Part shown: in pieces, positions 1-64,000 of the stretch
Position numbering within the stretch: the stretch's first letter is position 1
Layout of the letters: each line of letters opens with the position of its first letter
NCBI RefSeq assembly: GCF_006539925.1
Contig: NZ_BJNY01000001.1
Span: 1-64,000, forward strand
DNA length: 64,000 nt
Reading direction: 5' to 3'
Source of the DNA: Glutamicibacter uratoxydans
GTDB taxonomy: Bacteria > Actinomycetota > Actinomycetes > Actinomycetales > Micrococcaceae
Translations under genes and position numbers: made by a program
Notes under the pieces: model-generated
Seen by the model: only the letters and a program-made list of their open reading frames with translations
Told to the model about the DNA's origin: nothing
Databases searched by the model: none

Positions 1-3
1 TTG

Positions 4-76
4 TGGAGCTAAGGGGAATTGAACCCCTGACCTCATCATTGCGAACGATGCGCTCTACCAACTGAGCTATAGCCCC
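4..76 (-). tRNA. tRNA-Ala (anticodon CGC)
   Basis: Read on the minus strand, a complete 73-nt cloverleaf is present. The acceptor stem GGGGCTA pairs with TAGCTCC, followed by discriminator A. The anticodon loop TTCGCAA gives anticodon CGC (plus 41-43), reading GCG alanine codons. The third acceptor pair is G-T, the G3:U70 alanine identity element. No CCA is encoded. Nucleotides 1-38 of the tRNA are identical to the right attachment site, so the 5' half lies in the attachment core and the sequence upstream of the gene is phage DNA. Confidence 0.96.
39..76. repeat. left prophage attachment site, 38-bp core
   Basis: A 38-bp sequence starting TTGCGAACG and ending TAGCCCC is repeated exactly at 59491-59528, next to the integrase gene. 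Here it covers tRNA-Ala nucleotides 1-38, the 5' half to the end of the anticodon loop. Bases on either side of the two copies diverge, which defines the crossover region. The intact tRNA is at this end. Confidence 0.95.
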
Positions 77-77
77 C

Positions 78-119
78 GACGCCCCATAAACCGCATGATT
101 ACGCGGGATATGGGGCGTC
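78..119. repeat. nested inverted repeat directly upstream of the tRNA
   Basis: A perfect 10-bp outer stem (GACGCCCCAT with ATGGGGCGTC) encloses a second 4-bp stem (CCGC with GCGG) around an 8-nt loop. It begins two bases from the 5' end of the tRNA on the phage side. There is no T-run, so a simple intrinsic terminator is doubtful. It could be an arm-type site or transcriptional insulation of the tRNA. Confidence 0.6.
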
Positions 120-208
120 TCGCATTAAGTGCTTGACAAGCAAGCAACCACATGCAGGTACATCAAAACACTATACACCCAGCTACACGTGGACATTATT
201 TGGACACC

Positions 209-382
209 CTAATAGGTGCGTCTACGCTGCCGGAGCCAGTTCAAAACATCCGCTTCGTCATAGCGAACAGTACGATCACCAAGCTGGTAGTACGGTGGGC
301 CATCGGCACGATTCTCTTCGAGCCAACGCACACTCACACCTAACATTTCGGCGACCTGTTTCCGCGTCAACAGACTAGTCAT
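209..382 (-). CDS. xis: excisionase-like MerR/AlpA-type DNA-binding protein (57 aa)
   Basis: This short gene encodes a winged-helix protein starting MTSLLTRKQVAEMLGVSV and ending RQRRRTY. The pattern 'T-x-K-x-V-A-E-M-L-G-V-S' then 'D-R-x-V-R-Y-x-x-x-D-V-L-x-W-L' is typical of small AlpA/MerR-type excisionases and directionality factors. It lies 130 bp from the left attachment core, and after excision would face int across attP. The ATG overlaps a GACTAGTC palindrome shared with the int upstream region, which suggests repression in the lysogen. The Xis role is inferred from fold and position. Confidence 0.8.
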   Translation of the reverse strand: MTSLLTRKQVAEMLGVSVRWLEENRADGPPYYQLGDRTVRYDEADVLNWLRQRRRTY

Positions 383-390
383 GACATGTC
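373..390. promoter_or_regulatory. putative repressor operator at xis
   Basis: GACTAGTCATGACATGTC: two 8-bp palindromes with a 2-bp spacer, overlapping the xis start codon. The identical 18-mer (19 bp with the following A) lies upstream of int at 58168-58185. Related pairs occur at other early gene leaders. Confidence 0.65.
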
Positions 391-394
391 ACTG

Positions 395-574
395 CTAGTC
401 GGCAAGAACGACTGCAAGCAGCTTATCGAAGCGATCCTTCGACATGTTGTAGGTGCGTTCGTTCTCGTCGTGCTTCCAAGAGTACGAGACGTTCGAGGGG
501 GAGTACTCCTTGATGATGCCGGTTGCATCGGTGGAGTGGAACTGGAACTTAGTGCCCTTGGTGATCTTAGCCAA
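395..574 (-). CDS. small hypothetical protein (59 aa)
   Basis: Open frame from a TTG start preceded by GAAAGGA, running to a TAG stop. The product begins MAKITKGTKFQFHS and is hydrophilic with a central Tyr/Trp-containing stretch (SYSWKHDENERTY). I do not recognise the family. It lies between thyA and xis on the same strand and may be co-transcribed with them. The start is the only reasonable one in frame. Confidence 0.6.
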   Translation of the reverse strand: MAKITKGTKFQFHSTDATGIIKEYSPSNVSYSWKHDENERTYNMSKDRFDKLLAVVLAD

Positions 575-625
575 AGTGTATGGTTTCCTTTCGGGAAATG
601 AATGGGGTTGTGGGTTGGTGTGGCC

Positions 626-1465
626 TTAGACGGCCACGGGAGCCTTGATGGCTGGGTGAGACTCGTAGCCGGTGAGCTTGAAGTGCTCAGGCTTGTAGTC
701 GTCGATGGATTCTTGAGGGGTTATCTCAAGGCGTGGGGCGCAGTCAACGAACAGGCGACCCATTAGCTCGTCCACCTGATCCATGTGGTTCTGGTAGATG
801 TGCGCGTCACCAATCTGAATGTGAAGCCATCCAGGTTTGTAGCCGGTCTGCTGCGCGATGATGCGCTGAAGTACTGCGTACTGGGTGATGTTGAACGGCA
901 GGCCCAAGAACATGTCAGAACTACGCTGGTAGAGCTGAAGGTCAAGGTAGCCGTGCTTGGTCACATAGCACTGGAAGAACGTGTGGCACGGCGGGAGGGC
1001 CATTTGGTCGATCTGTCCGACGTTCCACGAGTTGACGATGTGTCGTCGTGAGAACGGGTCGGCCCTGATGCCGTCGATGAGGTTCTGCATCTGGTCGATC
1101 TTTCGAACACTCACTGGCGAATAAGGGTTGACCGGCGCTTCAGTCCACCATGCGCGTCGCCACTGTGCGCCATAGCCGGGGCCGATGGTTCCGTCCCAGC
1201 CCTGCCATTCATCCCAGATCGTGACGCCGTACTTGTCGCGCAGATCGCCCACGTGCGTCGAGCCACTGAGCATCCATAGGAGCTCTCCAATGACGCTCTT
1301 GAAGTGAACGTTCTTCGTGGTGATGATTGGCAGCGTGTCGGTGTTGTCGAACTCTAGGTTCACTCCAAAAGCCGACTTGGTTCCAACACCTGTGCGGTCT
1401 TCGCGCTCTTCACCGATGCTCAGCACGAGGCTTAGGGCTTTATGGTATGCGAAGTCAGCCTCCAC
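626..1465 (-). CDS. thyA: thymidylate synthase (ThyA)
   Basis: This enzyme methylates dUMP to dTMP using methylene-tetrahydrofolate. The 279-residue product is a normal ThyA length. Visible hallmarks are the N-terminal REDRTGVGT phosphate-binding loop (R21), the SRRH arginines at 140-141, the catalytic Cys160 in LPPCHTFFQ, and QRSSDMFLGLPFN, which contacts nucleotide and folate. Translation starts at GTG and overlaps the stop of the upstream lipoprotein gene (TAGTG). With NrdF and dNMP kinase elsewhere in the prophage it supports DNA precursor supply. Confidence 0.97.
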   Translation of the reverse strand: MEADFAYHKALSLVLSIGEEREDRTGVGTKSAFGVNLEFDNTDTLPIITTKNVHFKSVIGELLWMLSGSTHVGDLRDKYGVTIWDEWQGWDGTIGPGYGAQWRRAWWTEAPVNPYSPVSVRKIDQMQNLIDGIRADPFSRRHIVNSWNVGQIDQMALPPCHTFFQCYVTKHGYLDLQLYQRSSDMFLGLPFNITQYAVLQRIIAQQTGYKPGWLHIQIGDAHIYQNHMDQVDELMGRLFVDCAPRLEITPQESIDDYKPEHFKLTGYESHPAIKAPVAV

Positions 1466-1896
1466 TAATTACCTCCGCGCATGTGGATGAGGTCTTCGCC
1501 GACAAGGCAGAAGTCTCGGGTGTCCAGGTTGCGTACCGCGTCGGCTGACGGGTAACCCTGAGGGCCGACCAGCCCCGCCTTGAACACGTTGTCGAGGGCG
1601 TTGCCGTACTCTGCCTGAATCTTGCGGAACGTGGCCTTGTAAGCCATCGCAGGGTCTTCAACGATGGTTGACGAGCGGTCGTTCTTTGCGGTGGTGATTG
1701 CGTTGCAGGCGTTGTTTGCTGCTGCGATCATCGAGTTGTAGTGGTCAATGACGACCTCGTACTGCTCGGTGACGTGCGGGGCGCTGACAACCTTTTTGCC
1801 TTCACCAACCCATGAGCTGACGACACTGCATCCGCTCAAAAGAAAAGCACCCGCTGTTGCGAGTGCTGCGTACTTCAAGGCTGGTTTAGTCTTCAT
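1465..1896 (-). CDS. prophage lipoprotein (143 aa)
   Basis: The product starts MKTKPALKYAALATAGAF and carries the lipobox LLSGC, so it should be exported and lipid-anchored on the outer membrane face. The remainder is soluble and partly helical, with three further cysteines, and matches no domain I know. A longer in-frame extension was rejected because the signal peptide defines the start. It overlaps thyA by one base and the 1886-2293 gene by about 11 bases. Phage lipoproteins often act in superinfection exclusion; that role is a guess here. Confidence 0.8.
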   Translation of the reverse strand: MKTKPALKYAALATAGAFLLSGCSVVSSWVGEGKKVVSAPHVTEQYEVVIDHYNSMIAAANNACNAITTAKNDRSSTIVEDPAMAYKATFRKIQAEYGNALDNVFKAGLVGPQGYPSADAVRNLDTRDFCLVGEDLIHMRGGN

Positions 1897-2293
1897 CGTC
1901 CTCTTCTTCTGGTTCTGCCGGCCATTCGACTGGCGGCATCCCTTCGTTCTTTGCGTGCCGGTCAATCGACTGACGAAGCCAATCATTCTCAATGCTGGCC
2001 GGGTCTTGGATGGCCTCAAGGTATTTCTTGCGAGCCTCATCCCATGACTTCTGTTCAGCCTCTAGCATTCGCGTGAGCTCTAGTGGTGACTTGGCGCGGG
2101 TTGCCTTTAGGCCTGCCCCGGACATTTCGACTTTGAGCCCGCACGCTTCGAGCAGTTCGCCAAGCTCTGCAACCTTGACGTAGACGAGCGCGGTCTTTGC
2201 GCTCAGTTCAACGCTGGTGAGGTCGATGCTTGCAATGTTGTCGTCTGATCGACGCCAAGCATCTACGTCGCTAAAGCTGGATGGGCGCGCCAC
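1886..2293 (-). CDS. hypothetical protein with very acidic tail (135 aa)
   Basis: GTG start overlapping the stop of the upstream lipoprotein gene. The protein is mainly helical and ends in an acidic run (EPEEEDDED). No recognisable domain. It sits between two lipoprotein genes with overlapping ends, so the three are probably translated from one message. Confidence 0.7.
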   Translation of the reverse strand: MARPSSFSDVDAWRRSDDNIASIDLTSVELSAKTALVYVKVAELGELLEACGLKVEMSGAGLKATRAKSPLELTRMLEAEQKSWDEARKKYLEAIQDPASIENDWLRQSIDRHAKNEGMPPVEWPAEPEEEDDED

Positions 2294-2907
2294 TACTTGC
2301 CCCCAAGAATCTTGGTGGCCTTGGCGTTGTCGCCGTCCTTCAAAGCCTGCTCAGCTTCAGCCTGAAGCTTGGAGACGTCCTTGTCGGTGTCGACACCTTC
2401 AACGAAAGTCTTCTGGCGCTGGAACTCGGTGAGCGCGGTGGTGCACATGAGTTCGAGGCTGTTGGAGAAGTCGACATACTGGCCACCTGGCGTGAAGCCG
2501 TAACGGTAGAAGCTGTCGCCGTGGTACAGGCCGTCAACGGAACGCTTAGGCAGCGTCACCATGCCCTGACCCTGAAACTCGCCACCAAATGGTTCTTGTG
2601 GGTTGAAGAACGTGGTCGACGAAGTGGTCAGCTTGCCAGCAATCGGAGTCGTCACGATTGGGGCACTGTTGCTGGACGGGAAAGCGGTGCAGAACTGGAT
2701 TGCCGCAGGGTCGTCGTAGAGCTCCTGCGCCTTGTTGTAGTTGTCCAGCTCGGTGTCGTTCTTCGGGATGTAGGCGGTCTTCGATGCCGCCTTCTGTTCA
2801 ACCTGCTTGTACTGCCCGGTGGGTTCCTGTGCTGGCCCACATGCGGCCAAGCTGAGGGCGGTGAGGCCCGCAACGGATGCAAGGGCGATAGTCTTCTTCA
2901 ATCGCAT
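2293..2907 (-). CDS. prophage lipoprotein (204 aa)
   Basis: The signal sequence MRLKKTIALASVAGL leads to the lipobox LAACG, so this is a secreted lipid-anchored protein. The ATG follows GAAAGGAATCGTT, a good ribosome binding site; upstream in-frame sequence is not signal-like and was excluded. The mature part has two further cysteines and a helical Lys/Ala-rich C-terminus resembling a TPR-like hairpin. Family not identified. It heads an overlapping cluster ending in thyA. Confidence 0.8.
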   Translation of the reverse strand: MRLKKTIALASVAGLTALSLAACGPAQEPTGQYKQVEQKAASKTAYIPKNDTELDNYNKAQELYDDPAAIQFCTAFPSSNSAPIVTTPIAGKLTTSSTTFFNPQEPFGGEFQGQGMVTLPKRSVDGLYHGDSFYRYGFTPGGQYVDFSNSLELMCTTALTEFQRQKTFVEGVDTDKDVSKLQAEAEQALKDGDNAKATKILGGK

Positions 2908-2929
2908 AACGATTCCTTTCAAGGATGGG

Positions 2930-3223
2930 TTAGTTGTTTGGGGTTTTCTGCCCACAAGTGGGGCACTTGGGTGCGCTCTCGGCCATGAGCTCGTAGGCAC
3001 GCATGGCGTCCTTCCATGGGCCACCAGACGCAATCTCTTCGCCGGGTTCCTTCGCCCACACGGGAATCCACTCGCCGTTAGGTTCCTGGGCGAACAGTTC
3101 GATGCGACCGAAGCGCGTGTACCGCGAGTGGTAGAAGAGCGCGTTGGATGCGTGAGAGGCGTTCAGGTGAACCTTCTCCATCGGCATCCTGCCAGGGATG
3201 ACAGTCTTGTAGTTGATCGCCAT
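2930..3223 (-). CDS. hypothetical protein with C-terminal CxxC (97 aa)
   Basis: Starts MAINYKTVIPG and ends with CPTCGQKTPNN, half of a zinc-ribbon-like knuckle. The ATG overlaps the stop of the upstream gene (TAATG). Its fold and role are unknown. It is the last gene of an overlapping run that begins near 6.2 kb. Confidence 0.7.
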   Translation of the reverse strand: MAINYKTVIPGRMPMEKVHLNASHASNALFYHSRYTRFGRIELFAQEPNGEWIPVWAKEPGEEIASGGPWKDAMRAYELMAESAPKCPTCGQKTPNN

Positions 3224-3621
3224 TAGTCCTCCAAGTCGATTCGAGCCCAGTTGCCGTTGCGGAGTTCGTAAACACCGTCGACTAGCTTTGATGTGTCCGC
3301 TTGATGCTGGCCAGAATTGCCGCCACCTTGCGATACGCCAGCCTTCTCGGCGATATGCCACGCTGCTGGCCAACCATTGTGCCTGTCGTCGAGTGGCGTG
3401 AATATCGAGCCGCTAGCGCCGAACGGGAAATCACCTGTTGAGTCGATGGCGGGATGCTTCTTGCCGATGCTGATCACAGTTACGCCAACAGATTCCGCGA
3501 TAGCTAGAAGCTTTTCGGTCTTGGTCTGCGCCTCAACGAGGTCAGCCTTGATGCTTTCAAGCTTGTCCAGCGCGTCCTTGGCTTCGTGTTCGATCCATTT
3601 GATCTTGCGCTCGAAGTCCAT
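3223..3621 (-). CDS. hypothetical coiled-coil protein (132 aa)
   Basis: The N-terminal half (about residues 1-50) is a charged heptad-like helix beginning MDFERKIKWIEHEAKDAL. The C-terminal half is a short globular Gly/Trp-rich segment. The start was chosen at the ATG that overlaps the neighbour's stop. No known function. Confidence 0.7.
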   Translation of the reverse strand: MDFERKIKWIEHEAKDALDKLESIKADLVEAQTKTEKLLAIAESVGVTVISIGKKHPAIDSTGDFPFGASGSIFTPLDDRHNGWPAAWHIAEKAGVSQGGGNSGQHQADTSKLVDGVYELRNGNWARIDLED

Positions 3622-3938
3622 TAGGCGTTCACCAACTCGTAGGTCTTGTGGAAAATGTCTGGGTTGCAAGGGTAGAACTCGCCAGCCACGCCCCTGATGA
3701 TGTAGTCACCTTCGGTAGCTGCCATCGTTCCCTCAAGGGTTTCGAGGTAGATTTGGGCTGGGCATCCTGGAATAGTGAAGCCGTCAGATTCGCCTTCCGG
3801 CTGAGCCGCCATGTAGGTCGCCATAGCGTCATTCAGCGCCATCCATTGAACAACTTCGAGGCCTCCAAGGGCCGTTCCGTCCCACTGCATCGCCTCGACC
3901 TCGACAGGCATCTTGCGGTACTTGATTGGCACTGCCAC
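3621..3938 (-). CDS. phage protein of the 'QWDG ... EFYPCxPDIFxxTYE' type (105 aa)
   Basis: GTG start. The pattern 'VEAMQWDGT' near the N-terminus and 'GDYIIRGVAGEFYPCNPDIF' near the C-terminus recurs in many phage-encoded proteins of unknown function. The 9184-9537 gene shows the same N-terminal signature (KAFQWDGT) and a GDWIL strand, so the two are probably distant paralogues. Both lie in the early leftward region. Confidence 0.75.
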   Translation of the reverse strand: MAVPIKYRKMPVEVEAMQWDGTALGGLEVVQWMALNDAMATYMAAQPEGESDGFTIPGCPAQIYLETLEGTMAATEGDYIIRGVAGEFYPCNPDIFHKTYELVNA

Positions 3939-4228
3939 TAGTCCATGTCCTCCTCTTGGAGAAAGCTATCTTCGATGAGCTCCGAAATGTCGACACCTGC
4001 ACCACCGGCCAGTTTCGTGACCGCGTACTGAAGGCGTTTGATCTTCCCTGCAACCTTCGGGTCAAGCGTGGTTCGAGCGCCGCTGACAGCGCTAAGAATC
4101 CACTTGGCCTCTTCTTCGGTCAGTTCAAGCTCGTACTCTTCTTGAATCTCGAAGATGGTCATGAAATCAAGGCCTTCGAGCAGTTCACTTGCAATGCCTT
4201 GAGCCATGTTTCGCACTTCTTGGCGCAT
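3938..4228 (-). CDS. hypothetical protein (96 aa)
   Basis: Starts MRQEVRNMAQGI and overlaps both neighbours by one or two bases. Acidic and helical (for example FEIQEEYELELTEEEAKWI). No recognised domain. Confidence 0.65.
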   Translation of the reverse strand: MRQEVRNMAQGIASELLEGLDFMTIFEIQEEYELELTEEEAKWILSAVSGARTTLDPKVAGKIKRLQYAVTKLAGGAGVDISELIEDSFLQEEDMD

Positions 4229-4590
4229 TACTTGACCTCCAACTTCTTAGGCGGGTAGGCGCCCAGTAGCTTCTTGTTCTCCTCGTAGCGGAGGATCGTG
4301 GCATCACGTTTACGCCATTCGTTCAGTAGCAACTTGGCACTGTAGAAGATCGCTTCAGGCGTGAAGTCTTCATCGCTAACCCCGTCGACGGCGGTGCTGA
4401 GGTAGAACTCTTCACCATCGTCACGAATGCGTCGAACGACACCGCTGATGATCACTTTGGATCCGAACCGTTTGCGATGCTTGCGGATTTCCAGGCCAAC
4501 GTTGTAGTGGCCTTCAAGTACATTCCAGAAGTGGCCTTCTGGCAGCTCTGGCAAGCCTGTAGTTTCGTCGATCTTGATTGCCTCGCTCAA
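4228..4590 (-). CDS. hypothetical protein, member A of a local paralogue trio (120 aa)
   Basis: TTG start. The N-terminus has GLPELPEGHFWNV and the C-terminus KLLGAYPPKKLEVK. Both signatures recur in the 4886-5497 gene and the N-terminal one in 4587-4886. The middle differs between members, so the trio looks like duplicated genes with conserved termini. Function unknown. Confidence 0.7.
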   Translation of the reverse strand: MSEAIKIDETTGLPELPEGHFWNVLEGHYNVGLEIRKHRKRFGSKVIISGVVRRIRDDGEEFYLSTAVDGVSDEDFTPEAIFYSAKLLLNEWRKRDATILRYEENKKLLGAYPPKKLEVK

Positions 4591-4886
4591 GCTTTGGCAC
4601 CCTTTCTGTGTTGGTTGATGGCGTCCATTTCGCGGCAGATTCTGCGGACTTTCTGTCGACTCATTGCAAACTTGATCCAGCGACGAAGTTCCTGAAGATC
4701 ATCCCCGAAGGCACTGTTCTTTGAGTGGATAACCCACCAGCCGACCTTCTTTGAACCGATAAGCCTCTTTCGGCGAAGCTGAAGTTCCCGCCACTGCATC
4801 ATGTGTGACTCACGCACGTCCCAGAACAAGCCATCAGGCAGCGGTGGGAACTCTTCGGGCGGGTAGTCGTAATCGCTCAGTGCCAT
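4587..4886 (-). CDS. hypothetical protein, member B of the trio (99 aa)
   Basis: The N-terminus has PPLPDGLFWDVRES, matching the 'LPxLPxxxFWxV' motif of its two neighbours. It lacks the C-terminal GAYPPK signature and instead ends in a basic helix (MDAINQHRKGAKA). It overlaps the stop and start of the flanking genes, indicating coupled translation. Confidence 0.7.
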   Translation of the reverse strand: MALSDYDYPPEEFPPLPDGLFWDVRESHMMQWRELQLRRKRLIGSKKVGWWVIHSKNSAFGDDLQELRRWIKFAMSRQKVRRICREMDAINQHRKGAKA

Positions 4887-5497
4887 TAGGCCACCACCAG
4901 GCTCTTCGGAGGGTAAGCGCCGACAAGCTTGTCAATGCGCTCCCGGTCGGCCTTTTCCTTGGCTTCGCGCTCCTGGTCTTCGATGAACTCGGCGTACACT
5001 TCCTTGGCTGTGCGCAGGATCGACTCTTCGGTGAGACTAAAGTCCATGAGCTCAATGGCGCGAGCTGGCGTGGTTGCGTAGTCGTTCCAGGAATCCTTGC
5101 TGGCATCTAGCTCATCAATGGTCAGATTGAGACGTGCGCGAAGTTCGACTTCTTCCCGCTCAGTAAGTTCGCTCAAGTCTTTGATGCGGACGACGCGCTT
5201 TCTGGCAACTCGAATTTCACGCTCAACCTCTTTAGCCTCGGTCGTGTAGAGGTATTCAGGCTCGCTGTTCCACCAATGCCAAGATGGATTCTTCGACTTC
5301 ACCTCCTTGGTTTCGGTGCGAGTGGCGCGTTCCTTGATGGTGACGAGGTACGCTTCACCTTCATATTCGTAGAAACCTGCGCCGTAGTACCCACCACTTA
5401 CCCAGCCGTAGTGGTGGTCGCTTCGCTCAACTTCCCAGAAGTGGTTCTCGGGAAGTTCCGGCAATCCGGTTGCTGGGTCGATAACAATCTCGGTCAA
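4886..5497 (-). CDS. hypothetical protein, member C of the trio (203 aa)
   Basis: TTG start behind GAAAGGAATCAGA. Signatures GLPELPENHFWEV at the start and LVGAYPPKSLVVA at the end flank a longer centre rich in Tyr, Gly and charged helices. It is the longest of three adjacent related genes; a common origin by duplication is inferred from the shared termini. Confidence 0.72.
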   Translation of the reverse strand: MTEIVIDPATGLPELPENHFWEVERSDHHYGWVSGGYYGAGFYEYEGEAYLVTIKERATRTETKEVKSKNPSWHWWNSEPEYLYTTEAKEVEREIRVARKRVVRIKDLSELTEREEVELRARLNLTIDELDASKDSWNDYATTPARAIELMDFSLTEESILRTAKEVYAEFIEDQEREAKEKADRERIDKLVGAYPPKSLVVA

Positions 5498-5509
5498 TCT
5501 GATTCCTTT

Positions 5510-6187
5510 CTAAAAGAGTGCTCCGGGCTCTCCGGGGCCATCTGAGTATTTGCCGCCGCTCTCGTAGCCTTTACGTTCGATGGCTTCGAGCAGCATGGTG
5601 AGGTGTGCGCCAAATTTGACGCCTATCGTGTTGCCTCCAAGCTGTGCGAAGTCGAAGACGTCTTGGGCCTGGTTGGGCTTGCCCGCACGGCACTTGGTCA
5701 CACGCGCGATGAGGTCGCGGGTGAACGCAATGGCCGGTACGGGCGTTGGCGTGCGTTGAAGCACGTCGTCAATCTCTTCCCACAAACCCACCTCGTCGTC
5801 CGTTGATTCGGTGAGGCGTTGCGGGTCGGCGTCGGTGAGGACTGCCAGGTCTTCAGCGCCGGAACGAATCACAAGCTCACCATTGATGAGCTGCATGGTT
5901 ACGACTGTTCCGGCGCGACCAGCGCCCTCAACCTTTTTGAGGACTGAAGCGACGTCTTTCACGTCTTGGATATGGGCATGAAAAAAGCCCTCCGAATTGG
6001 AAGGCTCTATGAGAACTTCGCGGTTCTCTTTAGACGCTGTGTATCGTCCGCGACCGTAAACTGTGAGGCGCTTACTGCCCCAACAGATTTTTACGACCTC
6101 ATTGAAAACAGCTTGTTTATCCAAACACAAGGCTTGAACATTGTCGAAGACTTCTGCCAAGTCTTTAGGGTGGATTGAAACCGTCAA
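5510..6187 (-). CDS. hypothetical protein, possibly a divergent sliding-clamp-like protein (225 aa)
   Basis: TTG start behind AAAGGATCATAT. The chain shows a beta-rich pattern (VVTMQLINGELVIRS, NTIGVKFGAHLTMLLEAI) loosely reminiscent of phage DnaN-like proteins. It has no motif that proves this, so the clamp suggestion is weak. It begins an operon of about eight overlapping genes running left and is divergent from 6257-7036. A terminator-like hairpin lies inside its coding sequence at 5981-6006. Confidence 0.6.
   Translation of the reverse strand: MTVSIHPKDLAEVFDNVQALCLDKQAVFNEVVKICWGSKRLTVYGRGRYTASKENREVLIEPSNSEGFFHAHIQDVKDVASVLKKVEGAGRAGTVVTMQLINGELVIRSGAEDLAVLTDADPQRLTESTDDEVGLWEEIDDVLQRTPTPVPAIAFTRDLIARVTKCRAGKPNQAQDVFDFAQLGGNTIGVKFGAHLTMLLEAIERKGYESGGKYSDGPGEPGALF
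5981..6006 (-). terminator. intragenic terminator-like hairpin (possible attenuator)
   Basis: On the minus strand an 8-bp stem (AGCCTTCC with GGAGGGCT, one G-T pair) and 5-nt loop are followed by six T residues. The structure lies about 60 codons into the 5510-6187 gene, in frame as EPSNSEGFF. It looks like a Rho-independent terminator and could limit transcription of the leftward operon when translation is poor. Confidence 0.55.
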
Positions 6188-6256
6188 ATATGATCCTTTC
6201 TTTTATCGAGAAAAATCAGAAGCATGGGATAATTCAAAAAAACACAAGGAGATGAA

Positions 6257-7036
6257 TTGAACCAGCGAACAGCACTAGATACCATCGCAGACTGCTTTGA
6301 GGCAATTGACGAAACGCGCATCACGGGAGAGAATCCACTAAAAGCTTTTAGGAGAGCTGCCGGAGCCGGAGCGTCACGGGATGACGTGATAGCAAAGCGA
6401 CTATGCTCTAGCGCTGATATGGAACTGGGGATTTACTTCTCTCTTCCCTCTAGCCAAAGAATCATCAACAACCAACCAGATATAGAGCAGGTCATCTGGT
6501 CACTGCTGGACGTAATAAACTCGTTCCGAGGAAGTGGCGGATACGCAACTCCATCGAAAGTTGAAGTGAGCATGCTTCGCATGATTTCTCAGAGCATCAC
6601 ATCTGCGAGCAATGCCAGCCACACGTTGACAGACGAGTCCTTCTCCACCCTTCGAGCAGAGCTTCAACAGATAGAGCAAGAGCTCGGCGACCCAGCTAAT
6701 GACTCGGACTACATAAAGGCTATTCGCGTTCAAGTCCGACACCTAAGGGCTGAACTGGATCGAATGCCCGTAGACAGTGATGCCATAATCTCCAAGGCTG
6801 CTGCACTAATTGGGATGTTGGCCATCTGTGCGAAAAACTCTCAGGGCCCAGAGCAAAAGAAGTTTATTAAGTTCCTAAAACGTACACTTGGTGCAATAGG
6901 ATTCGGCGCCTTCACCGGAGCTGGTGGCGATATCCTCGGCGACGCCGTAATGGGCGCAATCGAGGGCGCGTTTACAACGGATGTTGTTGCCCCAGATGTC
7001 AATAATGTTGACGATCACGACCTACCTGTCGCCTAG
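6257..7036 (+). CDS. lone plus-strand gene, probable prophage moron (259 aa)
   Basis: Start TTG, directed by AAGGAG five bases upstream (the nearer ATG runs straight into a stop). The product is helical: a coiled coil near residues 130-170 (LRAELQQIEQEL and following), then a Gly/Ala-rich hydrophobic segment near 220-245 (GFGAFTGAGGDILG). It is the only plus-strand gene in the left arm. Its DNA is more AT-rich than its neighbours, an AT-rich leader with GATAAT (6228-6233) precedes it and a 16-bp palindrome follows. This is the layout of a lysogenic cargo gene. Function unrecognised; a membrane-acting exclusion role is only a guess. Confidence 0.75.
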   Translation: MNQRTALDTIADCFEAIDETRITGENPLKAFRRAAGAGASRDDVIAKRLCSSADMELGIYFSLPSSQRIINNQPDIEQVIWSLLDVINSFRGSGGYATPSKVEVSMLRMISQSITSASNASHTLTDESFSTLRAELQQIEQELGDPANDSDYIKAIRVQVRHLRAELDRMPVDSDAIISKAAALIGMLAICAKNSQGPEQKKFIKFLKRTLGAIGFGAFTGAGGDILGDAVMGAIEGAFTTDVVAPDVNNVDDHDLPVA

Positions 7037-7045
7037 CTTTCCCAC

Positions 7046-7092
7046 CTAGTCCTCCTTGAGCGCATGCAGCTATGGTGCTCAAGGAGGACTAG
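7046..7092. terminator. 16-bp perfect inverted repeat between convergent genes
   Basis: CTAGTCCTCCTTGAGC at 7046-7061 is exactly complementary to 7077-7092, with a 15-nt loop. It lies just after the 6257-7036 stop and before the end of the convergent 7109-7534 gene. There is no long T-run, but position and strength suggest a bidirectional terminator. Confidence 0.6.
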
Positions 7093-7108
7093 AAGTTTAT
7101 GCACCCAT

Positions 7109-7534
7109 TCATGACCAGATCGTTTTCCTTTCTAGTTCTTCATGGATAGCTTCGGGCGCTATCCACTGTTCGTGAATCTTTCGCGTCTTGGCATCGTCGG
7201 CCAAACGCTTTACACGCTTGACTTGCTCCTCGGCGTGCTTGCGCTGGTCGCGCTCCATCAGGAATGAACTGTCAAGCTTTTCCAGCTCGGCAAGCAGCGC
7301 CAGGACCCGTTGAGGGTGGAACGTTTCAAGGAACTTGGCGTCGGCTTCGCTGATTTCAAGGCCGACGTCGCAGCAACCACAGCCAAGCTGGCCGATGACC
7401 TCGATGCCTTCGCTGGATTTCACTCGGTCAACGGCATACTCATCGGCTGATGCGTATTCGTGCTTCGGCGCTTTCCATTCGCCTTGAGTGGCCTCGCTGG
7501 CGATACGGCGCAGGTTCTCCATTACGGCGGTCAT
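7109..7534 (-). CDS. Ead/Ea22-like phage protein (141 aa)
   Basis: Starts MTAVMENLRRIASEATQGEW, the 'LRxxAExATxGxW' opening typical of Ead/Ea22-like early phage proteins, and has the usual 'FLETFHPQRVLALLAELE' segment. A GCGCC run of cysteines lies near residue 50. The upstream in-frame extension was rejected because this ATG overlaps the stop of the HAD gene (ATGA). Exact function of the family is unknown. Confidence 0.75.
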   Translation of the reverse strand: MTAVMENLRRIASEATQGEWKAPKHEYASADEYAVDRVKSSEGIEVIGQLGCGCCDVGLEISEADAKFLETFHPQRVLALLAELEKLDSSFLMERDQRKHAEEQVKRVKRLADDAKTRKIHEQWIAPEAIHEELERKTIWS

Positions 7535-8061
7535 GCTGCTACCAGCCCCATCGCTTCGCCGTCGTCCTTTTCCTCGGTTGCCGGCAGGATTGGCGCACCA
7601 TTCAGCAACGGCCATCCCGGCACCTGGTAGTGCGGAATCTCGTTGCGTTCGTACATGGCGATCACGCGTGGATCGTCGTCGTAGGCGTACACAATCTCGT
7701 AGTGCTCCTGAAGCTCAAGCAGCACCTCCTCCTTCACCACATACGCTGGGCGCTTGTCGCCGTCCATGCGGTGAATGTGATGGTCGGCGTAGAAGCCATT
7801 ACGCATCAGCCACCATGTGGTTTCCCGACGCCACTTCTCCGGGCGTCCGGTCAGCACAATGCATTTGACGCCATCATTCTTCGCCTTGAGCCATTCCTCG
7901 GTAAGGAACTGGTTGGGCGGGCAGTCCATCGAGCCGCGATGAAATGCATCCAAGTCTTTCCTGGTGAAGTCCTTGTGTGTTTTGTCAACGAAGTGGACAA
8001 CGCTTGAGGTGTCGCACAAAGCGCCGTCCAAGTCGTGAATCACGGCCTTAGGCTTCGACAT
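7531..8061 (-). CDS. HAD-family phosphatase resembling the PNKP 3'-phosphatase domain (176 aa)
   Basis: The N-terminal nucleophile motif HDLDGAL places the acylphosphate aspartate at D10 and the acid/base at D12. Motif II is LTGRPE (T70) and the acidic motif is YDDDP (D127-129). Spacing and the KPKAVI-, VVKEEV- and HYQVPG-like flanks resemble the C-terminal phosphatase domain of T4 polynucleotide kinase. There is no kinase domain. It may remove 3'-phosphates from damaged RNA or DNA and could pair with the RNA ligase at 53.7 kb. The ATG follows GGAGGAAATCA. Confidence 0.82.
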   Translation of the reverse strand: MSKPKAVIHDLDGALCDTSSVVHFVDKTHKDFTRKDLDAFHRGSMDCPPNQFLTEEWLKAKNDGVKCIVLTGRPEKWRRETTWWLMRNGFYADHHIHRMDGDKRPAYVVKEEVLLELQEHYEIVYAYDDDPRVIAMYERNEIPHYQVPGWPLLNGAPILPATEEKDDGEAMGLVAA

Positions 8062-8215
8062 TGATTTCCTCCAATCGGTTAGGGTTGTACGCCTCAACGA
8101 AGGCGTCTTCGAGCTCCAACGGCTCCGGGTAGTCCTCGCTAGTCAGCGAATCATCACAGCCACATGAGCCATCGGAAGGGCATACGCCATAGTTCGCATC
8201 TCCCATGTACGCCAT
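8048..8215 (-). CDS. small acidic Cys-containing protein (55 aa)
   Basis: This short frame starts MAYMGDANYGVCPSDGSCG and is very acidic. Its ATG abuts the nrdF stop codon (TAAATG in transcription order is stop then start) and its 3' end overlaps the start of the HAD phosphatase gene, so it is translationally coupled on both sides. It is too short for routine ORF calling. Three cysteines within residues 12-20 could bind metal; it is not a glutaredoxin (no CxxC active site). Confidence 0.7.
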   Translation of the reverse strand: MAYMGDANYGVCPSDGSCGCDDSLTSEDYPEPLELEDAFVEAYNPNRLEEINVEA

Positions 8216-9537
<1,322 letters not shown>

Positions 9538-9563
9538 TGGGTTCCTTTCGCTTTTTGGGTATG

Positions 9564-9595
9564 AAAAAACGACCACGAATAATTCATGGTCGTTT
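9564..9595 (-). terminator. intrinsic terminator upstream of the nrdF cluster
   Basis: On the minus strand AAACGACCA pairs with TGGTCGTTT across an 11-nt loop and is followed by a run of six T. It lies between the 9611-9904 gene and the 9184-9537 gene. Confidence 0.8.
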
Positions 9596-9610
9596 CTGGT
9601 TGAAGGCTTG

Positions 9611-9904
9611 TTAGTCTTCTGGGTCGGCTTCGCCGTCCTGCTGCTTGAGGTATTCGCACTCGATGAAATACAGCTTCGACAAGACGGTGGAGCGAATCAT
9701 GTCGACCTGCTCTTCAGGGGTCAAAGGGAACTCTTCGCCAGCGACTACCAGGACCACTTCGTCCCCACGTTTCTTGACGCCTTCAAGAACTCCCATGACC
9801 TCAACCAGGTCTGGGTCGTCGGCTCCTTCGCCGTTCGGGTCGTAGGTGAAGCTCACGGTCTGGCCAATGTTCTTTGGCTTGAGGTTGTTGACGCTCAACT
9901 GCAT
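9611..9904 (-). CDS. hypothetical protein (97 aa)
   Basis: Starts MQLSVNNLKPKNIGQTV; beta-rich N-terminal half and an acidic C-terminus (QQDGEADPED). It overlaps the upstream gene by one base and precedes an intrinsic terminator, so it is the last gene of its transcript. Family not recognised. Confidence 0.68.
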   Translation of the reverse strand: MQLSVNNLKPKNIGQTVSFTYDPNGEGADDPDLVEVMGVLEGVKKRGDEVVLVVAGEEFPLTPEEQVDMIRSTVLSKLYFIECEYLKQQDGEADPED

Positions 9905-10443
9905 TAGGTTGTTCGGTTCTTTCTAAGCGTTTCTGTTCTGATGAGGTTGCGGAGCGGTTTTCCGCTGTGAAGTGAGAGCATGGCGAGGTTCGTTGCGGAT
10001 TGTAGTTCTTCGAACGTCCATTCGAATCCTCCATCGGTCATGTCCACTTGCGGTAGGTGTAGTCGTTTCACCCAGTCATCTAACGGCACGTCAAATGTGG
10101 GTTCGGGCAGCGAGTCGGCTTGGCGCTTCAACTCTAGAGGGTCAGTGTTCGAACCGTCGTGAGCGTATGTTCGAACATGGCTTCGAGTATATCCTATGCC
10201 GTTGACGGTTTGAACGACCTCAAAATACTTGCGATGCAACACCACACCAGGGCGCAATGCGCCAGATGGTTTCGAGTTGCCCATGGCAGCACGAACGAGT
10301 ATCCAGCGCCCCGGATGACGCGCCGTCACAGTGTTGATGTGCTCAGCAAAAGGCACGCCGTCGCGGCCCGGCTGTCGAAGCGCGGTAATGTACGGCGTGC
10401 CTTTTTCGTGCGGTGAAAACTCGTGATTATTCCAAGATTTCAT
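9904..10443 (-). CDS. hypothetical protein (179 aa)
   Basis: Starts MKSWNNHEFSPHEKG. It is basic, with an N-terminal half rich in Arg, His and Gly and a C-terminal helical part (FEELQSATNLAML). No known domain. The ATG overlaps the 3' end of the 10427-10597 gene, so the two are coupled. Confidence 0.68.
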   Translation of the reverse strand: MKSWNNHEFSPHEKGTPYITALRQPGRDGVPFAEHINTVTARHPGRWILVRAAMGNSKPSGALRPGVVLHRKYFEVVQTVNGIGYTRSHVRTYAHDGSNTDPLELKRQADSLPEPTFDVPLDDWVKRLHLPQVDMTDGGFEWTFEELQSATNLAMLSLHSGKPLRNLIRTETLRKNRTT

Positions 10444-10597
10444 GCAAGGCCATTTCAGCTACCGGCAACCACTCGGCGATTAGCGTCTCCTTGTGGGCTG
10501 GTGCAACGTCAGACTCATTGACTTGCAGGTGTGTCAATGCAAGCTTCAGGGCAAGGTTTTCACGGCGCATCATGCCGTAGTCAGCTCCGTGGCTCAT
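10427..10597 (-). CDS. small hypothetical protein (56 aa)
   Basis: The frame starts MSHGADYGMMRRENLALK; a longer frame exists but this ATG overlaps the stop of the preceding micro-gene (ATGA). Mostly helical. Function unknown. Confidence 0.6.
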   Translation of the reverse strand: MSHGADYGMMRRENLALKLALTHLQVNESDVAPAHKETLIAEWLPVAEMALHEILE

Positions 10598-10671
10598 GAC
10601 AGCTCCATCCTGGATAGAAGGCCTGCGCCGACTGCTAAGCCTGCAAGTACGCAAACGATTAGTAGGATCAT
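10594..10671 (-). CDS. single-pass membrane microprotein (25 aa)
   Basis: MILLIVCVLAGLAVGAG followed by a short polar tail (LLSRMELS): one hydrophobic helix. Start and stop overlap both neighbours (TGATG and ATGA), which supports real coupled translation despite the length. Confidence 0.5.
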   Translation of the reverse strand: MILLIVCVLAGLAVGAGLLSRMELS

Positions 10672-10757
10672 CAGTGACCACCCCACGACGCCATAAAGCC
10701 GATGGCGACTCCAACTAGAACGCCGAGCAGTATGTAATACACCAAGTCGGGGCTCAT
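10671..10757 (-). CDS. single-pass membrane microprotein (28 aa)
   Basis: MSPDLVYYILLGVLVGVAIG then a short tail: one hydrophobic helix. The ATG overlaps the stop of the 10757-10993 gene (TAATG) and the stop overlaps the next ATG. Two adjacent tiny membrane proteins in one overlapping chain suggest they act together. Confidence 0.5.
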   Translation of the reverse strand: MSPDLVYYILLGVLVGVAIGFMASWGGH

Positions 10758-10993
10758 TAGCGTTCCTCCTTGCTTCCTCTAGTCACTTTGATTTCGACCT
10801 TGTAGTCGATGTTCGGCCATTCGAACTCCACCGAACCCTCATAGTTCTGTTCGACGAACTCAGCGACCGCGCCGATGCACTGGTCAGTGACGTCCTGCTT
10901 GTTGCCGACGAACAATGTTCCGGCGTCATTCAAGAATCCGGCTTCGATGTTCTGCGCGAAGCGCTGGGCCTGGATGCCAATCTTTCTAGCCAT
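10757..10993 (-). CDS. hypothetical protein (78 aa)
   Basis: Starts MARKIGIQAQRFAQNIEA; mixed alpha/beta with a basic C-terminus (VTRGSKEER). Overlaps its upstream neighbour by eight bases. Family not recognised. Confidence 0.68.
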   Translation of the reverse strand: MARKIGIQAQRFAQNIEAGFLNDAGTLFVGNKQDVTDQCIGAVAEFVEQNYEGSVEFEWPNIDYKVEIKVTRGSKEER

Positions 10994-11315
10994 CTTCCAG
11001 CTCCTTCTCGGCGCTCAGCAGTTCGCTTAGTCGCTCACTCATTGCATCCGCGAGTGGCTTGTCCACCTGGTAGCACGGCCTAAATGCCGGGTGCCGGCAA
11101 AGCCAATCCCATGCGGCAATCCGTTCGTCGCTGGATTCAAGGTGGTGCGCAAGCTGTTCTAGCGCCCACTTAGCACCTTCTTCAAAGCCGTAGTCCTGTG
11201 CGTCCGACTCGCTAGAGAATCCCCAGAACGCTGGCATCTCGCGGTCGTACAAGGCGTGCCGATTGTCGCGCGCTGCCTGCTCGATAACCTTTTCGTCTAC
11301 CTGTAGTGCAGGCAT
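10986..11315 (-). CDS. hypothetical protein (109 aa)
   Basis: Starts MPALQVDEKVIEQAARDN, with helical segments containing Trp (PAFWGF, AAWDWLCRHPAF). The start was set just after the stop of the 30-residue micro-gene; an extended frame lacks support. No known function. Confidence 0.62.
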   Translation of the reverse strand: MPALQVDEKVIEQAARDNRHALYDREMPAFWGFSSESDAQDYGFEEGAKWALEQLAHHLESSDERIAAWDWLCRHPAFRPCYQVDKPLADAMSERLSELLSAEKELEDG

Positions 11316-11316
11316 T

Positions 11317-11409
11317 TCAGAACCCCATCTCTTCTGCGATTTCACAGGCTTCGGCGTAGCTAATGTCGCCATTCATCCAAGCTTCTTCTACCTCTTCGTA
11401 GGCACTCAC
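11317..11409 (-). CDS. acidic microprotein (30 aa)
   Basis: GTG start overlapping the stop of the 11406-11702 gene, and stop one base before the next ATG. The 30 residues are mostly acidic and helical (MSAYEEVEEAWMNGDISY at the start). The tight coupling at both ends is the only evidence that it is translated. Confidence 0.5.
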   Translation of the reverse strand: MSAYEEVEEAWMNGDISYAEACEIAEEMGF

Positions 11410-11702
11410 GCTGTCACCTCTCTCGATAGGGCGTTGATACGCGTCAATAGTTCGCACACCTCTTCGTCCTCCAAGTACCCGATCACGTCGTCAGTGATGG
11501 GCGTGGAGTAAGTCAAGTCACCTAGTTCGTCGAGAACGCCGAGTTCCCACAAGCCATTTGGGCCTCCACGGCTATACATGGTGCAGATCACGGACGCGCC
11601 AAAGCCGTTAGGGAACTTGTAGATATGCTGAGCGCCCCTATGCAGGGGCTTGGACTGTACCGGGATGAAATGGGACGGTGGCGGGAACAGTGCGCCGCTC
11701 AT
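11406..11702 (-). CDS. hypothetical protein (98 aa)
   Basis: Starts MSGALFPPPSHFIPVQSK; a beta-rich core (GASVICTMYSRGGPNGLWEL) and an acidic helix (LEDEEVCELLTRI). It overlaps the upstream gene by ATGA. Unknown function. Confidence 0.68.
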   Translation of the reverse strand: MSGALFPPPSHFIPVQSKPLHRGAQHIYKFPNGFGASVICTMYSRGGPNGLWELGVLDELGDLTYSTPITDDVIGYLEDEEVCELLTRINALSREVTA

Positions 11703-11989
11703 GCTGGCACCTCTTCCAGGACCAGTCCAGCGTCCAAGCCGATCACGTCACACAGGAGCGTCAGAGCGCCCCTAGGGTCGCCAGTACGGAGCTTGTGTTT
11801 GAGTGCGTCAACATAGGTTGGCGCGATCCATCCGGCGCGCATCAGCTTGGTGAGCAGCTGGTTCCGCTGATCCAGTCCGGCCTCGTCGCTGTCGACAGAC
11901 GCGGAGGTGTTCAAGTGCGCGTTGCGGTTGGTGCGCACCATGATTTGCAAGTCTTGGACGTCAGTGTCCAATGCGGCATGTACGCCCAT
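11699..11989 (-). CDS. hypothetical protein (96 aa)
   Basis: Starts MGVHAALDTDVQDLQIMV; helical and acidic, ending LVLEEVPA. Part of the overlapping leftward cluster; no domain recognised. Confidence 0.66.
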   Translation of the reverse strand: MGVHAALDTDVQDLQIMVRTNRNAHLNTSASVDSDEAGLDQRNQLLTKLMRAGWIAPTYVDALKHKLRTGDPRGALTLLCDVIGLDAGLVLEEVPA

Positions 11990-11991
11990 GA

Positions 11992-12435
11992 TTAGTTGCC
12001 CTCCAATGCTGGGGGCTTCGAGAGGTAAGCCTCGTCGCCCCTAGCCACCGCTTCAGCCCAACTGCGCCCCTCGTCCTGCTCGGACTGCACAACAGACAAC
12101 CAACCCGGCTCATAGGTTAGTGGCATGGAGTTGCCGACCATCACGTATTTGGCCGACTCTCCTTCGACTTCAACTAGGTCATCGCGACTCACACCGAGTC
12201 GCGCCAGCGCCTGGCCAACGATGCACCCTTCACCTTCGTAAGACGCAAAGGTCGGGTCAATTTCCGAAGGGACATAAGCGCCAAGGTAGGAGCATTCCTT
12301 CATTCCTGGGTGCGCTTCGCGGAATGCTACGCGCTCCGGCTGGTCAGCGTACACAAAATCGGGGCGCTCTTCAGCAAGCTTGCGCACGGCTTCAACGACC
12401 TGAGCAGCTCTCAAGTCTTCAATCTTGGTAGTCAT
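11992..12435 (-). CDS. hypothetical protein (147 aa)
   Basis: Starts MTTKIEDLRAAQVVEAVR. It has the pattern 'CSYLGAYVP...GCIVGQALARLGV', seen in small phage proteins of unknown role that carry two cysteines. The ATG follows GAAAGGAATCCTAAGAA, an adequate ribosome binding site. Confidence 0.7.
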   Translation of the reverse strand: MTTKIEDLRAAQVVEAVRKLAEERPDFVYADQPERVAFREAHPGMKECSYLGAYVPSEIDPTFASYEGEGCIVGQALARLGVSRDDLVEVEGESAKYVMVGNSMPLTYEPGWLSVVQSEQDEGRSWAEAVARGDEAYLSKPPALEGN

Positions 12436-12438
12436 TTC

Positions 12439-12594
12439 TTAGGATTCCTTTCGGTTGAAAATTCGTGCCCACCATGCAGGCCATTCGGCTACTGGTGTGC
12501 ATAGGATGATTGCGAAATAGCCGGCCCCAAACAGTGCTATGAGGTCGGCAGCGTTGACGTCTGGGCTGAACAGCCACGCCAGAAACTCAGGCAT
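12439..12594 (-). CDS. small membrane protein (51 aa)
   Basis: Starts MPEFLAWLFSPDVNAADL and contains one clear hydrophobic span (LIALFGAGYFAIILC) followed by a Trp/Arg-rich tail (WWARIFNRKES). The start overlaps the stop of the 12587-12838 gene. Unknown role. Confidence 0.6.
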   Translation of the reverse strand: MPEFLAWLFSPDVNAADLIALFGAGYFAIILCTPVAEWPAWWARIFNRKES

Positions 12595-12838
12595 CGGGAA
12601 CCTCAGCCCATTCGGTGACGTACTCAAGCTGCTCTCCAGGATCAAGGATTGCTATGAACGGGATCGGGGTTAGCTGGATTTCCGTGAAGCCTTCACCCGG
12701 CTTGCCCTCCATCTCGGCGTATCCCACGCGATACGGAAGGCCATTCAACAGAACGACTCGGCCCGGAGCCCACTGCTCTTTGCCGTCAACATCCGGCGGG
12801 AACGGTGCGCTCATTTCAGTTTTCGCTACGATCTTCAT
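12587..12838 (-). CDS. hypothetical protein (83 aa)
   Basis: Starts MKIVAKTEMSAPFPPDVD; a small beta-rich protein with many prolines (LTPIPFIAILDPGEQ). It lies between two small genes with minimal spacing. No family recognised. Confidence 0.65.
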   Translation of the reverse strand: MKIVAKTEMSAPFPPDVDGKEQWAPGRVVLLNGLPYRVGYAEMEGKPGEGFTEIQLTPIPFIAILDPGEQLEYVTEWAEVPDA

Positions 12839-12841
12839 GGC

Positions 12842-13027
12842 TTAGAACTCCTCGACGGTGATCACGCAGACCGTGTTACCGGCTGCCACAACCTCAGCGA
12901 ACCTGTCAGCGTCAGCCTTGCAGGCGTACCGGGTCGCATGGTTGCGGTTGCTCATGCGCACACTGCCGTAAAGGTATTGGGGGAGCGTGCCAACGATGCG
13001 CGAGTCTTGCTTGATAATCCAGGGCAC
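12842..13027 (-). CDS. hypothetical protein (61 aa)
   Basis: GTG start just after the stop of 13030-13209. The frame MPWIIKQDSRIVGTLPQY to CVITVEEF is a compact alpha/beta protein. Function unknown. Confidence 0.62.
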   Translation of the reverse strand: MPWIIKQDSRIVGTLPQYLYGSVRMSNRNHATRYACKADADRFAEVVAAGNTVCVITVEEF

Positions 13028-13029
13028 GA

Positions 13030-13209
13030 CTACAGCTTTACTTTGCCGAGGATCATCGCCTCAATTGGGTCGTACCAGACTTGCGTGTCAAGTCCCATGA
13101 GGTACATGATCAGCTCGACTTGCCCGCGAAGGTACTCGCCATTCACGTCTTCATCATTCGCGTACTCATTTAGCCCAGCGGCAACAGTGATCAGCTCTCC
13201 GAGTTCCAT
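13030..13209 (-). CDS. small acidic protein (59 aa)
   Basis: Short frame starting MELGELITVAAGLNEYAN, preceded by AAAGGACTGAGCAGC. It heads the overlapping cluster that runs left to about 9.9 kb. Its leader carries the conserved element described at 13226-13249. Confidence 0.65.
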   Translation of the reverse strand: MELGELITVAAGLNEYANDEDVNGEYLRGQVELIMYLMGLDTQVWYDPIEAMILGKVKL

Positions 13210-13225
13210 GCTGCTCAGTCCTTTC

Positions 13226-13249
13226 GATTGTGTTTGGTCTTAGAGACAC
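13226..13249 (-). promoter_or_regulatory. conserved leader element upstream of 13030-13209
   Basis: On the minus strand GTGTCTCTAAG...CAAACACAATC. Close copies precede four other minus-strand genes (13711-13736, 14602-14624, 15514-15539, 16458-16480), always 20-45 bases before the start codon. A shared early promoter or leader signal is inferred. Confidence 0.5.
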
Positions 13250-13254
13250 ATAAC

Positions 13255-13282
13255 GCGCCATGAGTCGCGGGAATCATGGCGC
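13255..13282. repeat. 9-bp inverted repeat
   Basis: GCGCCATGA and TCATGGCGC, perfectly complementary with a 10-nt loop, between the 13304-13693 lipoprotein gene and the next leftward gene. No T-run; possibly a weak terminator or regulatory site. Confidence 0.5.
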
Positions 13283-13303
13283 ATCAAGCGTTGCTATAGA
13301 GGG

Positions 13304-13693
13304 TTATTCGGCGTACATTTCATGGGCGGCAATCGTGCCATTCACACAATCCGACAGCGCGTCCCCTTCTGGGTAGTCGTCATAGGTTGGATCGTCAACG
13401 TCGACCGGGACCTGGTGCAACAACTCGCACACCAGAATGTCCCGCTCAAACTCGAAGGACGTTTCGAACGTTGCGGACGCGTCCAACAATTCAGTCATGG
13501 TGTCGCGGACAATCACCCGCATGTCGTACTCGGTCAGAGCTTCACGGACTTCCGGCAGCGACTCGGAAACGTCACCGACAGCAACGCTTTCGAACGGCTC
13601 AGAGGTCACGTCGCGCACCGTGTCAGCCTGCGCAGGGGCACAGCCGACCAACAATAAGGCGACTGCAGCAGACGTTGCTAGAACTTTCTTCAT
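13304..13693 (-). CDS. prophage lipoprotein (129 aa)
   Basis: Signal MKKVLATSAAVALLLVGC ends in the lipobox LVGC. The mature chain is strongly acidic with two further cysteines (LVCELLHQ, SDCVNG), which could form a disulfide outside the cell. It stands alone between two intergenic regions with inverted repeats and carries its own leader element (13711-13736). Unknown family. Confidence 0.78.
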   Translation of the reverse strand: MKKVLATSAAVALLLVGCAPAQADTVRDVTSEPFESVAVGDVSESLPEVREALTEYDMRVIVRDTMTELLDASATFETSFEFERDILVCELLHQVPVDVDDPTYDDYPEGDALSDCVNGTIAAHEMYAE

Positions 13694-13821
13694 GGTTGTT
13701 TCTCTCTTTCAAATTGGGTTGGCTCTAGGGAGACACGGCAGGCGCTCACGCCTTGGAAGGTTTAGGAAACGTGAGCACCACCGAACCGCACTAGGTCAGT
13801 GGGTTAGATCAGGGGGAGAGG

Positions 13822-14574
13822 TTAGGCGGCATGGTCGACTGGCGCGCCATAGCGGAATCCTTGATGGACTTCCTTCACTGGCATCAACAACCCGGTGAAC
13901 CAATCGCCGTACTGAATCGTCATCGGCTTGCGACGATCCTCGGCACCAATGACAGCCATTGGAATGTTCGACTTGCCAGGCGTCAGGTCAGTGACCTTCA
14001 TGAACGTAGCCATCAGAGCGGGATTGAATACCAACAACCCAAACGCGTCATTACCGGCCGGAATGTCAGTAATCAGTTGCTTGATACGGGGGAAGTCGAC
14101 GGCGCTGTTTAGCTCATTGCTAACCTGTGAGCTGCCACCATGCCATTCGAGTTTCCACGCGCTCACGTAGCGCCGATCCAGCGCCACAGCGATTGTTGCC
14201 GTGAGCGTCGCCAGCTGATGAGCGCTAACTCCCAAGTCCACCACGTCGCCAAGGTCGGAACGCTTAGCAAGCTCACGCTTCAGAGGCTTCAGCGCCTTAG
14301 TGAACTGTTCAGCAGCGGTGCGATGCAACAACAATCGCACGCCGTCCAGATCGCCAGTGACGTTCAACAATGGCAGTTCAGCGCGCGCAATCCGGTATTG
14401 ATCCGTCGCCAGCGCTTCAATGGTGGCGTTACCGGGCATCAGGTTCACGAACTCAAGCGCGTGATGCGGTGAGTTCTTTGCCGTGAACGGGAACGAGTTT
14501 CCCAACAAGTTCAGCATGTCACCGCTTGCCATCGTCAGACTTACGGTGTTCAGGGTTTCGACGTTCTCAGTCAT
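13822..14574 (-). CDS. DnaN-like sliding clamp protein (250 aa)
   Basis: Beta-clamp features can be seen: 'EALATDQYRIARAELPL' resembles the ATDGxRLA strand of DnaN, and near the C-terminus 'QYGDWFTGLLMPVK' matches the clamp end 'YxxVxMPM'. Length is shorter than bacterial DnaN (about 370), fitting the phage DnaN-like group. Start chosen at MTENVETLN, preceded by GGAAGGACTGCACGAA, because the upstream ATG lies over that ribosome binding site. It likely tethers a polymerase; the window encodes no polymerase. Confidence 0.6.
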   Translation of the reverse strand: MTENVETLNTVSLTMASGDMLNLLGNSFPFTAKNSPHHALEFVNLMPGNATIEALATDQYRIARAELPLLNVTGDLDGVRLLLHRTAAEQFTKALKPLKRELAKRSDLGDVVDLGVSAHQLATLTATIAVALDRRYVSAWKLEWHGGSSQVSNELNSAVDFPRIKQLITDIPAGNDAFGLLVFNPALMATFMKVTDLTPGKSNIPMAVIGAEDRRKPMTIQYGDWFTGLLMPVKEVHQGFRYGAPVDHAA

Positions 14575-14646
14575 TTCGTGCAGTCCTTCCAGACTCATTC
14601 AGAATTGTGTTTAGCCATTAGCACGGCATCACCACACCCACACCAT

Positions 14647-14665
14647 GACTTGTCAGCGACTAGTC
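14647..14665. promoter_or_regulatory. putative repressor operator
   Basis: GACTTGTC and GACTAGTC separated by AGC, upstream of the 13822-14574 gene and its leader element (14602-14624). Same paired-palindrome design as the sites at xis and int. Confidence 0.55.
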
Positions 14666-14699
14666 ACGTTTGGGCGTGATGAAACCCTTCTAATCGTTG

Positions 14700-14975
14700 T
14701 TACAGTTGCCCGTTCTTCACGTACCGGCGCACCAGCATCGAGCGGATATAAGCGGACTCGTCGCCCTTCACATCAGCCGGGAACGGTTCGCCCAGCAGAT
14801 GCTCAAACGCGCCCTTGTCGAGCTCAGTAGCAGCGTGCCAGCCCATGAAACCTGGCTCAGGTGGAATCGGCTTCACAATCTCCCGCAAACGCTTACGCGC
14901 TTCAGGAATCGTCTTAGCCTTCAGCAGCACATGGTCAATCAAGCTAGCGCGCTCAATGACTTCAGCAGTTGCCAT
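14700..14975 (-). CDS. hypothetical protein (91 aa)
   Basis: Starts MATAEVIERASLIDHVLL; helical, basic-acidic mix, ending RRYVKNGQL. It overlaps the stop of 14975-15490 and is the last gene of that transcript. Unknown function. Confidence 0.68.
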   Translation of the reverse strand: MATAEVIERASLIDHVLLKAKTIPEARKRLREIVKPIPPEPGFMGWHAATELDKGAFEHLLGEPFPADVKGDESAYIRSMLVRRYVKNGQL

Positions 14976-15490
14976 TAGAGCGACACCCCGTTCTCAGCCA
15001 TGTAGGCGACGAACCCGGCGACCATTGCCTCGCGCACCTCAATGTCATTGACATATCCGGCGTGTTCACGATTCCGATAGGTCGACGACCTCGCATCACG
15101 CAACAACTCAGACGCAAGCGAGCCACCCTTCGAGCGGTACTCGTCAAGAATCGCATCAGCCATCTCCTCGTGCGAAGGGATGACAATGTTAGGGAACACC
15201 TCAGACTTGAACGCGTCCACCAGCTTCACACGGGCAGCGTCAGTCATGCCGACGATTCCACCCATAACGCCCTTGCGGTTCATACCTGCCAGGTCCAGCG
15301 TCAGAGCATCACCATTGTGACGCTTCTCAATGCGGAAGTAACCGCCGTACTCGATGCCATTGATCGTCAAGGACTCGCAAGTCACGAACTCGATTTGCAC
15401 CCAGTGATCAACGTGCACCGAGCGCTTCATGGTCATTTCAGCGCCCAACAATTCCAGCGTGATCGGCTCACGCTCAAACTTTGCAGACAT
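14975..15490 (-). CDS. hypothetical protein (171 aa)
   Basis: Starts MSAKFEREPITLELLGAE; a beta-rich N-terminal half (GGYFRIEKRHNGDALTLDL) and helical C-terminal half. The ATG follows GGAAGGTGTAGAA. Its leader has the conserved element at 15514-15539, an operator pair at 15542-15559 and a 16-nt ribosome-binding hairpin identical to that of 15789-16034. Family unknown. Confidence 0.68.
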   Translation of the reverse strand: MSAKFEREPITLELLGAEMTMKRSVHVDHWVQIEFVTCESLTINGIEYGGYFRIEKRHNGDALTLDLAGMNRKGVMGGIVGMTDAARVKLVDAFKSEVFPNIVIPSHEEMADAILDEYRSKGGSLASELLRDARSSTYRNREHAGYVNDIEVREAMVAGFVAYMAENGVSL

Positions 15491-15541
15491 TTCTACACCT
15501 TCCAAGTGTTATTGATTGTGTTTGTACTTAGGCGTACACAT

Positions 15542-15559
15542 GACGCGTCACGACTAGTC
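15542..15559. promoter_or_regulatory. putative repressor operator
   Basis: GACGCGTC AC GACTAGTC, upstream of the 14975-15490 gene. The spacing between palindrome starts is 10 bp, as at xis and int. Confidence 0.55.
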
Positions 15560-15602
15560 ACCGTGAAGCACCATGAACGCGCCTAACCGCGTCACTAAAG
15601 AT

Positions 15603-15788
15603 TTATTGCTTATCGCATTTGGCATATGCGCACTTGTCGCCATCAGCCCAAGCTACCGGCCCGATGATCACCACACGGCCAAGGGGCATGGAGGCAACAA
15701 CCAAATCGGCGCATTCCGAGTGAGCCAAGTAATCATCCCCGTCATAGCGGAATATCGCGCCCTCAAGCTTCAATCCCAAAGACTGCAT
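15603..15788 (-). CDS. hypothetical protein (61 aa)
   Basis: Starts MQSLGLKLEGAIFRYDGD and contains HSECADLV and KCAYAKC, suggesting a small metal-binding protein. It follows the 15789-16034 stop directly, so the two are probably cotranslated. Confidence 0.62.
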   Translation of the reverse strand: MQSLGLKLEGAIFRYDGDDYLAHSECADLVVASMPLGRVVIIGPVAWADGDKCAYAKCDKQ

Positions 15789-16034
15789 TTATGCCACCTC
15801 AAATTCTTCGATAGCGTAAGACGTGAACCGGGATACGACGTCAAGTTCGCCAACGTACCCACATAGGGCACACTTCTCAACGCCACGATTACCGCGCAAA
15901 CCCTCCGCGACAACAACGCGATCATCCGGCAGCAGGGACAATGCGTCACCATTCAACATGCCAGACTCAAGAGCTTCATAGCAGAGCTCACAGCACAGAC
16001 CAGTTTCCTGAGCCTGCAAATACTTTTTAGACAT
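15789..16034 (-). CDS. small zinc-ribbon-like protein (81 aa)
   Basis: Starts MSKKYLQAQETGLCCELC. Two CxxC knuckles (CELC near residue 16 and CALC near residue 57) suggest a zinc ribbon. Start chosen at the ATG after GGAAGGTGTTTGTG, since the longer frame runs over an operator. Function unknown, perhaps a small regulator. Confidence 0.65.
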   Translation of the reverse strand: MSKKYLQAQETGLCCELCYEALESGMLNGDALSLLPDDRVVVAEGLRGNRGVEKCALCGYVGELDVVSRFTSYAIEEFEVA

Positions 16035-16091
16035 CACAAACACCTTCCAAGTGTTCCCAATTTGCGCATTTGTCAACGCATATCGGCCCAT

Positions 16092-16110
16092 GACACGACA
16101 ATGACTAGTC
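16092..16110. promoter_or_regulatory. putative repressor operator
   Basis: GACACGAC AAT GACTAGTC, upstream of the 15789-16034 gene. The left half is degenerate; the right half is the common GACTAGTC palindrome. Confidence 0.5.
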
Positions 16111-16208
16111 ACGTCATGAGTCGACAAACGACTAACAACTACTTAGAGCTATGTCGCGGTTCAACAATGCAGTCGCCCCGCCGACCGGATACCTAAACGC
16201 CTTGAGAG

Positions 16209-16442
16209 TCATAACTGACTCACCAGCTCTTCAGCCTCAAGGAAGTTCCCCGTATGGTGCGAACCGCAAGCGCCACAATCCGAGCGCTTGAACTCAGGTT
16301 CAACATCCTTGACCACGATCAAACCAACCTCGCCCATCGAAGGGTTTTCGGGTATGGCCTCACCGTTTGCAAGCAATTCGGCGCAATCTTGGCATAGGTC
16401 AAGCATGACCCAGCTATCATTTTTCTCCGACAAGTCGGACAC
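16209..16442 (-). CDS. small Cys-containing protein (77 aa)
   Basis: GTG start behind GAAGGTAG. The product has LCQDCAEL and SDCGACGSHH, four cysteines and two histidines arranged like a treble-clef or zinc ribbon. A palindrome (GACAAGTC, 16429-16436) overlaps its first codons and the leader element lies at 16458-16480. It is the first gene of the leftward early region. Confidence 0.65.
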   Translation of the reverse strand: MSDLSEKNDSWVMLDLCQDCAELLANGEAIPENPSMGEVGLIVVKDVEPEFKRSDCGACGSHHTGNFLEAEELVSQL

Positions 16443-16490
16443 CTACCTTCATTTTTTGAATTGTTATTAGTCATTAGTATGACTAAGCAA

Positions 16491-16508
16491 GACACGTCGT
16501 GACGTGCC
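16491..16508. promoter_or_regulatory. putative repressor operator (degenerate)
   Basis: GACACGTC GT GACGTGCC, upstream of the 16209-16442 gene. It follows the two-palindrome, 10-bp pattern with one mismatched half. Confidence 0.45.
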
Positions 16509-16546
16509 ACACTTGGCTACACTAATACCCATCAATTGAGTAGATA

Positions 16547-16612
16547 TTTTAGGTTTTTGGAAACTGACTAGAGACTCTACAAAGTGCCTAGTCAGTAACC
16601 AAAACTCTAAAA
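16547..16612. repeat. long imperfect inverted repeat (25-nt arms)
   Basis: The arms at 16547-16571 and 16588-16612 pair over nearly their whole length. The inner 9 bp (ACTGACTAG with CTAGTCAGT) is perfect and the outer TTTTAG/TTTTGG stretches match with small interruptions. It lies in front of the early leftward genes. It could be a terminator insulating that region or a structured protein-binding site. Confidence 0.55.
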
Positions 16613-17748
16613 ATCACACTTGAACTGTTTTTACTAGCAACAACGTTTACCGTGTACAGATAAACGGCCATTCACCTATTGGATCTGACTAGCCGGACTT
16701 TGCCTTTAGCCTACTGTTACCGTGTAGCAATAACTTGCACTTCTAGAGTGTTTGTTATCCCCGTATTTCTACGTTCAGTGTGTATTAAGTTCTCAAACAA
16801 CAAGCGCCAAATCTAGTTCCCGTACCGCCCAAACCCAAGACCAAATCCTTGAATCGAAACAGTAGATCTATTTATTTAGCTACCCCCGCGAACTTTGAAA
16901 CTCTGTCACCGTTTCGTTTGCGTCCTTGGCGATGAATCAATCATGGCATGAGTGGCTGGACATGTCTAGCCACTTTCTCGCAGAAACGGAGTTTTTGCAT
17001 GACTGGACATGTCTAGTAGCCAGTATTTAAGCGGAAAAAACTTTTTCAAATAATCTGAATGTAGAAACTATTGGCGACCATATGCGCCCATATTAGCCAC
17101 CGAATGCACATGGTCTATATGGCCACCTAAGCCACTAACGCGCCCATGATGCACCCCTAAAGACTCCATGCACCTTAGAAGCGCTCACGGTGCCCACCGA
17201 GCGCCTAAGGATGGCTACGCGCTAAAACATGGTAATCCGCAGCAGAACATTGTACCAATGATTGTATTAGCCGGCCAAACCAGAAACTGCCGCCCCGCGG
17301 ATTATCCACGCGATAAGCGAACCGTCAAGTCATTGGACCTGACAAAGAATGTGACAATACGCACGCCTGCTAGGTGTTGACACGCGCCCACAGCCACCAC
17401 TAACGTTCACGCGCGCCACACGTCACGCACGCAACGCGCATAGGCTTGGCCACTCAGAGGGCACAGAACGCGCTCTAAGAGCCTCGCACAGCCCATGATG
17501 CATAAACACTCACACGCGCACCGCAAGGCGCTTAGAAGTGCCATAGAAGCCCGCAGAGAGCACCTAGAAGGGTGGGGGGAGTCCCCGAAGGCCGAAACCG
17601 ACTTGACCGCACGTAGTCAGCGTTCTTATTTTTGTACGGGTTTCCAAAGCCTTCAGAACGCTCTCTAAGCGACGATCAACGCACTGGACGCCCAATCACC
17701 CGCGAGAACCCTGCGGGGCTGTCAGAATGGCGCACAAGGCTTGCGGAG
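16613..17748. other. 1.1-kb region without a convincing gene
   Basis: Two direct repeats of 'TTACCGTGTA' with flanking TAA (16645-16665 and 16715-16735) and two palindromes (16956-17016) lie in the left part. The right part (17.1-17.6 kb) is rich in GCGC and CTTAGAA/CCTAAGG fragments, and CCCATGATGCA occurs twice. Plus-strand frames of 70-95 codons are present but have no ribosome binding site or protein-like composition. I see no gene. Confidence 0.5.
16956..17016. promoter_or_regulatory. two copies of CTGGACATGTCTAG
   Basis: The 14-mer CTGGACATGTCTAG occurs at 16956-16969 and 17003-17016, 47 bp apart. The first sits in a near-perfect 20-bp palindrome (16953-16972). The core GACATGTC is the same as in the paired operators at xis and int. 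The sites lie in a non-coding stretch, so they may be stoperators or silencing sites. Confidence 0.5.
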
Positions 17749-18111
17749 CTACCAACCTTCAGGCAGCCTCGCGTCCTTGAACTTGCCGGCAATGGGTTGA
17801 AACTCGGTGCAAAGATTCTGGAACGTCGCATGCATGACGAGCGTTCGGTCAACCGTGCCAAAGCCCATGTCGCGCAACAGCTGCTCGTACTCAGCCAGCC
17901 TGGACGCTGGATCATCTGAAGACCTGAGGTCGCCACAAACCCTTTGACCGAACTCAAGAGCACCCATGACGTCCTTATTCTTCTTGTACCCAAAGCCTTG
18001 GAGACGATTCACGAACGCCACATCGGCCTCAGACATGCGAGGCTCGATTGAGCAGGCCGAGACGCCCGAAAGGATGCCCAGACCAAGACCAATGGCGAGA
18101 AGCTTCTTCAA
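17749..18111 (-). CDS. prophage lipoprotein, DUF732-like (120 aa)
   Basis: Signal MKKLLAIGLGLGILSGVSAC with lipobox VSAC. The mature domain 'DVAFVNRLQGFGYKKN...GQRVCGDL' and the later 'LCTEF' follow the DUF732 pattern common in actinobacterial secreted proteins (a short helical domain with two conserved cysteines). It sits alone between two non-coding stretches near the immunity region. Lysogenic expression and superinfection exclusion are plausible but unproven. Confidence 0.75.
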   Translation of the reverse strand: MKKLLAIGLGLGILSGVSACSIEPRMSEADVAFVNRLQGFGYKKNKDVMGALEFGQRVCGDLRSSDDPASRLAEYEQLLRDMGFGTVDRTLVMHATFQNLCTEFQPIAGKFKDARLPEGW

Positions 18112-18201
18112 AGATTTTCCTAACGAGTGAAGCGCTGAGACGGATGCACACCCTTATCCCAATGGAGGGGGTTTGGGGGTGGCGTATAGACGTTAAAGCC
18201 T

Positions 18202-18388
18202 TTAACGATCTAAACGTCCTTTACAAGAATCTCTTAAGAGATTCTACTTAAACGCTTAAACGTGTTAACGACTTATAAGTACCTTAACGACTTTAACGTT
18301 CCTATACGAATCCTATAAGTAATCCTTACCTTTCCTAAAGGGTTACTTAACAACGTAAACGACCTATACGCCTTTAAGGCTGTATACG
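18202..18388. repeat. iteron-like array of TWWACG hexamers with a 20-bp palindrome
   Basis: Eleven copies of T[AT][AT]ACG in the same orientation lie within 187 bp (starts 18202, 18211, 18249, 18257, 18265, 18284, 18293, 18303, 18356, 18365, 18383). A perfect 20-bp palindrome centred on CTTAAG spans 18226-18245, and CTTATAAG/CTATAAG motifs are interspersed. The region is AT-rich and non-coding. A replication origin or multi-site regulatory region is inferred. Confidence 0.55.
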
Positions 18389-18738
18389 TCGCTTCTTGGT
18401 GTTTTGGATTTGGTCTAGGAATTTTTTGGTACTTGGATTTGGCCTATGTGCTCCTGAGAAGCATTCACACACTCATACCAATGGAAAAGCAAATAAGCCT
18501 TTAAAGCTTTTAGGGTTTCCTCCACATGACCTTCAGAAGGTATGGGTTGACCTGAGCTCCTTTAAGACTCCCAGTATTTCTTTTGTTCCTTTCTGGTACT
18601 GGTTGAGGCTTTGGTTGAGCGTCTAGGTCATGTGGAGGGATTGATTTGGTCGAGGGGTTGTTACGGCAGTGTGGCCGCGCAATCGTTCCTGCGGGTTCCC
18701 GGTGCGCAATCCCTTGACTGCAACTTTGTTATTCGTCA
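18389..18738. other. non-coding region with a spaced 13-bp inverted repeat
   Basis: CCTCCACATGACC (18519-18531) is exactly complementary to 18626-18638, with 94 bp between. Two similar 'TTGGATTTGG' stretches occur near 18405 and 18435. A 76-codon plus frame spans the region but is Trp/Phe/Leu-rich and lacks a ribosome binding site, so I do not call a gene. Confidence 0.45.
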
Positions 18739-19110
18739 TTAAAGGTCGCCGTACTTTCGGACATAAGCGTCGACTTTTTTGAGTAGCTGCTTGTTCTCGT
18801 ATTTGAGCTCTTCGTAGCGTCGAAGTCGCTCCATGACTTCCATTCCGAGGTCAACGCCGTGGGCGTCGTGGAGGTCATTTCGCTTGATGGTTGGCGCTTC
18901 GCCCGACACAGCTGCCTTGAGTCGCTTGATGATCCCGTCTGGTGGCGTTGTCACCCCTGTTTCCCAGCGACTGTAGGTGCGGTACGAAACCCCCATTCGT
19001 TCGGCCATGTCTACTTGCCTGAGCTTGGCGTCGGTTCGAATCCTTTTGATTTCGTCGGCAAGGCCGTAAACATCTTTCTGCATGTCACTTATGGTGTCAT
19101 GACTTGTCAT
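18739..19110 (-). CDS. XRE-family repressor, probable immunity repressor (123 aa)
   Basis: Residues about 18-60 form a helix-turn-helix domain: 'IKRIRTDAKLRQVDMAERMGVSYRTYSRWETG' spread over the usual XRE spacing. The C-terminal half is a coiled coil (ERLRRYEELKYENKQLLKK), likely for dimerisation. There is no peptidase or cleavage site, so induction would not be LexA-like. The start at MTSHDTI was chosen because an operator-like palindrome covers its first codons, as at xis; MQKDV nine residues later is an alternative. It is divergent from the MazG-like gene. Confidence 0.72.
   Translation of the reverse strand: MTSHDTISDMQKDVYGLADEIKRIRTDAKLRQVDMAERMGVSYRTYSRWETGVTTPPDGIIKRLKAAVSGEAPTIKRNDLHDAHGVDLGMEVMERLRRYEELKYENKQLLKKVDAYVRKYGDL
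19093..19108. promoter_or_regulatory. operator between repressor and rightward genes
   Basis: GGTGTC AT GACTTGTC overlaps the repressor start codon and lies 20-35 bp before the rightward MazG-like gene. GACTTGTC also occurs at 14647. The position fits autoregulation plus control of rightward transcription. Confidence 0.5.
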
Positions 19111-19128
19111 CTGTTGCAAAGGAACACT

Positions 19129-19581
19129 TTGAATACATCTCTGCGTGTCGCGGAATTTCATGAGGCCTTCGGGCATCCGGTTCGTTTAAAACCTCAGGTC
19201 ATCCCCACTTCTCAAGAGGCGTGGTTGGCTTTTCTGTTAATTGCGGAAGAGCTTCAGGAGCTGGCTGATGCGTTGTTTGATGGATCGGTCAATGTCGCGC
19301 CGCGTGTCGACTCTGACGGATTGAAGTACAACCCGGACCTGGTGGCTGTGGCTGACGCTGTTGGCGATCTTGATGTGGTCGTGAATGGTGCTGGCATCCG
19401 TCACGGTTTCCCGATGGACACGTTGGGCGCTGAGATTCATCGAAGCAACATGTCGAAGTTGGGCGCTGATGGTAAGCCGGTTTACTCGCGCGGCATGGAG
19501 CTTGATGGCAAGCCTGAGGGCAAGATCTTGAAGTCTGAGCTGTTCGTGGAGCCGGACATTGTGAAGGCGCTGGCACTTTGA
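19129..19581 (+). CDS. MazG/HisE-like nucleotide pyrophosphohydrolase (150 aa)
   Basis: The helical pattern 'LLIAEELQELADAL' (E-E-x-x-E metal site) followed by 'DAVGDLDVVVNGAG' is the core of the MazG/phosphoribosyl-ATP pyrophosphohydrolase fold. The C-terminus has the phage-type 'MSKLGADGKPVYSRGMELDG'. Such enzymes hydrolyse NTPs or alarmone-type nucleotides. Start set at TTG, 5 bases after AAAGGA; a longer in-frame extension would run antisense through the repressor gene and is rejected. First gene of the rightward operon. Confidence 0.75.
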   Translation: MNTSLRVAEFHEAFGHPVRLKPQVIPTSQEAWLAFLLIAEELQELADALFDGSVNVAPRVDSDGLKYNPDLVAVADAVGDLDVVVNGAGIRHGFPMDTLGAEIHRSNMSKLGADGKPVYSRGMELDGKPEGKILKSELFVEPDIVKALAL

Positions 19582-20006
19582 TCGAACACTTCCGAGTGTC
19601 GCACAGGGATGAGGGTGTGCGCCGTGAGGTGATCGTTCACATCTATGAGTCGGTCGAAGCTCTTCGCAAGGCTGCGTTGCGCCATACGGGCGAGGATCAC
19701 AGTGAGGCTGACGGGCTCATGAACTCGTACGGGTATCGCTTCAGTGAGGACAAGGTTGAGGAAACTCCCGGCCCTCTGGGGCTTGTGATGCTTCATGTTG
19801 ATCGTCTGACTGTTGAGGTCATTGCTCATGAGATGACTCATGCTGCGATGCACCAGTACTTCTCGGTGAATCCTTGTGACCCGCTGACGCCTGTGCTTGA
19901 CCACATGGATGGTGGCAATGAGTCTGTTGCGTACTTCGTTGGCGCGTGGACGGCCAAGACGATCACTGAGTTACATAGGCGCGGTTATTCGGTGGCCACT
20001 AGTTGA
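19578..20006 (+). CDS. zincin-like metalloprotease domain protein (142 aa)
   Basis: TTG start overlapping the upstream stop. The motif AHEMTHAAMHQYF provides HExxH zinc ligands, and NESVAYFVGAW downstream supplies a possible third-ligand glutamate. Length is that of a minimal zincin domain. Substrate unknown; related phage proteins lie between early genes and terminase. Confidence 0.65.
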   Translation: MIEHFRVSHRDEGVRREVIVHIYESVEALRKAALRHTGEDHSEADGLMNSYGYRFSEDKVEETPGPLGLVMLHVDRLTVEVIAHEMTHAAMHQYFSVNPCDPLTPVLDHMDGGNESVAYFVGAWTAKTITELHRRGYSVATS

Positions 20007-20017
20007 TTGGGATTTAC

Positions 20018-20107
20018 ATGATTTACCCGTGGTACGTCTACAAGGCGTGGCTGAACGTGAAGTGGTTCGAGGTTAGGCGCTGGTTGTGTGGCTTGGTCGA
20101 CAAGTAA
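20018..20107 (+). CDS. Trp/Lys-rich microprotein (29 aa)
   Basis: Frame MIYPWYVYKAWLNVKW... ending CGLVDK, amphipathic and rich in Trp and Tyr. Its 3' end overlaps the HNH start and it begins 12 bases after the metalloprotease stop (an in-frame TTG at 20003 would overlap it). Coupling is the only support for expression. Confidence 0.45.
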   Translation: MIYPWYVYKAWLNVKWFEVRRWLCGLVDK

Positions 20108-20447
20108 TCGCAAAGAGTCTTTGCCGGCGAATTGGCCTGAGCTTCGCGCTGCTGTTCTTGGGCGAGCCGGTGGGCGTTGTGAAGCCCGTAAGCGTGATGG
20201 CCGTCGATGCTGGGACTCCGGCAATCAAGTAGACCACATCATTCCTCACGCTGAGGGCGGGGGAGACGAGCTCTCCAACCTGCAACTACTTTGCCAATGG
20301 CATCACAATCGCAAGTCTTCTGCCGAGGGTGGCCGTGGCTATCAGCGGAACATGGCGAAGCTTCGAGCTTCGATTAGGCGTGAGCCTGAAATGCACAAAC
20401 TAATCCCTAAGTGCGAGGCTGTTCCGCGCGCTCATAAGGGTTTCTGA
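20088..20447 (+). CDS. HNH endonuclease near the terminase genes (119 aa)
   Basis: GTG start. Residues about 30-75 contain the zinc-bound HNH fold: 'GRCEARKRDGRRC' then 'QVDHIIPHAEGG' and 'NLQLLCQWHHNRKS', with the catalytic His in VDHI. HNH proteins directly upstream of terminase subunits commonly take part in DNA packaging and cos cleavage, as in HK97-like phages. Here that role is inferred from context. Confidence 0.88.
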   Translation: MAWSTSNRKESLPANWPELRAAVLGRAGGRCEARKRDGRRCWDSGNQVDHIIPHAEGGGDELSNLQLLCQWHHNRKSSAEGGRGYQRNMAKLRASIRREPEMHKLIPKCEAVPRAHKGF

Positions 20448-20468
20448 CACCTGTTAGGAGGGTGGAAC

Positions 20469-20897
20469 ATGGGAGTTCGTGGCCCAATGCCGAAGCGTTC
20501 TGAAGAGCGTACTCGGCGTAACGCGACCGGCGAAGATGGTGTCGCCCTCAAGAAGGGTGTCGCCCTTGACTATGAGTGGCGTGCCCCTAATCCAAATTGG
20601 GACGATGCGGTTCGTAATTTGTATGAGTCGCTGAGCCAGTCGGGCATGGCGGCTTATTACCAGCAGACGGACGCTGATTATGCGTGGTTGATCTGCGATG
20701 AGTTCGATGGTTATCGGAAGAGTGATCGCAAGAGTGCGGTCATGTTCAGTGGCCTGATTAGCTCATTGGCTGGTCTTGGCATCACTGAGGGTGAGCGTCG
20801 ACGGATTCATATCGAGCTTGACGCGCCTGTGGCTGAGGTCAAGTCTGCTGGCGTTGTGGCTATTGAGGATTATCGAAAGCAGCTAGGGGTCGCCTGA
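20469..20897 (+). CDS. terS: terminase small subunit (142 aa)
   Basis: Starts MGVRGPMPKRSEERTRRN, the basic opening typical of actinobacteriophage small terminases. A helical middle and a final segment near 'ITEGERRRIHIELD' agree. It precedes the large subunit and follows HNH. The ATG follows TAGGAGGGTGGAAC, a strong ribosome binding site. It recognises the packaging start in the DNA. Confidence 0.85.
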   Translation: MGVRGPMPKRSEERTRRNATGEDGVALKKGVALDYEWRAPNPNWDDAVRNLYESLSQSGMAAYYQQTDADYAWLICDEFDGYRKSDRKSAVMFSGLISSLAGLGITEGERRRIHIELDAPVAEVKSAGVVAIEDYRKQLGVA

Positions 20898-20938
20898 TTG
20901 GGGTGGCTCCTTTTGCGTATCAGGGGAGGGGGTGATGA

Positions 20939-21268
20939 TTTATTCCATCCCTAGACCTGACGAAGATTGAGCCGAGTGTTGAGAACGCTCGCAAGTATTT
21001 TCCCCCTAGTTACATTGGCCCATCGTGGGCGCGTAACGATGATGGCTCTTGGGTTCTTCCCGAGTACACGCTTGGCTGGCAGATTGCCGCTTGGTGTTCT
21101 GACTGGCTGAAGCATCCTACTGAGACTGACGAGAACGGCAATGAGCTGCCTTGGCGGTTTACGCCGGAACAGCTTCGACTCCTGTTGCACATCTACGCTG
21201 TCACGGAGACTGGTGAGTTCAAGTATCGAAAGATATTTCTCCAGCGCCTCAAGGGTTGGGGTAAGTGA
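20939..21268 (+). pseudogene. terL: terminase large subunit, N-terminal part, frame-disrupted
   Basis: The frame encodes the usual N-terminal part of TerL (KYFPPSYIGPSW, GWQIAAWCSDWL, PEQLRLLLHIYAV) up to the Walker A motif LKGWGK. It then stops at TGA (21266). Expected continuation DPLAAV is present 5 nt downstream in another frame. The 5' end lacks ATG/GTG/TTG: two TGA codons precede TTT ATT CCA, so it either uses ATT at 20942 behind AGGGGAGGGGG or has lost one T. Called disrupted; sequencing error is an alternative. Confidence 0.75.
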
Positions 21269-22641
21269 ATGACCCCTTAGCGGCGGTCATTACTTTGGTC
21301 GAGCTTATCGGCCCGTCGCAGTTTTCCCATTGGGACGACAACGGCTTGCCTGTTGGTAAGAATCATCCGATTGCTTATGTGCAGTTGGCTGCTGTTTCGT
21401 TGTCTCAGACTGAGAACACGCGCGACATGTACCCGGCGATTTTGCCGAAGAGTACGATCCAGCATTTCAAGTTGGACGTGCAGAAGGAAATTATTTACGC
21501 GCCTGGTGGTCGTAAGATTCGTGCCGTTGCTGCCAACCCTAAATCCAATGAGGGTGGCCGTGTGACCATGCTGGTTGCTAATGAGCCTCATCACTGGACG
21601 CCGACTAATGGTGGCCGAAAGTTCTATCAGACGGCTTCTCGTAACCTTGCCAAGACGCAAGGTCGGTTGCTGGTTATCACTAACGCTTTCGAGCCTGGTG
21701 AAGAGTCTGTTGCTGAAGTTATTCGTAACGACCAGGAGAAGTATTGGGCTGGGCAGACGCTAACGTCTGACTGGCTTTACGACTCTATTGAAGCTCCTGA
21801 TAACGCCCCGTGCACGATTGATTGGGCTCCGTTCATTGTTGACCAGATCAAGGGCGATGCTCATTGGTTGGACACGAAGACGGTTGTGTCGGAGATGCAG
21901 GATTCGTCGATCCCTCTTTCTGAGCATCGGCGCTTCTGGTACAACGCGATTGTCACCGCCGAGGATTCCTTCTTCAGTGTTTCCGAGTGGGACGGCGCTA
22001 AGGCTGAGTCGACTCTTGGAACTGTTGAAGACCTGCGCAAGGGCGATGAGATTGTTCTCGGCTTCGACGGCGGTAAGACGGATGATGCTACCGCGCTGGT
22101 GGCTATTCGCATCAAGGATCGTCTGATGGTTCCGCTGCTGGTTGAGCAGAAGCCTGACGGGCCTCTCGGGGAGAACTGGGAAGTTGACCGCATCCTTGTT
22201 GACGAAGCTGTTAGGCGCGCGTTTGCGGACTACACGGTTCGGGCGTTCTTCGCGGACGTGAACTTGTGGGAGTCCTACATCATGGAATGGTCTGAAACCT
22301 ACCGTGAGGTTCTGGCGGTTCGCGCCACTGATAAGTCTTCTGTCGGCTGGGATATGCGTGGTTCTCGTGAGGTTATCTCACGGGGCTGGGAGGCATTCTA
22401 CGGGGCTATCAAGGATGGCTCCATCAAACATAACGGCGACAAGATTCTGAGGGTTCACGCGCTGAATGCGAAGCGTGGCCATAACGGTAAAGGTCTTATC
22501 GCTCGTAAAGAGAACCCTGAGTCGCCTCGAAAGATCGACGTGATGGTTGCTGGGTATGTCGCCTTCATGGCGCTCTCTCGCTATTTGGAGAAGGGCAAGC
22601 GCCCTCAGAAGCAATACAAGCGTCGAATGATGCAGGGCTGA
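21265..22641 (+). CDS. terL: terminase large subunit, C-terminal part (ATPase remainder and nuclease, 458 aa)
   Basis: The frame opens with GTG AAT GAC and continues DPLAAVITLVELIGP, the residues after the Walker A lysine. It contains later ATPase motifs and an RNase-H-like nuclease domain (GFDGGKTDDATALVAI near residue 270 with catalytic-type aspartates, FFADVNLW, and KIDVMVAGYVAF). In related phages this is one gene with the preceding segment; here five bases (21266-21270) split it. As written, no single protein would have an intact P-loop. Confidence 0.88.
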   Translation: MNDPLAAVITLVELIGPSQFSHWDDNGLPVGKNHPIAYVQLAAVSLSQTENTRDMYPAILPKSTIQHFKLDVQKEIIYAPGGRKIRAVAANPKSNEGGRVTMLVANEPHHWTPTNGGRKFYQTASRNLAKTQGRLLVITNAFEPGEESVAEVIRNDQEKYWAGQTLTSDWLYDSIEAPDNAPCTIDWAPFIVDQIKGDAHWLDTKTVVSEMQDSSIPLSEHRRFWYNAIVTAEDSFFSVSEWDGAKAESTLGTVEDLRKGDEIVLGFDGGKTDDATALVAIRIKDRLMVPLLVEQKPDGPLGENWEVDRILVDEAVRRAFADYTVRAFFADVNLWESYIMEWSETYREVLAVRATDKSSVGWDMRGSREVISRGWEAFYGAIKDGSIKHNGDKILRVHALNAKRGHNGKGLIARKENPESPRKIDVMVAGYVAFMALSRYLEKGKRPQKQYKRRMMQG

Positions 22642-22651
22642 GGATTCTATT

Positions 22652-24094
22652 TTGTTTGAAGGCAGTAACATCGTTGCGCCGAATATGACCAATACGGTTG
22701 AGAAGCGTATTGAGGAAATGACGTGGGCGATTCGCAATGATCGTGAAGCGTACAACAAGTTCAAGGATTACTTGGATGGCAATCACGCGTTGCCCCACGT
22801 TCCAGCGAGTGCTCGTGCTGAAGTTCGAGAGATTCGTGATCGTTCCACTCTGAATCTGATTCCGCTGCTTGTGGGTATTCCGTCGCAGATTAGTTTTGTC
22901 GACGGTCTTCGCCGTTCCAAGCAGTTGTTCCCCGAAGAGTGGACGTGCTGGAAACGCTCTCGTATGCAGTCGAAGCAGACAACGATCTTCCGTACCGCTC
23001 TGATTTACGGCGTCTCTTACGTGGCGTATGAAGAAGAGTCGAAGACGGATAAGAAGCGGTTCAATCTGCTGTCGACTCGTGACACTGTGGCGTTCTATGA
23101 AGACCCGGTGAATGATCGCTTTCCGGTGTATGCGTACACGATCAAGTCGCATCCTCGTGACGAGGACACTCCTGGTCGGGCCGTTTACTACGACGAAGAC
23201 GTGACCATTCATTATGACTTGGACACTGAAGGAAACCTCACCAATGCTGTTGAGGTCTTTCATGGTCTGGGCGTGTGTCCGGTGGTCAGGTTCGTGTGCC
23301 AGCCTGATGATGCGGGCAATACGCGTGGCGTGATTGAGTCGATGATTCCGGTGCAGGATCGCGTGAATCAGACAAGCTTTGATTTGCTCATGACGCAGAG
23401 CTTCAGCTCTTGGAAGTTGCGTTGGGCGTCGGGCATGATGGGCGATCCAGTCTTTGACGAGAATGGCGACCCGAAGATTGATGCTGATGGCAATCAGGTC
23501 TATAAGCCAATTCCAATTTCGCAATCGACCTGGATCACTGTTGATGATCCAGCCGCCAAGGTGGGCACGCTGGACGAGACGCCACTGAATGGCTTCATTG
23601 AAGCGTTCGAGCTGGCCGTCAAGCACTTCGCTGTGGTGGGTCAGCTGCCACCTCATTCGCTGTTGGGTAACATGTCGAACCTTTCGGCAGAGACGCTGCA
23701 GGCGGCAATGTCTCAGACGCTGCGCTTCGGCCATGTGCTGAAGACTTCGTGGGGTGACGCGATGTGCGACCTGTTCGCTCTGGTGGCGAAAGATCAGGGC
23801 GTTGTTGCTGACGTTGAGGACTATGAGGCTGAGGTTCGCTGGCGTGACATGTCGGACAATACGCTTGCTGCCGTCGTGGATGCGTTGGGTAAGGCTGTGC
23901 AGATGCTTGGCGTTCCGGGTCGTGGCTTGTGGGGCAAGATTCCTGGCATGACTACGGGTGACGTTGAGATGCTGGAAGAGCTTGCTGATGAGCAGGGCTT
24001 GAACGCGATGGTCGATGATCCGTCGTTAGAGGCGGCAACGAATCGTGAAGCGTCTGGGCCGTTGGAGCTGAGAGGCTTGGATGGCGCGCAATGA
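22652..24094 (+). CDS. portal protein (SPP1 gp6-like, 480 aa)
   Basis: TTG start after GAGGATTCTATT. The product has the usual SPP1-type portal order: N-terminal helical 'YNKFKDYLDGNHALPHVP', the 'STLNLIPLLVGIPSQISFVDG' region, central 'VQDRVNQTSFDLLMTQSFSS', and the C-terminal 'GQLPPHSLLGNMSNLSAETLQ' clip/wing signature. It forms the dodecameric DNA channel at one capsid vertex. Its end overlaps the MuF gene. Confidence 0.93.
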   Translation: MFEGSNIVAPNMTNTVEKRIEEMTWAIRNDREAYNKFKDYLDGNHALPHVPASARAEVREIRDRSTLNLIPLLVGIPSQISFVDGLRRSKQLFPEEWTCWKRSRMQSKQTTIFRTALIYGVSYVAYEEESKTDKKRFNLLSTRDTVAFYEDPVNDRFPVYAYTIKSHPRDEDTPGRAVYYDEDVTIHYDLDTEGNLTNAVEVFHGLGVCPVVRFVCQPDDAGNTRGVIESMIPVQDRVNQTSFDLLMTQSFSSWKLRWASGMMGDPVFDENGDPKIDADGNQVYKPIPISQSTWITVDDPAAKVGTLDETPLNGFIEAFELAVKHFAVVGQLPPHSLLGNMSNLSAETLQAAMSQTLRFGHVLKTSWGDAMCDLFALVAKDQGVVADVEDYEAEVRWRDMSDNTLAAVVDALGKAVQMLGVPGRGLWGKIPGMTTGDVEMLEELADEQGLNAMVDDPSLEAATNREASGPLELRGLDGAQ

Positions 24095-25223
24095 GCTTGA
24101 GGCTACTGAAGAAGCTGTAAGAGCTGCGCAGGCAAGGTTGGGGCTCATTGGTGCTTACCTTGCCTTGATGCAGTTTACGTCCAGTGTGGGCGTGCTGAAT
24201 CCTGCTGCTACTGGTGTGGCGTGGACGACGTTTGTTGTGAAGCTTGTTGCCGGGATGCGTATTCGCTCCCGCAAGCTTGCAAAGAGTTATTACCAGTTGG
24301 CTCGCGCTTTGGATACTGGCGCGACGTTGGGGGTTCCTGAGGGGCTTGAGCCTGGCGCTGAAGTTTCTTTGAACCGTCTTCGTCAACAGTTCCTTGATGA
24401 GCTGCTGGAAGTAAACAGTCTTGGTCGTGAGGTTGCAGACGACGCCGACGAGTTGGCGCGTTTCCTCCACGACGAGGCGTTGAAAGCTTCACCTGACGAT
24501 GACATTGAGTCCAAGCGTGGACTGCCGTTGTCGCAGGTGGAGCTTGATAAATACATTCAGGCTTTCCTTGATCATGAGGGCGTGGATGGGCGTGTACGTG
24601 TTGAGCCTTTTGAGTGGCCAACCGACACGGATTTTAAGGTAATTGAATCCAGTCTGGGGGATTACCTGCGCCGAAACTTGGCAGACCTTGAGGGGTCATT
24701 GAAGGCCAAAGTTTCTGAAGAGCGCGAAGACCCTGAGCGACGCGAAGAAGAGTTGCGACAAGTGCATGAAGATGCTGGCAATAAGTTGGCCGGCATGGTA
24801 CACAAGCAGGGTATCTCGGCTGGCACTGACGCTATTCGAAAAGTGTCTGGTGTTGATCAGCGTGTTCAAGCGTGGGCGAGGCAGACCGGCCCGAGGCCTT
24901 GTTCGTTCTGTGCGATGCTCGCGTCTCGCGGGTTCGTTTATAAGAACGCCAAGGTTGCAACGAAGGCCTATAAAGACCGTATCCGGTCTGATGGGACTGT
25001 TGGTTTCTCGGTGAGCGCCTACCACCCTAACTGTGCGTGCACTGCGATTCCTCGTTGGGAGTCTACGGGTAAGGCTGACCTGCCTGAGCTGAACGCGTTT
25101 CTGGAAGAAATGTGGCCGAAGGTTACTGAGGGTTATCACGGTGTTGACGCGTTGAACGCGTGGCGTCGGTGGTTGAACGCGCGGTACAAGATGCCGGATG
25201 GCCAGCAAAGTTTTGACGTGTGA
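24081..25223 (+). CDS. MuF-like minor head protein (380 aa)
   Basis: The C-terminal region has 'TGPRPCSFCAMLASRGFVY' and 'AYHPNCACTAIPRW', the Cys/His signature of the Mu F / phage head morphogenesis family (often labelled capsid maturation protease in actinobacteriophages). The long N-terminal part is helical. It overlaps the portal gene by 14 bases and precedes scaffold and capsid, the standard order. Confidence 0.85.
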   Translation: MARNELEATEEAVRAAQARLGLIGAYLALMQFTSSVGVLNPAATGVAWTTFVVKLVAGMRIRSRKLAKSYYQLARALDTGATLGVPEGLEPGAEVSLNRLRQQFLDELLEVNSLGREVADDADELARFLHDEALKASPDDDIESKRGLPLSQVELDKYIQAFLDHEGVDGRVRVEPFEWPTDTDFKVIESSLGDYLRRNLADLEGSLKAKVSEEREDPERREEELRQVHEDAGNKLAGMVHKQGISAGTDAIRKVSGVDQRVQAWARQTGPRPCSFCAMLASRGFVYKNAKVATKAYKDRIRSDGTVGFSVSAYHPNCACTAIPRWESTGKADLPELNAFLEEMWPKVTEGYHGVDALNAWRRWLNARYKMPDGQQSFDV

Positions 25224-25243
25224 CGTCCCAGGAGGACAAAACA

Positions 25244-25768
25244 ATGGCTGAAGAAGCAAACAAGGTAGAGGGCCAGGAGCCTGCACCGACTAATGATCCA
25301 ACCCCGACCGAACCTGAGAAGGCGAAGGGTGATGACCTTTTCGAAGGCATCCCTGCTGATCATCCTGTTCGTAAGGTTGTGTCTGATCTGCGTGGCGAGA
25401 ACGCGTCAAAGCGTCAGGCGATCCATGAGCGTGACGCTTCGCTGGCTGAGATGACTTCGAGGCTTGAAGCGGCTAAGACTCCTGAAGAGTTCAACAAGCT
25501 CGTCGAGGATCACGCGAAGGCTATCGCTGAGAAGGACCTGGAGATTACTCGTAAGGATGTTGCGCGAGAGTTTGGCCTCCCTGCGAAGGTAGAGTCCGCT
25601 CTTTCTGGCAAAGACCTTGAGTCTCTACGAACCGAGGCGCAGGAATGGCAGGAGCTTTTTGGAAAGCGTAAGCCTGCCCCTCTAGCTCCGTCTGGTGGCC
25701 GCACCCCGGCTGAGCCCGTTGGTGATGCGCAGGCGATGGCTGATGACATTCGGGCTCGACGCCGCTAA
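25244..25768 (+). CDS. scaffolding protein (174 aa)
   Basis: Starts MAEEANKVEGQEPAP after an excellent GGAGGACAAAACA site. Pro/Glu-rich N-terminus, central coiled coil (LRGENASKRQAIHERDASL) and a C-terminal ADDIRARRR tail that is basic, as scaffolds need to bind coat protein. Located directly before the major capsid gene. Product would be released during assembly. Confidence 0.87.
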   Translation: MAEEANKVEGQEPAPTNDPTPTEPEKAKGDDLFEGIPADHPVRKVVSDLRGENASKRQAIHERDASLAEMTSRLEAAKTPEEFNKLVEDHAKAIAEKDLEITRKDVAREFGLPAKVESALSGKDLESLRTEAQEWQELFGKRKPAPLAPSGGRTPAEPVGDAQAMADDIRARRR

Positions 25769-25784
25769 CAAACACTTTTTCTTT

Positions 25785-25813
25785 AGACACCTTTCGGGGT
25801 GTCTTTTGTTTTT
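25785..25813 (+). terminator. hairpin between scaffold and capsid genes
   Basis: GACACC and GGTGTC form a stem followed by TTTTGTTTTT. It looks like a leaky intrinsic terminator or a processing site that separates scaffold from high-level capsid expression. Confidence 0.7.
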
Positions 25814-25833
25814 AACGAACGAAGGAGAGCCTT

Positions 25834-27000
25834 TTGGCTTACGTTCCACATGAGCCCCTAAAGGATCAGCTCATTGTTGACACTGGTCTGAACATTCTTG
25901 GTGAGAAGGTTGAAGTCCTCAACACCATGACCAAGTTCTCGCCTGAGCAGTATCTCGGCGCTCAGGGCGACACCATCAGTGTTCGCGTGAAGGGCACTCT
26001 GCCTGTACGCCATTACGGCATTCGTAATGATCGCAGTCAGCCGATTCAGACTGATGTGTACAAGGAAACTAAGGTCGACATGACCGTCCAGATTGAGGAT
26101 GCCTACAGCTCGGTCGCACTGACTGAAGAGCAGAAGGCGTTCGATCTGAAGGGCGGCTTTGGTGATCTGACCGACGCTCAGACTGACACCATTGCTGAGG
26201 ATACTCAGCGTCAGGCGCTTGAGCATCTGCTAGGTGCGACCTTTGAAGCGCAGGTCAACATTGACCCGTCGGATGCAAATATCAAGGCGGCAATGGATGT
26301 TGGTCGTGACTACATCTACAACCGTCTTGATACTGCGCGCATGGTACTGAATAAGCTTCGCGCCCCGGCTGACGAGCGTTATGTTCGCGCCGGTTCCGAG
26401 GTTGCTTCGATTCTGCGTCAGAATCAGCGGCTGACTCGCACCTATGGTGACGCTGGTGCTCAGGCGCTGTCGATGTACGACGTTGGCAATATTGCTGGTT
26501 TCCAGATCACTGAAGACCCATACATGCCTGCCGATGAAGCCATCGTCTACGTGAAGTCGGCGTACCAGTTCTGGAACTATGCGCCGGGCGTGCCTCAGGG
26601 TGCTGCTCATGGTGCTATCGGTAACAAGAACGGTATCGCTATGACCTGGATCGTGGACTACGATTCCAGCTACCAGGTTGACCGTTCGACTTGGAAGACT
26701 TGGCGTGCATGGGGTTACGCCCAGGACATGCTCAAGCAGATCAACACTGATAAGACTCAGACTCTTATTGGTACTGAGCAGTACTTCTTGCGTGGCTTGA
26801 AGATCAAGATTGGTGCTGAGGCTGACGGCTTCTTGCCGGGTGATGGCAAGGCTGGCGTGGGCGGTGCGCGCAAGGGCGCTTCTGCTACTTCCGAGCTTGG
26901 TCTCGTGTTCACCGGCAAGCCGTTCGCTGGTACTCTGCCTGCCGGCAATTCGCACGACTACTCTCGCGTGGCTGACGCTACCCCTCCTGTCACTCCGTAG
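25834..27000 (+). CDS. major capsid protein (P22 coat-like, 388 aa)
   Basis: TTG start behind GAAGGAGAGCCTT. The fold signature 'YLGAQGDTISVRVKGTLPVR', then 'VQIEDAYSSVALTEEQ' and 'NIAGFQITEDPYM', matches the P22 gp5-type capsid proteins common in actinobacterial siphophages. A Gly/Ala-rich, Pro-ending C-terminus (ATPPVTP) follows. Position after scaffold agrees. Forms the HK97-fold shell. Confidence 0.93.
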   Translation: MAYVPHEPLKDQLIVDTGLNILGEKVEVLNTMTKFSPEQYLGAQGDTISVRVKGTLPVRHYGIRNDRSQPIQTDVYKETKVDMTVQIEDAYSSVALTEEQKAFDLKGGFGDLTDAQTDTIAEDTQRQALEHLLGATFEAQVNIDPSDANIKAAMDVGRDYIYNRLDTARMVLNKLRAPADERYVRAGSEVASILRQNQRLTRTYGDAGAQALSMYDVGNIAGFQITEDPYMPADEAIVYVKSAYQFWNYAPGVPQGAAHGAIGNKNGIAMTWIVDYDSSYQVDRSTWKTWRAWGYAQDMLKQINTDKTQTLIGTEQYFLRGLKIKIGAEADGFLPGDGKAGVGGARKGASATSELGLVFTGKPFAGTLPAGNSHDYSRVADATPPVTP

Positions 27001-27014
27001 TTTGGTGGCGCGTC

Positions 27015-27482
27015 ATGATTAACGAACTGTTAGTTGAGGTGGCGCGCCTAGCCGCTCGTGTGCAAGAACCTATTGAGACGCCGGAGGATATTAGCGCTGC
27101 TGAAGAGCTGATTCTTTCGGCGTCCGATGAGGCCCGTTTTCATGGGTCGGATTCTTGGACTGCGGATACCGTGCCACCTATCGTGAAGAACGTCATCCTT
27201 GGTGCTTGCCAGAGGGCGTTCCAGAATCCTGGTTTCTTGGAGTCGGAGCGTGCTGACGCTGTGAACCTCAAGCGTAGCGACGAGGGGATGCTCACCGTTG
27301 ACTTCACTCCTGAAGAGGTGAAGCGTATTGAGGCTGCTGCGGGTAAGCGTCGTGGCTTTGGGGCGATGCCTGTCGCTCGCGCTGACCGTTTCGTGCCTCG
27401 TTCTGCTGGGCATTGCGACAAAACTGTTTACGTTCCCATTATCGCTTATGCGCCGGGTGCTAAACCGTTTCCTTGGGAGTGA
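27015..27482 (+). CDS. head-tail connector, adaptor type (155 aa)
   Basis: Helical N-terminal part with 'AAEELILSASDEARF' and 'VKNVILGACQRAFQNPG', the pattern of gp6/gp15-like adaptor proteins that bind the portal. C-terminal tail is Tyr/Pro-rich. ATG start 14 bases after the capsid stop. Assigned by fold pattern and gene order. Confidence 0.75.
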   Translation: MINELLVEVARLAARVQEPIETPEDISAAEELILSASDEARFHGSDSWTADTVPPIVKNVILGACQRAFQNPGFLESERADAVNLKRSDEGMLTVDFTPEEVKRIEAAAGKRRGFGAMPVARADRFVPRSAGHCDKTVYVPIIAYAPGAKPFPWE

Positions 27483-27484
27483 CT

Positions 27485-27847
27485 TTGGTTCGCTCAAAAC
27501 TTTTGGATCGCGGCGCACAGTGGATGGACATTTACCCTGAAGTGGTTGTGATCAACAAGCGTGGCGCGAAGGTGCGCCAGCCTGCTGATAAGCCCGTAAG
27601 GGTGCGCGTGACGACCGCCGTTGACCGCTCGCAGACCGCTGACGTTCAGGGTCAGTTGGACATGGACATTATGCGGGTGATCGCCCGTAACGCTCCTGTA
27701 GGGCCGTGGGCGCGCGTTGTGATGAACGGCATCGAGTACGACGTTACAGCGCCTCCACGGCATTCTCCGGGCGTCTCCAAGGCGTCTAGGCATACCGAGT
27801 TCACTATCCGTGATCGCTCATCGTTGGGGGCGAAGAAGACTGGCTAG
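27485..27847 (+). CDS. head-tail stopper-like protein (120 aa)
   Basis: TTG start, placed by GGGAG five bases upstream (TTG 27473 and GTG 27479 are alternatives). Beta-rich (VRVRVTTAVDRSQTADVQG, VVMNGIEYDVTAPP), as expected for gp16-like stoppers that close the portal channel until tail joining. Assignment rests on size and order. Confidence 0.65.
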   Translation: MVRSKLLDRGAQWMDIYPEVVVINKRGAKVRQPADKPVRVRVTTAVDRSQTADVQGQLDMDIMRVIARNAPVGPWARVVMNGIEYDVTAPPRHSPGVSKASRHTEFTIRDRSSLGAKKTG

Positions 27848-28226
27848 GTGGATTCAATGGTACGGGCATGGACGCGAGGGTCAGCCGGATATCAAGTCTG
27901 GGTCTGGCTCGGTTGAAGACATTGTGTCGCACCATGCTGACGTTCATGCCGCCTTAAGTCGGCATCAGGCGATCATCGCTGCTAGGGCTCGGGCTGAGCT
28001 TTCCATGTACCGCAAGACTGGCTCCATGTCGATTGGGACTAAGGGGCCGCCTGCCACGAAGCTTGACCGCTACGTCTATCTGACGGACGCGAACGAGGGT
28101 AACTGGTGGAACTCTGCGGTTGGTTTCGAGTTTGGGCACATGGCAAAGATTCCTAAGACCGACAAAGAAGTGTGGGTTCCTGGCAAATGGATCATTCATA
28201 AGGCTGCTGGGTTGCCACATGGCTAA
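27810..28226 (+). CDS. tail-completion/connector protein of unknown exact type (138 aa or shorter)
   Basis: The frame overlaps the upstream gene by 38 bases from a GTG with poor ribosome binding site; a CTG at 27840 (giving LARWIQWYG) is an alternative start. It contains 'VEDIVSHHADVHAALSRHQ' followed by 'IIAARARAEL', a segment common in small head-tail joining proteins, and a FGHM(A)KI(P) stretch. Function is inferred from place only. Confidence 0.65.
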   Translation: MIAHRWGRRRLARWIQWYGHGREGQPDIKSGSGSVEDIVSHHADVHAALSRHQAIIAARARAELSMYRKTGSMSIGTKGPPATKLDRYVYLTDANEGNWWNSAVGFEFGHMAKIPKTDKEVWVPGKWIIHKAAGLPHG

Positions 28227-28238
28227 TGAAGGGTTTCC

Positions 28239-28742
28239 TTGGCTGATCCTATAACGATCTCAAACTTTGGTGACCCGGTTGATTTGCTCCTGCACATTCT
28301 TGAGCCGTTGAAGGCTAAGGGCGTGCACGTGTATCCGGGGTTCGAGGATGACATGGAGCTGCCTGCGGTTGTTCCGCTTATCTCGCGTCGTAGCGGTGAG
28401 GCGGCGTTTCTTGGTCACGACATTGGTGAGATGCGTGTTGCTTTGTTGGAGCTGAACACGATCACTGAGGGGCCGGATGCTGACTCTGATTGTCACGACC
28501 TTCAGGAGGCTTGTCGAAAGCTGATTGTTGAGGCGTGGCTGAACCAGACTGAGGTTCCCGGCGTTGGTGTCATCAATCGCATCACGAACACAATCATCGG
28601 TTCTGCTGTCTCTGACTGGCAGACGTCCACTGGTGTTGTCCAGTACGCGAACCTGCCTGCTGGCGCTCAACGTTTTGAAGCGGTTTATCGTCTGCTGATT
28701 CGCCCACCGCGTTCTTCTAAACCGGTCAACCGGTTCATCTAA
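28239..28742 (+). CDS. tail terminator protein (167 aa)
   Basis: TTG start after GAAGGGTTTCC. 'GDPVDLLLHILEPL' at the N-terminus and 'AVYRLLIRPP' at the C-terminus match phage tail terminator/neck proteins located before the tail tube gene. It would cap the tail and bind the connector. Confidence 0.7.
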   Translation: MADPITISNFGDPVDLLLHILEPLKAKGVHVYPGFEDDMELPAVVPLISRRSGEAAFLGHDIGEMRVALLELNTITEGPDADSDCHDLQEACRKLIVEAWLNQTEVPGVGVINRITNTIIGSAVSDWQTSTGVVQYANLPAGAQRFEAVYRLLIRPPRSSKPVNRFI

Positions 28743-28797
28743 TTCTTTTCTGGCTCACACGCCATGTGTGGGCCTTTCCTATTTAAGGGAGTTTCCT

Positions 28798-29355
28798 TTG
28801 GCTCGTAATGACGAAGCAACTCTGAAGCTTGGTACTGGCCGGTTCTATACTGCGCCGGTCGGCACTGCGCTTCCAGCTAACCTCCTGGCTCCTGAGCCTG
28901 CATGGACTGAGATGGGCCACTCGTCCATTGACGACATTCTTTCTGCCGCTTCTGAGGGTGGCGAGCGCCAGGTCCTTTCGACCCTTCAGGTGAAGAACCA
29001 TCGTGTCTTCACTACCGCCCGCACCGATTCGTTTGGTATCAAGCTTCACCAGTTCGATACTGACACTCTGAAGCTTTACTACGGCTCCAATGCGATTGTG
29101 ACCGCTAAGGGTGTTGTTCAGGTTCCGAACGACCCGAAGCCTACTGAGGTCGCGTGGCTGTTCATCTTTGAGGATGGCGATGCTGTGGGTGGCGTGTACG
29201 CGGAGAAGGCGTCGATCTTCCGCTCGGATGACATTGCCATTTCTGATACTGAATCGCTGGCTGTTCTGCCTCTGAGCGTGACCCCGCTTCAGCTTGATAA
29301 CAACAAGCATTCGCTGTCGTGGATTCCACCGAAGGTTCCTACTACTACTCCGTAA
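28798..29355 (+). CDS. major tail tube protein (185 aa)
   Basis: TTG start behind AAGGGAGTTTCCT, giving MARNDEATLKLGTG. Contains 'GRFYTAPVGTALP', 'WTEMGHSS' and 'YGSNAI', typical of actinobacteriophage tail tube subunits; ends with PKVPTTTP. Its size and location before the chaperones agree. An in-frame start 30 bases upstream was rejected. Confidence 0.85.
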   Translation: MARNDEATLKLGTGRFYTAPVGTALPANLLAPEPAWTEMGHSSIDDILSAASEGGERQVLSTLQVKNHRVFTTARTDSFGIKLHQFDTDTLKLYYGSNAIVTAKGVVQVPNDPKPTEVAWLFIFEDGDAVGGVYAEKASIFRSDDIAISDTESLAVLPLSVTPLQLDNNKHSLSWIPPKVPTTTP

Positions 29356-29365
29356 GGCTGGCTGA

Positions 29366-29584
29366 ATGTCGAACGTACCTACTTTCGTATCTGGTGAACC
29401 TGGTTTCACCGTGAAGCTCAATGATCTTGGTGACGTGGTTCGCCAGCTTGTTGAGGACAAGAAGGCCTTGGAAATGCTAGTCGAAGTTCTTCGAACTGAG
29501 CTTGCTCAACTCAAGTCTGAAGCGCCTGCCGAGAAGGCTAAGGCTCCTGCGCGTTCTGCGCGAAAGACTGCCGCCACTTCCTAG
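29366..29584 (+). CDS. small tail-region protein with Lys/Ala-rich tail (72 aa)
   Basis: Starts MSNVPTFVSGEPGFTVKL; a short beta strand region, a coiled coil (LEMLVEVLRTELAQL) and a KAPARSARKTAATS tail. Sits between tail tube and chaperones; role unknown. Confidence 0.65.
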   Translation: MSNVPTFVSGEPGFTVKLNDLGDVVRQLVEDKKALEMLVEVLRTELAQLKSEAPAEKAKAPARSARKTAATS

Positions 29585-29593
29585 TGTGCGTGC

Positions 29594-29640
29594 GCCCCGC
29601 CATCAATCTTTACCGGGCATTGGTGGCGGGGCTTTTCTTT
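29594..29640 (+). terminator. intrinsic terminator after the tail tube cluster
   Basis: GCCCCGCCA pairs with TGGCGGGGC across a partly paired loop and is followed by TTTTCTTT. It separates tail tube transcripts from the chaperone and tape measure genes. Confidence 0.75.
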
Positions 29641-29680
29641 ACCCATTGCCCGGTTCCAAAGGTTTTAGGAGTGCCCGGTA

Positions 29681-30088
29681 ATGGCTAAGTTCACTGTTGC
29701 TCAGATCGCTGAGTCCGCTAACAAGAAGTTTGAAACCGTCGAAGTCGACGTGCCTGTTGACGGCGAGGTCGAAACCATTGTTCTTCAGAACGCGCTGATC
29801 GTTCCGCGTGCGAAGCGTAAGGCTTTCGGTGAGGCGTTGGAGCTTGAGAAGCGTGTCGAAGAAATCGCCAAGATGGACGACGACGAGCGTCCTGACTCTG
29901 ATCTGATTTCGGTGCTTGTGGCCGCGATCAAGGAGGCGTTGTCTTCGGTGACTGTTGGTGGTGCTGAGCGATTCAAGCTGCTTGATGATGCGTTCACCAG
30001 TTTTGATCCTGAGGATTCTGAGGCTGTTGGCTTGTGGCGTGATCTGTTCGCTACTTACCAGGAGCAGATTGACGTGGAAAAAGCTTAG
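29681..30088 (+). CDS. tail assembly chaperone, short form (135 aa)
   Basis: The short chaperone precedes the tape measure as in lambda gpG. It is acidic and helical (EALELEKRVEEIAKMDDDE). Near its end the sequence GTG GAA AAA GCT TAG carries a slippery G-GAA-AAA (30076-30082), where a -1 shift joins it to the downstream frame. ATG start. Confidence 0.88.
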   Translation: MAKFTVAQIAESANKKFETVEVDVPVDGEVETIVLQNALIVPRAKRKAFGEALELEKRVEEIAKMDDDERPDSDLISVLVAAIKEALSSVTVGGAERFKLLDDAFTSFDPEDSEAVGLWRDLFATYQEQIDVEKA

Positions 30089-30537
30089 CCCTCGCGGAGC
30101 TTCTGGATGAGTACGGCTCAGAGATTATTGCTGACCTCTTAGAGCTGTACTCGTTCGATTTGTTGGCTTGGATTCGCGGTGATGCGTTCGGCTCTGTCGG
30201 GTATGTGTTGTCGCTGATTAGCAAGCTCCCCGAGGGTTCACGTTTCACTGTGCGCGTCCATTTCGACCGTCGCGAAAAAGGCGTCAAGGGCGACCCTGAC
30301 CCTGAGACTGAGGCGTTCATGGATGCCCAGTACTGGGATGGCGACCGCCTGCTGTTCGCACAGTTTATCAATGCCATACGCGAGCTCACGATGGTCACTG
30401 GTGCCGGCAAGTGGAAGAAGGGCAAAGAGCCCAAGTATTCGATTGTTGGCCCCCGTGAATGGCGTGAAGACTCCGAAAAGCCTGAGTCCAAAGCAAGCGT
30501 TTCTGAACGTTTGCACGCATTCTTTTTTGGTGGGTGA
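29681..30537 (+). CDS. tail assembly chaperone, frameshifted long form (about 285 aa)
   Basis: A -1 slip at 30076-30082 continues as KSLALAELLDEYGSEII and then DLLAWIRGDAFGSVGYVL to the stop at 30535. The second frame has no good start of its own before 30160. This arrangement, a gpG/gpGT-like pair just before the tape measure, is conserved in tailed phages. The shift site follows the X-XXY-YYZ idea imperfectly (G-GAA-AAA), so efficiency is uncertain. Confidence 0.78.
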
Positions 30538-30541
30538 GTAA

Positions 30542-33500
30542 TTGGCTGAGACACGCATCATTGGTGCTGTCGCTGTAAAGGTTCGCCCTGAGGTTGGTGG
30601 CTTCAGGCGCAAAACAAAGGCTGGGATTCTTCGCCAGCTTAAAGATGTTGACGCGAAGGTTGAGGTCGACGTTGATGTTGATCTGGACAAGTTTCGACGT
30701 CAGCTTGGTCGGCTTGAGGATGAAGCAAAAAATTCCAAGGTTCATATTGGTGTTGAGCTTGACGGGCTGAAAGAAGCTTTCCGAGAGCTTCGTAACGAGG
30801 TGGCACGTAACAGTGATGCGACTGTTGAGCTGACTGCGAAGCTGGGCGAGAAGGGCAAGCGTCATGTCCGCAAACAGATCGACGACATTATTGATGACAA
30901 CAGTGGCAAGGAAATAGACCTTGACGCTGTTGCTCAGACGGCTGGTGCTGCCACTCATTTGAAGTGGTTGACGCGTGACCGGTTCGTCAATGTTTTCGCT
31001 CGGGTCAACAAGCGTTCGGTTGCTATCGCTGAGGGCGTCCTACAGTCTCTGGCTGGTTGGGGCGTCCTTTCGTCTGCTGGGCGCGGCGTCGAATCATTGA
31101 TCACCAACTTTGACACGTTGACCGTGAAGGCTGGCGCGTGGGGGACGGCGCTGGGTGGCCTCACTGACTCGCTGTCGTACATGTTGACGTCGGCGCTGAG
31201 CGTGGCCGACGGGCTGGTTGAGCTAATGGGCTTGACTGCTATGGCTCCGGCTCTGATTGCTGCTCTTGGTGCGACTGTTGCGATCAACATTGCTGCTTGG
31301 AAGAACTTTGGTGACGCAGTAAACGGTGACGCTGAAGCGTTGGCGAAGCTGCCGCCGAATGCGCAGGCTGCTGCGAAGTCTTTGCAGGGCGCGTGGACTG
31401 CTATTCAGAAGCCGGTGCAGAAGCGCTTCTGGGAGGGCATGGGCACTGAGCTTGCTGACCTGGCAAAGGTTATCGTCCCGCAGTTCGCTAAGGGTCTTGC
31501 CGATTCGGCTGAAGGCGTTGGCGAGTTTGGTGCAGGTGTCGCTAAGGCGATGAAGACGATTGCCTTGAACGGTGATCTGAAGAAGATGTTCAAGGGTCTT
31601 GACGGGTTCTTTGAGAATCTTGCCAAGGGTGCTGAGCCTCTGATTGATGCGCTCAACACTTTGGGTCTGCGTGGCTCCGAGTATCTTCCAAAGTTTGGTA
31701 CTTGGCTGGCTGATGCTGCCAAGAAGTTCGACAAGTTCATCACTGCTGCCGACGAGGCAGGTGACATCAACCGTTGGATTGAAGACGGCGTTACCGCCTT
31801 GCAGGATCTAGGGCGTGTCACCCTTGGCGTCAAAGACATGTTTATGGGCCTTGTTGAGGCCGCTCAGATGGCGACTGGCTATGACGGTCTGACCAAGTTC
31901 GCTGACACGCTTCAGCGTATTGGCGGCATGATGCGGTCTGAGCCTTTCCGCTCCCGCATGGCTGAGATTTTCTCCGGCGCTAACGAGGGCGCTACGGCCT
32001 TGAATGAGGGCGTGAAGCAACTCGGTCGAACCCTTGGCGAATCGTCTGGGTTCCTGTCTGAGCTGTTGACTGGCCTTGGTGAGCTGGGCGGTAACGTCCT
32101 CAAGAACGTGTCGCGTGCTATCGCGCAGGCTGACTTCCAGTCTGGCTTGTTGGATGCCGTGGATGGTTTGAACAAGGGCGTGAAAGACCTTGAACCGACG
32201 TTCGAGAATCTTGGCAAGCTGATTGGCTCGCTAGGTTCAATCGCTGGTTCAGTCTTCCAGAATGTTGCGCCATTGTTGAACGACTTGTCGTCGCTTCTGG
32301 TGGATGTGGTTCAGAAGATTGGCCCCGGCCTTTCTGGGCTGGCTGGCACTGTTGCTGATGTGCTTGGTGGCGCGCTAAGCGCTGTGACGCCCCTGATTAG
32401 TGGTATCGCTACGGGACTTGGTTTCCTGCTGGATAAATTCAACGCTCTTCCTGCTCCTATCAAGAATGTTGCTACTGCTCTTGCCGTGATTGCTTCGTTG
32501 AAGTTCACTGGCGTGTTCTCATCTCTGACGTCTGGCGTGACCAGTGCGGTCGACAAGGCGAAAGCGAAGCTTGATCAGCTCCCTAAGGGCGCGTCCAAGG
32601 CTACTGCTGGCGTGAAGGCTGCCTTTGGTGGCTTGTCTGGCGCTTTGGGTGGCCCGTGGGGTATCGCTATTGGTGCTCTTGTGGGCGTGATTTCTGCTGT
32701 GGGTGCCGAGTCCGCTAAGCAGGCGGCTCATGTGGATGCGCTCGCCGACTCGCTAGATGGGCTGAAGGCTTCTGCTGAGACGGCGAAGATCATTGGCGAG
32801 GCGTTCAGTGGTGACAAGTGGAACTTCTCGAAGTCTGCTGGTTCGACCGCTGATGCTGCTAGTCGCCTTGGTGTTTCCCTTGAGGATTTGCAGGACGCTG
32901 CGCTGGGCTCTGACGATGCTATGGGTCGAATCAATGACAAGCTGGGTGGTGGTCTTTCGTGGGCTGGCCGGGTTGTCAAGGATGCTCGTGACACTGCTGA
33001 GGGCATGAAGAAGATCGACATTGCCGGTCAAGAGGTTGACGCCACGTACGGTGGCACGTCGCCTTTTGCTGGCTGGTTGGCTGGCTTCGCCCAGACTGAT
33101 AGTGATCGTGTGTTGAACTCGATTGAGGCTCAGCGTGACGCTATGGAGGCAGCGCGCGAGAAGGCTGTACAGCTTGCCGAGATGAAGGGTATCGACGCCT
33201 CATGGGCGTTGGAGTACTCGGATGCTGTGGACAAGCTGGGCGATTCTGCGTCGAACAGTCTTGAACGTTTGAAGGCTCTCATGGATGCTTCGCGCATAAA
33301 GGCTGGCGTTGAGGTTGACCTTGGCGATTACGAGCAGGCATTCAATGATACGAAGCGGACGATCACTTCGAAACTGAATGAGATTCGTAATGAGCTGAAG
33401 GAGTCCGGCAAAGAGCTGGATATCTCGAAGTACCTGAACAAGGACGGCACGGTCGACACGGCTTCGCGGATTGGTTCGGAGATTCGTTCCATGATGAAGT

Positions 33501-34921
33501 CGTTCAGCACTGACGGCGTTACTGCTGCTGCATTGTTTGCGGATTCTATGAACAGTCCAGCCGAGAAGGTTGAAGACTTCAAGAAGCGCATGGCTACCCT
33601 GCGTGAAGAGTTCAACAAGAAGTTCGACCTGGACTTGAACACGGACGAGTTCAACGCGGTACTCAAGGGGCTTGGCATTGACCCTGTGGAGATTGAGACT
33701 CAGCTCAATGAGGGCAACCTCAAGGGCGAAGTGAAGTCTGCTGCTGACGGCGCTAAGTCTGAGACGACCGTGACGATCAAGGCGAAGGTTCAAGACGCCC
33801 TCGGGGAAATTCGTGTTCTCAAGGGTGAGATGGAGAGGGTTTCCTTCCATCAGTACTTGGCGAGCATTGGTATCGACTCCACACAGTTTGACGCCCAGAC
33901 GCTTGATGTTCTGGCTCAGTTGATGGGCTTCGATGTTATGAGCGTTGCACCGACCATTGATGCTGACGATGCTGGCTTCGAGTACACGGAGCAGGGTGTT
34001 CGTGATGCGCTAAGGATCATTGACGAGACTCGCGCTGAAGCTCAAGTGGATGCTAAGGATGATGCGTCAGGCAAGGTTGATTCCGCGTCTGGCAAGATCA
34101 AGTCCTTTGGCGACCTGAGTAGCACCGCGCACGTGAAGGCTAAAGACTCCGCGACTGCTGTCGTAGTTGCCGCTAAGGCTGTCGTGAAGTCGTTCGTTGG
34201 TAAAACGGTTACTGTGCTGGCCAAGTTCGTTGAGACGGCTTACACGGCCATTCGCACCAAGATCAACGATATTAAAGCCAAGACGGTTCAGGTTTTGGCG
34301 AGGTTTATTGAGAGCGCTTACAGCTCAGTTCGCAGCAAGATCAACGACATTAAAGCCAAGACTGTTCGAATTCTCGGCAACTTCATCGCAAGTGGGTACA
34401 CCGGCCTGAGAAGTGCCATCTCGAACATCAAGGGCAAGACTGTCACGGTTACGGCGGTCTTCAAATCTATCGGCAAGGCTGTTGGCGCTGCTACTGGCCT
34501 ATGGGCGAATGGTGGCCTTGTCGGGGCTAACGGCCTGGGCATGTCCGGGCCGGGGTTCAACGCTTTCAAGGCTCCGCGCATCAAGGCGTTCGCTGACGGT
34601 GGCGTTGAGTCTCATGTGGCGCAGATTAGCCGCTCGACCGCTTCGACTCCAATCCGTATTTGGGCTGAGCCCGAGACTGGTGGCGAGGCGTACATTCCTT
34701 TGTCGCCGTCTAAGCGTCAGCGTTCGTTGGCGATCTGGAAGGAGACTGGCCGTCGGCTTGGTGCTGACTTCTATGAGGATGGCGGCGTGAGTGGTGGCGG
34801 GGCCGGCAAGGCTGGGCCTACGTTCAACATCACCAACCATTACCCGGTCGCGGAGAAGACTTCGACGACCGTGAATCGGGCTTTGCAGTACGCGAGCATT
34901 CCCGGACTTTCAAACGACTAA
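30542..34921 (+). CDS. tape measure protein (1459 aa)
   Basis: TTG start. Long helical protein with coiled-coil N-terminus, hydrophobic segments near residues 200-260 and 710-740, and three tandem copies of a unit like 'KTVxVLAxFxExAY' near residues 1215-1310. The C-terminus (EPETGGEAYIPLSPSKRQRS) is typical of tape measures. At about 1.5 angstrom per residue the tail would be about 220 nm; this is the family rule applied to length. It sets tail length and is ejected with DNA. Confidence 0.95.
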   Translation: MAETRIIGAVAVKVRPEVGGFRRKTKAGILRQLKDVDAKVEVDVDVDLDKFRRQLGRLEDEAKNSKVHIGVELDGLKEAFRELRNEVARNSDATVELTAKLGEKGKRHVRKQIDDIIDDNSGKEIDLDAVAQTAGAATHLKWLTRDRFVNVFARVNKRSVAIAEGVLQSLAGWGVLSSAGRGVESLITNFDTLTVKAGAWGTALGGLTDSLSYMLTSALSVADGLVELMGLTAMAPALIAALGATVAINIAAWKNFGDAVNGDAEALAKLPPNAQAAAKSLQGAWTAIQKPVQKRFWEGMGTELADLAKVIVPQFAKGLADSAEGVGEFGAGVAKAMKTIALNGDLKKMFKGLDGFFENLAKGAEPLIDALNTLGLRGSEYLPKFGTWLADAAKKFDKFITAADEAGDINRWIEDGVTALQDLGRVTLGVKDMFMGLVEAAQMATGYDGLTKFADTLQRIGGMMRSEPFRSRMAEIFSGANEGATALNEGVKQLGRTLGESSGFLSELLTGLGELGGNVLKNVSRAIAQADFQSGLLDAVDGLNKGVKDLEPTFENLGKLIGSLGSIAGSVFQNVAPLLNDLSSLLVDVVQKIGPGLSGLAGTVADVLGGALSAVTPLISGIATGLGFLLDKFNALPAPIKNVATALAVIASLKFTGVFSSLTSGVTSAVDKAKAKLDQLPKGASKATAGVKAAFGGLSGALGGPWGIAIGALVGVISAVGAESAKQAAHVDALADSLDGLKASAETAKIIGEAFSGDKWNFSKSAGSTADAASRLGVSLEDLQDAALGSDDAMGRINDKLGGGLSWAGRVVKDARDTAEGMKKIDIAGQEVDATYGGTSPFAGWLAGFAQTDSDRVLNSIEAQRDAMEAAREKAVQLAEMKGIDASWALEYSDAVDKLGDSASNSLERLKALMDASRIKAGVEVDLGDYEQAFNDTKRTITSKLNEIRNELKESGKELDISKYLNKDGTVDTASRIGSEIRSMMKSFSTDGVTAAALFADSMNSPAEKVEDFKKRMATLREEFNKKFDLDLNTDEFNAVLKGLGIDPVEIETQLNEGNLKGEVKSAADGAKSETTVTIKAKVQDALGEIRVLKGEMERVSFHQYLASIGIDSTQFDAQTLDVLAQLMGFDVMSVAPTIDADDAGFEYTEQGVRDALRIIDETRAEAQVDAKDDASGKVDSASGKIKSFGDLSSTAHVKAKDSATAVVVAAKAVVKSFVGKTVTVLAKFVETAYTAIRTKINDIKAKTVQVLARFIESAYSSVRSKINDIKAKTVRILGNFIASGYTGLRSAISNIKGKTVTVTAVFKSIGKAVGAATGLWANGGLVGANGLGMSGPGFNAFKAPRIKAFADGGVESHVAQISRSTASTPIRIWAEPETGGEAYIPLSPSKRQRSLAIWKETGRRLGADFYEDGGVSGGGAGKAGPTFNITNHYPVAEKTSTTVNRALQYASIPGLSND

Positions 34922-34939
34922 CACTTTCTAGGAGCGTGC

Positions 34940-35869
34940 GTGGCGGTTTATCCAACCTATAAGGTTGCCGGGGTTGATATGGATGACCCTTCAGGGCGTT
35001 GGGAGCTGGTGGATGGCACTCGGGTGCTCCCCAGTTTTCCGGGACGCAAGGTGGTCAACTGGGATCTACCCGGCATGGTTGGCAATCAGTCTGCTGCGTA
35101 CGCTCCTGGCGAGTCGGCCACTGTGGCGATCAAGTTACGCATCAACGCTGTTGGTGCTGTAGCGAACACGATCGTGAGCGGTGGCTCATACGAGCGCTTG
35201 AAGGCGTTACGCGACAACATTGACTTGTTGTTCTATTCGATTGGGTTGGCGCGTCAAGGCTATGAGGGCTTGGTGGCGATACGCCATTACGCGTCTGGTC
35301 TTGATTATCGTCAGGCGAATGGGCGCATGGTGTCGTCGACTGAGCCCGAGTTTGATGCGTTCAGCGACCATGCCTATTTGACGCTCATGTTTGATATCCC
35401 TGCCGGCGTGTGGGGTTCGCCGTCCTTTGACGTGACCAAGGCGACCCTGCCGGTGGCTAATAAGGGTTACAAGATCAAGATTCCCACTGGCACTGCGCCA
35501 TCGGTTGAGAACTGGGTGTCGTTCACTGGCGGCCCTAACGCCCTTGACTCTAAGTGGGGTCAGCGCATGGGCGTTAAGAACCAGGCTGGTGTCGGCTTCA
35601 AGCTGGGCGTGCAAGGCAAGTCGGCGGTTGTTCCCGCTGGCAAGTGGGCGATGGTGAACACGTTGCAATGGAAGTACGGCATAGGAACGAACGGCACAGC
35701 GTGGGGGACACCTAAACCTTTCACCGGGCTGATCGAACCTGAGGGTCGCCCTACTGGTTCAGCGCTCACGATCCTTCCCGGCACTGAACGCGGTTACGGC
35801 TATGTGTGGGCGTGGGCTCCAACAGCGAACGCCCAGATCATTATTCGTTCTCGAAAGATGTGGTACTAA
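34940..35869 (+). CDS. distal tail protein-like minor tail protein (309 aa)
   Basis: GTG start after TAGGAGCGTGC. Beta-rich protein with 'GRKVVNWDLPGMVGNQ' and 'YERLKALRDNIDLLFYS', the usual features of actinobacteriophage Dit-like minor tail proteins that follow the tape measure. It would form the hexameric hub at the tail tip. Confidence 0.75.
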   Translation: MAVYPTYKVAGVDMDDPSGRWELVDGTRVLPSFPGRKVVNWDLPGMVGNQSAAYAPGESATVAIKLRINAVGAVANTIVSGGSYERLKALRDNIDLLFYSIGLARQGYEGLVAIRHYASGLDYRQANGRMVSSTEPEFDAFSDHAYLTLMFDIPAGVWGSPSFDVTKATLPVANKGYKIKIPTGTAPSVENWVSFTGGPNALDSKWGQRMGVKNQAGVGFKLGVQGKSAVVPAGKWAMVNTLQWKYGIGTNGTAWGTPKPFTGLIEPEGRPTGSALTILPGTERGYGYVWAWAPTANAQIIIRSRKMWY

Positions 35870-37708
35870 ATGGCGCTTGGCGTCTTGCAGGACTATGACA
35901 TTGGCCTTGTGGCATACGATGCCGCTGGTGGCCCCATTGGCTGGCTACCGCATCCTCAGAGCTTGCAGGTAGCCTTCCCGCTTTCTGACATGCCGTCGCT
36001 GGTGTTCGAGTACCACAAGGATTCTCCGGGCGCTCAGTGGCTTGTGACGAAGACTCGTGGCATTGAGATTGGCGTGAAGATTTGGATCAAATCTAAAGAC
36101 CAGTGGATCGAGCCGCCTAATGGTCGCTTCTTGCTTTTGCAGTGGGAAGACGACGTGACGGATGCAGGCAACATTATCCGCTTCACCTGCCCTGGCATAG
36201 CGTGGCTGCTGTCGAAGCAGGTCATCATGAAGGGCAAGCGGGATGATGCGCTGAATCATGCTGAAGAAGCAGCAAAGGACGCGTATGAATCTCTGAAGAA
36301 TACGCACCGTACCCGGCAGTCGAATATGAACTCGGTCATGTCGAACGTGAAATCGGCCATGAGGTATAAGGGCGGCACGTACGTGCTCCCTTACTTCCCT
36401 AAGACGGTGAAGTCTGGTGGGAAGAATGTGAAGCCGAAGAACAAGTCGATTCTCTACCATGTGAACCGTCAAAAGTTCTACTGGTACAAGTCGTCTACTT
36501 CAAAGTGGTATCGCATCTCAAAGAATGAAGCGAACAACTACCTCGGCTCTGCGCGTACCGCATACTTGGCCATGCAAACCGCTGAGGCGAATATGATCCA
36601 AGCGAAGCTGAAGATGGATCGTGCGATCTTCAACGCGCGCGAAGCCACTAAGGGCGGTAAGCGCCCCATGCTTAAGACCACTGCTGGCTGGGCTATGAAG
36701 CGCCACTGGGACGAAGCTAAGGCTCGTGGCGGTGAACGCCTCAAAGGCTTGTACCGTGGCTTCAACGGCACGTACAGCACTGGCCGCGATGGCGTGATGG
36801 GCAAGAAGAAGTGGGGCACCACGTTCGACATTGACTTGACCATCGGCATGAGCCTACTGGATTTGCTTCAACAGCTCACCGAGATGGGCGTGTGCGAGTG
36901 GCAGTTTCGAGGACGCAAGCTGGACTTGATGAAGCCGGGTGTCTACAACCACGACTCGTCTAGCCGTGTGGGCTTGCACCTTGGCAAGGACTTGACTGAA
37001 GCGCCTGACAAGGCGACCCGCTTCGACTACGCCGACTACCTTGTGGTTCGTGGCGAAGACAACCTGTCTTTTGGCATGCGCCCTAGCAATCCTGATCGCA
37101 GGACTGGGTGGGGGACCTGGGAGAAGTCGGTGTCCGCGTCTGGCGCAAAGAAGGTTGCCGACGCTAAAAAGATTGTTCTGCGTGAAGCGAAGGATTCTTT
37201 ACGTGCAATCCGGTTGGAGTCGACTCGTGGTCTGATGGTTCGTCAGGATGGCCCACGCCCAATGTACGACTACCTTCCCGGCCATTACATTCGCGTATAC
37301 GGCACGGACGGGGCCATGCAGAAGGTTCGCGTCATGCAGGTGACGTTGACCCGTGAGCAGGGCGGTCACGTCTCCGGCAACCTCGTACTGGGCGACCGGT
37401 TCTTGAAGGCCGCGTTGGACTTCCGTAAAAGCATGTCGACGACTGTTGGCGGGTACGAGAAGACCATTGGCGGCGGCACTGTTCCCGCGTTGCCTGCACC
37501 GACTCCTGGTGTTCCTGAGCGCGCCAAGTGGGCTCCACCATCGTTGAGTATCAGCGCTCGTGTCGGCATCAACGAGGCAAACGGCAGGTCTGAAACGATC
37601 CTATCGCTGGGCTGGACGCCACCGGGCGAGGACGTCTTTGAACCAATGGCTCCTGATGATGAGCCGGGGGACGAGACAGACCCGGACGAAAACAACCCCG
37701 AATATTAG
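35870..37708 (+). CDS. tail-associated tip protein (Tal/gp27-like, 612 aa)
   Basis: ATG directly after the upstream stop. Contains 'WIKSKDQWIEPPNGRFLLLQ' and 'RFDYADYLVVRGEDNLSFG', the pattern of siphophage baseplate hub proteins (Siphovirus ReqiPepy6 gp37-like). The C-terminus is acidic and Pro-rich (DDEPGDETDPDENNPEY). It probably closes the tail tube tip and anchors the fibre. Confidence 0.75.
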   Translation: MALGVLQDYDIGLVAYDAAGGPIGWLPHPQSLQVAFPLSDMPSLVFEYHKDSPGAQWLVTKTRGIEIGVKIWIKSKDQWIEPPNGRFLLLQWEDDVTDAGNIIRFTCPGIAWLLSKQVIMKGKRDDALNHAEEAAKDAYESLKNTHRTRQSNMNSVMSNVKSAMRYKGGTYVLPYFPKTVKSGGKNVKPKNKSILYHVNRQKFYWYKSSTSKWYRISKNEANNYLGSARTAYLAMQTAEANMIQAKLKMDRAIFNAREATKGGKRPMLKTTAGWAMKRHWDEAKARGGERLKGLYRGFNGTYSTGRDGVMGKKKWGTTFDIDLTIGMSLLDLLQQLTEMGVCEWQFRGRKLDLMKPGVYNHDSSSRVGLHLGKDLTEAPDKATRFDYADYLVVRGEDNLSFGMRPSNPDRRTGWGTWEKSVSASGAKKVADAKKIVLREAKDSLRAIRLESTRGLMVRQDGPRPMYDYLPGHYIRVYGTDGAMQKVRVMQVTLTREQGGHVSGNLVLGDRFLKAALDFRKSMSTTVGGYEKTIGGGTVPALPAPTPGVPERAKWAPPSLSISARVGINEANGRSETILSLGWTPPGEDVFEPMAPDDEPGDETDPDENNPEY

Positions 37709-37732
37709 GGGCAAACAACTTAATCGAATCTC

Positions 37733-37762
37733 AAGCAACCACCACGACGGGGGTTGCTTTTC
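37733..37762 (+). terminator. hairpin before the large fibre gene
   Basis: AAGCAACC pairs with GGTTGCTT followed by TTCTGTTT. Probable partial terminator between tip and fibre genes. Confidence 0.6.
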
Positions 37763-37783
37763 TGTTTAAAGAGGGGCGTCACT

Positions 37784-40700
37784 TTGGCGATTGATCTGTT
37801 ACCTGATGAAGAGTCCACGTACGTCCCAGACCCGAACGAAGAGATGGGAGGTGAAGTAGATGGTGCAGTTGACGAAGAAAGCAAACCTGATTCGTCGCCA
37901 GACATTGCGCTCCCTGATGAAGGGGTCGTTGACGAAGTTCCTGTTGAAGGTGAACCGGAAGAACTAGAAGGACTGCAACCGACTGACTCGTCCATTGAGG
38001 ATAGTCAGTCGGTTGACCCTCTGTTCGCGGAAGACAACCCAAACTATATTCCGCTTGAGCAGGACGAAGCGACCGCTGAGGTCGACGACGATGAAGGCGA
38101 CGTTTACAGTGCGTCCACTGGCGCACCAACCGACGACGCTTGGGACGCGGTGGAGGATGGTGACGCTGTTGTCGCCCCGGCAGCGTTTGCGCTCGCCGTC
38201 GCTGAGGACGTTACTGACGACACTCTCGATCCTGGGTCTTTGACTGAAGCTGACTTTGCTCTTGACGACGTGTCTTCGGATGAGCTTATTGACCCCGACC
38301 TTGTGGTTCCTGTCCAGTACGAGATTCAGGGTAAGCCTCCGCAGGGGGAGTGGACGACTCTTGCAACTTGTCCAGCTTCGCAGGTTGATGCTGAGGTGGC
38401 TGGTCTGCCGACAGAGCAGGCGTGGTTGTTCCGTGTGCGTGCACTGTTTTCGAACGGTGAGGTGACTGAGTGGTCTGCTGAGACTTCGGTTGATCTGCCT
38501 CGGGACATGCTTGCTCCACCAACCCCGTCGACCCCTACGGCTTCCGCGAAGCGTGGCGTGTACACGATCAAGTGGGATGGTCTGGGTGTTGGCGGCGTGG
38601 CTCAGCCGTCTGATTACAAGTTCTCGATCATTTGGGTTTCGACGTCCGGCAATGCTGGTACGTGGAATGCGATTGGCACGGTGAATGATGCGTGCGAGTT
38701 CATGTGGTCTGGTGGCGAGTACTACACAAACATGTACTTCTCGTTGTCCTCGTTGGATCGCGCGGGTAACTCGTCGGCAAGGTCTGCTGCTGCTGTTGCG
38801 ATGATGAAGCCTCTGGTTGAAGAGCCGGATATTCAGGCTGAGTTGGATCGTATTGATGCCGAGTATGGTGGTGTGATCACTGAGGCTGGTCAGCTTGGTA
38901 CACGGTTGACTGAAGCTGAGGCTGAGCTTGAGGCAGCTAAGGACAGCATTGACAATTTGGTGACTGTTGAGTTGCCGGGGTTGGATCAGCGTCTTGCGGA
39001 TGCTTCTGCGAAGGTCAACACGATTGAGACGGTGACGATCCCTGACGTCCGCTCATTGGCTGCTAGCGCCCTGTCTGAGGCTCAATCGTTAGGCCCGCGA
39101 CTGTCTCAGGCCGAGTCGGATTTGGCAGCTTCTAAGGGCCGCCTGGACACTGCTGAAGGCTCCATCCGTGACCTGAATGACGTGAAACTCCCGGCCCTCG
39201 CAAACGATCTGAGCACCGCCAAGTCAGACCTAGGGACTTTGAAGAACACCACCCTCCCTGCCATGCAGGCTGAAGTGGATCAGGCCCAGTCCGACCTTAC
39301 AACTGCTTTCGGTCAGATCAGCGCAGCGGACGGTAAGGCTTCGTCGGCTGTTACTGCTGCTGCGACCGCACAGTCCAAGGCTGATCAGGCGTTCACTGAC
39401 GCTGCTACCGCTGCTGGCATTGCCAATGGCAAAGGCAAGGTTCTAGTCCAGTCGACGGCTCCCGGCGCTGCTGATCGCAACGCACAGACCCTGTGGATTG
39501 ATACGACCGGCGGGGCGAACACTCCGAAGCGTTGGACTAGTGGCACAACTTGGCAGGCTGTCACTGACAAGACGGCTACGGACGCTGCTGCTGCTGCGGT
39601 TGCTGCCGACACTAAGGCTCAGCAAGCTTTGACCGCTGCGGGCTCCGCGCAGTCGACGGCTGATGGTGCAATGACCATGGCCGGTAGCAAGTCGAAGGTT
39701 TTCTATTCGACCTCTGCGCCGTCTGGCACTGGCACTGCTGTTGGCGATTTGTGGCGTCGGCAGGATGCGTCAAAGAACATCATTGGTGAATGGTATTGGA
39801 CTGGTACTGCTTGGCAGGCCACCCAGATCACTACCGACGTCATCTCGAATCTTGATGTTGGAAAGCTTACTGCTGGTTCGGCGATTATCAACACGGCTGT
39901 GATCAATAAGATTTCCGCTCAGGCGGCAACGATCATCGAGTTGAACGCTGATCGAATTGTGGCTGGAACGATTTCGGCAGACCGGCTAAACGTCAACGAC
40001 CTTTCGGCCCGCATCGCAACGGTAATTCAGTTGAACGCTGACAAGATTGTTGCCGGCACGATTGCTACCGCACGCTTGGACGTGAACGACATTGCCGCTA
40101 AGACGGCAGCATTCCAGCGCGTCGACGTGAAGAATCTTTTCGCCACCAACGCGACTATGGACTCTGCTGTGATCGACAAGCTGTGGACGGACGTTGTTCA
40201 CTCCCGGCGCATCACCGCAGAAATGCTGGCTATCGGTTCCTCTGACAACTTCATCGTTGACAGCGAGTTCCTTGACCCTATCTTGAATGCTCAGCGTGTT
40301 AGCGCTGGCACGAATGTGTCTGGCCCGTTCACTTCGTCGGTGGATGGTCGCAGGTATTTCCAGCTTGCCGCTTCGGACACGATTGGCCGTCTGCGTTTGT
40401 TCGCTGAAGCGTCTGACCGTTCCATGATTGTCATTCCTGGCATGACGTATCGGATGCGCTACCAGGCGTCGACGAACGTGAGCGCCACTGAGCGTGCATC
40501 GACTCGCGTCTACATGGCGTGCACGAACGCTGCTGGCACTGTCACGAACATCCTGGTTCCAGATTCTACATTCACGGTCGGCACTCAGTGGACTTGGTGC
40601 GAATCGACGTTCACTGTTCCGAACGACATTATCGGCGTCTCTCCGTACATTCAGCGTCTTGCTGGCGGCACTGCCATCTTGAATGTGAAGGCTCCTGAGC

Positions 40701-42775
40701 TGACACGCATGTATGGTGGCGAGCTGATTGTTGACGGTTCGATCACTGGCAATGAGATTGCTGCGAACACTATTGGCGCGGACAAGATCAAGGTCAATGA
40801 GTTGTCGGCGTCCGTGGCGAACGTGATCGAGCTGAACGCTGATCGCATCACTACTGGCACGGTGAACACTGATCGTCTCAACACTAATGAGATTGCTGCT
40901 AAGAATGCGACGATCCAGAAGGTTCAGGTCGAGAACCTGACTGCGACTGGTACTGGAACGTTCAGTAACGCGGTGATTGACAAGCTGTGGGCTGACGTCT
41001 TGCACGCGAAGAAGATCACCGCAGACATGGTGGCAGTTGGCAGTTTCGACAACATGGTGGCTGACCAGAACTTTGAGGATGCGACGATCAATGCTGCTCG
41101 CATTGCCATTAGTACCAACGCTCGTGGCCCGTACACTAGCGCGTACAACGGCTTCAAGTACTTTATCGTTGATCCGTCGACGGCCACCGGCCGTCTGCGT
41201 TTGGTGGCTTCGGCTGAGAACGCCCGCCTGCCGGTGGTGTCTGGCGCGAAGTACCGAGTCCGCTACCTGACCAGCTCGTCGAGCGCTGGCGACGCGAACA
41301 CTTATGCACTCGCGTCGGTGCTGCTGTCGGATGGCACCGTCCAGAATATCTTCGATGACAGGGGTGCGTCGGGTTCGTCCATTGTGTCGACGTCGGCTTG
41401 GTCTTGGTATGACGGTGTGATCACCATGCCGGCGAATGCTAAGTCGGCTTACATTTACATTGTGCGCTCAGCCGATGGTGCGACTGCTGGTGGCGCACTG
41501 TATGTCCAGCAGCCAATCGTGACCCGCATGAGCGGTGGCGAGCTGATCGTTGATGGGGCTGTCACCGCCGATAAGATTGCTGCGAAGGCTGTTGAGGCGG
41601 GCAAGATTGCTGCTAACGCTGTCACGGCTGACACGATTGCTGCCGGCGCTATTACGGCTGTCAAGCTGGACGCTGACGCTATCACTGGTAAGACGATTAC
41701 TGGTGGTGCCATCAATGGCGCGACGATTACTGGTGGTACGTTCCGCACTGAGGCAAGTAGTAGCACTGGTGTGAACATCACGTCGGCTAATGGATTCCAG
41801 TCCATGACAAGCGCGGGTGTTTCTACGCAGATCAACAACGGCGAAGTGATCATGAGGAACACTCCCGAGAACTACTCGGTGCGCGTTGGTGTTGGTAGTA
41901 GCGATTCGCCGTCCAACATTCAGTTCCAAGTGCCAGGCGCATCCGGCGCAAACAATGGTTATATTGGGCCGTCAAAGTCGCTGGCCACCCTACTTCCGAG
42001 TGGTGGTTATGACGGAACAATGATGGTCGCCGCGCCGTCCGTTGGTAGTGCTAAGCGCGCTGGGCTTGGCCTTGCTAGTCGCCCCAATGGTGCGTTCGCG
42101 TACGTCTACGCGTCGCAGGTCAACTTCAATCCGTCTACCACCGAATCGTCGGGTGACGTGCTGTTCAACGGCAGCAATGGGATGAATTTCAGGGCTGACA
42201 GTTTCGAGCTGTCCAACGGCCCTTTGAAGCCTGTTAAAACGGACTTCAGCATCAACACTGATGGTTCGGGCGGTTACCTGCGCTCGTTGCACACTTACAA
42301 CCGAACCTATTCGTCTCAGCCAACCATGTGCATCACCGACCTTGGCACGATGGGTAGGCTCACCTCAGCGCTCAAGTACAAGCAGGACGTTGAAACCGTC
42401 GACACCGCCTCGTACGAGGATGCCCTTCTGGGTATCGAACATAAGTCGTGGGTTGATAAGGCTGAGGCGCAAAGCTATCAGGACTACCTTGCATGGCAGG
42501 CTGAGCGCCCGCTTCAGCCTTTACCGCAGGACATGGCTGAGACTCCGACTAAGGAGCCTAAGCGCCATTACGGCGCTATTGCTGACGAGTTTGAAGAAGC
42601 TGGTCTGAGCCAGTTCGTCTACTACGACGCTAATGGCGAAGTGGATGGTCTGGCCTATGACCGTGTTGGTGTTGCGTTGCTACCGATTGTGCGTAAACAG
42701 CGTGACAAGATTGCGTCGCTTGAGGCGAAGCTCGAAGCTCTCATGGCTCGTGTTGACGCTCTTGAGGCGGCCTAA
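37784..42775 (+). CDS. large tail fibre/host-specificity protein with S74 intramolecular chaperone (1663 aa)
   Basis: TTG start after GAGGGGCGTCACT. Order: acidic linker (about 1-170), a fibronectin-III-like domain (about 175-250), alternating coiled coils, two copies of a module with IELNADRI / DRLNTNEI / VIDKLW / ITAEM repeats each followed by a jelly-roll-like carbohydrate-binding-type domain, a collagen-like 'GAITAVKLDADAITGKTITGG' shaft and a C-terminal peptidase S74 domain. The S74 Ser-Lys dyad is visible in SALKYK, and YGAIADE follows. The chaperone is cut off after trimer folding. Likely the receptor-binding fibre. Confidence 0.85.
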   Translation: MAIDLLPDEESTYVPDPNEEMGGEVDGAVDEESKPDSSPDIALPDEGVVDEVPVEGEPEELEGLQPTDSSIEDSQSVDPLFAEDNPNYIPLEQDEATAEVDDDEGDVYSASTGAPTDDAWDAVEDGDAVVAPAAFALAVAEDVTDDTLDPGSLTEADFALDDVSSDELIDPDLVVPVQYEIQGKPPQGEWTTLATCPASQVDAEVAGLPTEQAWLFRVRALFSNGEVTEWSAETSVDLPRDMLAPPTPSTPTASAKRGVYTIKWDGLGVGGVAQPSDYKFSIIWVSTSGNAGTWNAIGTVNDACEFMWSGGEYYTNMYFSLSSLDRAGNSSARSAAAVAMMKPLVEEPDIQAELDRIDAEYGGVITEAGQLGTRLTEAEAELEAAKDSIDNLVTVELPGLDQRLADASAKVNTIETVTIPDVRSLAASALSEAQSLGPRLSQAESDLAASKGRLDTAEGSIRDLNDVKLPALANDLSTAKSDLGTLKNTTLPAMQAEVDQAQSDLTTAFGQISAADGKASSAVTAAATAQSKADQAFTDAATAAGIANGKGKVLVQSTAPGAADRNAQTLWIDTTGGANTPKRWTSGTTWQAVTDKTATDAAAAAVAADTKAQQALTAAGSAQSTADGAMTMAGSKSKVFYSTSAPSGTGTAVGDLWRRQDASKNIIGEWYWTGTAWQATQITTDVISNLDVGKLTAGSAIINTAVINKISAQAATIIELNADRIVAGTISADRLNVNDLSARIATVIQLNADKIVAGTIATARLDVNDIAAKTAAFQRVDVKNLFATNATMDSAVIDKLWTDVVHSRRITAEMLAIGSSDNFIVDSEFLDPILNAQRVSAGTNVSGPFTSSVDGRRYFQLAASDTIGRLRLFAEASDRSMIVIPGMTYRMRYQASTNVSATERASTRVYMACTNAAGTVTNILVPDSTFTVGTQWTWCESTFTVPNDIIGVSPYIQRLAGGTAILNVKAPELTRMYGGELIVDGSITGNEIAANTIGADKIKVNELSASVANVIELNADRITTGTVNTDRLNTNEIAAKNATIQKVQVENLTATGTGTFSNAVIDKLWADVLHAKKITADMVAVGSFDNMVADQNFEDATINAARIAISTNARGPYTSAYNGFKYFIVDPSTATGRLRLVASAENARLPVVSGAKYRVRYLTSSSSAGDANTYALASVLLSDGTVQNIFDDRGASGSSIVSTSAWSWYDGVITMPANAKSAYIYIVRSADGATAGGALYVQQPIVTRMSGGELIVDGAVTADKIAAKAVEAGKIAANAVTADTIAAGAITAVKLDADAITGKTITGGAINGATITGGTFRTEASSSTGVNITSANGFQSMTSAGVSTQINNGEVIMRNTPENYSVRVGVGSSDSPSNIQFQVPGASGANNGYIGPSKSLATLLPSGGYDGTMMVAAPSVGSAKRAGLGLASRPNGAFAYVYASQVNFNPSTTESSGDVLFNGSNGMNFRADSFELSNGPLKPVKTDFSINTDGSGGYLRSLHTYNRTYSSQPTMCITDLGTMGRLTSALKYKQDVETVDTASYEDALLGIEHKSWVDKAEAQSYQDYLAWQAERPLQPLPQDMAETPTKEPKRHYGAIADEFEEAGLSQFVYYDANGEVDGLAYDRVGVALLPIVRKQRDKIASLEAKLEALMARVDALEAA

Positions 42776-42797
42776 ACAAACCGGAAGGTTGAAAAGG

Positions 42798-43145
42798 TTG
42801 GAAGAAGATTTCAACTGGGAACAGCTCGCATGGACGTCGCCAATTATTGTGGCAGTCATGACCGGGCTATTCCTTCTTTTGAAGGCGTTCGCTGACAAGC
42901 GCGTCGACCCCCTTGACCGCATGGAGAAGGTGCTGAACACGTATGAGTCCTCGTTGGAGGATGCGTTGGCTAGCCTTGGCCGTTCGCGTGAGCGTGAGAA
43001 GAAAGCGTTCAAGGGGTACTTGGAGCATCGGGACTGGGGGCTGGCGTGGGAGGACTATGAGGCTTCTGGCTTTGCTGATCCACCGGGTCGGCCTAAGCGT
43101 CCTGAGAGTGTGGAGCTAAATACTGGGCCTGTGGAGGTCGTCTAG
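42798..43145 (+). CDS. membrane-anchored protein, possible holin-like (115 aa)
   Basis: TTG start (two candidates, 42789 and 42798; the latter is nine bases after GGAAGG). One hydrophobic helix (SPIIVAVMTGLFLLLKAF) near residue 15-35, then a charged helical tail. Type III-like topology could mean holin or spanin-like function, but a clear two-helix holin exists at 46749-46958, so this role is uncertain. Confidence 0.6.
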   Translation: MEEDFNWEQLAWTSPIIVAVMTGLFLLLKAFADKRVDPLDRMEKVLNTYESSLEDALASLGRSREREKKAFKGYLEHRDWGLAWEDYEASGFADPPGRPKRPESVELNTGPVEVV

Positions 43146-43161
43146 ACTCCACGCTCTTACT

Positions 43162-43197
43162 GGCGCGCACACGGTCGCAAATGGCTGTGTGCGCGCC
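43162..43197. terminator. 11-bp perfect inverted repeat
   Basis: GGCGCGCACAC and GTGTGCGCGCC form a strong stem between the fibre region and the second fibre gene. No T-run. Confidence 0.55.
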
Positions 43198-43213
43198 GTA
43201 AACAATCATTACT

Positions 43214-43238
43214 GCCCTGACATTGTTGGGGCTTTTCT
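43214..43238 (+). terminator. intrinsic terminator
   Basis: GCCC and GGGC form a short stem followed by TTTTCTT. A near-copy with the same GGGGCTTTTCTTATGCCC end lies at 45003-45033. Confidence 0.6.
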
Positions 43239-43280
43239 TATGCCCTCAGATGGGCTTACAACGATTCTTGGGGGTTGCTG

Positions 43281-44708
43281 GTGAGCGTTGAGAACACGCT
43301 ACAGACTGGACTTGTGACAGGCCGTTTCGGTGTCGGGGTCGCTGACGGGCCTGACGTGGGAGATGACCCTGACGTCATTCCGGCGCAGGGGCGCATCATC
43401 TTCACCCAAACTATTGGGCATCAACCGAACGCTAACGCCTCACCGCCGGTCACTGTCCTGCGCGTACCTATCACTGGCATCCTTGATGATGAGGGGTACT
43501 TGTGCACGCCTGACCCGTCCGATCCGTTGAAAGCTGGCCAGCGTGGAATGCGACTGTTCGCCACTGACGACCCTAACGGTGGTGTGACGAACTGGACGTA
43601 TAAGGTTTCGTATGCGTTCAAGCCGACTAACTATGGCCAGCCAGCACTCAACGAGCATGATATGTTCCTGCCTGCGGGGAGTACGCAGGACTTGACGAAG
43701 GTTGCGCCCGTGCCATCCTCGCCGGGTTACGGGCTCCCACAAGCTGAAGCGGCAGCTAATCGCGCTGAAGCATCCGCTCAGGCGTCAGCAGAGTCCTCGG
43801 CCCAGTCGGCGCAGTCTGCCGCTGACGCTGAAGCGCTTGCCCAGTCCGTCCGTGATGACGCGGCCGCCGGAGCGTTCGATGGGCTGTCGGCCTACCAAAT
43901 TTGGCTGCGGCTGGGGAATACGGGCACCGAGGCGGACTTCATCACTTGGCTCAAGGGAGCGAAGGGTGACCCTGGTGGGTGGACTACGGGAACTGCTCTT
44001 GGTAGTACACACCTGGACACCGTCATCGCGCCAGGTCTGTACTACCAAAACACGTCAGCCAACATCACCCCAGCTAACGGGTATCCACCGATTGCCGCAG
44101 CACAGGTAACTGCTTCTGGTGCACGGTGCGAGATTGAGGTGGCGAACTGGGGCGGTTCCTCCTCGGTGATGCAGACAATGAAGATCCTCGGCCGGTCGAT
44201 CACCGGGCAGATTCCGAAGATGATTCTTATTCGACATCGAGAAGGAACAACTTTTACTCAGTGGGAGCAATTTAGCTCAACGAGGTTCAATAACGCTGTC
44301 GGCTGGGCCGCATACCAATATGACGCATTCGCTGGCGCTGAGCGTCTTATTGCTGGCTCAACTGGTGATATCAGCCTTGCCGGGCTTTTGCTTCCGGGGG
44401 TAACTGCCACGACGATTACCGTCAGCCGACAGAGTGACCTGGTAACGCTGAGTGTTCGGGGGCTCACCGTTGCCACTTCAGGATCGCAGAACATCTTCAC
44501 CTCGTTCCCGGTCGGGTTTCGCCCGGCGGCCACGCAGGAGCTACGTGTGCCAGTCGGAGTTGGGGCTGGACCGATTGTGCGATTGATTCAGGTGAATGGC
44601 CCGAACACGTGGTATTCAGGAGCGAACACAGCCGATTTGCTGAGCTTCCAAGTGACGTATCGAACCAATGATGCATGGCCGTCTGCCACCCCCCCCCCAA
44701 TAGCCTGA
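43281..44708 (+). CDS. second tail fibre protein, interrupted at a poly-C tract (475 aa)
   Basis: GTG start after GGGGGTTGCTG. N-terminal beta domain, Ala-rich helical shaft (AEAAANRAEASAQASAESS), a collagen-like GAKGDPGG segment, then C-terminal beta domains. Right after the first tip domain (ending YRTNDAWPS) the run ACCCCCCCCCC shifts the frame and stops it eight codons later. The next frame resumes with a second related tip domain (NSLTFRTGWTG to MYQSTP). One more C or two fewer would fuse them. Confidence 0.82.
   Translation: MSVENTLQTGLVTGRFGVGVADGPDVGDDPDVIPAQGRIIFTQTIGHQPNANASPPVTVLRVPITGILDDEGYLCTPDPSDPLKAGQRGMRLFATDDPNGGVTNWTYKVSYAFKPTNYGQPALNEHDMFLPAGSTQDLTKVAPVPSSPGYGLPQAEAAANRAEASAQASAESSAQSAQSAADAEALAQSVRDDAAAGAFDGLSAYQIWLRLGNTGTEADFITWLKGAKGDPGGWTTGTALGSTHLDTVIAPGLYYQNTSANITPANGYPPIAAAQVTASGARCEIEVANWGGSSSVMQTMKILGRSITGQIPKMILIRHREGTTFTQWEQFSSTRFNNAVGWAAYQYDAFAGAERLIAGSTGDISLAGLLLPGVTATTITVSRQSDLVTLSVRGLTVATSGSQNIFTSFPVGFRPAATQELRVPVGVGAGPIVRLIQVNGPNTWYSGANTADLLSFQVTYRTNDAWPSATPPPIA
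44689..44698 (+). repeat. C10 homopolymer inside a fibre gene
   Basis: Ten consecutive C (44689-44698) at the boundary of two tip domains. In the present length the protein ends at TGA 44706; C11 or C8 would put it in frame with the next 98 codons. Such tracts mutate by slippage. Confidence 0.9.
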
Positions 44709-44992
44709 CCTTCCGTACCGGTTGGACAGGCGAGGCTACGGTGACGAAGCTCAGCGATAACTTCGTGATCCTTGAAATTACTGCACTCGATACGACTGGC
44801 GGTGACGCGGGCGGTTCTCCATTTGCTGTACCGGTGGGATGGCGGCCGCAGGCCAATGCTCCGATCACCTACGAGTGGACAGACGGAACGAGCGAGAGCA
44901 GGACTATTTCGGCATCGACGGGGCAGACGTACCCAGCCATTGGCAAGGTGCTGAAAACGCCGATACGCATCATGTATCAATCAACGCCTTAA
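44699..44992 (+). pseudogene. out-of-frame C-terminal tip domain of the second fibre
   Basis: Frame 44675-44992 (97 codons after the C tract) reads NSLTFRTGWTGEATVTKL to IMYQSTP. It resembles the preceding domain of the fibre in layout (VTLSVRG..., FPVGFRPAA..., VTYRTN) with VGWRPQA and IRIMYQ in the matching places. No good start or ribosome binding site of its own. Expressed only if the frame is restored. Confidence 0.72.
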
Positions 44993-45002
44993 TTATTCGC
45001 AT

Positions 45003-45033
45003 AGCCCTTGACCATCTGGTCGGGGCTTTTCTT
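45003..45033 (+). terminator. intrinsic terminator after the fibre genes
   Basis: AGCCC..GACC pairs with GGTC..GGGCT and is followed by TTTTCTT. Same design as 43214-43238. Confidence 0.72.
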
Positions 45034-45052
45034 ATGCCCGAAAGGGGTTCAA

Positions 45053-45172
45053 ATGCAAATGTCTTTTCATCTAGCAAAGTCTCTTGACGACCTGCGCTCT
45101 GAAACCAACACCAAATGGCCTGCGCGCGACAAGGGTTCTGACGGCTGGGTCGGGGATACTTCCCATGTGTAG
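45053..45172 (+). pseudogene. truncated endolysin 5' copy (39 codons)
   Basis: The frame reads MQMSFHLAKSLDDLRSETN and continues TKWPARDKGSDGWVGDTSHV before a stop. This aligns position by position with residues about 7-40 of the intact endolysin (PSLVDLRNETNAKWPNRDK, GDVSH). It is cut just after the conserved SH, immediately upstream of the reversed HNH gene, so it is the 5' stub left by an insertion or replacement event. Confidence 0.82.
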
Positions 45173-45180
45173 GGCATAGA

Positions 45181-45218
45181 AAAAGCCGAGCGTCACGGGG
45201 ATTTAGTGACGCTCGGCG
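45181..45218 (-). terminator. terminator of the reversed HNH gene
   Basis: A perfect 12-bp stem (GCCGAGCGTCAC with GTGACGCTCGGC) is followed on the minus strand by TTTTTC. Located seven bases after the HNH stop. Confidence 0.85.
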
Positions 45219-45224
45219 GGATGG

Positions 45225-45878
45225 TTAGTGGCGAGTCTGAGCTTTGCGCTCCCGGTTGCGCTTGCGAATGCATGACCTGCACTCTCGGCTTCGTGAACCG
45301 TTAGGCCTCACTCGAACGTAAGTGTTGTCTTCACTGTATTCGTGACCAGCGGGGCAATGGCTTTCAGTGCCATGTCGGGTTCCGGTGCGCCGCTTGGCTT
45401 GCCAGTCAGACAAGCATTTGGCGCATGTGAACGAGTTGGCCCCGTTTCGCACCTTGCCAACAATTGCGAACAAGTGGCCATTCCGACATTCGATAGTTCT
45501 GTCGCGTTTTGCTGGCGGTTCTGGCTTTGACGGAATCTCCGGCAGTGGTCGAATCGTTCGGTCGCATTCAAGCGGATGCCCCAGGTCGCGCCTACGTCTA
45601 TTCTCAGCAACCGTCACGGCCTCTAAGTGATCAGGTCGGACGCAACTTCGAACCTTGCATAGGTGGTCAACCTCCCAGCCGGAGGGAATTTCGTTACCGC
45701 ATGATGCGTACGCCCAGCGGTGCGAGGTGGTTTGAGTCCATCTACCTTCACTGGTCTTGATGGCGAACTGCCCGTAGCCGTTGCCACGCTTGCCGCCCAC
45801 CCATATCCAGCATCCGTTCGGGCCTTGCTCTACGCGAGTCCAGAAGCGGCGTTTCTCGTCGTCTCCAAAAGAAAACAT
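45225..45878 (-). CDS. HNH homing endonuclease (217 aa)
   Basis: Antisense to the lysis genes. N-terminal HNH fold: 'WTRVEQGPNGCWIWVGGKRGNGYG' spread over residues 12-40, then 'SHRWAYASCGN', 'EVDHLCKVRSCVRPDHLEAV'. This is the HNH_3/AP2-linked type typical of free-standing homing endonucleases. The C-terminal half has three Cys pairs (ECRNGH, CAKC, CPAGHEYS, CRSC), probable zinc DNA-binding knuckles. Start at MFSFGDD (MINLMF is an alternative). Flanked by an endolysin stub and the intact endolysin. Confidence 0.85.
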   Translation of the reverse strand: MFSFGDDEKRRFWTRVEQGPNGCWIWVGGKRGNGYGQFAIKTSEGRWTQTTSHRWAYASCGNEIPSGWEVDHLCKVRSCVRPDHLEAVTVAENRRRRDLGHPLECDRTIRPLPEIPSKPEPPAKRDRTIECRNGHLFAIVGKVRNGANSFTCAKCLSDWQAKRRTGTRHGTESHCPAGHEYSEDNTYVRVRPNGSRSRECRSCIRKRNRERKAQTRH

Positions 45879-45912
45879 TAGGTTAATCATACCACGAAAG
45901 GTGGGATTCATT

Positions 45913-46737
45913 GTGCCCAACTGGTACACTGCCCCCTCGCTAGTCGATCTTCGCAACGAAACAAACGCTAAATGGCCAAACAGGGACAAGGCATCCGATG
46001 GTTCCGTGGGCGATGTATCCCATGCCGCCAGGGTGTCTGACCACAACCCCGATTGGAAGTCCGGTGGTGTGGTTCGCGCGATTGACGTCGACAAGGACGG
46101 CATCAACGTTGACACTTTCCTGAACGCGGTCATCTATGACCCGCGCGTTTCGTATGTGATTTGGAATCGTCGCATCTGGGGTGGCACTCGATGGCGCCCC
46201 TATGAGGGTGCTAACGCCCACACCAAGCACATTCACGTGTCCATCAAGCACACTGATGCTGCTGAGCGTGGAGGCTCGTGGGGGCTGGGCAAGGTCGCAC
46301 CGTCTGGCAAGCCTTCTGACGCCAAGGTGAAGCCAGTCAAAGATCAGTCGCCTTCCAACACCCCGAACGGCTCCACCGTCTTCCCGACCGACTACGTGGA
46401 CTTGAAGATCAATGGCAACTTCAAGGCGTGGGAGCAGGGTGCAATCCAGATTCTCATGCACCAGTTGGGCTACCGCGAGAACAAGCAGTGGGACGGCAAG
46501 ATCGGCCGTCTCGGCTACACCGACCTCATGAACTGGTTGCAGGACGTCGGCTACTACAAGCAGACCCCAAAGGGCTTGAAGCTCTACGTGGACGGCAAGC
46601 CTGGCTACTGGTTCTGGTACGAGTTCCAGCGCTACCTCAAGGATCGCAAGCACTACAAGGGCATCTTGGACGGCAAGCCAGACGTCATGACTTACGAAGC
46701 GATTCAGCGCTGGTTGAACGCTAACAACGGACAGTAG
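45913..46737 (+). CDS. endolysin, peptidase M15-like with C-terminal binding domain (274 aa)
   Basis: GTG start after GAAAGGTGGGATTCATT. The catalytic domain (about 1-130) has 'SDHNPDWKSGGVVRAIDVDKDG' spaced residues and a HIHVSIKH triad-like end: SxHNxxxA(V)D and HxH zinc ligands of LAS/M15 peptidases, which cut peptidoglycan stem peptides. A short linker (KPVKDQSPSNTPNGS) and a C-terminal repeat-like domain for cell-wall binding follow. The in-frame extension upstream is antisense to HNH and is rejected. Followed by holin. Confidence 0.88.
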   Translation: MPNWYTAPSLVDLRNETNAKWPNRDKASDGSVGDVSHAARVSDHNPDWKSGGVVRAIDVDKDGINVDTFLNAVIYDPRVSYVIWNRRIWGGTRWRPYEGANAHTKHIHVSIKHTDAAERGGSWGLGKVAPSGKPSDAKVKPVKDQSPSNTPNGSTVFPTDYVDLKINGNFKAWEQGAIQILMHQLGYRENKQWDGKIGRLGYTDLMNWLQDVGYYKQTPKGLKLYVDGKPGYWFWYEFQRYLKDRKHYKGILDGKPDVMTYEAIQRWLNANNGQ

Positions 46738-46748
46738 GAGGAAACAGT

Positions 46749-46958
46749 ATGGAGAAGTTCATCAAGAGCGAGAAGGGTCGCAAGTACCTTTACCGCGTCA
46801 TCTTGGCAGGCATCGCACTTGCGGCAGCGTACGGCTGGATCGACGGCGAAACCACCCAGTTGTGGATTGCCCTCGCGGGCGCAGGGCTTGGCCTTGTGGT
46901 TGCTGAAGGTAACGTAACCAATGCTGGCGCTGAGCATGGCGCGCATGTAGCCGAATAG
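46749..46958 (+). CDS. holin (69 aa)
   Basis: ATG after AGGAGGAAACAGT, a strong site. Two hydrophobic helices (YRVILAGIALAAAYGW and LWIALAGAGLGLVVA), short basic N-terminus (KFIKSEKGRKY) and polar tail. Eleven bases after the endolysin stop. Holins form the membrane pores that time lysis. Confidence 0.85.
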   Translation: MEKFIKSEKGRKYLYRVILAGIALAAAYGWIDGETTQLWIALAGAGLGLVVAEGNVTNAGAEHGAHVAE

Positions 46959-46970
46959 TACTTAAACACG

Positions 46971-47026
46971 AAAAGACCCCCTCGGTCGCAAAGACATTTA
47001 CGTCAATGCGACCGAGGGGGTCTTTT
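46971..47026. terminator. bidirectional terminator with 20-bp perfect arms
   Basis: AAAAGACCCCCTCGGTCGCA (46971-46990) is exactly complementary to 47007-47026, giving A- and T-runs on both sides. It ends the late rightward transcript and the leftward right-arm transcript. Confidence 0.95.
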
Positions 47027-47042
47027 CTACATTAAAGGGTGT

Positions 47043-47405
47043 TTACTTCTTGTCGCTGAACTGGGCTTCAATCATGTCAGCAAACGCCTCAGTAAACTCT
47101 TCAAACTTCTTACGACGATTCGCACGCTTCTGCTTCAAGTGAGCCGTGTACAAGTCGTTCACGAACTTGCGCTTGCCAACAGTCGGCAGCATGGTCACAA
47201 TCGTGAAAGCCCAGAAGCAGATGCCAACCGCAAAGTACACCGAGTACCCTACGCCAGCGAACCAACCGAACCATCCAGCAACAATGAAGGCGAACCACGC
47301 CCCACCAGCAATGATGAGTGCCTGCACCGCAAGGAATCCTGCGATGGCCAGCAATGCCAGGACGGTTACTGCAAGGATGGTGAGGGTCGTCTTGAGAATC
47401 TTCAA
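47043..47405 (-). CDS. membrane protein (120 aa)
   Basis: Start at TTG behind AAAGGA (11 bases), the longer frame being overlapped by the upstream gene. Hydrophobic segments near residues 8-28, 30-50 and 55-80 (ILAVTVLALLAIAGF, AGGAWFAFIVAGWFG) and a basic helical cytoplasmic tail (KQKRANRRKKFEEF). Last gene of the right-arm operon; function unknown. Confidence 0.7.
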   Translation of the reverse strand: MKILKTTLTILAVTVLALLAIAGFLAVQALIIAGGAWFAFIVAGWFGWFAGVGYSVYFAVGICFWAFTIVTMLPTVGKRKFVNDLYTAHLKQKRANRRKKFEEFTEAFADMIEAQFSDKK

Positions 47406-47412
47406 GGGGTTG

Positions 47413-48108
47413 TTAGTCCTTTCCGTTGAGGAAGTTGGTTGCTTGGTTGGCGCGACGTTCGCGCCTAATCTCGGGAGTGTCAGACTCGACTCCAAGCTCA
47501 TCCGACAGGGAGTTCTCGTAGCTGTACGAGTAGAACTTGGCTGCCATGTTCAGCCTGTCCGTGATCTGGTCGATGCCACGATAGAAAGCCATCTGCTCAC
47601 TCCGCGTTAGTTCGAAGCTGTCAAAGCCGTGACCGTACCGCTTGTAGATGGCCAGCCGTCTCGCTTCAACGAGCTTGTCAAACTCTCGTCGGACGTCGAC
47701 GCGCCCTTCAATGTCTGGGGCTTTCTCGGCTTCGCACCAGACGGACTCGGACAAGATTCGACGCACATCTTTCGGCGTGTACATGTAAGAGCCGCTGAAG
47801 TGCATGTAGTCGACACGCTCTTTAGTGGCTAGACGTTCGGCTTGCTTCTTCAGGACACCGGGGATGCTCTTCTCATAGTCGAGAATCTTCTTCCAGTGAT
47901 CCTTCTCCTGCATGGAAACCCAGACGTCTTGCTCAAGGTCTTCCGCTTCGACGGTTGCGCTAGTGCGTCCGATCTTCTTGCAGACGTTGTGAACGACTTC
48001 CCAGTATTTGTGCTGGAACTCTTCGAAGGTTGTCGGCTTGTCGTCTACTGGTTCAAGGTAGGAGGCCATGCGTTCTTCGAAGGTGGTTCGTCGTGGGGTT
48101 TCGCTCAT
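47413..48108 (-). CDS. sigma-factor-like protein (231 aa)
   Basis: Residues about 50-110 resemble a sigma-70 region-2 core: 'VEAEDLEQDVWVSM' then 'VLKKQAERLATKERVDYM', followed by 'YMYTPKDVRRILSE', a motif common in actinobacteriophage sigma-like proteins. It could direct late transcription. The C-terminal part has a possible helix-turn-helix. It overlaps the phosphoesterase gene by ATGA. The call is moderate because no -35 recognition domain is certain. Confidence 0.6.
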   Translation of the reverse strand: MSETPRRTTFEERMASYLEPVDDKPTTFEEFQHKYWEVVHNVCKKIGRTSATVEAEDLEQDVWVSMQEKDHWKKILDYEKSIPGVLKKQAERLATKERVDYMHFSGSYMYTPKDVRRILSESVWCEAEKAPDIEGRVDVRREFDKLVEARRLAIYKRYGHGFDSFELTRSEQMAFYRGIDQITDRLNMAAKFYSYSYENSLSDELGVESDTPEIRRERRANQATNFLNGKD

Positions 48109-49307
48109 ACGAAGTTAATGTCTCCAATGCTGCCGTCGATGAGGGTGAAGGTGAGGCCTGACGGGTTGCCCGTCTCGCCGGTAGTTTGCCGCCACCATGC
48201 CGACTCGGACTCCAAGGCTGGGAGGCCAATCATGAGCCGGTCGCCCTTAGCCTCTGAGTGCCAGTGGTGGTAGTGGCCGTGGATAAGAATGTCCGCGTCA
48301 CCCGATGCGTGCTTGCCGAACGTCTGCCCCTTCCACCAGTCCCAGAGCTTCGCTTGTGAGCGGGTCTGGTGGCCGTGAATGTGGGTTAGGGTGCGACCGC
48401 CAACACTGAGGGTTACGGCCTCTTCGTCAACGCCTGGCACGTAGCACTCAACGTGGTTGTAGTTGCCTGACAGTTCAAGTGCATCGCGCACCGCTTCAAG
48501 GGCTTCGATGGCCCATGAGTCGTCTGAACGTGTCTTGTGAGTATCAGGCATGGCTCGGTCATGGTTGCCTGGAACGCTGACGACTGTGAGTCGATCAGCG
48601 TGCGGAGCCAATTGAGTGACTGCATGAAGCATGAGTCGGCGTAGTACACGCACCTGCTCGGTGATGGTAAGTTCAGTCCTCCAAGCGTTTGTGCCCTTCT
48701 GACTGTTGAAACCTTCCACGCAGTCACCGGCAAACACGAGGTGTACATGGCCCAGCTTGCCAACACGCATGTCCGCGATTGCCGCTCTCGCCCGTTCGAC
48801 AGACTGATTGAAACGGCGCAGGGTTCCCTCAGTTCCATCACCATCCACCTTTCCCAACTGAAGGTCGCCGAACGCTACAACGTAGGAGCGGTCACTACCG
48901 TCTCGATGGGCATACTGGCGCACTGGGAGCTCCACTACGCGGTCAAGGACTTCCAGCAGTTCGTCAACGTTTACGCGTCCCTGAGGGCGTTCTACGGCGT
49001 TGAAGCGGAAAGCATAGAACTTGTCCTTCCACTCGCCGTCCTCGCCCTGTGCGCCTTTAGGAATGTAGACGTCCCACGAGGTGGAGCGGACGCCACCAGT
49101 GATCATCCACAGTTCTGGATCGAACCCGTGCGCGGTCAGCAGTTCCCGCTCGTCAGGGGTAACGCCAGACTCGTAAGGCTTCGATACAACTGTTGCTGTC
49201 CCGTCGTCTGTGCGGACGCTTGGACGCCACCCAGCAGGTGTGGCCTTCTCGATGGCACGCTCTTCAGCAACCTGCCGTGTCTTCGTCAGTTCCTCCAACA
49301 GGCTCAA
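48105..49307 (-). CDS. calcineurin-type metallophosphoesterase (400 aa)
   Basis: Metal-binding motifs appear in order: 'VAFGDLQLGK' (D), 'LVFAGDCVEG' (GD), 'SVPGNHDRAM' (GNHD) and 'LIHGHYHHWH' (GHxH). This is the Mre11/SbcD-like dinuclear fold. The N-terminal 110 residues are a separate, helical-beta domain. Possible roles are DNA nuclease or phosphodiesterase; the neighbours (replication genes) favour DNA metabolism. Confidence 0.85.
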   Translation of the reverse strand: MSLLEELTKTRQVAEERAIEKATPAGWRPSVRTDDGTATVVSKPYESGVTPDERELLTAHGFDPELWMITGGVRSTSWDVYIPKGAQGEDGEWKDKFYAFRFNAVERPQGRVNVDELLEVLDRVVELPVRQYAHRDGSDRSYVVAFGDLQLGKVDGDGTEGTLRRFNQSVERARAAIADMRVGKLGHVHLVFAGDCVEGFNSQKGTNAWRTELTITEQVRVLRRLMLHAVTQLAPHADRLTVVSVPGNHDRAMPDTHKTRSDDSWAIEALEAVRDALELSGNYNHVECYVPGVDEEAVTLSVGGRTLTHIHGHQTRSQAKLWDWWKGQTFGKHASGDADILIHGHYHHWHSEAKGDRLMIGLPALESESAWWRQTTGETGNPSGLTFTLIDGSIGDINFV

Positions 49308-49537
49308 AGGGACACCTTTCCTTCACGAAGCTTTCTACGAAAATGAACGACCTGCGCAGACGACAACTCATGCCCAGCACTGTTCAACGAACGAGCAATG
49401 TCTGTCGCCGTGAACATGGGGGAGTGGAGTGCTTCAGCTAGCGCCTTCTGCTCTTCGGGGGTGCAGGCCTTGTAGGCTGCTTCAACCTTGTCGACGCGTG
49501 CGCCGGAAGGGTTTAGATTCGCCAGAATGGCTGACAA
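49304..49537 (-). CDS. small helical DNA-binding-like protein (77 aa)
   Basis: TTG start two bases after the upstream stop, in the same CTAGCTTG arrangement as the next gene. C-terminal half 'TATDIARSLNSAGHELSS...VVHFRRKL' looks like a helix-turn-helix. Ends REGKVSL, overlapping the phosphoesterase start. Identity unproven. Confidence 0.65.
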   Translation of the reverse strand: MSAILANLNPSGARVDKVEAAYKACTPEEQKALAEALHSPMFTATDIARSLNSAGHELSSAQVVHFRRKLREGKVSL

Positions 49538-49538
49538 G

Positions 49539-50231
49539 CTAGTTGGACTCCTTGAAGTCGACAGTGATCGTAAACTTGCGTAAGTTGGTACGCCCATGAA
49601 CCTTTGTCCACTGGATGCTGACGAGGCCGTCTTCGGGGAACGCGTCACGGTCAACGCCTGCCGCTTCTTTCGCGTAGTGGAGAGTGTCACCGATGGGGTC
49701 AACAGCGTCCATGACTTCTACCTGCGTAACGAGTGTGGTGCGTGGCTCAGCCTTGGGCTCTTCAGGGAGCTTTAGACCACCACCGGCAATGGCTCGGTTG
49801 ATGCTCTCCTGCACCTTCTCGGGATTAACCTTGCCGCCAAGGGCGAGTCGGGCACCTGGGATGCCATAGGCGTCCTCAGTCTGAGCGCGTCGACCCGCCT
49901 CGGTCGATGCCAACCCAACGGCCGGAACTGCGAGAATGTTGCCACAAGGTGAAGAGCAATCAGCAGGATCGTCCGCTACTTCCTTGAGCCAATCATTCGC
50001 GTCAGGTGTTGAGTAAGTGCTGATGCGACCAGTGCCATTCTCTCGGATTGCCTTGGCAGCTTCCGTCCTGCCCCTCACGACCCATACGATGTTGGCACTT
50101 CCTGAATCACCGCATCGCCTAACCGCATAGTTGGGCGAGCACCAAGTCGCACCAGGTGGCAGGCTAACGCCATCGAGACGAGGCGTCGTGTTGTCGCTTT
50201 CGACTACGTAAATAACTCGCAAATTGCTCAA
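49539..50231 (-). CDS. hypothetical protein (230 aa)
   Basis: Start at TTG with AAGGGA, giving MSNLRVIYVVESDN. Alpha/beta N-terminal part with several cysteines (TWCSPNYAVRRC, CSSPCG) and 'WVVRGRTEAAKAIRENG'. C-terminal beta part (LVSIQWTKVHGRTNLRKFTI). No family recognised. The junction with its upstream gene is AACTAGCTTG. Confidence 0.65.
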   Translation of the reverse strand: MSNLRVIYVVESDNTTPRLDGVSLPPGATWCSPNYAVRRCGDSGSANIVWVVRGRTEAAKAIRENGTGRISTYSTPDANDWLKEVADDPADCSSPCGNILAVPAVGLASTEAGRRAQTEDAYGIPGARLALGGKVNPEKVQESINRAIAGGGLKLPEEPKAEPRTTLVTQVEVMDAVDPIGDTLHYAKEAAGVDRDAFPEDGLVSIQWTKVHGRTNLRKFTITVDFKESN

Positions 50232-50232
50232 G

Positions 50233-50862
50233 CTAGTTCCCTTCATTCAAGTATGGTGCGACCACGGCGTCCACCAGGTCGTGAAGTTCTTCGATGGTTC
50301 CCGCATTCTTCAAGTGGCGTTCTTCGCCAAGCCTGCCCACGTAGGCTTCGGAGGCGTGGGTGTCGTCGGGGATGCCAGCGCCGGGGCGCGTCACCTGCCA
50401 GAGGGACGCATTGATTCCCTCGTCCTTGCCGGCGTGGAAGTACTCGCCCTCGTTAGGGAATCGAGCATCGTCAATGACGACACGACTTACGCCAGCCTTG
50501 TAGAGCGATCCAAGTTCCGCGTCCAGCAATTTGATCCAGAACAGATCATCAATCTCGCGCAACCCCTCAGTGCCGAGACGCTGCAGGAACAGCCGGTAAA
50601 GCGGGTAAGCCTCTTTCAGCTCGCCCTCATTCGGGTGGAGCTCGCGCGCCACGTCCAAGTGGATTGGCTCAGCCACAAACTCGTCACCATCCTGGTAGGC
50701 GTGAATGCCCACCACTGGGTTGATGCGGTCAGCCATCGCCTTCAATGGGCCAGCGAAGCTAAGGCGAGTGAAGCTGTGCTTCTTGACTAGATGGTCTGCA
50801 ACGCTTGATTTGCCGTGCTGCTTGTAGCCGGTCAGGCCGATTAGGGTTAGTTTTCCTGCCAT
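50233..50862 (-). CDS. deoxynucleoside monophosphate kinase (209 aa)
   Basis: P-loop GYKQHGKSS near residue 12-20, then 'RLSFAGPLKAMADRI' and 'RLFLQRLGTEGLR', 'VVIDDARFPNEGEYF': the phage dNMP kinase family (as in T4 gp1). It phosphorylates dNMPs to dNDPs. Together with ThyA, NrdF and MazG-like it supports nucleotide supply. ATG start; stop overlaps the next start. Confidence 0.9.
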   Translation of the reverse strand: MAGKLTLIGLTGYKQHGKSSVADHLVKKHSFTRLSFAGPLKAMADRINPVVGIHAYQDGDEFVAEPIHLDVARELHPNEGELKEAYPLYRLFLQRLGTEGLREIDDLFWIKLLDAELGSLYKAGVSRVVIDDARFPNEGEYFHAGKDEGINASLWQVTRPGAGIPDDTHASEAYVGRLGEERHLKNAGTIEELHDLVDAVVAPYLNEGN

Positions 50863-51095
50863 ACGATTGTTCCTTTCTCAACAGCGAACAAGCCGCTGAT
50901 TTCGTTCGGGTTGGGTCTATGGGCGCGAATGCCCTCAAGCACTGTTAGCGCGTGCTCAGCGCTCTCAAGGTTCCGGTAGGGGCCATGCGTTCGCTCACGC
51001 GCCACAACTTGCATGACCCCTCCACGGTTGCGGTGCACGCCGTAGGTTTCTACGACGCGCCACCACGCCTCTGACTCGGGTACGTCTTCGCTCAA
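50847..51095 (-). CDS. hypothetical protein (82 aa)
   Basis: Starts MSEDVPESEAWWRVVETY; Arg/Glu-rich with a possible small beta sheet (RGGVMQVVARERT). Overlaps the dNMP kinase start. Unknown function. Confidence 0.68.
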   Translation of the reverse strand: MSEDVPESEAWWRVVETYGVHRNRGGVMQVVARERTHGPYRNLESAEHALTVLEGIRAHRPNPNEISGLFAVEKGTIVWQEN

Positions 51096-51655
51096 ACTGT
51101 TGCGGGGAGCGCCAAACTCATTGGGACTTTCACCGGCAGCTGACGAACCTTCAGCTCAGAATGGTTGAACACTAGGTAGGGGAATCCGGGGAACTTCACC
51201 CACACGTTGAAGTCGTCGTCTTCCGGGTCAACCTCAGTGACTTCGCCCATGAGCTTCTGGCCACCGAAGTAGTTGGTGTCTCGAACCTCCACGAGCGATC
51301 CAACAGTCATGCCGTAGGCTTCGAAGTTGCGGTGATCAAACGCCTTCAACGCCCACTGCTCAACATGAAGGCGCAACTGTTCGAAACCGCGTGTGCCCTT
51401 CTTATGGCCGGCATTCTTACCGCCTGCGAGGATTTCAATCACGGACGCTTCGACCAGATGATGCTTGTCGGTCGACCAGTACTCTGTGATGTGCACGCCG
51501 TCGCACTCAATCGAATGCAACCAGTACGGCTTGCCAGTCAAGTAACGTGCCAGACGGAACTTACGGGACTGCACAATGCTCTTGGGCTTGAGCCAGCCTG
51601 AACGCACGTCGTCCATGGCAAGCTTCGATGCTGCTCGTCGAATGTCAGTAGTCAT
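51092..51655 (-). CDS. hypothetical protein (187 aa)
   Basis: ATG (MTTDIRRAASKLAM) after GAAAGGACTA; a TTG 12 bases upstream is an alternative. N-terminal beta/alpha region (FRLARYLTGKPYWLHSIECDG), middle helical 'GFEQLRLHVEQWALKAF' and C-terminal SH3-like strand region (VGSLVEVRD, MGEVTEVD). Function unknown. Confidence 0.68.
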   Translation of the reverse strand: MTTDIRRAASKLAMDDVRSGWLKPKSIVQSRKFRLARYLTGKPYWLHSIECDGVHITEYWSTDKHHLVEASVIEILAGGKNAGHKKGTRGFEQLRLHVEQWALKAFDHRNFEAYGMTVGSLVEVRDTNYFGGQKLMGEVTEVDPEDDDFNVWVKFPGFPYLVFNHSELKVRQLPVKVPMSLALPATV

Positions 51656-51683
51656 TAGTCCTTTCAAGGAACGGGTTAGGGGT

Positions 51684-52328
51684 TTACGAGTGGGTTGAAA
51701 GTGCCCGACGCATCAGGTCATTCACGGCGTCAGCACTCTCCGCGACGAAGAGGCTGTTGATGTCGTGACCTTCAGGGGCTTTCACGTGGATAACTTCGTG
51801 GTCTTCCATCTCAGCGGACACATGGTTGGCGAACTCCACACCAGCGCCACCATCGTCGTTGTCCACGGTCACAACGATTCGGCTGTAACCGTCCAACATG
51901 CGCTTGAAGTGTGGCTGCCATGCTTGCGTTCCTGCGATGCCAACAGCCGGGTATCCGAGCTGTGTCAGCGTGATCGCTTCAACTTCGCCCTCAGTGATGT
52001 AGATGGTTCGCCCACCACGCGTGAGCGCTTGAGTGTTGAACATGCGTGGCGACCCGCCAGCAACGTCCAGGTACTTGGCGTTACCCTCATAGGGTGGAAC
52101 GGCCCTGAACCGTAGCTTCATGACGTCGCCGTTGGGCACTAGGTAGGGGATGCAGATGCGCCCCCGGTAGTTACTGTGCCCCGATGCGGGGTCGGCGACG
52201 ACGCCCAGTTTGAACGCTCGTATGGTTGCTTCGGACAACCCTCGGTCTTCCGTTAGGTAACGGTGAGCTGATTGTCCGCTCTCGCTGAAGAGCTGCTGAT
52301 GATACGACTCCACCGCTGAACCATTCAT
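51684..52328 (-). CDS. DNA primase, Toprim part (214 aa)
   Basis: Starts MNGSAVESYHQQLFSESG, the helical region that follows the zinc finger in DnaG. The Toprim signature is present: 'YITEGEVEAITLTQL' (E) and 'VVTVDNDDGGAG' (DxD). No helicase domain. In related phages the zinc finger and Toprim halves form one protein; here the upstream half (52171-52581) is in another frame, so this is either a second gene with its own ATG or a frameshifted C-terminus. Confidence 0.82.
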   Translation of the reverse strand: MNGSAVESYHQQLFSESGQSAHRYLTEDRGLSEATIRAFKLGVVADPASGHSNYRGRICIPYLVPNGDVMKLRFRAVPPYEGNAKYLDVAGGSPRMFNTQALTRGGRTIYITEGEVEAITLTQLGYPAVGIAGTQAWQPHFKRMLDGYSRIVVTVDNDDGGAGVEFANHVSAEMEDHEVIHVKAPEGHDINSLFVAESADAVNDLMRRALSTHS

Positions 52329-52581
52329 GTTCCTGCGCGAATCGCTGAGCGTCGCCAAAGTCGATATTCTCTTCCTCCATGATCAGTTGGTACGAGTCGC
52401 CACGCCTTGGGCAGGCGAAGCAGTGGAAAGTGTTTTTGTCAGTGTTGTAAACGGCGCTGGGATTCTTGTCCTCGCCGTGGAAGGGGCACCGAACCTTTTG
52501 GCCCGATGCCCTTCCCGGTTCGATGACCGCGCCGTAGTATTCGAGAACTAACTCAATGGACGGCTTAGGTGCATCTGACAA
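52171..52581 (-). CDS. DNA primase, CHC2 zinc-finger part (136 aa frame)
   Basis: Residues 32-57 carry the CHC2 zinc finger: C32, H35 (RCPFHGEDKNPS) and C54, C57 (FHCFACPRRG). The domain ends near residue 84 (RFAQEHEWFSGG), after which the frame runs through Arg/Pro-rich sequence antithetical to protein (a shadow of the Toprim frame). The useful part is likely 1-84, joined to the Toprim frame by a shift or working as a separate polypeptide. Confidence 0.75.
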   Translation of the reverse strand: MSDAPKPSIELVLEYYGAVIEPGRASGQKVRCPFHGEDKNPSAVYNTDKNTFHCFACPRRGDSYQLIMEEENIDFGDAQRFAQEHEWFSGGVVSSAALQRERTISSPLPNGRPRVVRSNHTSVQTGRRRRPRIGAQ

Positions 52582-52584
52582 CGG

Positions 52585-52758
52585 TTACTCGCAGTCGTTC
52601 TCCGGCTGCCATGACTCGTAGAGGTCCTGGGCTTCGCCGTACCATTCCCAGTTGTCTACACCGGCCTGCTCTAGAGCGCGCAACCAATCGCTGTCGCGCT
52701 GAAGCTGGTCGTATTCAGCCCGGCTGATCGTTATGTTCTCGGTTTCTACAGCTGCCAT
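52585..52758 (-). CDS. small phage protein of the 'AEYD...DWLRALExAGVDNWE' type (57 aa)
   Basis: Short frame with start MAAVETENITISRAEYDQL and AGVDNWEWYGEAQ. It resembles a common small phage family of unknown role. ATG follows AAGGAATCAC. Overlaps the 3' end of the resolvase gene. Confidence 0.72.
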   Translation of the reverse strand: MAAVETENITISRAEYDQLQRDSDWLRALEQAGVDNWEWYGEAQDLYESWQPENDCE

Positions 52759-53243
52759 GTGATTCCTTCAGGCTCCTTCACCTTGTTGAGGGTTGATGTG
52801 TCTGCGAGGTGATGCTCTTGCCCGGTCAGCGCTAAGCCGACCTGACGTAGCCAGAAGGCGTCTACCTGGTTGTCGTCCTTGTTCACGAGGCTGGTGGCCT
52901 GCGTGTAATGGGCGAGCATCTTCTTCTTGTCGGCCCTGCCGTCGCCCGTTGCCGCCTTCTTCAAGGTGGACGGGACGACGAGGGCGTAGGGGATGCAATG
53001 CCGTTGAAGCTTTTCCCTAATGACGCCCTGAACCATGCCGGTGATTCCTGCGTGCATGGCGTTCCTTGGCAAGTCCTCCATGACCACCAGGTCTGGGCTC
53101 TGGTGGATGAATCCGTTGTCGGAGGTGTCGGCAATCTCAACTAGCCGCCAGTCTTTATCGGCTGGCTTGGTCTTGATCGTCTCCAACGAACCGTCTGGCC
53201 ATGCCATGCCTGTTGCGCTCAAGGACGGGTCAATCCCCGCCAC
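52746..53243 (-). CDS. RuvC-like Holliday junction resolvase (165 aa)
   Basis: N-terminal 'AGIDPSLSATG' provides the first catalytic Asp, 'DLVVMEDLP' supplies the glutamate, and 'DKKKMLAHY...VNKDDNQVDAFW' gives the C-terminal acidic pair. Order and length fit the RuvC/RNase H fold used by phages to resolve branched DNA before packaging. GTG start. Confidence 0.85.
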   Translation of the reverse strand: MAGIDPSLSATGMAWPDGSLETIKTKPADKDWRLVEIADTSDNGFIHQSPDLVVMEDLPRNAMHAGITGMVQGVIREKLQRHCIPYALVVPSTLKKAATGDGRADKKKMLAHYTQATSLVNKDDNQVDAFWLRQVGLALTGQEHHLADTSTLNKVKEPEGITWQL

Positions 53244-53257
53244 GGCGAGAGTGCTAC

Positions 53258-53482
53258 TTATACTCGCCTCAAGTCTGCTAGCGAGCGAGTCAAGTCCATT
53301 GAGGCTCTGCGCACCGCGCCAGTGTCTTTAGGCGACACGTCCGTCCACTCCGACCAATGAAGGTCGTCGTTCGCCACGTCCTTCTCGTGCTGCTTCTGCT
53401 TGGCGCAAAGATGCTGCGCCTTGGCCACGAAGCGTTGAGCTTCAGCAATGGTCTCTTCTAGTTGGTTTGCGCTCATGCTCAT
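53258..53482 (-). CDS. small helical protein (74 aa)
   Basis: Starts MSMSANQLEETIAEAQRF; coiled helices with two histidines and one cysteine. Its start overlaps the next gene's stop. Unknown function. Confidence 0.65.
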   Translation of the reverse strand: MSMSANQLEETIAEAQRFVAKAQHLCAKQKQHEKDVANDDLHWSEWTDVSPKDTGAVRRASMDLTRSLADLRRV

Positions 53483-53721
53483 AGCGACCGCACCTCTTCC
53501 GCAATGGTCGTCATGCCGTGAAAGAACTCTTTGATCGAAACAAGCTGGTCGGGATCATGTGGCTCATGCTCTAACGCGTTCACCAATAGATGGAGGCCGT
53601 GCGCAACAAGAATCATCTGATTAGCCTCAAGCCCAACGAGCGCAAGCTTCTTCTCGCCGTCCAGCTCGTAGGGGACGCGTACGGCGTCTTCGATGATTTC
53701 GCCTTCGAGAACTTCCGGCAT
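53479..53721 (-). CDS. hypothetical protein (80 aa)
   Basis: Starts MPEVLEGEIIEDAVRVPY; acidic, with a long hydrophobic helix (VGLEANQMILVAHGLHLLV). It directly follows the RNA ligase stop. Unknown. Confidence 0.65.
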   Translation of the reverse strand: MPEVLEGEIIEDAVRVPYELDGEKKLALVGLEANQMILVAHGLHLLVNALEHEPHDPDQLVSIKEFFHGMTTIAEEVRSL

Positions 53722-54342
53722 TTAGCCCACCAATCGCAGGTCGGGGCGCATCGCTTCGGCAACACTCTTCGGAATGTCATCGTGTTCAGCAAGCACCTTG
53801 TAGACCTGCTTCGAGGCCGAGTGGAAGACGATCACACCCTCGGGTGCGGTCTTGCCTCCGTCTACGTGCGAGCCGGTGTCCAGGAGATGCTGAAGAGTGT
53901 CTTCAATGAAGCACGAGTCGAAGCGACCATAGACGCCCAACTGGGGGATGACCTCAAGACGATCCACCTCTTTGACCTCTTCAGTCCAACGCGGGTTGAA
54001 CAAGAAGAACGTGCGTTCTTCCAGGTCGTAGCCACGCTGGATTCCCTTGCCAGCCCATTCACCAAAGTGGCGTCCGACGCCGAGAACGTCGCGCAGGACG
54101 CCAGCGTTCTGATGAACCCAGGAGGCGAAGCCGTAGTTGTCGGTCGCCTTGCCGGGAGTGATGAGGCGGTTGCGCGACTGCGCTGCTACCCGGCCATCTG
54201 GGGTGATGATGATTGCGCCGTTAGTGCCGTCAACCTTCTCCGAGATGTGGATGGTCTTGTTCAGTCGTGGAGTCTTTGGCCACGCTTCGAAGGTTGGTGC
54301 GTACTTGTCCTCGTGGACAATGCTGATTACTTCTGCGGTCAA
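53722..54342 (-). CDS. RNA ligase, Rnl2-like (206 aa)
   Basis: TTG start after AAAGGAACATT. Nucleotidyltransferase motif I EKVDGTNG places the adenylated lysine at K36; motif III 'GEWAGKGI', motif IV 'APEGVIVF' and motif V 'QVYKVL' follow. Length is that of minimal T4 Rnl2-like ligases. It could reseal nicked RNA such as tRNA cut by host anticodon nucleases, with the HAD phosphatase at 7.5 kb preparing ends. Confidence 0.85.
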   Translation of the reverse strand: MTAEVISIVHEDKYAPTFEAWPKTPRLNKTIHISEKVDGTNGAIIITPDGRVAAQSRNRLITPGKATDNYGFASWVHQNAGVLRDVLGVGRHFGEWAGKGIQRGYDLEERTFFLFNPRWTEEVKEVDRLEVIPQLGVYGRFDSCFIEDTLQHLLDTGSHVDGGKTAPEGVIVFHSASKQVYKVLAEHDDIPKSVAEAMRPDLRLVG

Positions 54343-54353
54343 AATGTTCCTTT

Positions 54354-55151
54354 CTAACCTTCGAACTTGCCCCGTTCAAGGTCGGCATGAATTGGTAGCC
54401 ACCACTTACCGGACTGGTCTGCGCGACCGTTGCGGTTTTTGACGACGCTGGCTTTCATGTCCGACCCTGAGCGGGCGAGAGTGAGTATCACTGCTGGCGT
54501 CTTCGAGACTTTGCCTCGCACACCAGACAGCGGGATGATCGCCGTGCCATCCTCAAAAGCACCTCCAGCGTGATGGAGCGCGAGGACTGCGCTGCCTGTC
54601 AGCTTGGCTAGGTTCTTCAGGAAGATGCACGCTTCTTCGAGCGAGCGGAACTCGTCAGCCTCCATACCTTCGATGTAAAGGTCTTTGAGGTTGTCCATGA
54701 CGATCACTTCAGGGAAGTGGCCGTAGGTTCCCTCGTAGGCTTTGAGCTCGTCGATGACGTACTGTTCGCTCGGGTTGGGTGTGAAGTTCCATGTGATGTG
54801 GGATTCGGTTTGGTGAATCGCCTGATCAATGGACTCCGTATTATGGTTGGCCATCATGTCTTCTACAGCCGACGACGTGTAGCCGGTAGCTAGGCACGCT
54901 GCTCGTTTGTAGATGACGTCTGGGCCGGTGTCGGCGCTGAAGTAGAGGCAGGAGTTGACTGCTCTTCCTCGGTCGCCGTGGTGGAGGATTGCTTGGATGA
55001 GGTACGACTTGCCACTGCCAGGTCCGGCGACGATCATGCTGAGCTGGCCTTTGCGGAAGTGGACGCCGTTCTCGTTGAACGCTTGCACGGGCGACATGAT
55101 TGGTTCACCGCTGGCAGCGTTCCTTCGTAACGCCTGAGTAAGCGACTGCAA
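54354..55151 (-). CDS. DnaB/RecA-like replicative ATPase (265 aa)
   Basis: Walker A GPGSGKS at residues 43-49, Walker B 'PEVIVMDNL', and 'LALHHAGGA' (the Q/H sensor) typical of DnaB/RepA-like helicases. No N-terminal DnaB domain; short form. It precedes RNA ligase and sits near primase, so it probably is the phage replicative helicase. First methionine chosen. Confidence 0.8.
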   Translation of the reverse strand: MQSLTQALRRNAASGEPIMSPVQAFNENGVHFRKGQLSMIVAGPGSGKSYLIQAILHHGDRGRAVNSCLYFSADTGPDVIYKRAACLATGYTSSAVEDMMANHNTESIDQAIHQTESHITWNFTPNPSEQYVIDELKAYEGTYGHFPEVIVMDNLKDLYIEGMEADEFRSLEEACIFLKNLAKLTGSAVLALHHAGGAFEDGTAIIPLSGVRGKVSKTPAVILTLARSGSDMKASVVKNRNGRADQSGKWWLPIHADLERGKFEG

Positions 55152-55162
55152 CTAGGCGACCC

Positions 55163-55558
55163 CTACTGCGCCCACTTGGGCAACGGTGGGAGGCTACTGT
55201 CGCCACCCTGAGGGGCTGGCGGGGCGCTTGACGCTGGCAGGTTCGGCGCGGACTGTTCGTCGCTCCAAGGGTTGCTTGACGGCTTCTCGGCGGGTGAGGC
55301 TGACTCAGCCTGACTGGTCGGTGGCGTGTCCATTGGCGCGTCGTCTGGTCGACCCTCCAACCGTTCGCCAATGGTTCGCTGAGCTTCAGCTTCGTCACGC
55401 ATGGCCGAAACAGCAGCGCCAATCAACGAGAAGCTAGCGGCATCTACGGTGGCAACAAGACGATCATGTAGCGCCTGAACCGTGTCAGCCTTCACGACCA
55501 GCTTCGCCTTGATCAACGGGTCATGAGACTCGATAGTGACCTCAAAAGCGTCACTCAT
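55163..55558 (-). CDS. hypothetical protein with Pro/Ser-rich tail (131 aa)
   Basis: Starts MSDAFEVTIESHDPLIKA; an N-terminal beta-rich domain followed by a long Pro/Ser/Gln-rich linker and LPPLPKWAQ. It might be a small single-strand-binding or accessory protein but shows no defining motif. ATG after GAAAGGACAAGCCT. Confidence 0.65.
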   Translation of the reverse strand: MSDAFEVTIESHDPLIKAKLVVKADTVQALHDRLVATVDAASFSLIGAAVSAMRDEAEAQRTIGERLEGRPDDAPMDTPPTSQAESASPAEKPSSNPWSDEQSAPNLPASSAPPAPQGGDSSLPPLPKWAQ

Positions 55559-55595
55559 AGGCTTGTCCTTTCAAAAGCTTGAGGGGGTTGGAACG

Positions 55596-55632
55596 CTTGG
55601 CCGTGACATGTCAGTGACGCGTCACGGCCAAG
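55596..55632. promoter_or_regulatory. putative operator within a 12-bp inverted repeat
   Basis: GACATGTC AGT GACGCGTC (55605-55623) sits inside CTTGGCCGTGAC ... GTCACGGCCAAG, a perfect 12-bp inverted repeat. Located between the 55163-55558 and 55656-56090 genes. Same motif family as the xis/int operators. Confidence 0.5.
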
Positions 55633-55655
55633 CAAATGAAGGGTTGGGTTAGGGG

Positions 55656-56090
55656 CTAGTTGTCGCCACCCCATGCACCAGCTGCCGCCTGAGCTGGCCA
55701 GTACTCAGCGGTGAAGTCCTTCGGAGGGTTCGACGGGTTCTTGCCAACACCGTAGCCACTGAAGGTGACTTTGATGGTGCCGTTGACCTGAGGCTCCCCA
55801 ACGTTCTTCTCGATCAGAGCCTTGCCGATTGCTGCGCGCATGGTCTTCTTGTCCACGCACAGGACGGTTGGGGCTTCTTCTTCCGAAGGGGCGTTCAAGT
55901 CAAGACCTGGAATCAACTGCTCCATGATCGGATCACCCGACGGGAAGGTCTTTGGCTCGTTGGTGCCGTACTCGCGCTGCTGACGCTCAGTGACCTTGCC
56001 GGTAATCTTGAGGGTGATGCTGTCGCCAACAGTCTTGAACTTGGCGTACTTGCCAGAAGGGGTTGCTGCTGCGACAAATGCGTTGGTCAA
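55656..56090 (-). CDS. SSB-like/OB-fold phage protein (144 aa)
   Basis: 'QQREYGTNEPKTFPSGDPIM' then 'DKKTMRAAIGKALIEKN' and 'GTIKVTFSGYG' recur in actinobacteriophage proteins that resemble single-strand DNA-binding proteins, encoded beside replicative helicases. No acidic tail of bacterial SSB. Role by family resemblance and position. Confidence 0.65.
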   Translation of the reverse strand: MTNAFVAAATPSGKYAKFKTVGDSITLKITGKVTERQQREYGTNEPKTFPSGDPIMEQLIPGLDLNAPSEEEAPTVLCVDKKTMRAAIGKALIEKNVGEPQVNGTIKVTFSGYGVGKNPSNPPKDFTAEYWPAQAAAGAWGGDN

Positions 56091-56176
56091 AGTTATTTGA
56101 CTCTCTTTCGTGTGTAACGGTGGTTTCGTTCTTGGACGGCTTTGGCGGGGCGTCCGGCCCGTAAAACTGTGTGTGG

Positions 56177-57274
56177 CTACTTGGCCGGGTAGTCGATGCC
56201 GTGGGCTTCGACGTACTTGACTGCGGTGACACCCAGAGCGTCGAGAAGCTTCTTGGACTTGTCCAGCTCTTGTGGGAATGACCAGTCATACCGGCGCTTC
56301 ACTTCATTTAGATCCCCGCCGACAAATGACCAGCCCTTGTCATCAGCGAGGGACTTGTAGGCAATGGCGTCCAGTGCGTAATCTTCAACATCCTTGGCGA
56401 CCTCTTCGGCCTTCAAAACTTCGAGGCGAATAGTGGCGGTGGTGCCAGCATCGTTCAACTCACTCAGGATGACAGCTCGATAGTTCGCATATACGCCTGA
56501 GTAGCGACTTTCTAGAACGCCCGCTGACTCAGCCTCGCCAATCTTTGCGGTGTCGTTTTCGTAGACTTCAAGCATTCGGCGGTAAACGAGCTCATGCAGC
56601 GCCTTGGCCTCATCCGTGTCCTGCTGGCGAGCCTTCCACGCCTCATGCTCCTTCTCCCACTCGGCAACTTCGGCCTCATGCTTGCGCTGCTCAAGCACTG
56701 AGTGGAGCTGGAAGATTGCAGAGCCGATAGCCTTTCCTCCTGAGCGATCGGCATCGTCTTCTGCCTTGAACCGGACGCCAGTCTCATCAGGGAGACGAAT
56801 GCTATAAGGCTCAACGGAAAGAAGTCGGATTGCCAGCTTGAGGCGTTCATCTTCGCTCAAATGCAAGCGACCATCGCCAATAAGGCTGAAGATCGTTACG
56901 CCCGAGTTGATGTTCTCAATCTCGTAGCCATCAGCACCACCAGGGACGTCATCCTCAATGTCGAAGCCCTGCCCGATGTAGACCTCGTTGGCGTCGACGT
57001 AAGGATTGACGCCTGCTTTTAGGGGCACACGCTGGCGCACCGGCTCCACCGGCTCTGGATCGTCGTCCACGGCTACCTCAGCGCTCACGTTCCCTTCGCC
57101 CTCCAAGCGCTGCTTGAGGTCGTCAGAGTTGCGCAGGAACAAGGTCTGGTTCGGCTGGCCAACGACCTCAACGGTCTTCGCGGTGCCCTCAGTCACCAAG
57201 ACCTGGCCGTTGTCCTTGTCGACCTCGATACGGTAACGGGCGTCAACACCGTTGTCGTTCAAAATAACTGGCAT
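56177..57274 (-). CDS. hypothetical protein (365 aa)
   Basis: Starts MPVILNDNGVDARYRIEV after GAAAGGAAAGCATAGAAAC. N-terminal beta region with 'TLFLRNSDDLKQRLEG', then a long helical part (EWEKEHEAWKARQQD) and C-terminal 'YVEAHGIDYPAK'. Related to no domain I can name. It is located between the SSB-like gene and the exonuclease. Confidence 0.68.
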   Translation of the reverse strand: MPVILNDNGVDARYRIEVDKDNGQVLVTEGTAKTVEVVGQPNQTLFLRNSDDLKQRLEGEGNVSAEVAVDDDPEPVEPVRQRVPLKAGVNPYVDANEVYIGQGFDIEDDVPGGADGYEIENINSGVTIFSLIGDGRLHLSEDERLKLAIRLLSVEPYSIRLPDETGVRFKAEDDADRSGGKAIGSAIFQLHSVLEQRKHEAEVAEWEKEHEAWKARQQDTDEAKALHELVYRRMLEVYENDTAKIGEAESAGVLESRYSGVYANYRAVILSELNDAGTTATIRLEVLKAEEVAKDVEDYALDAIAYKSLADDKGWSFVGGDLNEVKRRYDWSFPQELDKSKKLLDALGVTAVKYVEAHGIDYPAK

Positions 57275-57278
57275 GTTT

Positions 57279-58118
57279 CTATGCTTTCCTTTCGTACTGT
57301 TCAGCGGACGGGACATGGCCTTTGACCATGCAATACTGGGCCAAGCCACAAGTGCGTTCGCAGTCCGCTGTCGGGTTAGGGAGGTACAGACCTAGACGTT
57401 CTGCCGTGTCCATCTGGGCGTATAAAGCGCCGAGACGTTCAGGCGTCCAGTGGGTTAGGTCGTACGAGTGATCCTTTGAAGGCTTCTCTTTGCCATGTGC
57501 GGTGGCTGGCCTTCCAAGGTGAAGGATGATTCCTTCGGTTGGGCGGGGGATGCCCATAAGCTGCTCGACCGCTAGAGCGTAAGTGCCTAGCTGGATCTGA
57601 GCGTTACCCGGTAGCTTCGAGCCGGACTTCAAGTCGACCGGAATGACTCGGCCATCACGGTACTTTCTTAGCTGGTCGATGAAGCCGTAGACTTCAACAC
57701 CGCCAAGGGTGATGGTGAACTCAAGCTCGGTAGCGATTACACGCCACTCGTCTTCGTGCTCTTTGGCTAGTCGCTGGTAGTCATTGACTTGCCAGATGGC
57801 TTGTCCGAGTCGGTCTTCGATATCTTTCCAGCCGGACTTCCGACCTCCGACCATCCAAGCCGCCTCGTCGGGCCACTGCTCTCGGGTTTTACCAATCTCT
57901 TCCGTGTAGTAGGACTCCACGATGGACTGGATTTCTTTACTGCTTTGGGTTCGTCGGTTCTTTTCGAACTCTTCAATCCCGTGGTGAGCTGCCTTTCCGT
58001 GTGTGAACCAGGCAGCTGGTCTTTGTGGCGCTCTCGCCACTCTCTGTAGCCGGTAAGCTTCACCGCACGAGGCGTAGGAGCTTAGCTGGCTAACACTGCG
58101 CCGTTTTGGCGTCGTCAA
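57279..58118 (-). CDS. Cas4/RecB-family exonuclease (279 aa)
   Basis: PD-(D/E)xK core: 'VEVYGFIDQLRKYRDGRVIPVDLKSG' spread over the usual spacing gives D...D-x-K, and 'QIQLGTYALA' the QxxxY motif. Cysteines C18 at the N-terminus and C253, C257, C263 (CERTCGLAQYC) can hold the 4Fe-4S cluster of Cas4-like exonucleases. It would resect DNA for recombination. TTG start. First gene of the right-arm minus operon. Confidence 0.88.
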   Translation of the reverse strand: MTTPKRRSVSQLSSYASCGEAYRLQRVARAPQRPAAWFTHGKAAHHGIEEFEKNRRTQSSKEIQSIVESYYTEEIGKTREQWPDEAAWMVGGRKSGWKDIEDRLGQAIWQVNDYQRLAKEHEDEWRVIATELEFTITLGGVEVYGFIDQLRKYRDGRVIPVDLKSGSKLPGNAQIQLGTYALAVEQLMGIPRPTEGIILHLGRPATAHGKEKPSKDHSYDLTHWTPERLGALYAQMDTAERLGLYLPNPTADCERTCGLAQYCMVKGHVPSAEQYERKA

Positions 58119-58167
58119 TTCAAGGGCTATTTTGTTCCTTTCCTCTTGAACAATCTCAACAATACGT

Positions 58168-58185
58168 GACTAGTCATGACATGTC
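58168..58185. promoter_or_regulatory. putative repressor operator at int
   Basis: GACTAGTCATGACATGTC, identical to the site at xis (373-390). It lies 22 bases upstream of the int start and overlaps where the int promoter and the divergent exonuclease leader would be. Confidence 0.65.
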
Positions 58186-58206
58186 AAATGACCTACCATT
58201 TAGGTT

Positions 58207-59460
58207 ATGGCAGTAACAAAGACATCATCAAAGTCCAAGCCGTGGCGGGTCGATTACCGTGTCAACGGCGTACGCAAACGCCAGTCCTTTGCGACTAAGC
58301 GGCAGGCTGAAGCTTTCCAGCGCGACCAGCTTACTAAGCGTGACGCTGGCACGTGGGTTGACCCTAAGACGGCTGAGCGCACAACAGTTTCGGACGTGTG
58401 GAAAGACTTCCAGATGCTCATGCGTACGTCTGGGCCGAATGGTCGTGGCCCTACGGCTGACCGTGCGCGCATCCGATACGAACGCCACTGGCGCGCCTAC
58501 ATCGAACCCGTTTGGGGTTCAACACCTGTCGGGTTCATCAAGCATGAAGACGTGTCCGCATGGGTTGCAGGGATGAAGCGTCGGAGTGGTGGCAGCAAGG
58601 CTGACGGGTTCGTTGACGCTGGCGCACACCTGATCGCTGGCAACAAGCTCAAGCACGGGCTCGCTGAAGACGACGAGCGAACCATCCCACTAGGGGAGTC
58701 GGGTCGCAAGAGTGTTGCTGTCACGTTCAAGACGCTGATGAAGCACGCAACTCGCATGGGCGTAGTAGTGAACAACCCTGCACTCAACTCGGCTGGCGAA
58801 TCAACCTACACGCCTGTCGCCAAGGTGAAGAAGCCACACATCTACCTGACAGCCGACCAACTGTTCACACTTCATGACGCAATGCCAGAACCTTACCGGC
58901 TCGGCATTCTCCTGAGCGGACTGTGCGGTCTGCGTTGGGGTGAGATGAACGGGCTTCGGGCCTCCGACGTAAACCTGAGCGAGCGAATCATCACTGTCCA
59001 ACGATCACTATCAGAGCTTGATGGCTACCACATCGAGACGCCGCCTAAGAGTGGTGCGACTCGGCGCGTGCCAATCCCCGCTGTGATCGTTGAAGACCTG
59101 CGAGCGGTCATGAAGGAACGCCCGAGTGGCCTACTGTTCTCGTTCAAGAAGGGTGGGCCACCACTGCGAAACAACAATTACAACACCAGGACGCTGCGCC
59201 CAACCATCCAACGCCTACGCGCCAATGGCGTAGACATACCAGTCATGACGTTCCACGACCTCAGGCATACAGCGGTGTCGCTGATGATCAAGTCTGGTGC
59301 GAACATCAAGGTGGTTCAGGCGATTGCTGGGCACGCTACGGCAACCATGACACTGGATACCTATGCTGGCCTGTTCATGGATGACCTGATGGACAGTGTG
59401 GGAAGGCTCGATAACGTGCTTGAAAGTGGTGGACACTTTAAGGTCACTAGTAAGGCTTGA
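58207..59460 (+). CDS. int: tyrosine integrase (417 aa)
   Basis: Catalytic residues are visible: R243 (CGLRWGEM), K281 (PPKSGATRR), H350 and R353 (FHDLRHTAVSLM), H376 (AGHATATMTLDTY) and Y386. N-terminal basic arm-binding region (KPWRVDYRVNGVRKRQ) and core-binding domain precede. ATG start follows AGGTT with little leader. It abuts the right attachment core (30 bp away) and inserts phage DNA in tRNA-Ala. Confidence 0.95.
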   Translation: MAVTKTSSKSKPWRVDYRVNGVRKRQSFATKRQAEAFQRDQLTKRDAGTWVDPKTAERTTVSDVWKDFQMLMRTSGPNGRGPTADRARIRYERHWRAYIEPVWGSTPVGFIKHEDVSAWVAGMKRRSGGSKADGFVDAGAHLIAGNKLKHGLAEDDERTIPLGESGRKSVAVTFKTLMKHATRMGVVVNNPALNSAGESTYTPVAKVKKPHIYLTADQLFTLHDAMPEPYRLGILLSGLCGLRWGEMNGLRASDVNLSERIITVQRSLSELDGYHIETPPKSGATRRVPIPAVIVEDLRAVMKERPSGLLFSFKKGGPPLRNNNYNTRTLRPTIQRLRANGVDIPVMTFHDLRHTAVSLMIKSGANIKVVQAIAGHATATMTLDTYAGLFMDDLMDSVGRLDNVLESGGHFKVTSKA

Positions 59461-59490
59461 TGCCTTGTGTTGACGCGGAAAGAACTATTC

Positions 59491-59528
59491 TTGCGAACGA
59501 TGCGCTCTACCAACTGAGCTATAGCCCC
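59491..59528. repeat. right prophage attachment site, 38-bp core
   Basis: Exact copy of 39-76, a 5' half of tRNA-Ala lacking the 3' half. Sequence to the left (int side) is phage, to the right host. It defines the prophage right end. Confidence 0.95.
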
Positions 59529-59570
59529 TCCATGAATCACAGTACTCCGATCCGCGAGAATCGCAATTCG
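59529..59570 (-). promoter_or_regulatory. original host promoter of tRNA-Ala, now orphaned
   Basis: On the minus strand TTGCGA (59561-59566), a 16-bp spacer and TACTGT (59539-59544) lie 10 bases before the tRNA 5' end, matching a sigma-70-type promoter. It now drives only the 38-nt 5' tRNA fragment, while the full tRNA at 4-76 has phage DNA upstream. Confidence 0.7.
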
Positions 59571-59582
59571 AGTACTTAAAGA

Positions 59583-59617
59583 GCAATGCTCCAGTCCCGA
59601 GGGGGCTGGAGCATTGC
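59583..59617 (-). terminator. terminator of the permease operon
   Basis: Perfect 12-bp stem (GCAATGCTCCAG with CTGGAGCATTGC) followed on the minus strand by TCTTT. Twelve bases after the permease stop. Confidence 0.8.
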
Positions 59618-59628
59618 CGGGTGAAGAA

Positions 59629-61011
59629 CTAGGAAACTTCCTGGAACTCCACGACCTCAGGCACGTTGCGCAGTGCAATCTTGGAGACGATCCAAATGAC
59701 TGCGGTCAGGCTTGCGGTCAGCAGCAGCTGGGTGCGGGCCGCGGTGTCGGTCATGGAGACCGCCACGATGCCTGCCAAGACCACCAGAGTGGCGATCGAC
59801 AGGTACGGGAAGCCCCACAGGCGGACCGGAAGGTGCTCGCCGTTCTTGTCTGCGCGGCGGCGCAGGATCAGCTGGGTCACCGCAATGAAGGTCCAGATCA
59901 CGATGATGGTCGAGCCCACCACGTTCAGCAGGATCGGCATGACCTGGTCAGGCCAGATCCAGTTCAGGCCCACTGCCAGGAAGGAGAAGGCTACCGAGCT
60001 GAGCACGGCCTTGGCCGGTACGCCCTTTCCGGTCACGTGGGTGACTGCCACCGGGGCCAGCTTGCGCTTGCCCAGCGAGAAGAGCATGCGCGAGGAGCCG
60101 TAGATGTTGGCGTTCATTGCCGAAAGCAGTGCGATGACCACGACGGCGTTCATGACGGTGCCGACGCCTGGGACGTTCAGGACGTCCAGGGCTGCGGCGA
60201 ACGGGCCGACGAGGATGGATGGATCGTTCCAAGGAACGATGGCAACGATCACCAGGATGGAGCCCAGGTAGAACACCAGGATACGTGCCATCACGGAGCG
60301 GACCACGCGCTTGATGTTGCCGGCCGGATCGTCGGATTCTGCAGCGGCGATGGCCACCACTTCGGTGCCGCCAAAGGAGAAGATCACGATGAGCACAGCC
60401 GCCGCGATGCCGGACATGCCGCCCGGTGCGAAGCCGCCGTGGGCAGCGAGGTTGCCCAGGCCCACCGGTGCATCGGTGGGAACGATGTAGCTGAGCACCA
60501 GGGCGCCGAAGACCAGGAAGATGATGATGGCCGCGACCTTGATGACAGCGAACCAGTATTCAAAGCGTCCGTAGTTGCGCACGCCAAGCAGGTTGGCGCC
60601 GGTCAGGGCGACCACGAAGAGCAGAACCCAGCCCCACTGCGGGACGTTCGGGAACCATTCGGCGACGATCGCCGCCGCGCCGGTGGCTTCTGCTGCCACC
60701 ACGACAACCAGCTGGATCCAGTACAGCCAGCCCAGGGTGCTGCCAGCGCTGCGTCCCATGGCCTTGTGGGCAAAGGTGCTGAACGCGCCCGAGGACGGGT
60801 TCGCCGCGACCATTTCCGCCAGCATCGCCATGACCACGATGATCACGGTGCCCGCCAGCAGGTAGGAGATCAGCACCGCAGGACCTGCAATGGAGATCGC
60901 CTGGCCGGAGCCGACGAACAGGCCGGCGCCGATCGCGCCGCCCAGGCCCATCATGGAAATCTGGCGCTGGGTCAGCCCGGCATGCAGCTGGGTATCGGTG
61001 GACTCGCTCAT
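59629..61011 (-). CDS. APC-family amino-acid permease (460 aa)
   Basis: Host gene. Begins MSESTDTQLHAGLTQRQISM and then the 'GLGGAIGAGLFVGSGQAI' first helix of the amino-acid/GABA permease (AAT) family. Twelve or so hydrophobic helices follow. It overlaps the aminotransferase by ATGA, so the pair is an operon that likely imports and transaminates an aromatic amino acid or histidine-like substrate. Which substrate cannot be read. Confidence 0.88.
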   Translation of the reverse strand: MSESTDTQLHAGLTQRQISMMGLGGAIGAGLFVGSGQAISIAGPAVLISYLLAGTVIIVVMAMLAEMVAANPSSGAFSTFAHKAMGRSAGSTLGWLYWIQLVVVVAAEATGAAAIVAEWFPNVPQWGWVLLFVVALTGANLLGVRNYGRFEYWFAVIKVAAIIIFLVFGALVLSYIVPTDAPVGLGNLAAHGGFAPGGMSGIAAAVLIVIFSFGGTEVVAIAAAESDDPAGNIKRVVRSVMARILVFYLGSILVIVAIVPWNDPSILVGPFAAALDVLNVPGVGTVMNAVVVIALLSAMNANIYGSSRMLFSLGKRKLAPVAVTHVTGKGVPAKAVLSSVAFSFLAVGLNWIWPDQVMPILLNVVGSTIIVIWTFIAVTQLILRRRADKNGEHLPVRLWGFPYLSIATLVVLAGIVAVSMTDTAARTQLLLTASLTAVIWIVSKIALRNVPEVVEFQEVS

Positions 61012-62075
61012 GCCTGGGCTCCTTCGCGGACGGAGGCAAGGGCTGCGATGACGCGGTCCACGTCCAGCTCCGAGCCGGAGGAGATGCGCAGGCCGTCGCC
61101 CGGGAAGGCGCGGACTACGACGCCGCCGTCTGCCAGCTTGGCTTCGATGTCTAGGGTGTCATCGCCTGCGTTGATCCACACGAAGTTCGCCTGGGACTTC
61201 ACTACCGGGTAGCCGGCGACTTCCAATGCTTCGTACATGCGCTCGCGCTGGGCGACGACCTCGTTGATGCGTACAGACAGTTCGTCGGCTGCGTGCAGCG
61301 ATGCCACCGCTGCGCGCTGGGCCAGATCGGAGACGCCGAACGGGATCGCCACCTTGCGCAGGTTCTCTGCCACTTCCAGCGGGCTGATGGCGTAGCCGAT
61401 GCGCAGGCCTGCCAGGCCGTAGGCCTTGGAGAAGGTGTGCAGCACAGCCACGTTCGGGTTGTTCTTGAAAAGCTCCACTCCGTCGGCGCGCACTGCCGAG
61501 CGGTCGAAGTGCACGTAGGCCTCGTCGATGACGATCAGCACGTCGCGCGGAACGGCGGCGATGAAGTCTTCCAGGGCCTTGGCCTCGACCACGGTGCCGG
61601 TCGGGTTGTTCGGGTTGCAGATGAAGATCAGGCGGGTCTTCTCGGTGACTGCCGCGAGCATTGCCGGCAGGTCGTGCTTGGAGTCGGCATCCAGCGGCAC
61701 CTCGACAGGGGTTGCCCCGGCAATGCGCACCAGCGATGGGTACGCCTCGAAGGAGCGCCATGCGTACATGACCTCGTCGCCTTCGGCTGCTACCGCGTGG
61801 ATCAGCTGTGCTGCGACCTCTACGGAACCTGCGCCCAGGGTGATGTGCTGCGGGTCCACCTGGTGCAGGGCTGCCAGCTCAGCGGTCAGCTGCGGGGCGG
61901 CGATGCTCGGGTAGCGGTGGATGGTGCCTAGGCCTTCGCTGATGGCGTCGAGAACCGATGGCAGTGGGCTGTGTGGAGACTCGTTCGATGAGAGTTTCGA
62001 GGCTCCAGCGGCCGCAGGCTTTCCCTGCTTGTATGCGGGAACAGACTGCAAAGATGGGCGCTGGTGAAGGGTCAT
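61008..62075 (-). CDS. histidinol-phosphate/aromatic aminotransferase (355 aa)
   Basis: Host gene. HisC-like PLP enzyme: 'KLSSNESPHSPLPSVLDAI' opening, 'FICNPNNPTGT', 'VIDEAYVHF' (PLP Asp) and 'HTFSKAYGLAGLRIGYA' with the Schiff-base lysine. Start at MTLHQRPS after AGAGGAACCC; the longer frame has none. Linked to a permease and preceded by an Lrp regulator, so aromatic amino-acid (Pat-type) rather than histidine metabolism is suggested, as inference. Confidence 0.85.
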   Translation of the reverse strand: MTLHQRPSLQSVPAYKQGKPAAAGASKLSSNESPHSPLPSVLDAISEGLGTIHRYPSIAAPQLTAELAALHQVDPQHITLGAGSVEVAAQLIHAVAAEGDEVMYAWRSFEAYPSLVRIAGATPVEVPLDADSKHDLPAMLAAVTEKTRLIFICNPNNPTGTVVEAKALEDFIAAVPRDVLIVIDEAYVHFDRSAVRADGVELFKNNPNVAVLHTFSKAYGLAGLRIGYAISPLEVAENLRKVAIPFGVSDLAQRAAVASLHAADELSVRINEVVAQRERMYEALEVAGYPVVKSQANFVWINAGDDTLDIEAKLADGGVVVRAFPGDGLRISSGSELDVDRVIAALASVREGAQA

Positions 62076-62246
62076 GGGTTCCTCTCTGAAGACCATGGGC
62101 GCAAAATCGGGGTGCGGGTAACCCCGCTCATATGCTCGCGTGGCGCGACTCACAGACTATGACTTTAGATGGCGTTAATCTGTGGTTTCAATCGCTTTCG
62201 CCAGTACTGTGCAGGCTGTATAGCGATTGCGGGTCAGGCGGCCGAT

Positions 62247-62747
62247 TTACTGGTCATTCTGTATAGCTGTTGTTGATTCTTTGGCGCAGGCTGCCACCAG
62301 GGGCAGCGTCCGGCCTTGGAAGTGCTCATGCAGCGCGAAGGCTGAGGACGTGCGGGCGACACCGGGAACCGTATTGATGCGGTTGAAGATGTCCTGGAGA
62401 TCTTCCGGGGTGCGGGCCACCACGCGCAGCTGCAGATCCGAGCTGCCGGTGACCGTATACATGTCGATGATCTCCGGGATCGCCGCTTCCAACGCGTTGG
62501 CCACCGGGTCGTGCCCGTATTTCTGCACGATCTCCACCGCGCAGAAGGCGACCAGCGTGTAGCCGAAGCCTGCCGGCTGGATGCGAGGGACGATTCCCTG
62601 GATGACTCCCGCATCATGGAGCCTTGCCAGCCGACTGGTGACGGTTCCGCGGGCTACGCCCAGGCGGCGGGCGCACTCCATCACCGGCAGCATGGGGGAC
62701 TCGGTCAGCAGATCAATCAGGTCTGCGTCCAATTGGTCGATGCGCAT
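62247..62747 (-). CDS. Lrp/AsnC-family regulator (166 aa)
   Basis: Host gene. N-terminal winged helix (MRIDQLDADLIDLLTESP, ARRLGVARGTVTSRLARL) and C-terminal RAM ligand-binding domain (VTGSSDLQLRVVARTPEDL, FNRINTVPGV). ATG after AAGGAGCAAGGCC. It lies 170 bp upstream of the aminotransferase-permease genes on the same strand and probably controls them in response to an amino acid. Confidence 0.9.
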   Translation of the reverse strand: MRIDQLDADLIDLLTESPMLPVMECARRLGVARGTVTSRLARLHDAGVIQGIVPRIQPAGFGYTLVAFCAVEIVQKYGHDPVANALEAAIPEIIDMYTVTGSSDLQLRVVARTPEDLQDIFNRINTVPGVARTSSAFALHEHFQGRTLPLVAACAKESTTAIQNDQ

Positions 62748-63016
62748 GGCCTTGCTCCTTAGCCTCTGCCGCTACTTGTTGCAGGACACACGCCATTGTG
62801 CGCCCTGTCTCTAAGGCTAACTCGCGTTAAAGGCGGTGGTGGCCCATGTCATGGAGAAAGATGGGATAGCTCACAGCAAACTGGTCTCGGCGGAGCGCAG
62901 ACAACAAGGATTTAACTGCGGCTGAAAAGTTGATGAAGCCTATTCCGCGCCGGGCAATGCTGACGTAGCGTAGTGCTCGGCAAGCCGTGCAGCATACACA
63001 TCAAGGGGATAAGGCC

Positions 63017-63904
63017 ATGCAGCAGCTCACAGTTAATCTTTGGATGAATGGCACCGCCGAGGAAGCCGGGCAGTTCTATGCGTCAGCGCTTCCGCAGACC
63101 ACCATGGAAGTTGAATCGCGCTACCCGGAAGAAGGGCTTGCCGATTTCCAGCAACCGCTGGCAGGCCAGGCATTGACCGTCTCGGTGTGGGTGGGCGGCA
63201 CCAAGCTGACCTTGATCAATGCGGGTCCCGAATTTTCGCCGAATCCTTCCATCTCGCTGATCTTGAATTTTGATCCTTCTGCCATGGAAGACGCCGCCGT
63301 GCAGCTAGATGCCGCGTGGGAGGCCCTGCTGGACGGCGGGACGGTGCTGATGCCGCTGGGCGAGTATCCTTTCAGCCCGCGCTACGGCTGGGTGTCCGAC
63401 CGCTACGGGGTCAGCTGGCAGCTGATGCTCACCAACCCTGCAGGAGAACCTGCACCGCTGATGATTCCGAACCTGATGTTTGCCGGGGCAGCGCAGAACA
63501 AGGCGGCTGAAGCCATCGACTTCTACACGGGGCTGCTGGGCGGCGAGATCAAGGCGAAGTTCAACTACGAGCAGGCTAATGACGTGGTGAACACGCAATC
63601 GGTCATGTTCAGCGATTTCACCTTAGGCCCGGACATTGTTTCTGCGATGGACTCGGGCGTGGCCCAGGACCTGAACTTCACCCCTGGCGTCTCCCTGCAG
63701 TGGGACTGCGACGGGCAGGAGGAAATCGACAGGGTGTGGGACGCGCTTTCGGCGGTGCCCGAGGCGGAGCAGTGCGGCTGGCTGACCGATAAATTCGGCG
63801 TCAGCTGGCAAATTGTCCCTTCCAATATGGGGGAACTGATGAGTCGCCCCAACGCGTTCGAGCACATGATGGGAATGAAGAAGCTCGTCATCGACGAATT
63901 CTAG
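63017..63904 (+). CDS. VOC-family (PhnB-like) protein with two domains (295 aa)
   Basis: Host gene. Two PhnB/3-demethylubiquinone-methyltransferase-like VOC repeats: 'TVNLWMNGTAEEAGQFY...GWVSDRYGVSWQLM' and 'PNLMFAGAAQNKAAEAIDFYTGLLG...GWLTDKFGVSWQIVP'. Start at MQQLTV after AAGGGGATAAGGCC. Divergent from the Lrp gene. Enzymatic activity of the family is generally unknown. Confidence 0.85.
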   Translation: MQQLTVNLWMNGTAEEAGQFYASALPQTTMEVESRYPEEGLADFQQPLAGQALTVSVWVGGTKLTLINAGPEFSPNPSISLILNFDPSAMEDAAVQLDAAWEALLDGGTVLMPLGEYPFSPRYGWVSDRYGVSWQLMLTNPAGEPAPLMIPNLMFAGAAQNKAAEAIDFYTGLLGGEIKAKFNYEQANDVVNTQSVMFSDFTLGPDIVSAMDSGVAQDLNFTPGVSLQWDCDGQEEIDRVWDALSAVPEAEQCGWLTDKFGVSWQIVPSNMGELMSRPNAFEHMMGMKKLVIDEF

Positions 63905-64000
63905 GCGGCGGGTTGCGCACCGGCGCTGTCGGGGGCACTGGGTAGGCTGGCTGGTAGTTGATCGCCAGCATTTTCAGAACTGCACACGGGAGCGCCATGC

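Follow-up and report, generated by a model that had tools for sequence, protein, structure and literature searches.

The closest described design to the operators reported here is that of mycobacteriophage BPs, whose repressor gp33-103, a small helix-turn-helix (HTH) protein, serves five regulatory regions spread over the genome and whose full operators each combine two palindromes built from GAC/GTC halves (CGACATATGTCG), as far as the accessible part of the report details it (PMC4557955). The cluster A (L5/Bxb1) repressor recognizes dispersed, phage-specific motifs that drift together with the repressor; according to excerpts of PMC6550527 and PMC9283540, these stoperators are asymmetric 13-bp elements in one orientation and are bound by a monomer. 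In restriction systems, the small XRE proteins C.Esp1396I and C.Kpn2I make their contacts to GAC, GTC, and an outer TG, two dimers being placed on adjacent sites (excerpts of PMC3758141 and PMC6237814). Further, for the Microbacterium phage clusters EC, EG, and EI, intergenic repeats are described that are short, conserved, and located a little way upstream of phage genes, those of EG consisting of two inverted motifs 2 bp apart (accessible part of PMC7302621), and the sites of Apl of phage 186 lie one helix turn apart at phage promoters (accessible part of PMC7498355).

The locus studied here lies in a window of 64,000 nucleotides of Glutamicibacter uratoxydans (positions 1 to 64,000 of NZ_BJNY01000001.1) and belongs to a prophage bounded by 38-bp att repeats at 39–76 and 59491–59528. 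The att core corresponds to the 5′ half of the gene for tRNA-Ala(CGC), which spans 3–76; the left end of the phage now occupies the place of the former promoter of this gene and must supply a promoter. An earlier note had reported the same 19-mer at the xis and int ends, and GACTAGTCATGACATGTCA is indeed found exactly at 373–391 and 58168–58186. At up to three mismatches, the window holds four matches to the 19-mer, with 0.02 expected (100 shuffles). As the note had stated, the first copy overlaps the start codon (complement of 380–382) of the xis-like gene (209–382, minus strand), which encodes a 57-aa protein of the HTH_17 excisionase family. The second copy stands before the tyrosine integrase gene int (58207–59460, plus strand), with 20 bases rather than the given 22 separating it from the ATG at 58207. 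Since xis and int lie at opposite prophage ends, both point at attP in the excised circle.

The 19-mer is the clearest form of a tandem operator in which two palindromes TGACnnGTCA stand side by side, 10 or 11 bp apart. The prophage contains eight of these operators, defined by at most three mismatches in 16 positions, and two variants. The identity of letters between the xis and int copies would add little weight, because the motif has only four free bases and TA, AT, and GC recur there. The search for all GACnnGTC pairs at 10–11 bp that the note had proposed yields six more sites. The initial observation is real, conserved, and larger than first noted, and both copies of the 19-mer are very probably bound by one phage regulator. 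One repressor for both ends, as had been proposed, agrees with the two sites being members of one operator set; a device for xis and int alone does not agree with six further sites at other genes.

At the left end, the operator over the xis start codon extends from 372 to 391 (AGACTAGTCA TGACATGTCA; spacing 10), and a third, poor copy runs to 399. In the left arm, operators are located at 14646–14666 (spacing 11; 47 bases upstream of gene 13822–14598), 15541–15560 (spacing 10; upstream of gene 14975–15505), 16091–16111 (spacing 11; upstream of a gene starting at about 16034), and 16490–16509 (spacing 10, three mismatches; upstream of gene 16209–16442). The operator at 19090–19109 (spacing 10) covers the start of the candidate repressor gene (18739–19110, minus strand) and precedes a divergent pyrophosphohydrolase-like gene by about 20 bases. 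In the right arm, two perfect operators are found at 55604–55624 (spacing 11; upstream of gene 55163–55558) and at 58167–58186 (spacing 10), the latter between int and the divergent exonuclease gene and one base longer than the 19-mer (TGACTAGTCA TGACATGTCA). Thus, two sites lie over start codons (xis and the XRE gene), and six lie 35–60 bp upstream of the likely starts of leftward genes, gene starts being chosen from open frames and sequence. The two variants are positioned at 16953–16972 (TGGCTGGACA TGTCTAGCCA), over a promoter-like −35 element whose −10 is conserved in a related phage, and at 17000–17019 (TGACTGGACA TGTCTAGTAG), likewise conserved there. A ninth match of the tandem scan at 55311, with three mismatches and within gene 55163–55558, is taken as chance. 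The operator at 55604 is embedded in a longer inverted repeat (55595–55636, GCTTGGCCGTGAC arms), which folds at −31.4 kcal/mol (z −8.1).

These operators share with BPs the paired GAC/GTC palindromes located intergenically near promoters and at the gene of the (here candidate) repressor. The BPs palindromes, however, have 12 bp with GAC-N4-GTC and are 5 or 8 bp apart in the accessible description, an arrangement that is absent from our set, where palindromes of 10 bp with GAC-N2-GTC abut or are 1 bp apart and their centers are 10–11 bp apart. With cluster A, the prophage has in common dispersed sites with drifting motifs and distantly related portal genes, whereas the asymmetry and single orientation of stoperators are not found in its sites, which are palindromic pairs at gene starts. 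The boxes of restriction C proteins are, in the excerpts, GAC/GTC separated by TATA and linked to restriction genes; the present sites have a 2-base spacer and belong to phage operons, and no restriction gene is among the Pfam matches of the 60 open frames scanned. By the features tested, the operators are thus of none of the BPs, cluster A, or C-protein types, although they would work like them. The literature matches listed for TGACATGTCA include no paper on a phage operator, and among those listed for GACATGTC one concerns a phage (P22 pid locus). A search of the literature on tandem palindromic phage operators returned nothing relevant, and the matches listed for operators of Arthrobacter prophage repressors contain nothing on such sites.

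The palindromes and their spacing are strongly concentrated in the prophage. Exact TGACnnGTCA occurs 10 times against 1.8 expected. Pairs with at most one mismatch in each palindrome, sought at distances of 3–40 bp, number six, half of them at 10 bp and the other half at 11 bp, with 0.013 expected per distance from first-order Markov sequences. A blind tandem scan open to any 4-base half-site gives 13 matches (mean of 4.8 in shuffles), eight of them with TGAC and every other half-site once. With GACnnGTC pairs at 10 or 11 bp and at most one mismatch, the 59-kb prophage has eight, compared with six in total, never two per locus, in 79 other viral loci (1.18 Mb).

These counts bear on whether a host regulator binds the sites or whether they are functionless chance or repeat DNA, which we regard as very unlikely. 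TGACnnGTCA is short, and 10 exact copies against 1.8 expected leave room for chance ones; moreover, the exact 20-mer is present in 16 viral stretches with unlike gene content, several of which are longer palindrome arrays in the scan of viral contigs and all of which we excluded from the evidence. The low background of six pairs in 1.18 Mb argues in the opposite direction, as does the host genome (3.79 Mb), where the three sites with 10-bp spacing and at most one mismatch all belong to the prophage and a search with this spacing found no copy elsewhere. Relaxed to three mismatches, the same search gives 11 sites, five in the prophage, compared with four for a reversed control pattern. Across 395 genomes of the family, the ten-spaced site (at most one mismatch) occurs in eight, three times in the host's own genome and once in each of seven others; four of these seven, judged by eye, show chromosomal genes (G022, G294, and G297 were left out). 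Further, another phage retains the sites at the same places while their letters differ. As a separate observation, unlike viral contigs (L008, L010–L015, L016, and L019–L021) contain arrays of at least three TGACnnGTCA at exact 10-bp steps.

This other phage, IMGVR_UViG_3300011872_000013 (32,757 bp; L063/L109), was found via the terminase and again via the repressor alignment and RNR. Its terminase and portal are 69% and 84% identical, and between about 394 and about 29,400 it runs parallel to the window, apart from sequence gained or lost locally. The contig, which may be a fragment, stops within the xis site and has no detectable int. The conservation in related phages that the note had called for is present in one relative. 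An XRE ortholog occupies the same place (34% over the alignment; 36% over 134 aa), and TGTC stands for TGAC in four matching places. The pair at L063 3209–3229 (spacing 11) aligns column by column with 14646. The intergenic pair at 4052–4072 (spacing 11) shares its stretch with 15541, the columns not being aligned, and the intergenic pair at 5071–5091 (spacing 11) shares a stretch with 16091 at an offset of about 25 bp; at the position aligned to 16091 itself (L063 5046), an A-like match is kept with three mismatches. Over the XRE start, GAC changes to GTC in the aligned site (7838–7869 versus 19090), and at the xis end the contig stops with CTAGAC versus CTAGTC in the window, as judged by eye, the automatic alignment having placed these six bases elsewhere. 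No counterpart of 16490 is seen. The variants at 16953 and 17000 have the TGTC form in both phages, and therefore not every site changed.

The exchange is also visible in hexamer counts. GACTAG occurs 18 times (6.9 expected) and GTCTAG five times (5.9 expected) at 78–18700 of the window, versus nine (6.0 expected) and 22 (5.1 expected) in the corresponding 18.8 kb of the related phage; the Fisher p value is 0.0008 raw, 0.016 with overlaps merged, and 0.012 without the conserved hairpin described below. In the right arm of the window, GACTAG is not enriched (five versus 5.3 expected). The second palindromes of the relative are poor: exact TGTCnnGACA occurs twice (0.6 expected), the sites of this phage escape the blind tandem scan, and a search for GACnnGTC pairs at 11 bp finds none in it. 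Elsewhere in the relative, a T-type pair (L109 16071–16091) lies just upstream of a gene absent from the window, which we take, by eye and from the motif PCQPF, to be a cytosine methyltransferase. The end of the contig at L063 18461–20252 is without a window counterpart and appears transposase-like by eye.

Searches for additional relatives covered several genes. The repressor alone, queried against viral and genome contigs, gave no confirmed relative; the portal gave none in either set, and the integrase gave none among viral contigs. The int side is not comparable, because the exonuclease query returned no viral stretch, only remote genus matches. Weak XRE matches appear in 60 of 395 family genomes and 144 of 396 order genomes; in 28 new family loci (L024–L051), scanned with short flanks, the best site is one three-mismatch pair in L032. 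The distant relatives L120, L124, L125, and L172 (exonuclease about 50%) neither match the repressor nor show any half-site repeatedly when scanned blind. In other viral contigs (L111–L113, L115–L119, and L122), an integrase lies close to a ribonucleotide reductase small-chain gene that is 70–73% identical to that of the phage, as if prophages adjoin the host ribonucleotide reductase gene.

The protein most likely to read the operators is encoded at 18739–19110. It has 123 aa from the ATG at 19110 and matches HTH_3 (XRE; PF01381) at 1.9e-9, with 37.8 bits against a curated cut-off of 23. In its predicted structure (pLDDT 77, pTM 0.50), the C-terminus forms one long helix. A lambda-type cI architecture, with an HTH followed by a C-terminal self-cleaving domain, is not found, HTH-type Pfam matches being the only ones up to E 0.01. 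Foldseek gives no match to the model at E 0.001 or better; HTH proteins lead the sub-threshold matches (ClgR, a designed binder, DdrO, Mbf1, and SinR), and a sequence search of solved structures gives a designed binder, the P2 C repressor, and HigA. The Pfam scan of 60 open frames, which left out late genes and some small frames, detects HTH domains solely in the XRE protein and Xis (E cut-offs 0.001 to 0.1), along with a weak 7kD_DNA_binding match at 9611–9904 (E 0.07). The earlier note had named the 18739–19110 protein as the repressor; what supports this is the member of the operator set on its start codon, here and in the related phage, as expected for autoregulation. We estimate a probability of roughly 70% that the 19-mer serves as operator for a repressor encoded by the phage itself, most probably the XRE protein of 123 aa, which would silence the early operons.

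The geometry of the half-sites bears on how this protein would bind, as GAC-N2-GTC is 2 bp tighter than the compared XRE operators, which makes the usual XRE dimer on each palindrome doubtful. Dimers of ribbon-helix-helix proteins often occupy short tandem palindromes. A phage protein that Pfam does not recognize, for example of this fold, might thus be the binder, since one such dimer per palindrome would suit the tight spacing better than an XRE dimer; we consider this unlikely, as no such domain is among the 60 open frames scanned (a subset of all frames), the XRE gene has an autoregulatory site, and XRE relatives co-occur with such sites. The XRE protein is the likely binder, and the half-site geometry is a point of specialist interest.

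The other HTH protein of the scan, Xis (P0002), could in principle bind the sites and combine excisionase and regulator functions like Apl of phage 186. One site does cover the xis start, and Apl-type proteins bind repeats 10–11 bp apart at promoters and att (accessible part of PMC7498355). The Apl sites, however, are direct repeats that also occur at attP, whereas the sites here are palindromes with none near att. An excisionase must bind near att, and no tandem site with up to four mismatches starts in 1–350 or 59240–59700; one four-mismatch match starts at 59236, inside int. Binding by Xis is accordingly very unlikely, and the XRE protein remains our preferred candidate.

At E 1e-3, this XRE protein matches no named phages other than 42 from Microbacterium, with records of about 17 kb; BPs is absent from the records matched. 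Weighing against the repressor reading, the similarity to the matched gene, gp22, is weak and covers the HTH only (38–40%, E 9e-5), and, according to the accessible part of PMC7302621, these phages (cluster EE) are lytic and without repressor genes. Repeats are reported there for clusters EC, EG, and EI and none for EE, whereas we find GACATGTC pairs in EE. Two of the 42 records, Scamander and TimoTea, were examined for sites. Scamander has eight copies of GACATGTC versus 0.3 expected (8–9 across the two phages). Its pairs 11 bp apart at 4138, 9994, 14880, and 16363 lie in late-gene gaps or over a gene start; of the further copies, one is in a gap (11332) and two are near the gp21 start. TimoTea has the seven places of Scamander plus one pair inside gp2, and the two count as one observation because their genomes are near-identical. 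The EE sites slightly raised our confidence in the repressor reading. If this reading is true, a regulator acting at dispersed sites would exist in the EE phages, for which the absence of a repressor is described.

The predicted reading helix (residues 43–51 in the model) is SYRTYSRW in the prophage protein, SVRTISRW in the relative, and SHGTISAW in gp22. Tentatively, and with less than even odds, we suggest a family of XRE repressors of the lambda fold that would bind GAC-N2-GTC palindromes spaced by one helix turn in a cooperative assembly, rather than as ordinary dimers on wide inverted half-sites, so that the half-sites on the same face would act as direct repeats. Such a family would be shared by the prophage, its relative, and the lytic Microbacterium EE phages, and between the two related phages TGAC would have turned into TGTC at several places in the genome, along with a change of two residues in the reading helix. 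If the XRE protein does bind at the tight half-site spacing, this would be an unusual way of DNA reading by a very common fold. The two phages form a natural pair with a seemingly joint change of operator and repressor, the route by which new immunity groups arise.

A consensus scan places a minus-strand promoter-like sequence, TTGACA-17-TATTGT (10 of 12 bases, a consensus match only), at 58159–58187, its −35 and spacer coinciding with the int-side operator. It reads leftward, away from int, into the replication operon that begins with a PD-(D/E)XK exonuclease gene (57279–58118, minus strand) and continues with DnaB-like helicase, RNA ligase, RuvC-like, Toprim/primase-like, and dNMP-kinase genes. 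TTGACA is in part the motif itself, and the region gave two promoter-like sites versus 0.9 in shuffles. The sole plus-strand promoter-like match in 54800–58400 is at 55009–55037, 3.2 kb before int. As the promoter-like sequence reads into the replication operon, the int-side site is first of all the operator of that operon, and the claim that it controls int is not borne out by this arrangement. Just upstream of xis, the consensus scan finds no promoter-like match; the site over the xis start may act as a roadblock or on a promoter invisible to the scan. C.Kpn2I binds over its own gene start as such a roadblock (accessible part of PMC6237814).

On this basis, we propose that the repressor, most likely the 18739–19110 protein, would bind GACnnGTC palindromes that stand in pairs, separated by one helix turn, at some ten places. 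By filling both members of a pair from the same face of the DNA, it would shut, in the lysogen, the replication operon that reads leftward from 58118, the early genes of the left arm with xis as the last, and its own gene together with the divergent pyrophosphohydrolase/late direction. Once repression is lost, the silenced genes would open together. Because int and the replication operon stand back to back, they share an operator; int is situated behind it and may be silenced too. The network would thus span the early operons and not xis and int only, and a joint release of xis and int, like any control of int, may be one part of it. One repeated 19-mer leads in this way to a testable regulon of an uncharacterized prophage and to the naming of its likely immunity repressor.

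Several further features of the prophage were recorded. In the stretch that separates the left early genes from the promoter-like −10 conserved at 16940, a strong RNA hairpin is predicted at 16562–16594 (minus strand; −31.2 kcal/mol, z −6.3), with a matching hairpin in the relative at L063 5392–5432 (minus strand; −34.5 kcal/mol, z −8.3). The outer stem (ACUGACUAGG/CUAGUCAGU) is common to both phages and the upper stem is changed. The hairpin has no Rfam match and is perhaps a leader, attenuator, or antiterminator. A non-coding control region at 18190–18400 is AT-rich and contains many TTAACG, CTATACG, and TATAAG repeats. Finally, a 57-aa protein encoded at 52585–52758 (minus strand) matches the T7 gp5.9 RecBCD inhibitor (PF25708, 3.1e-20).
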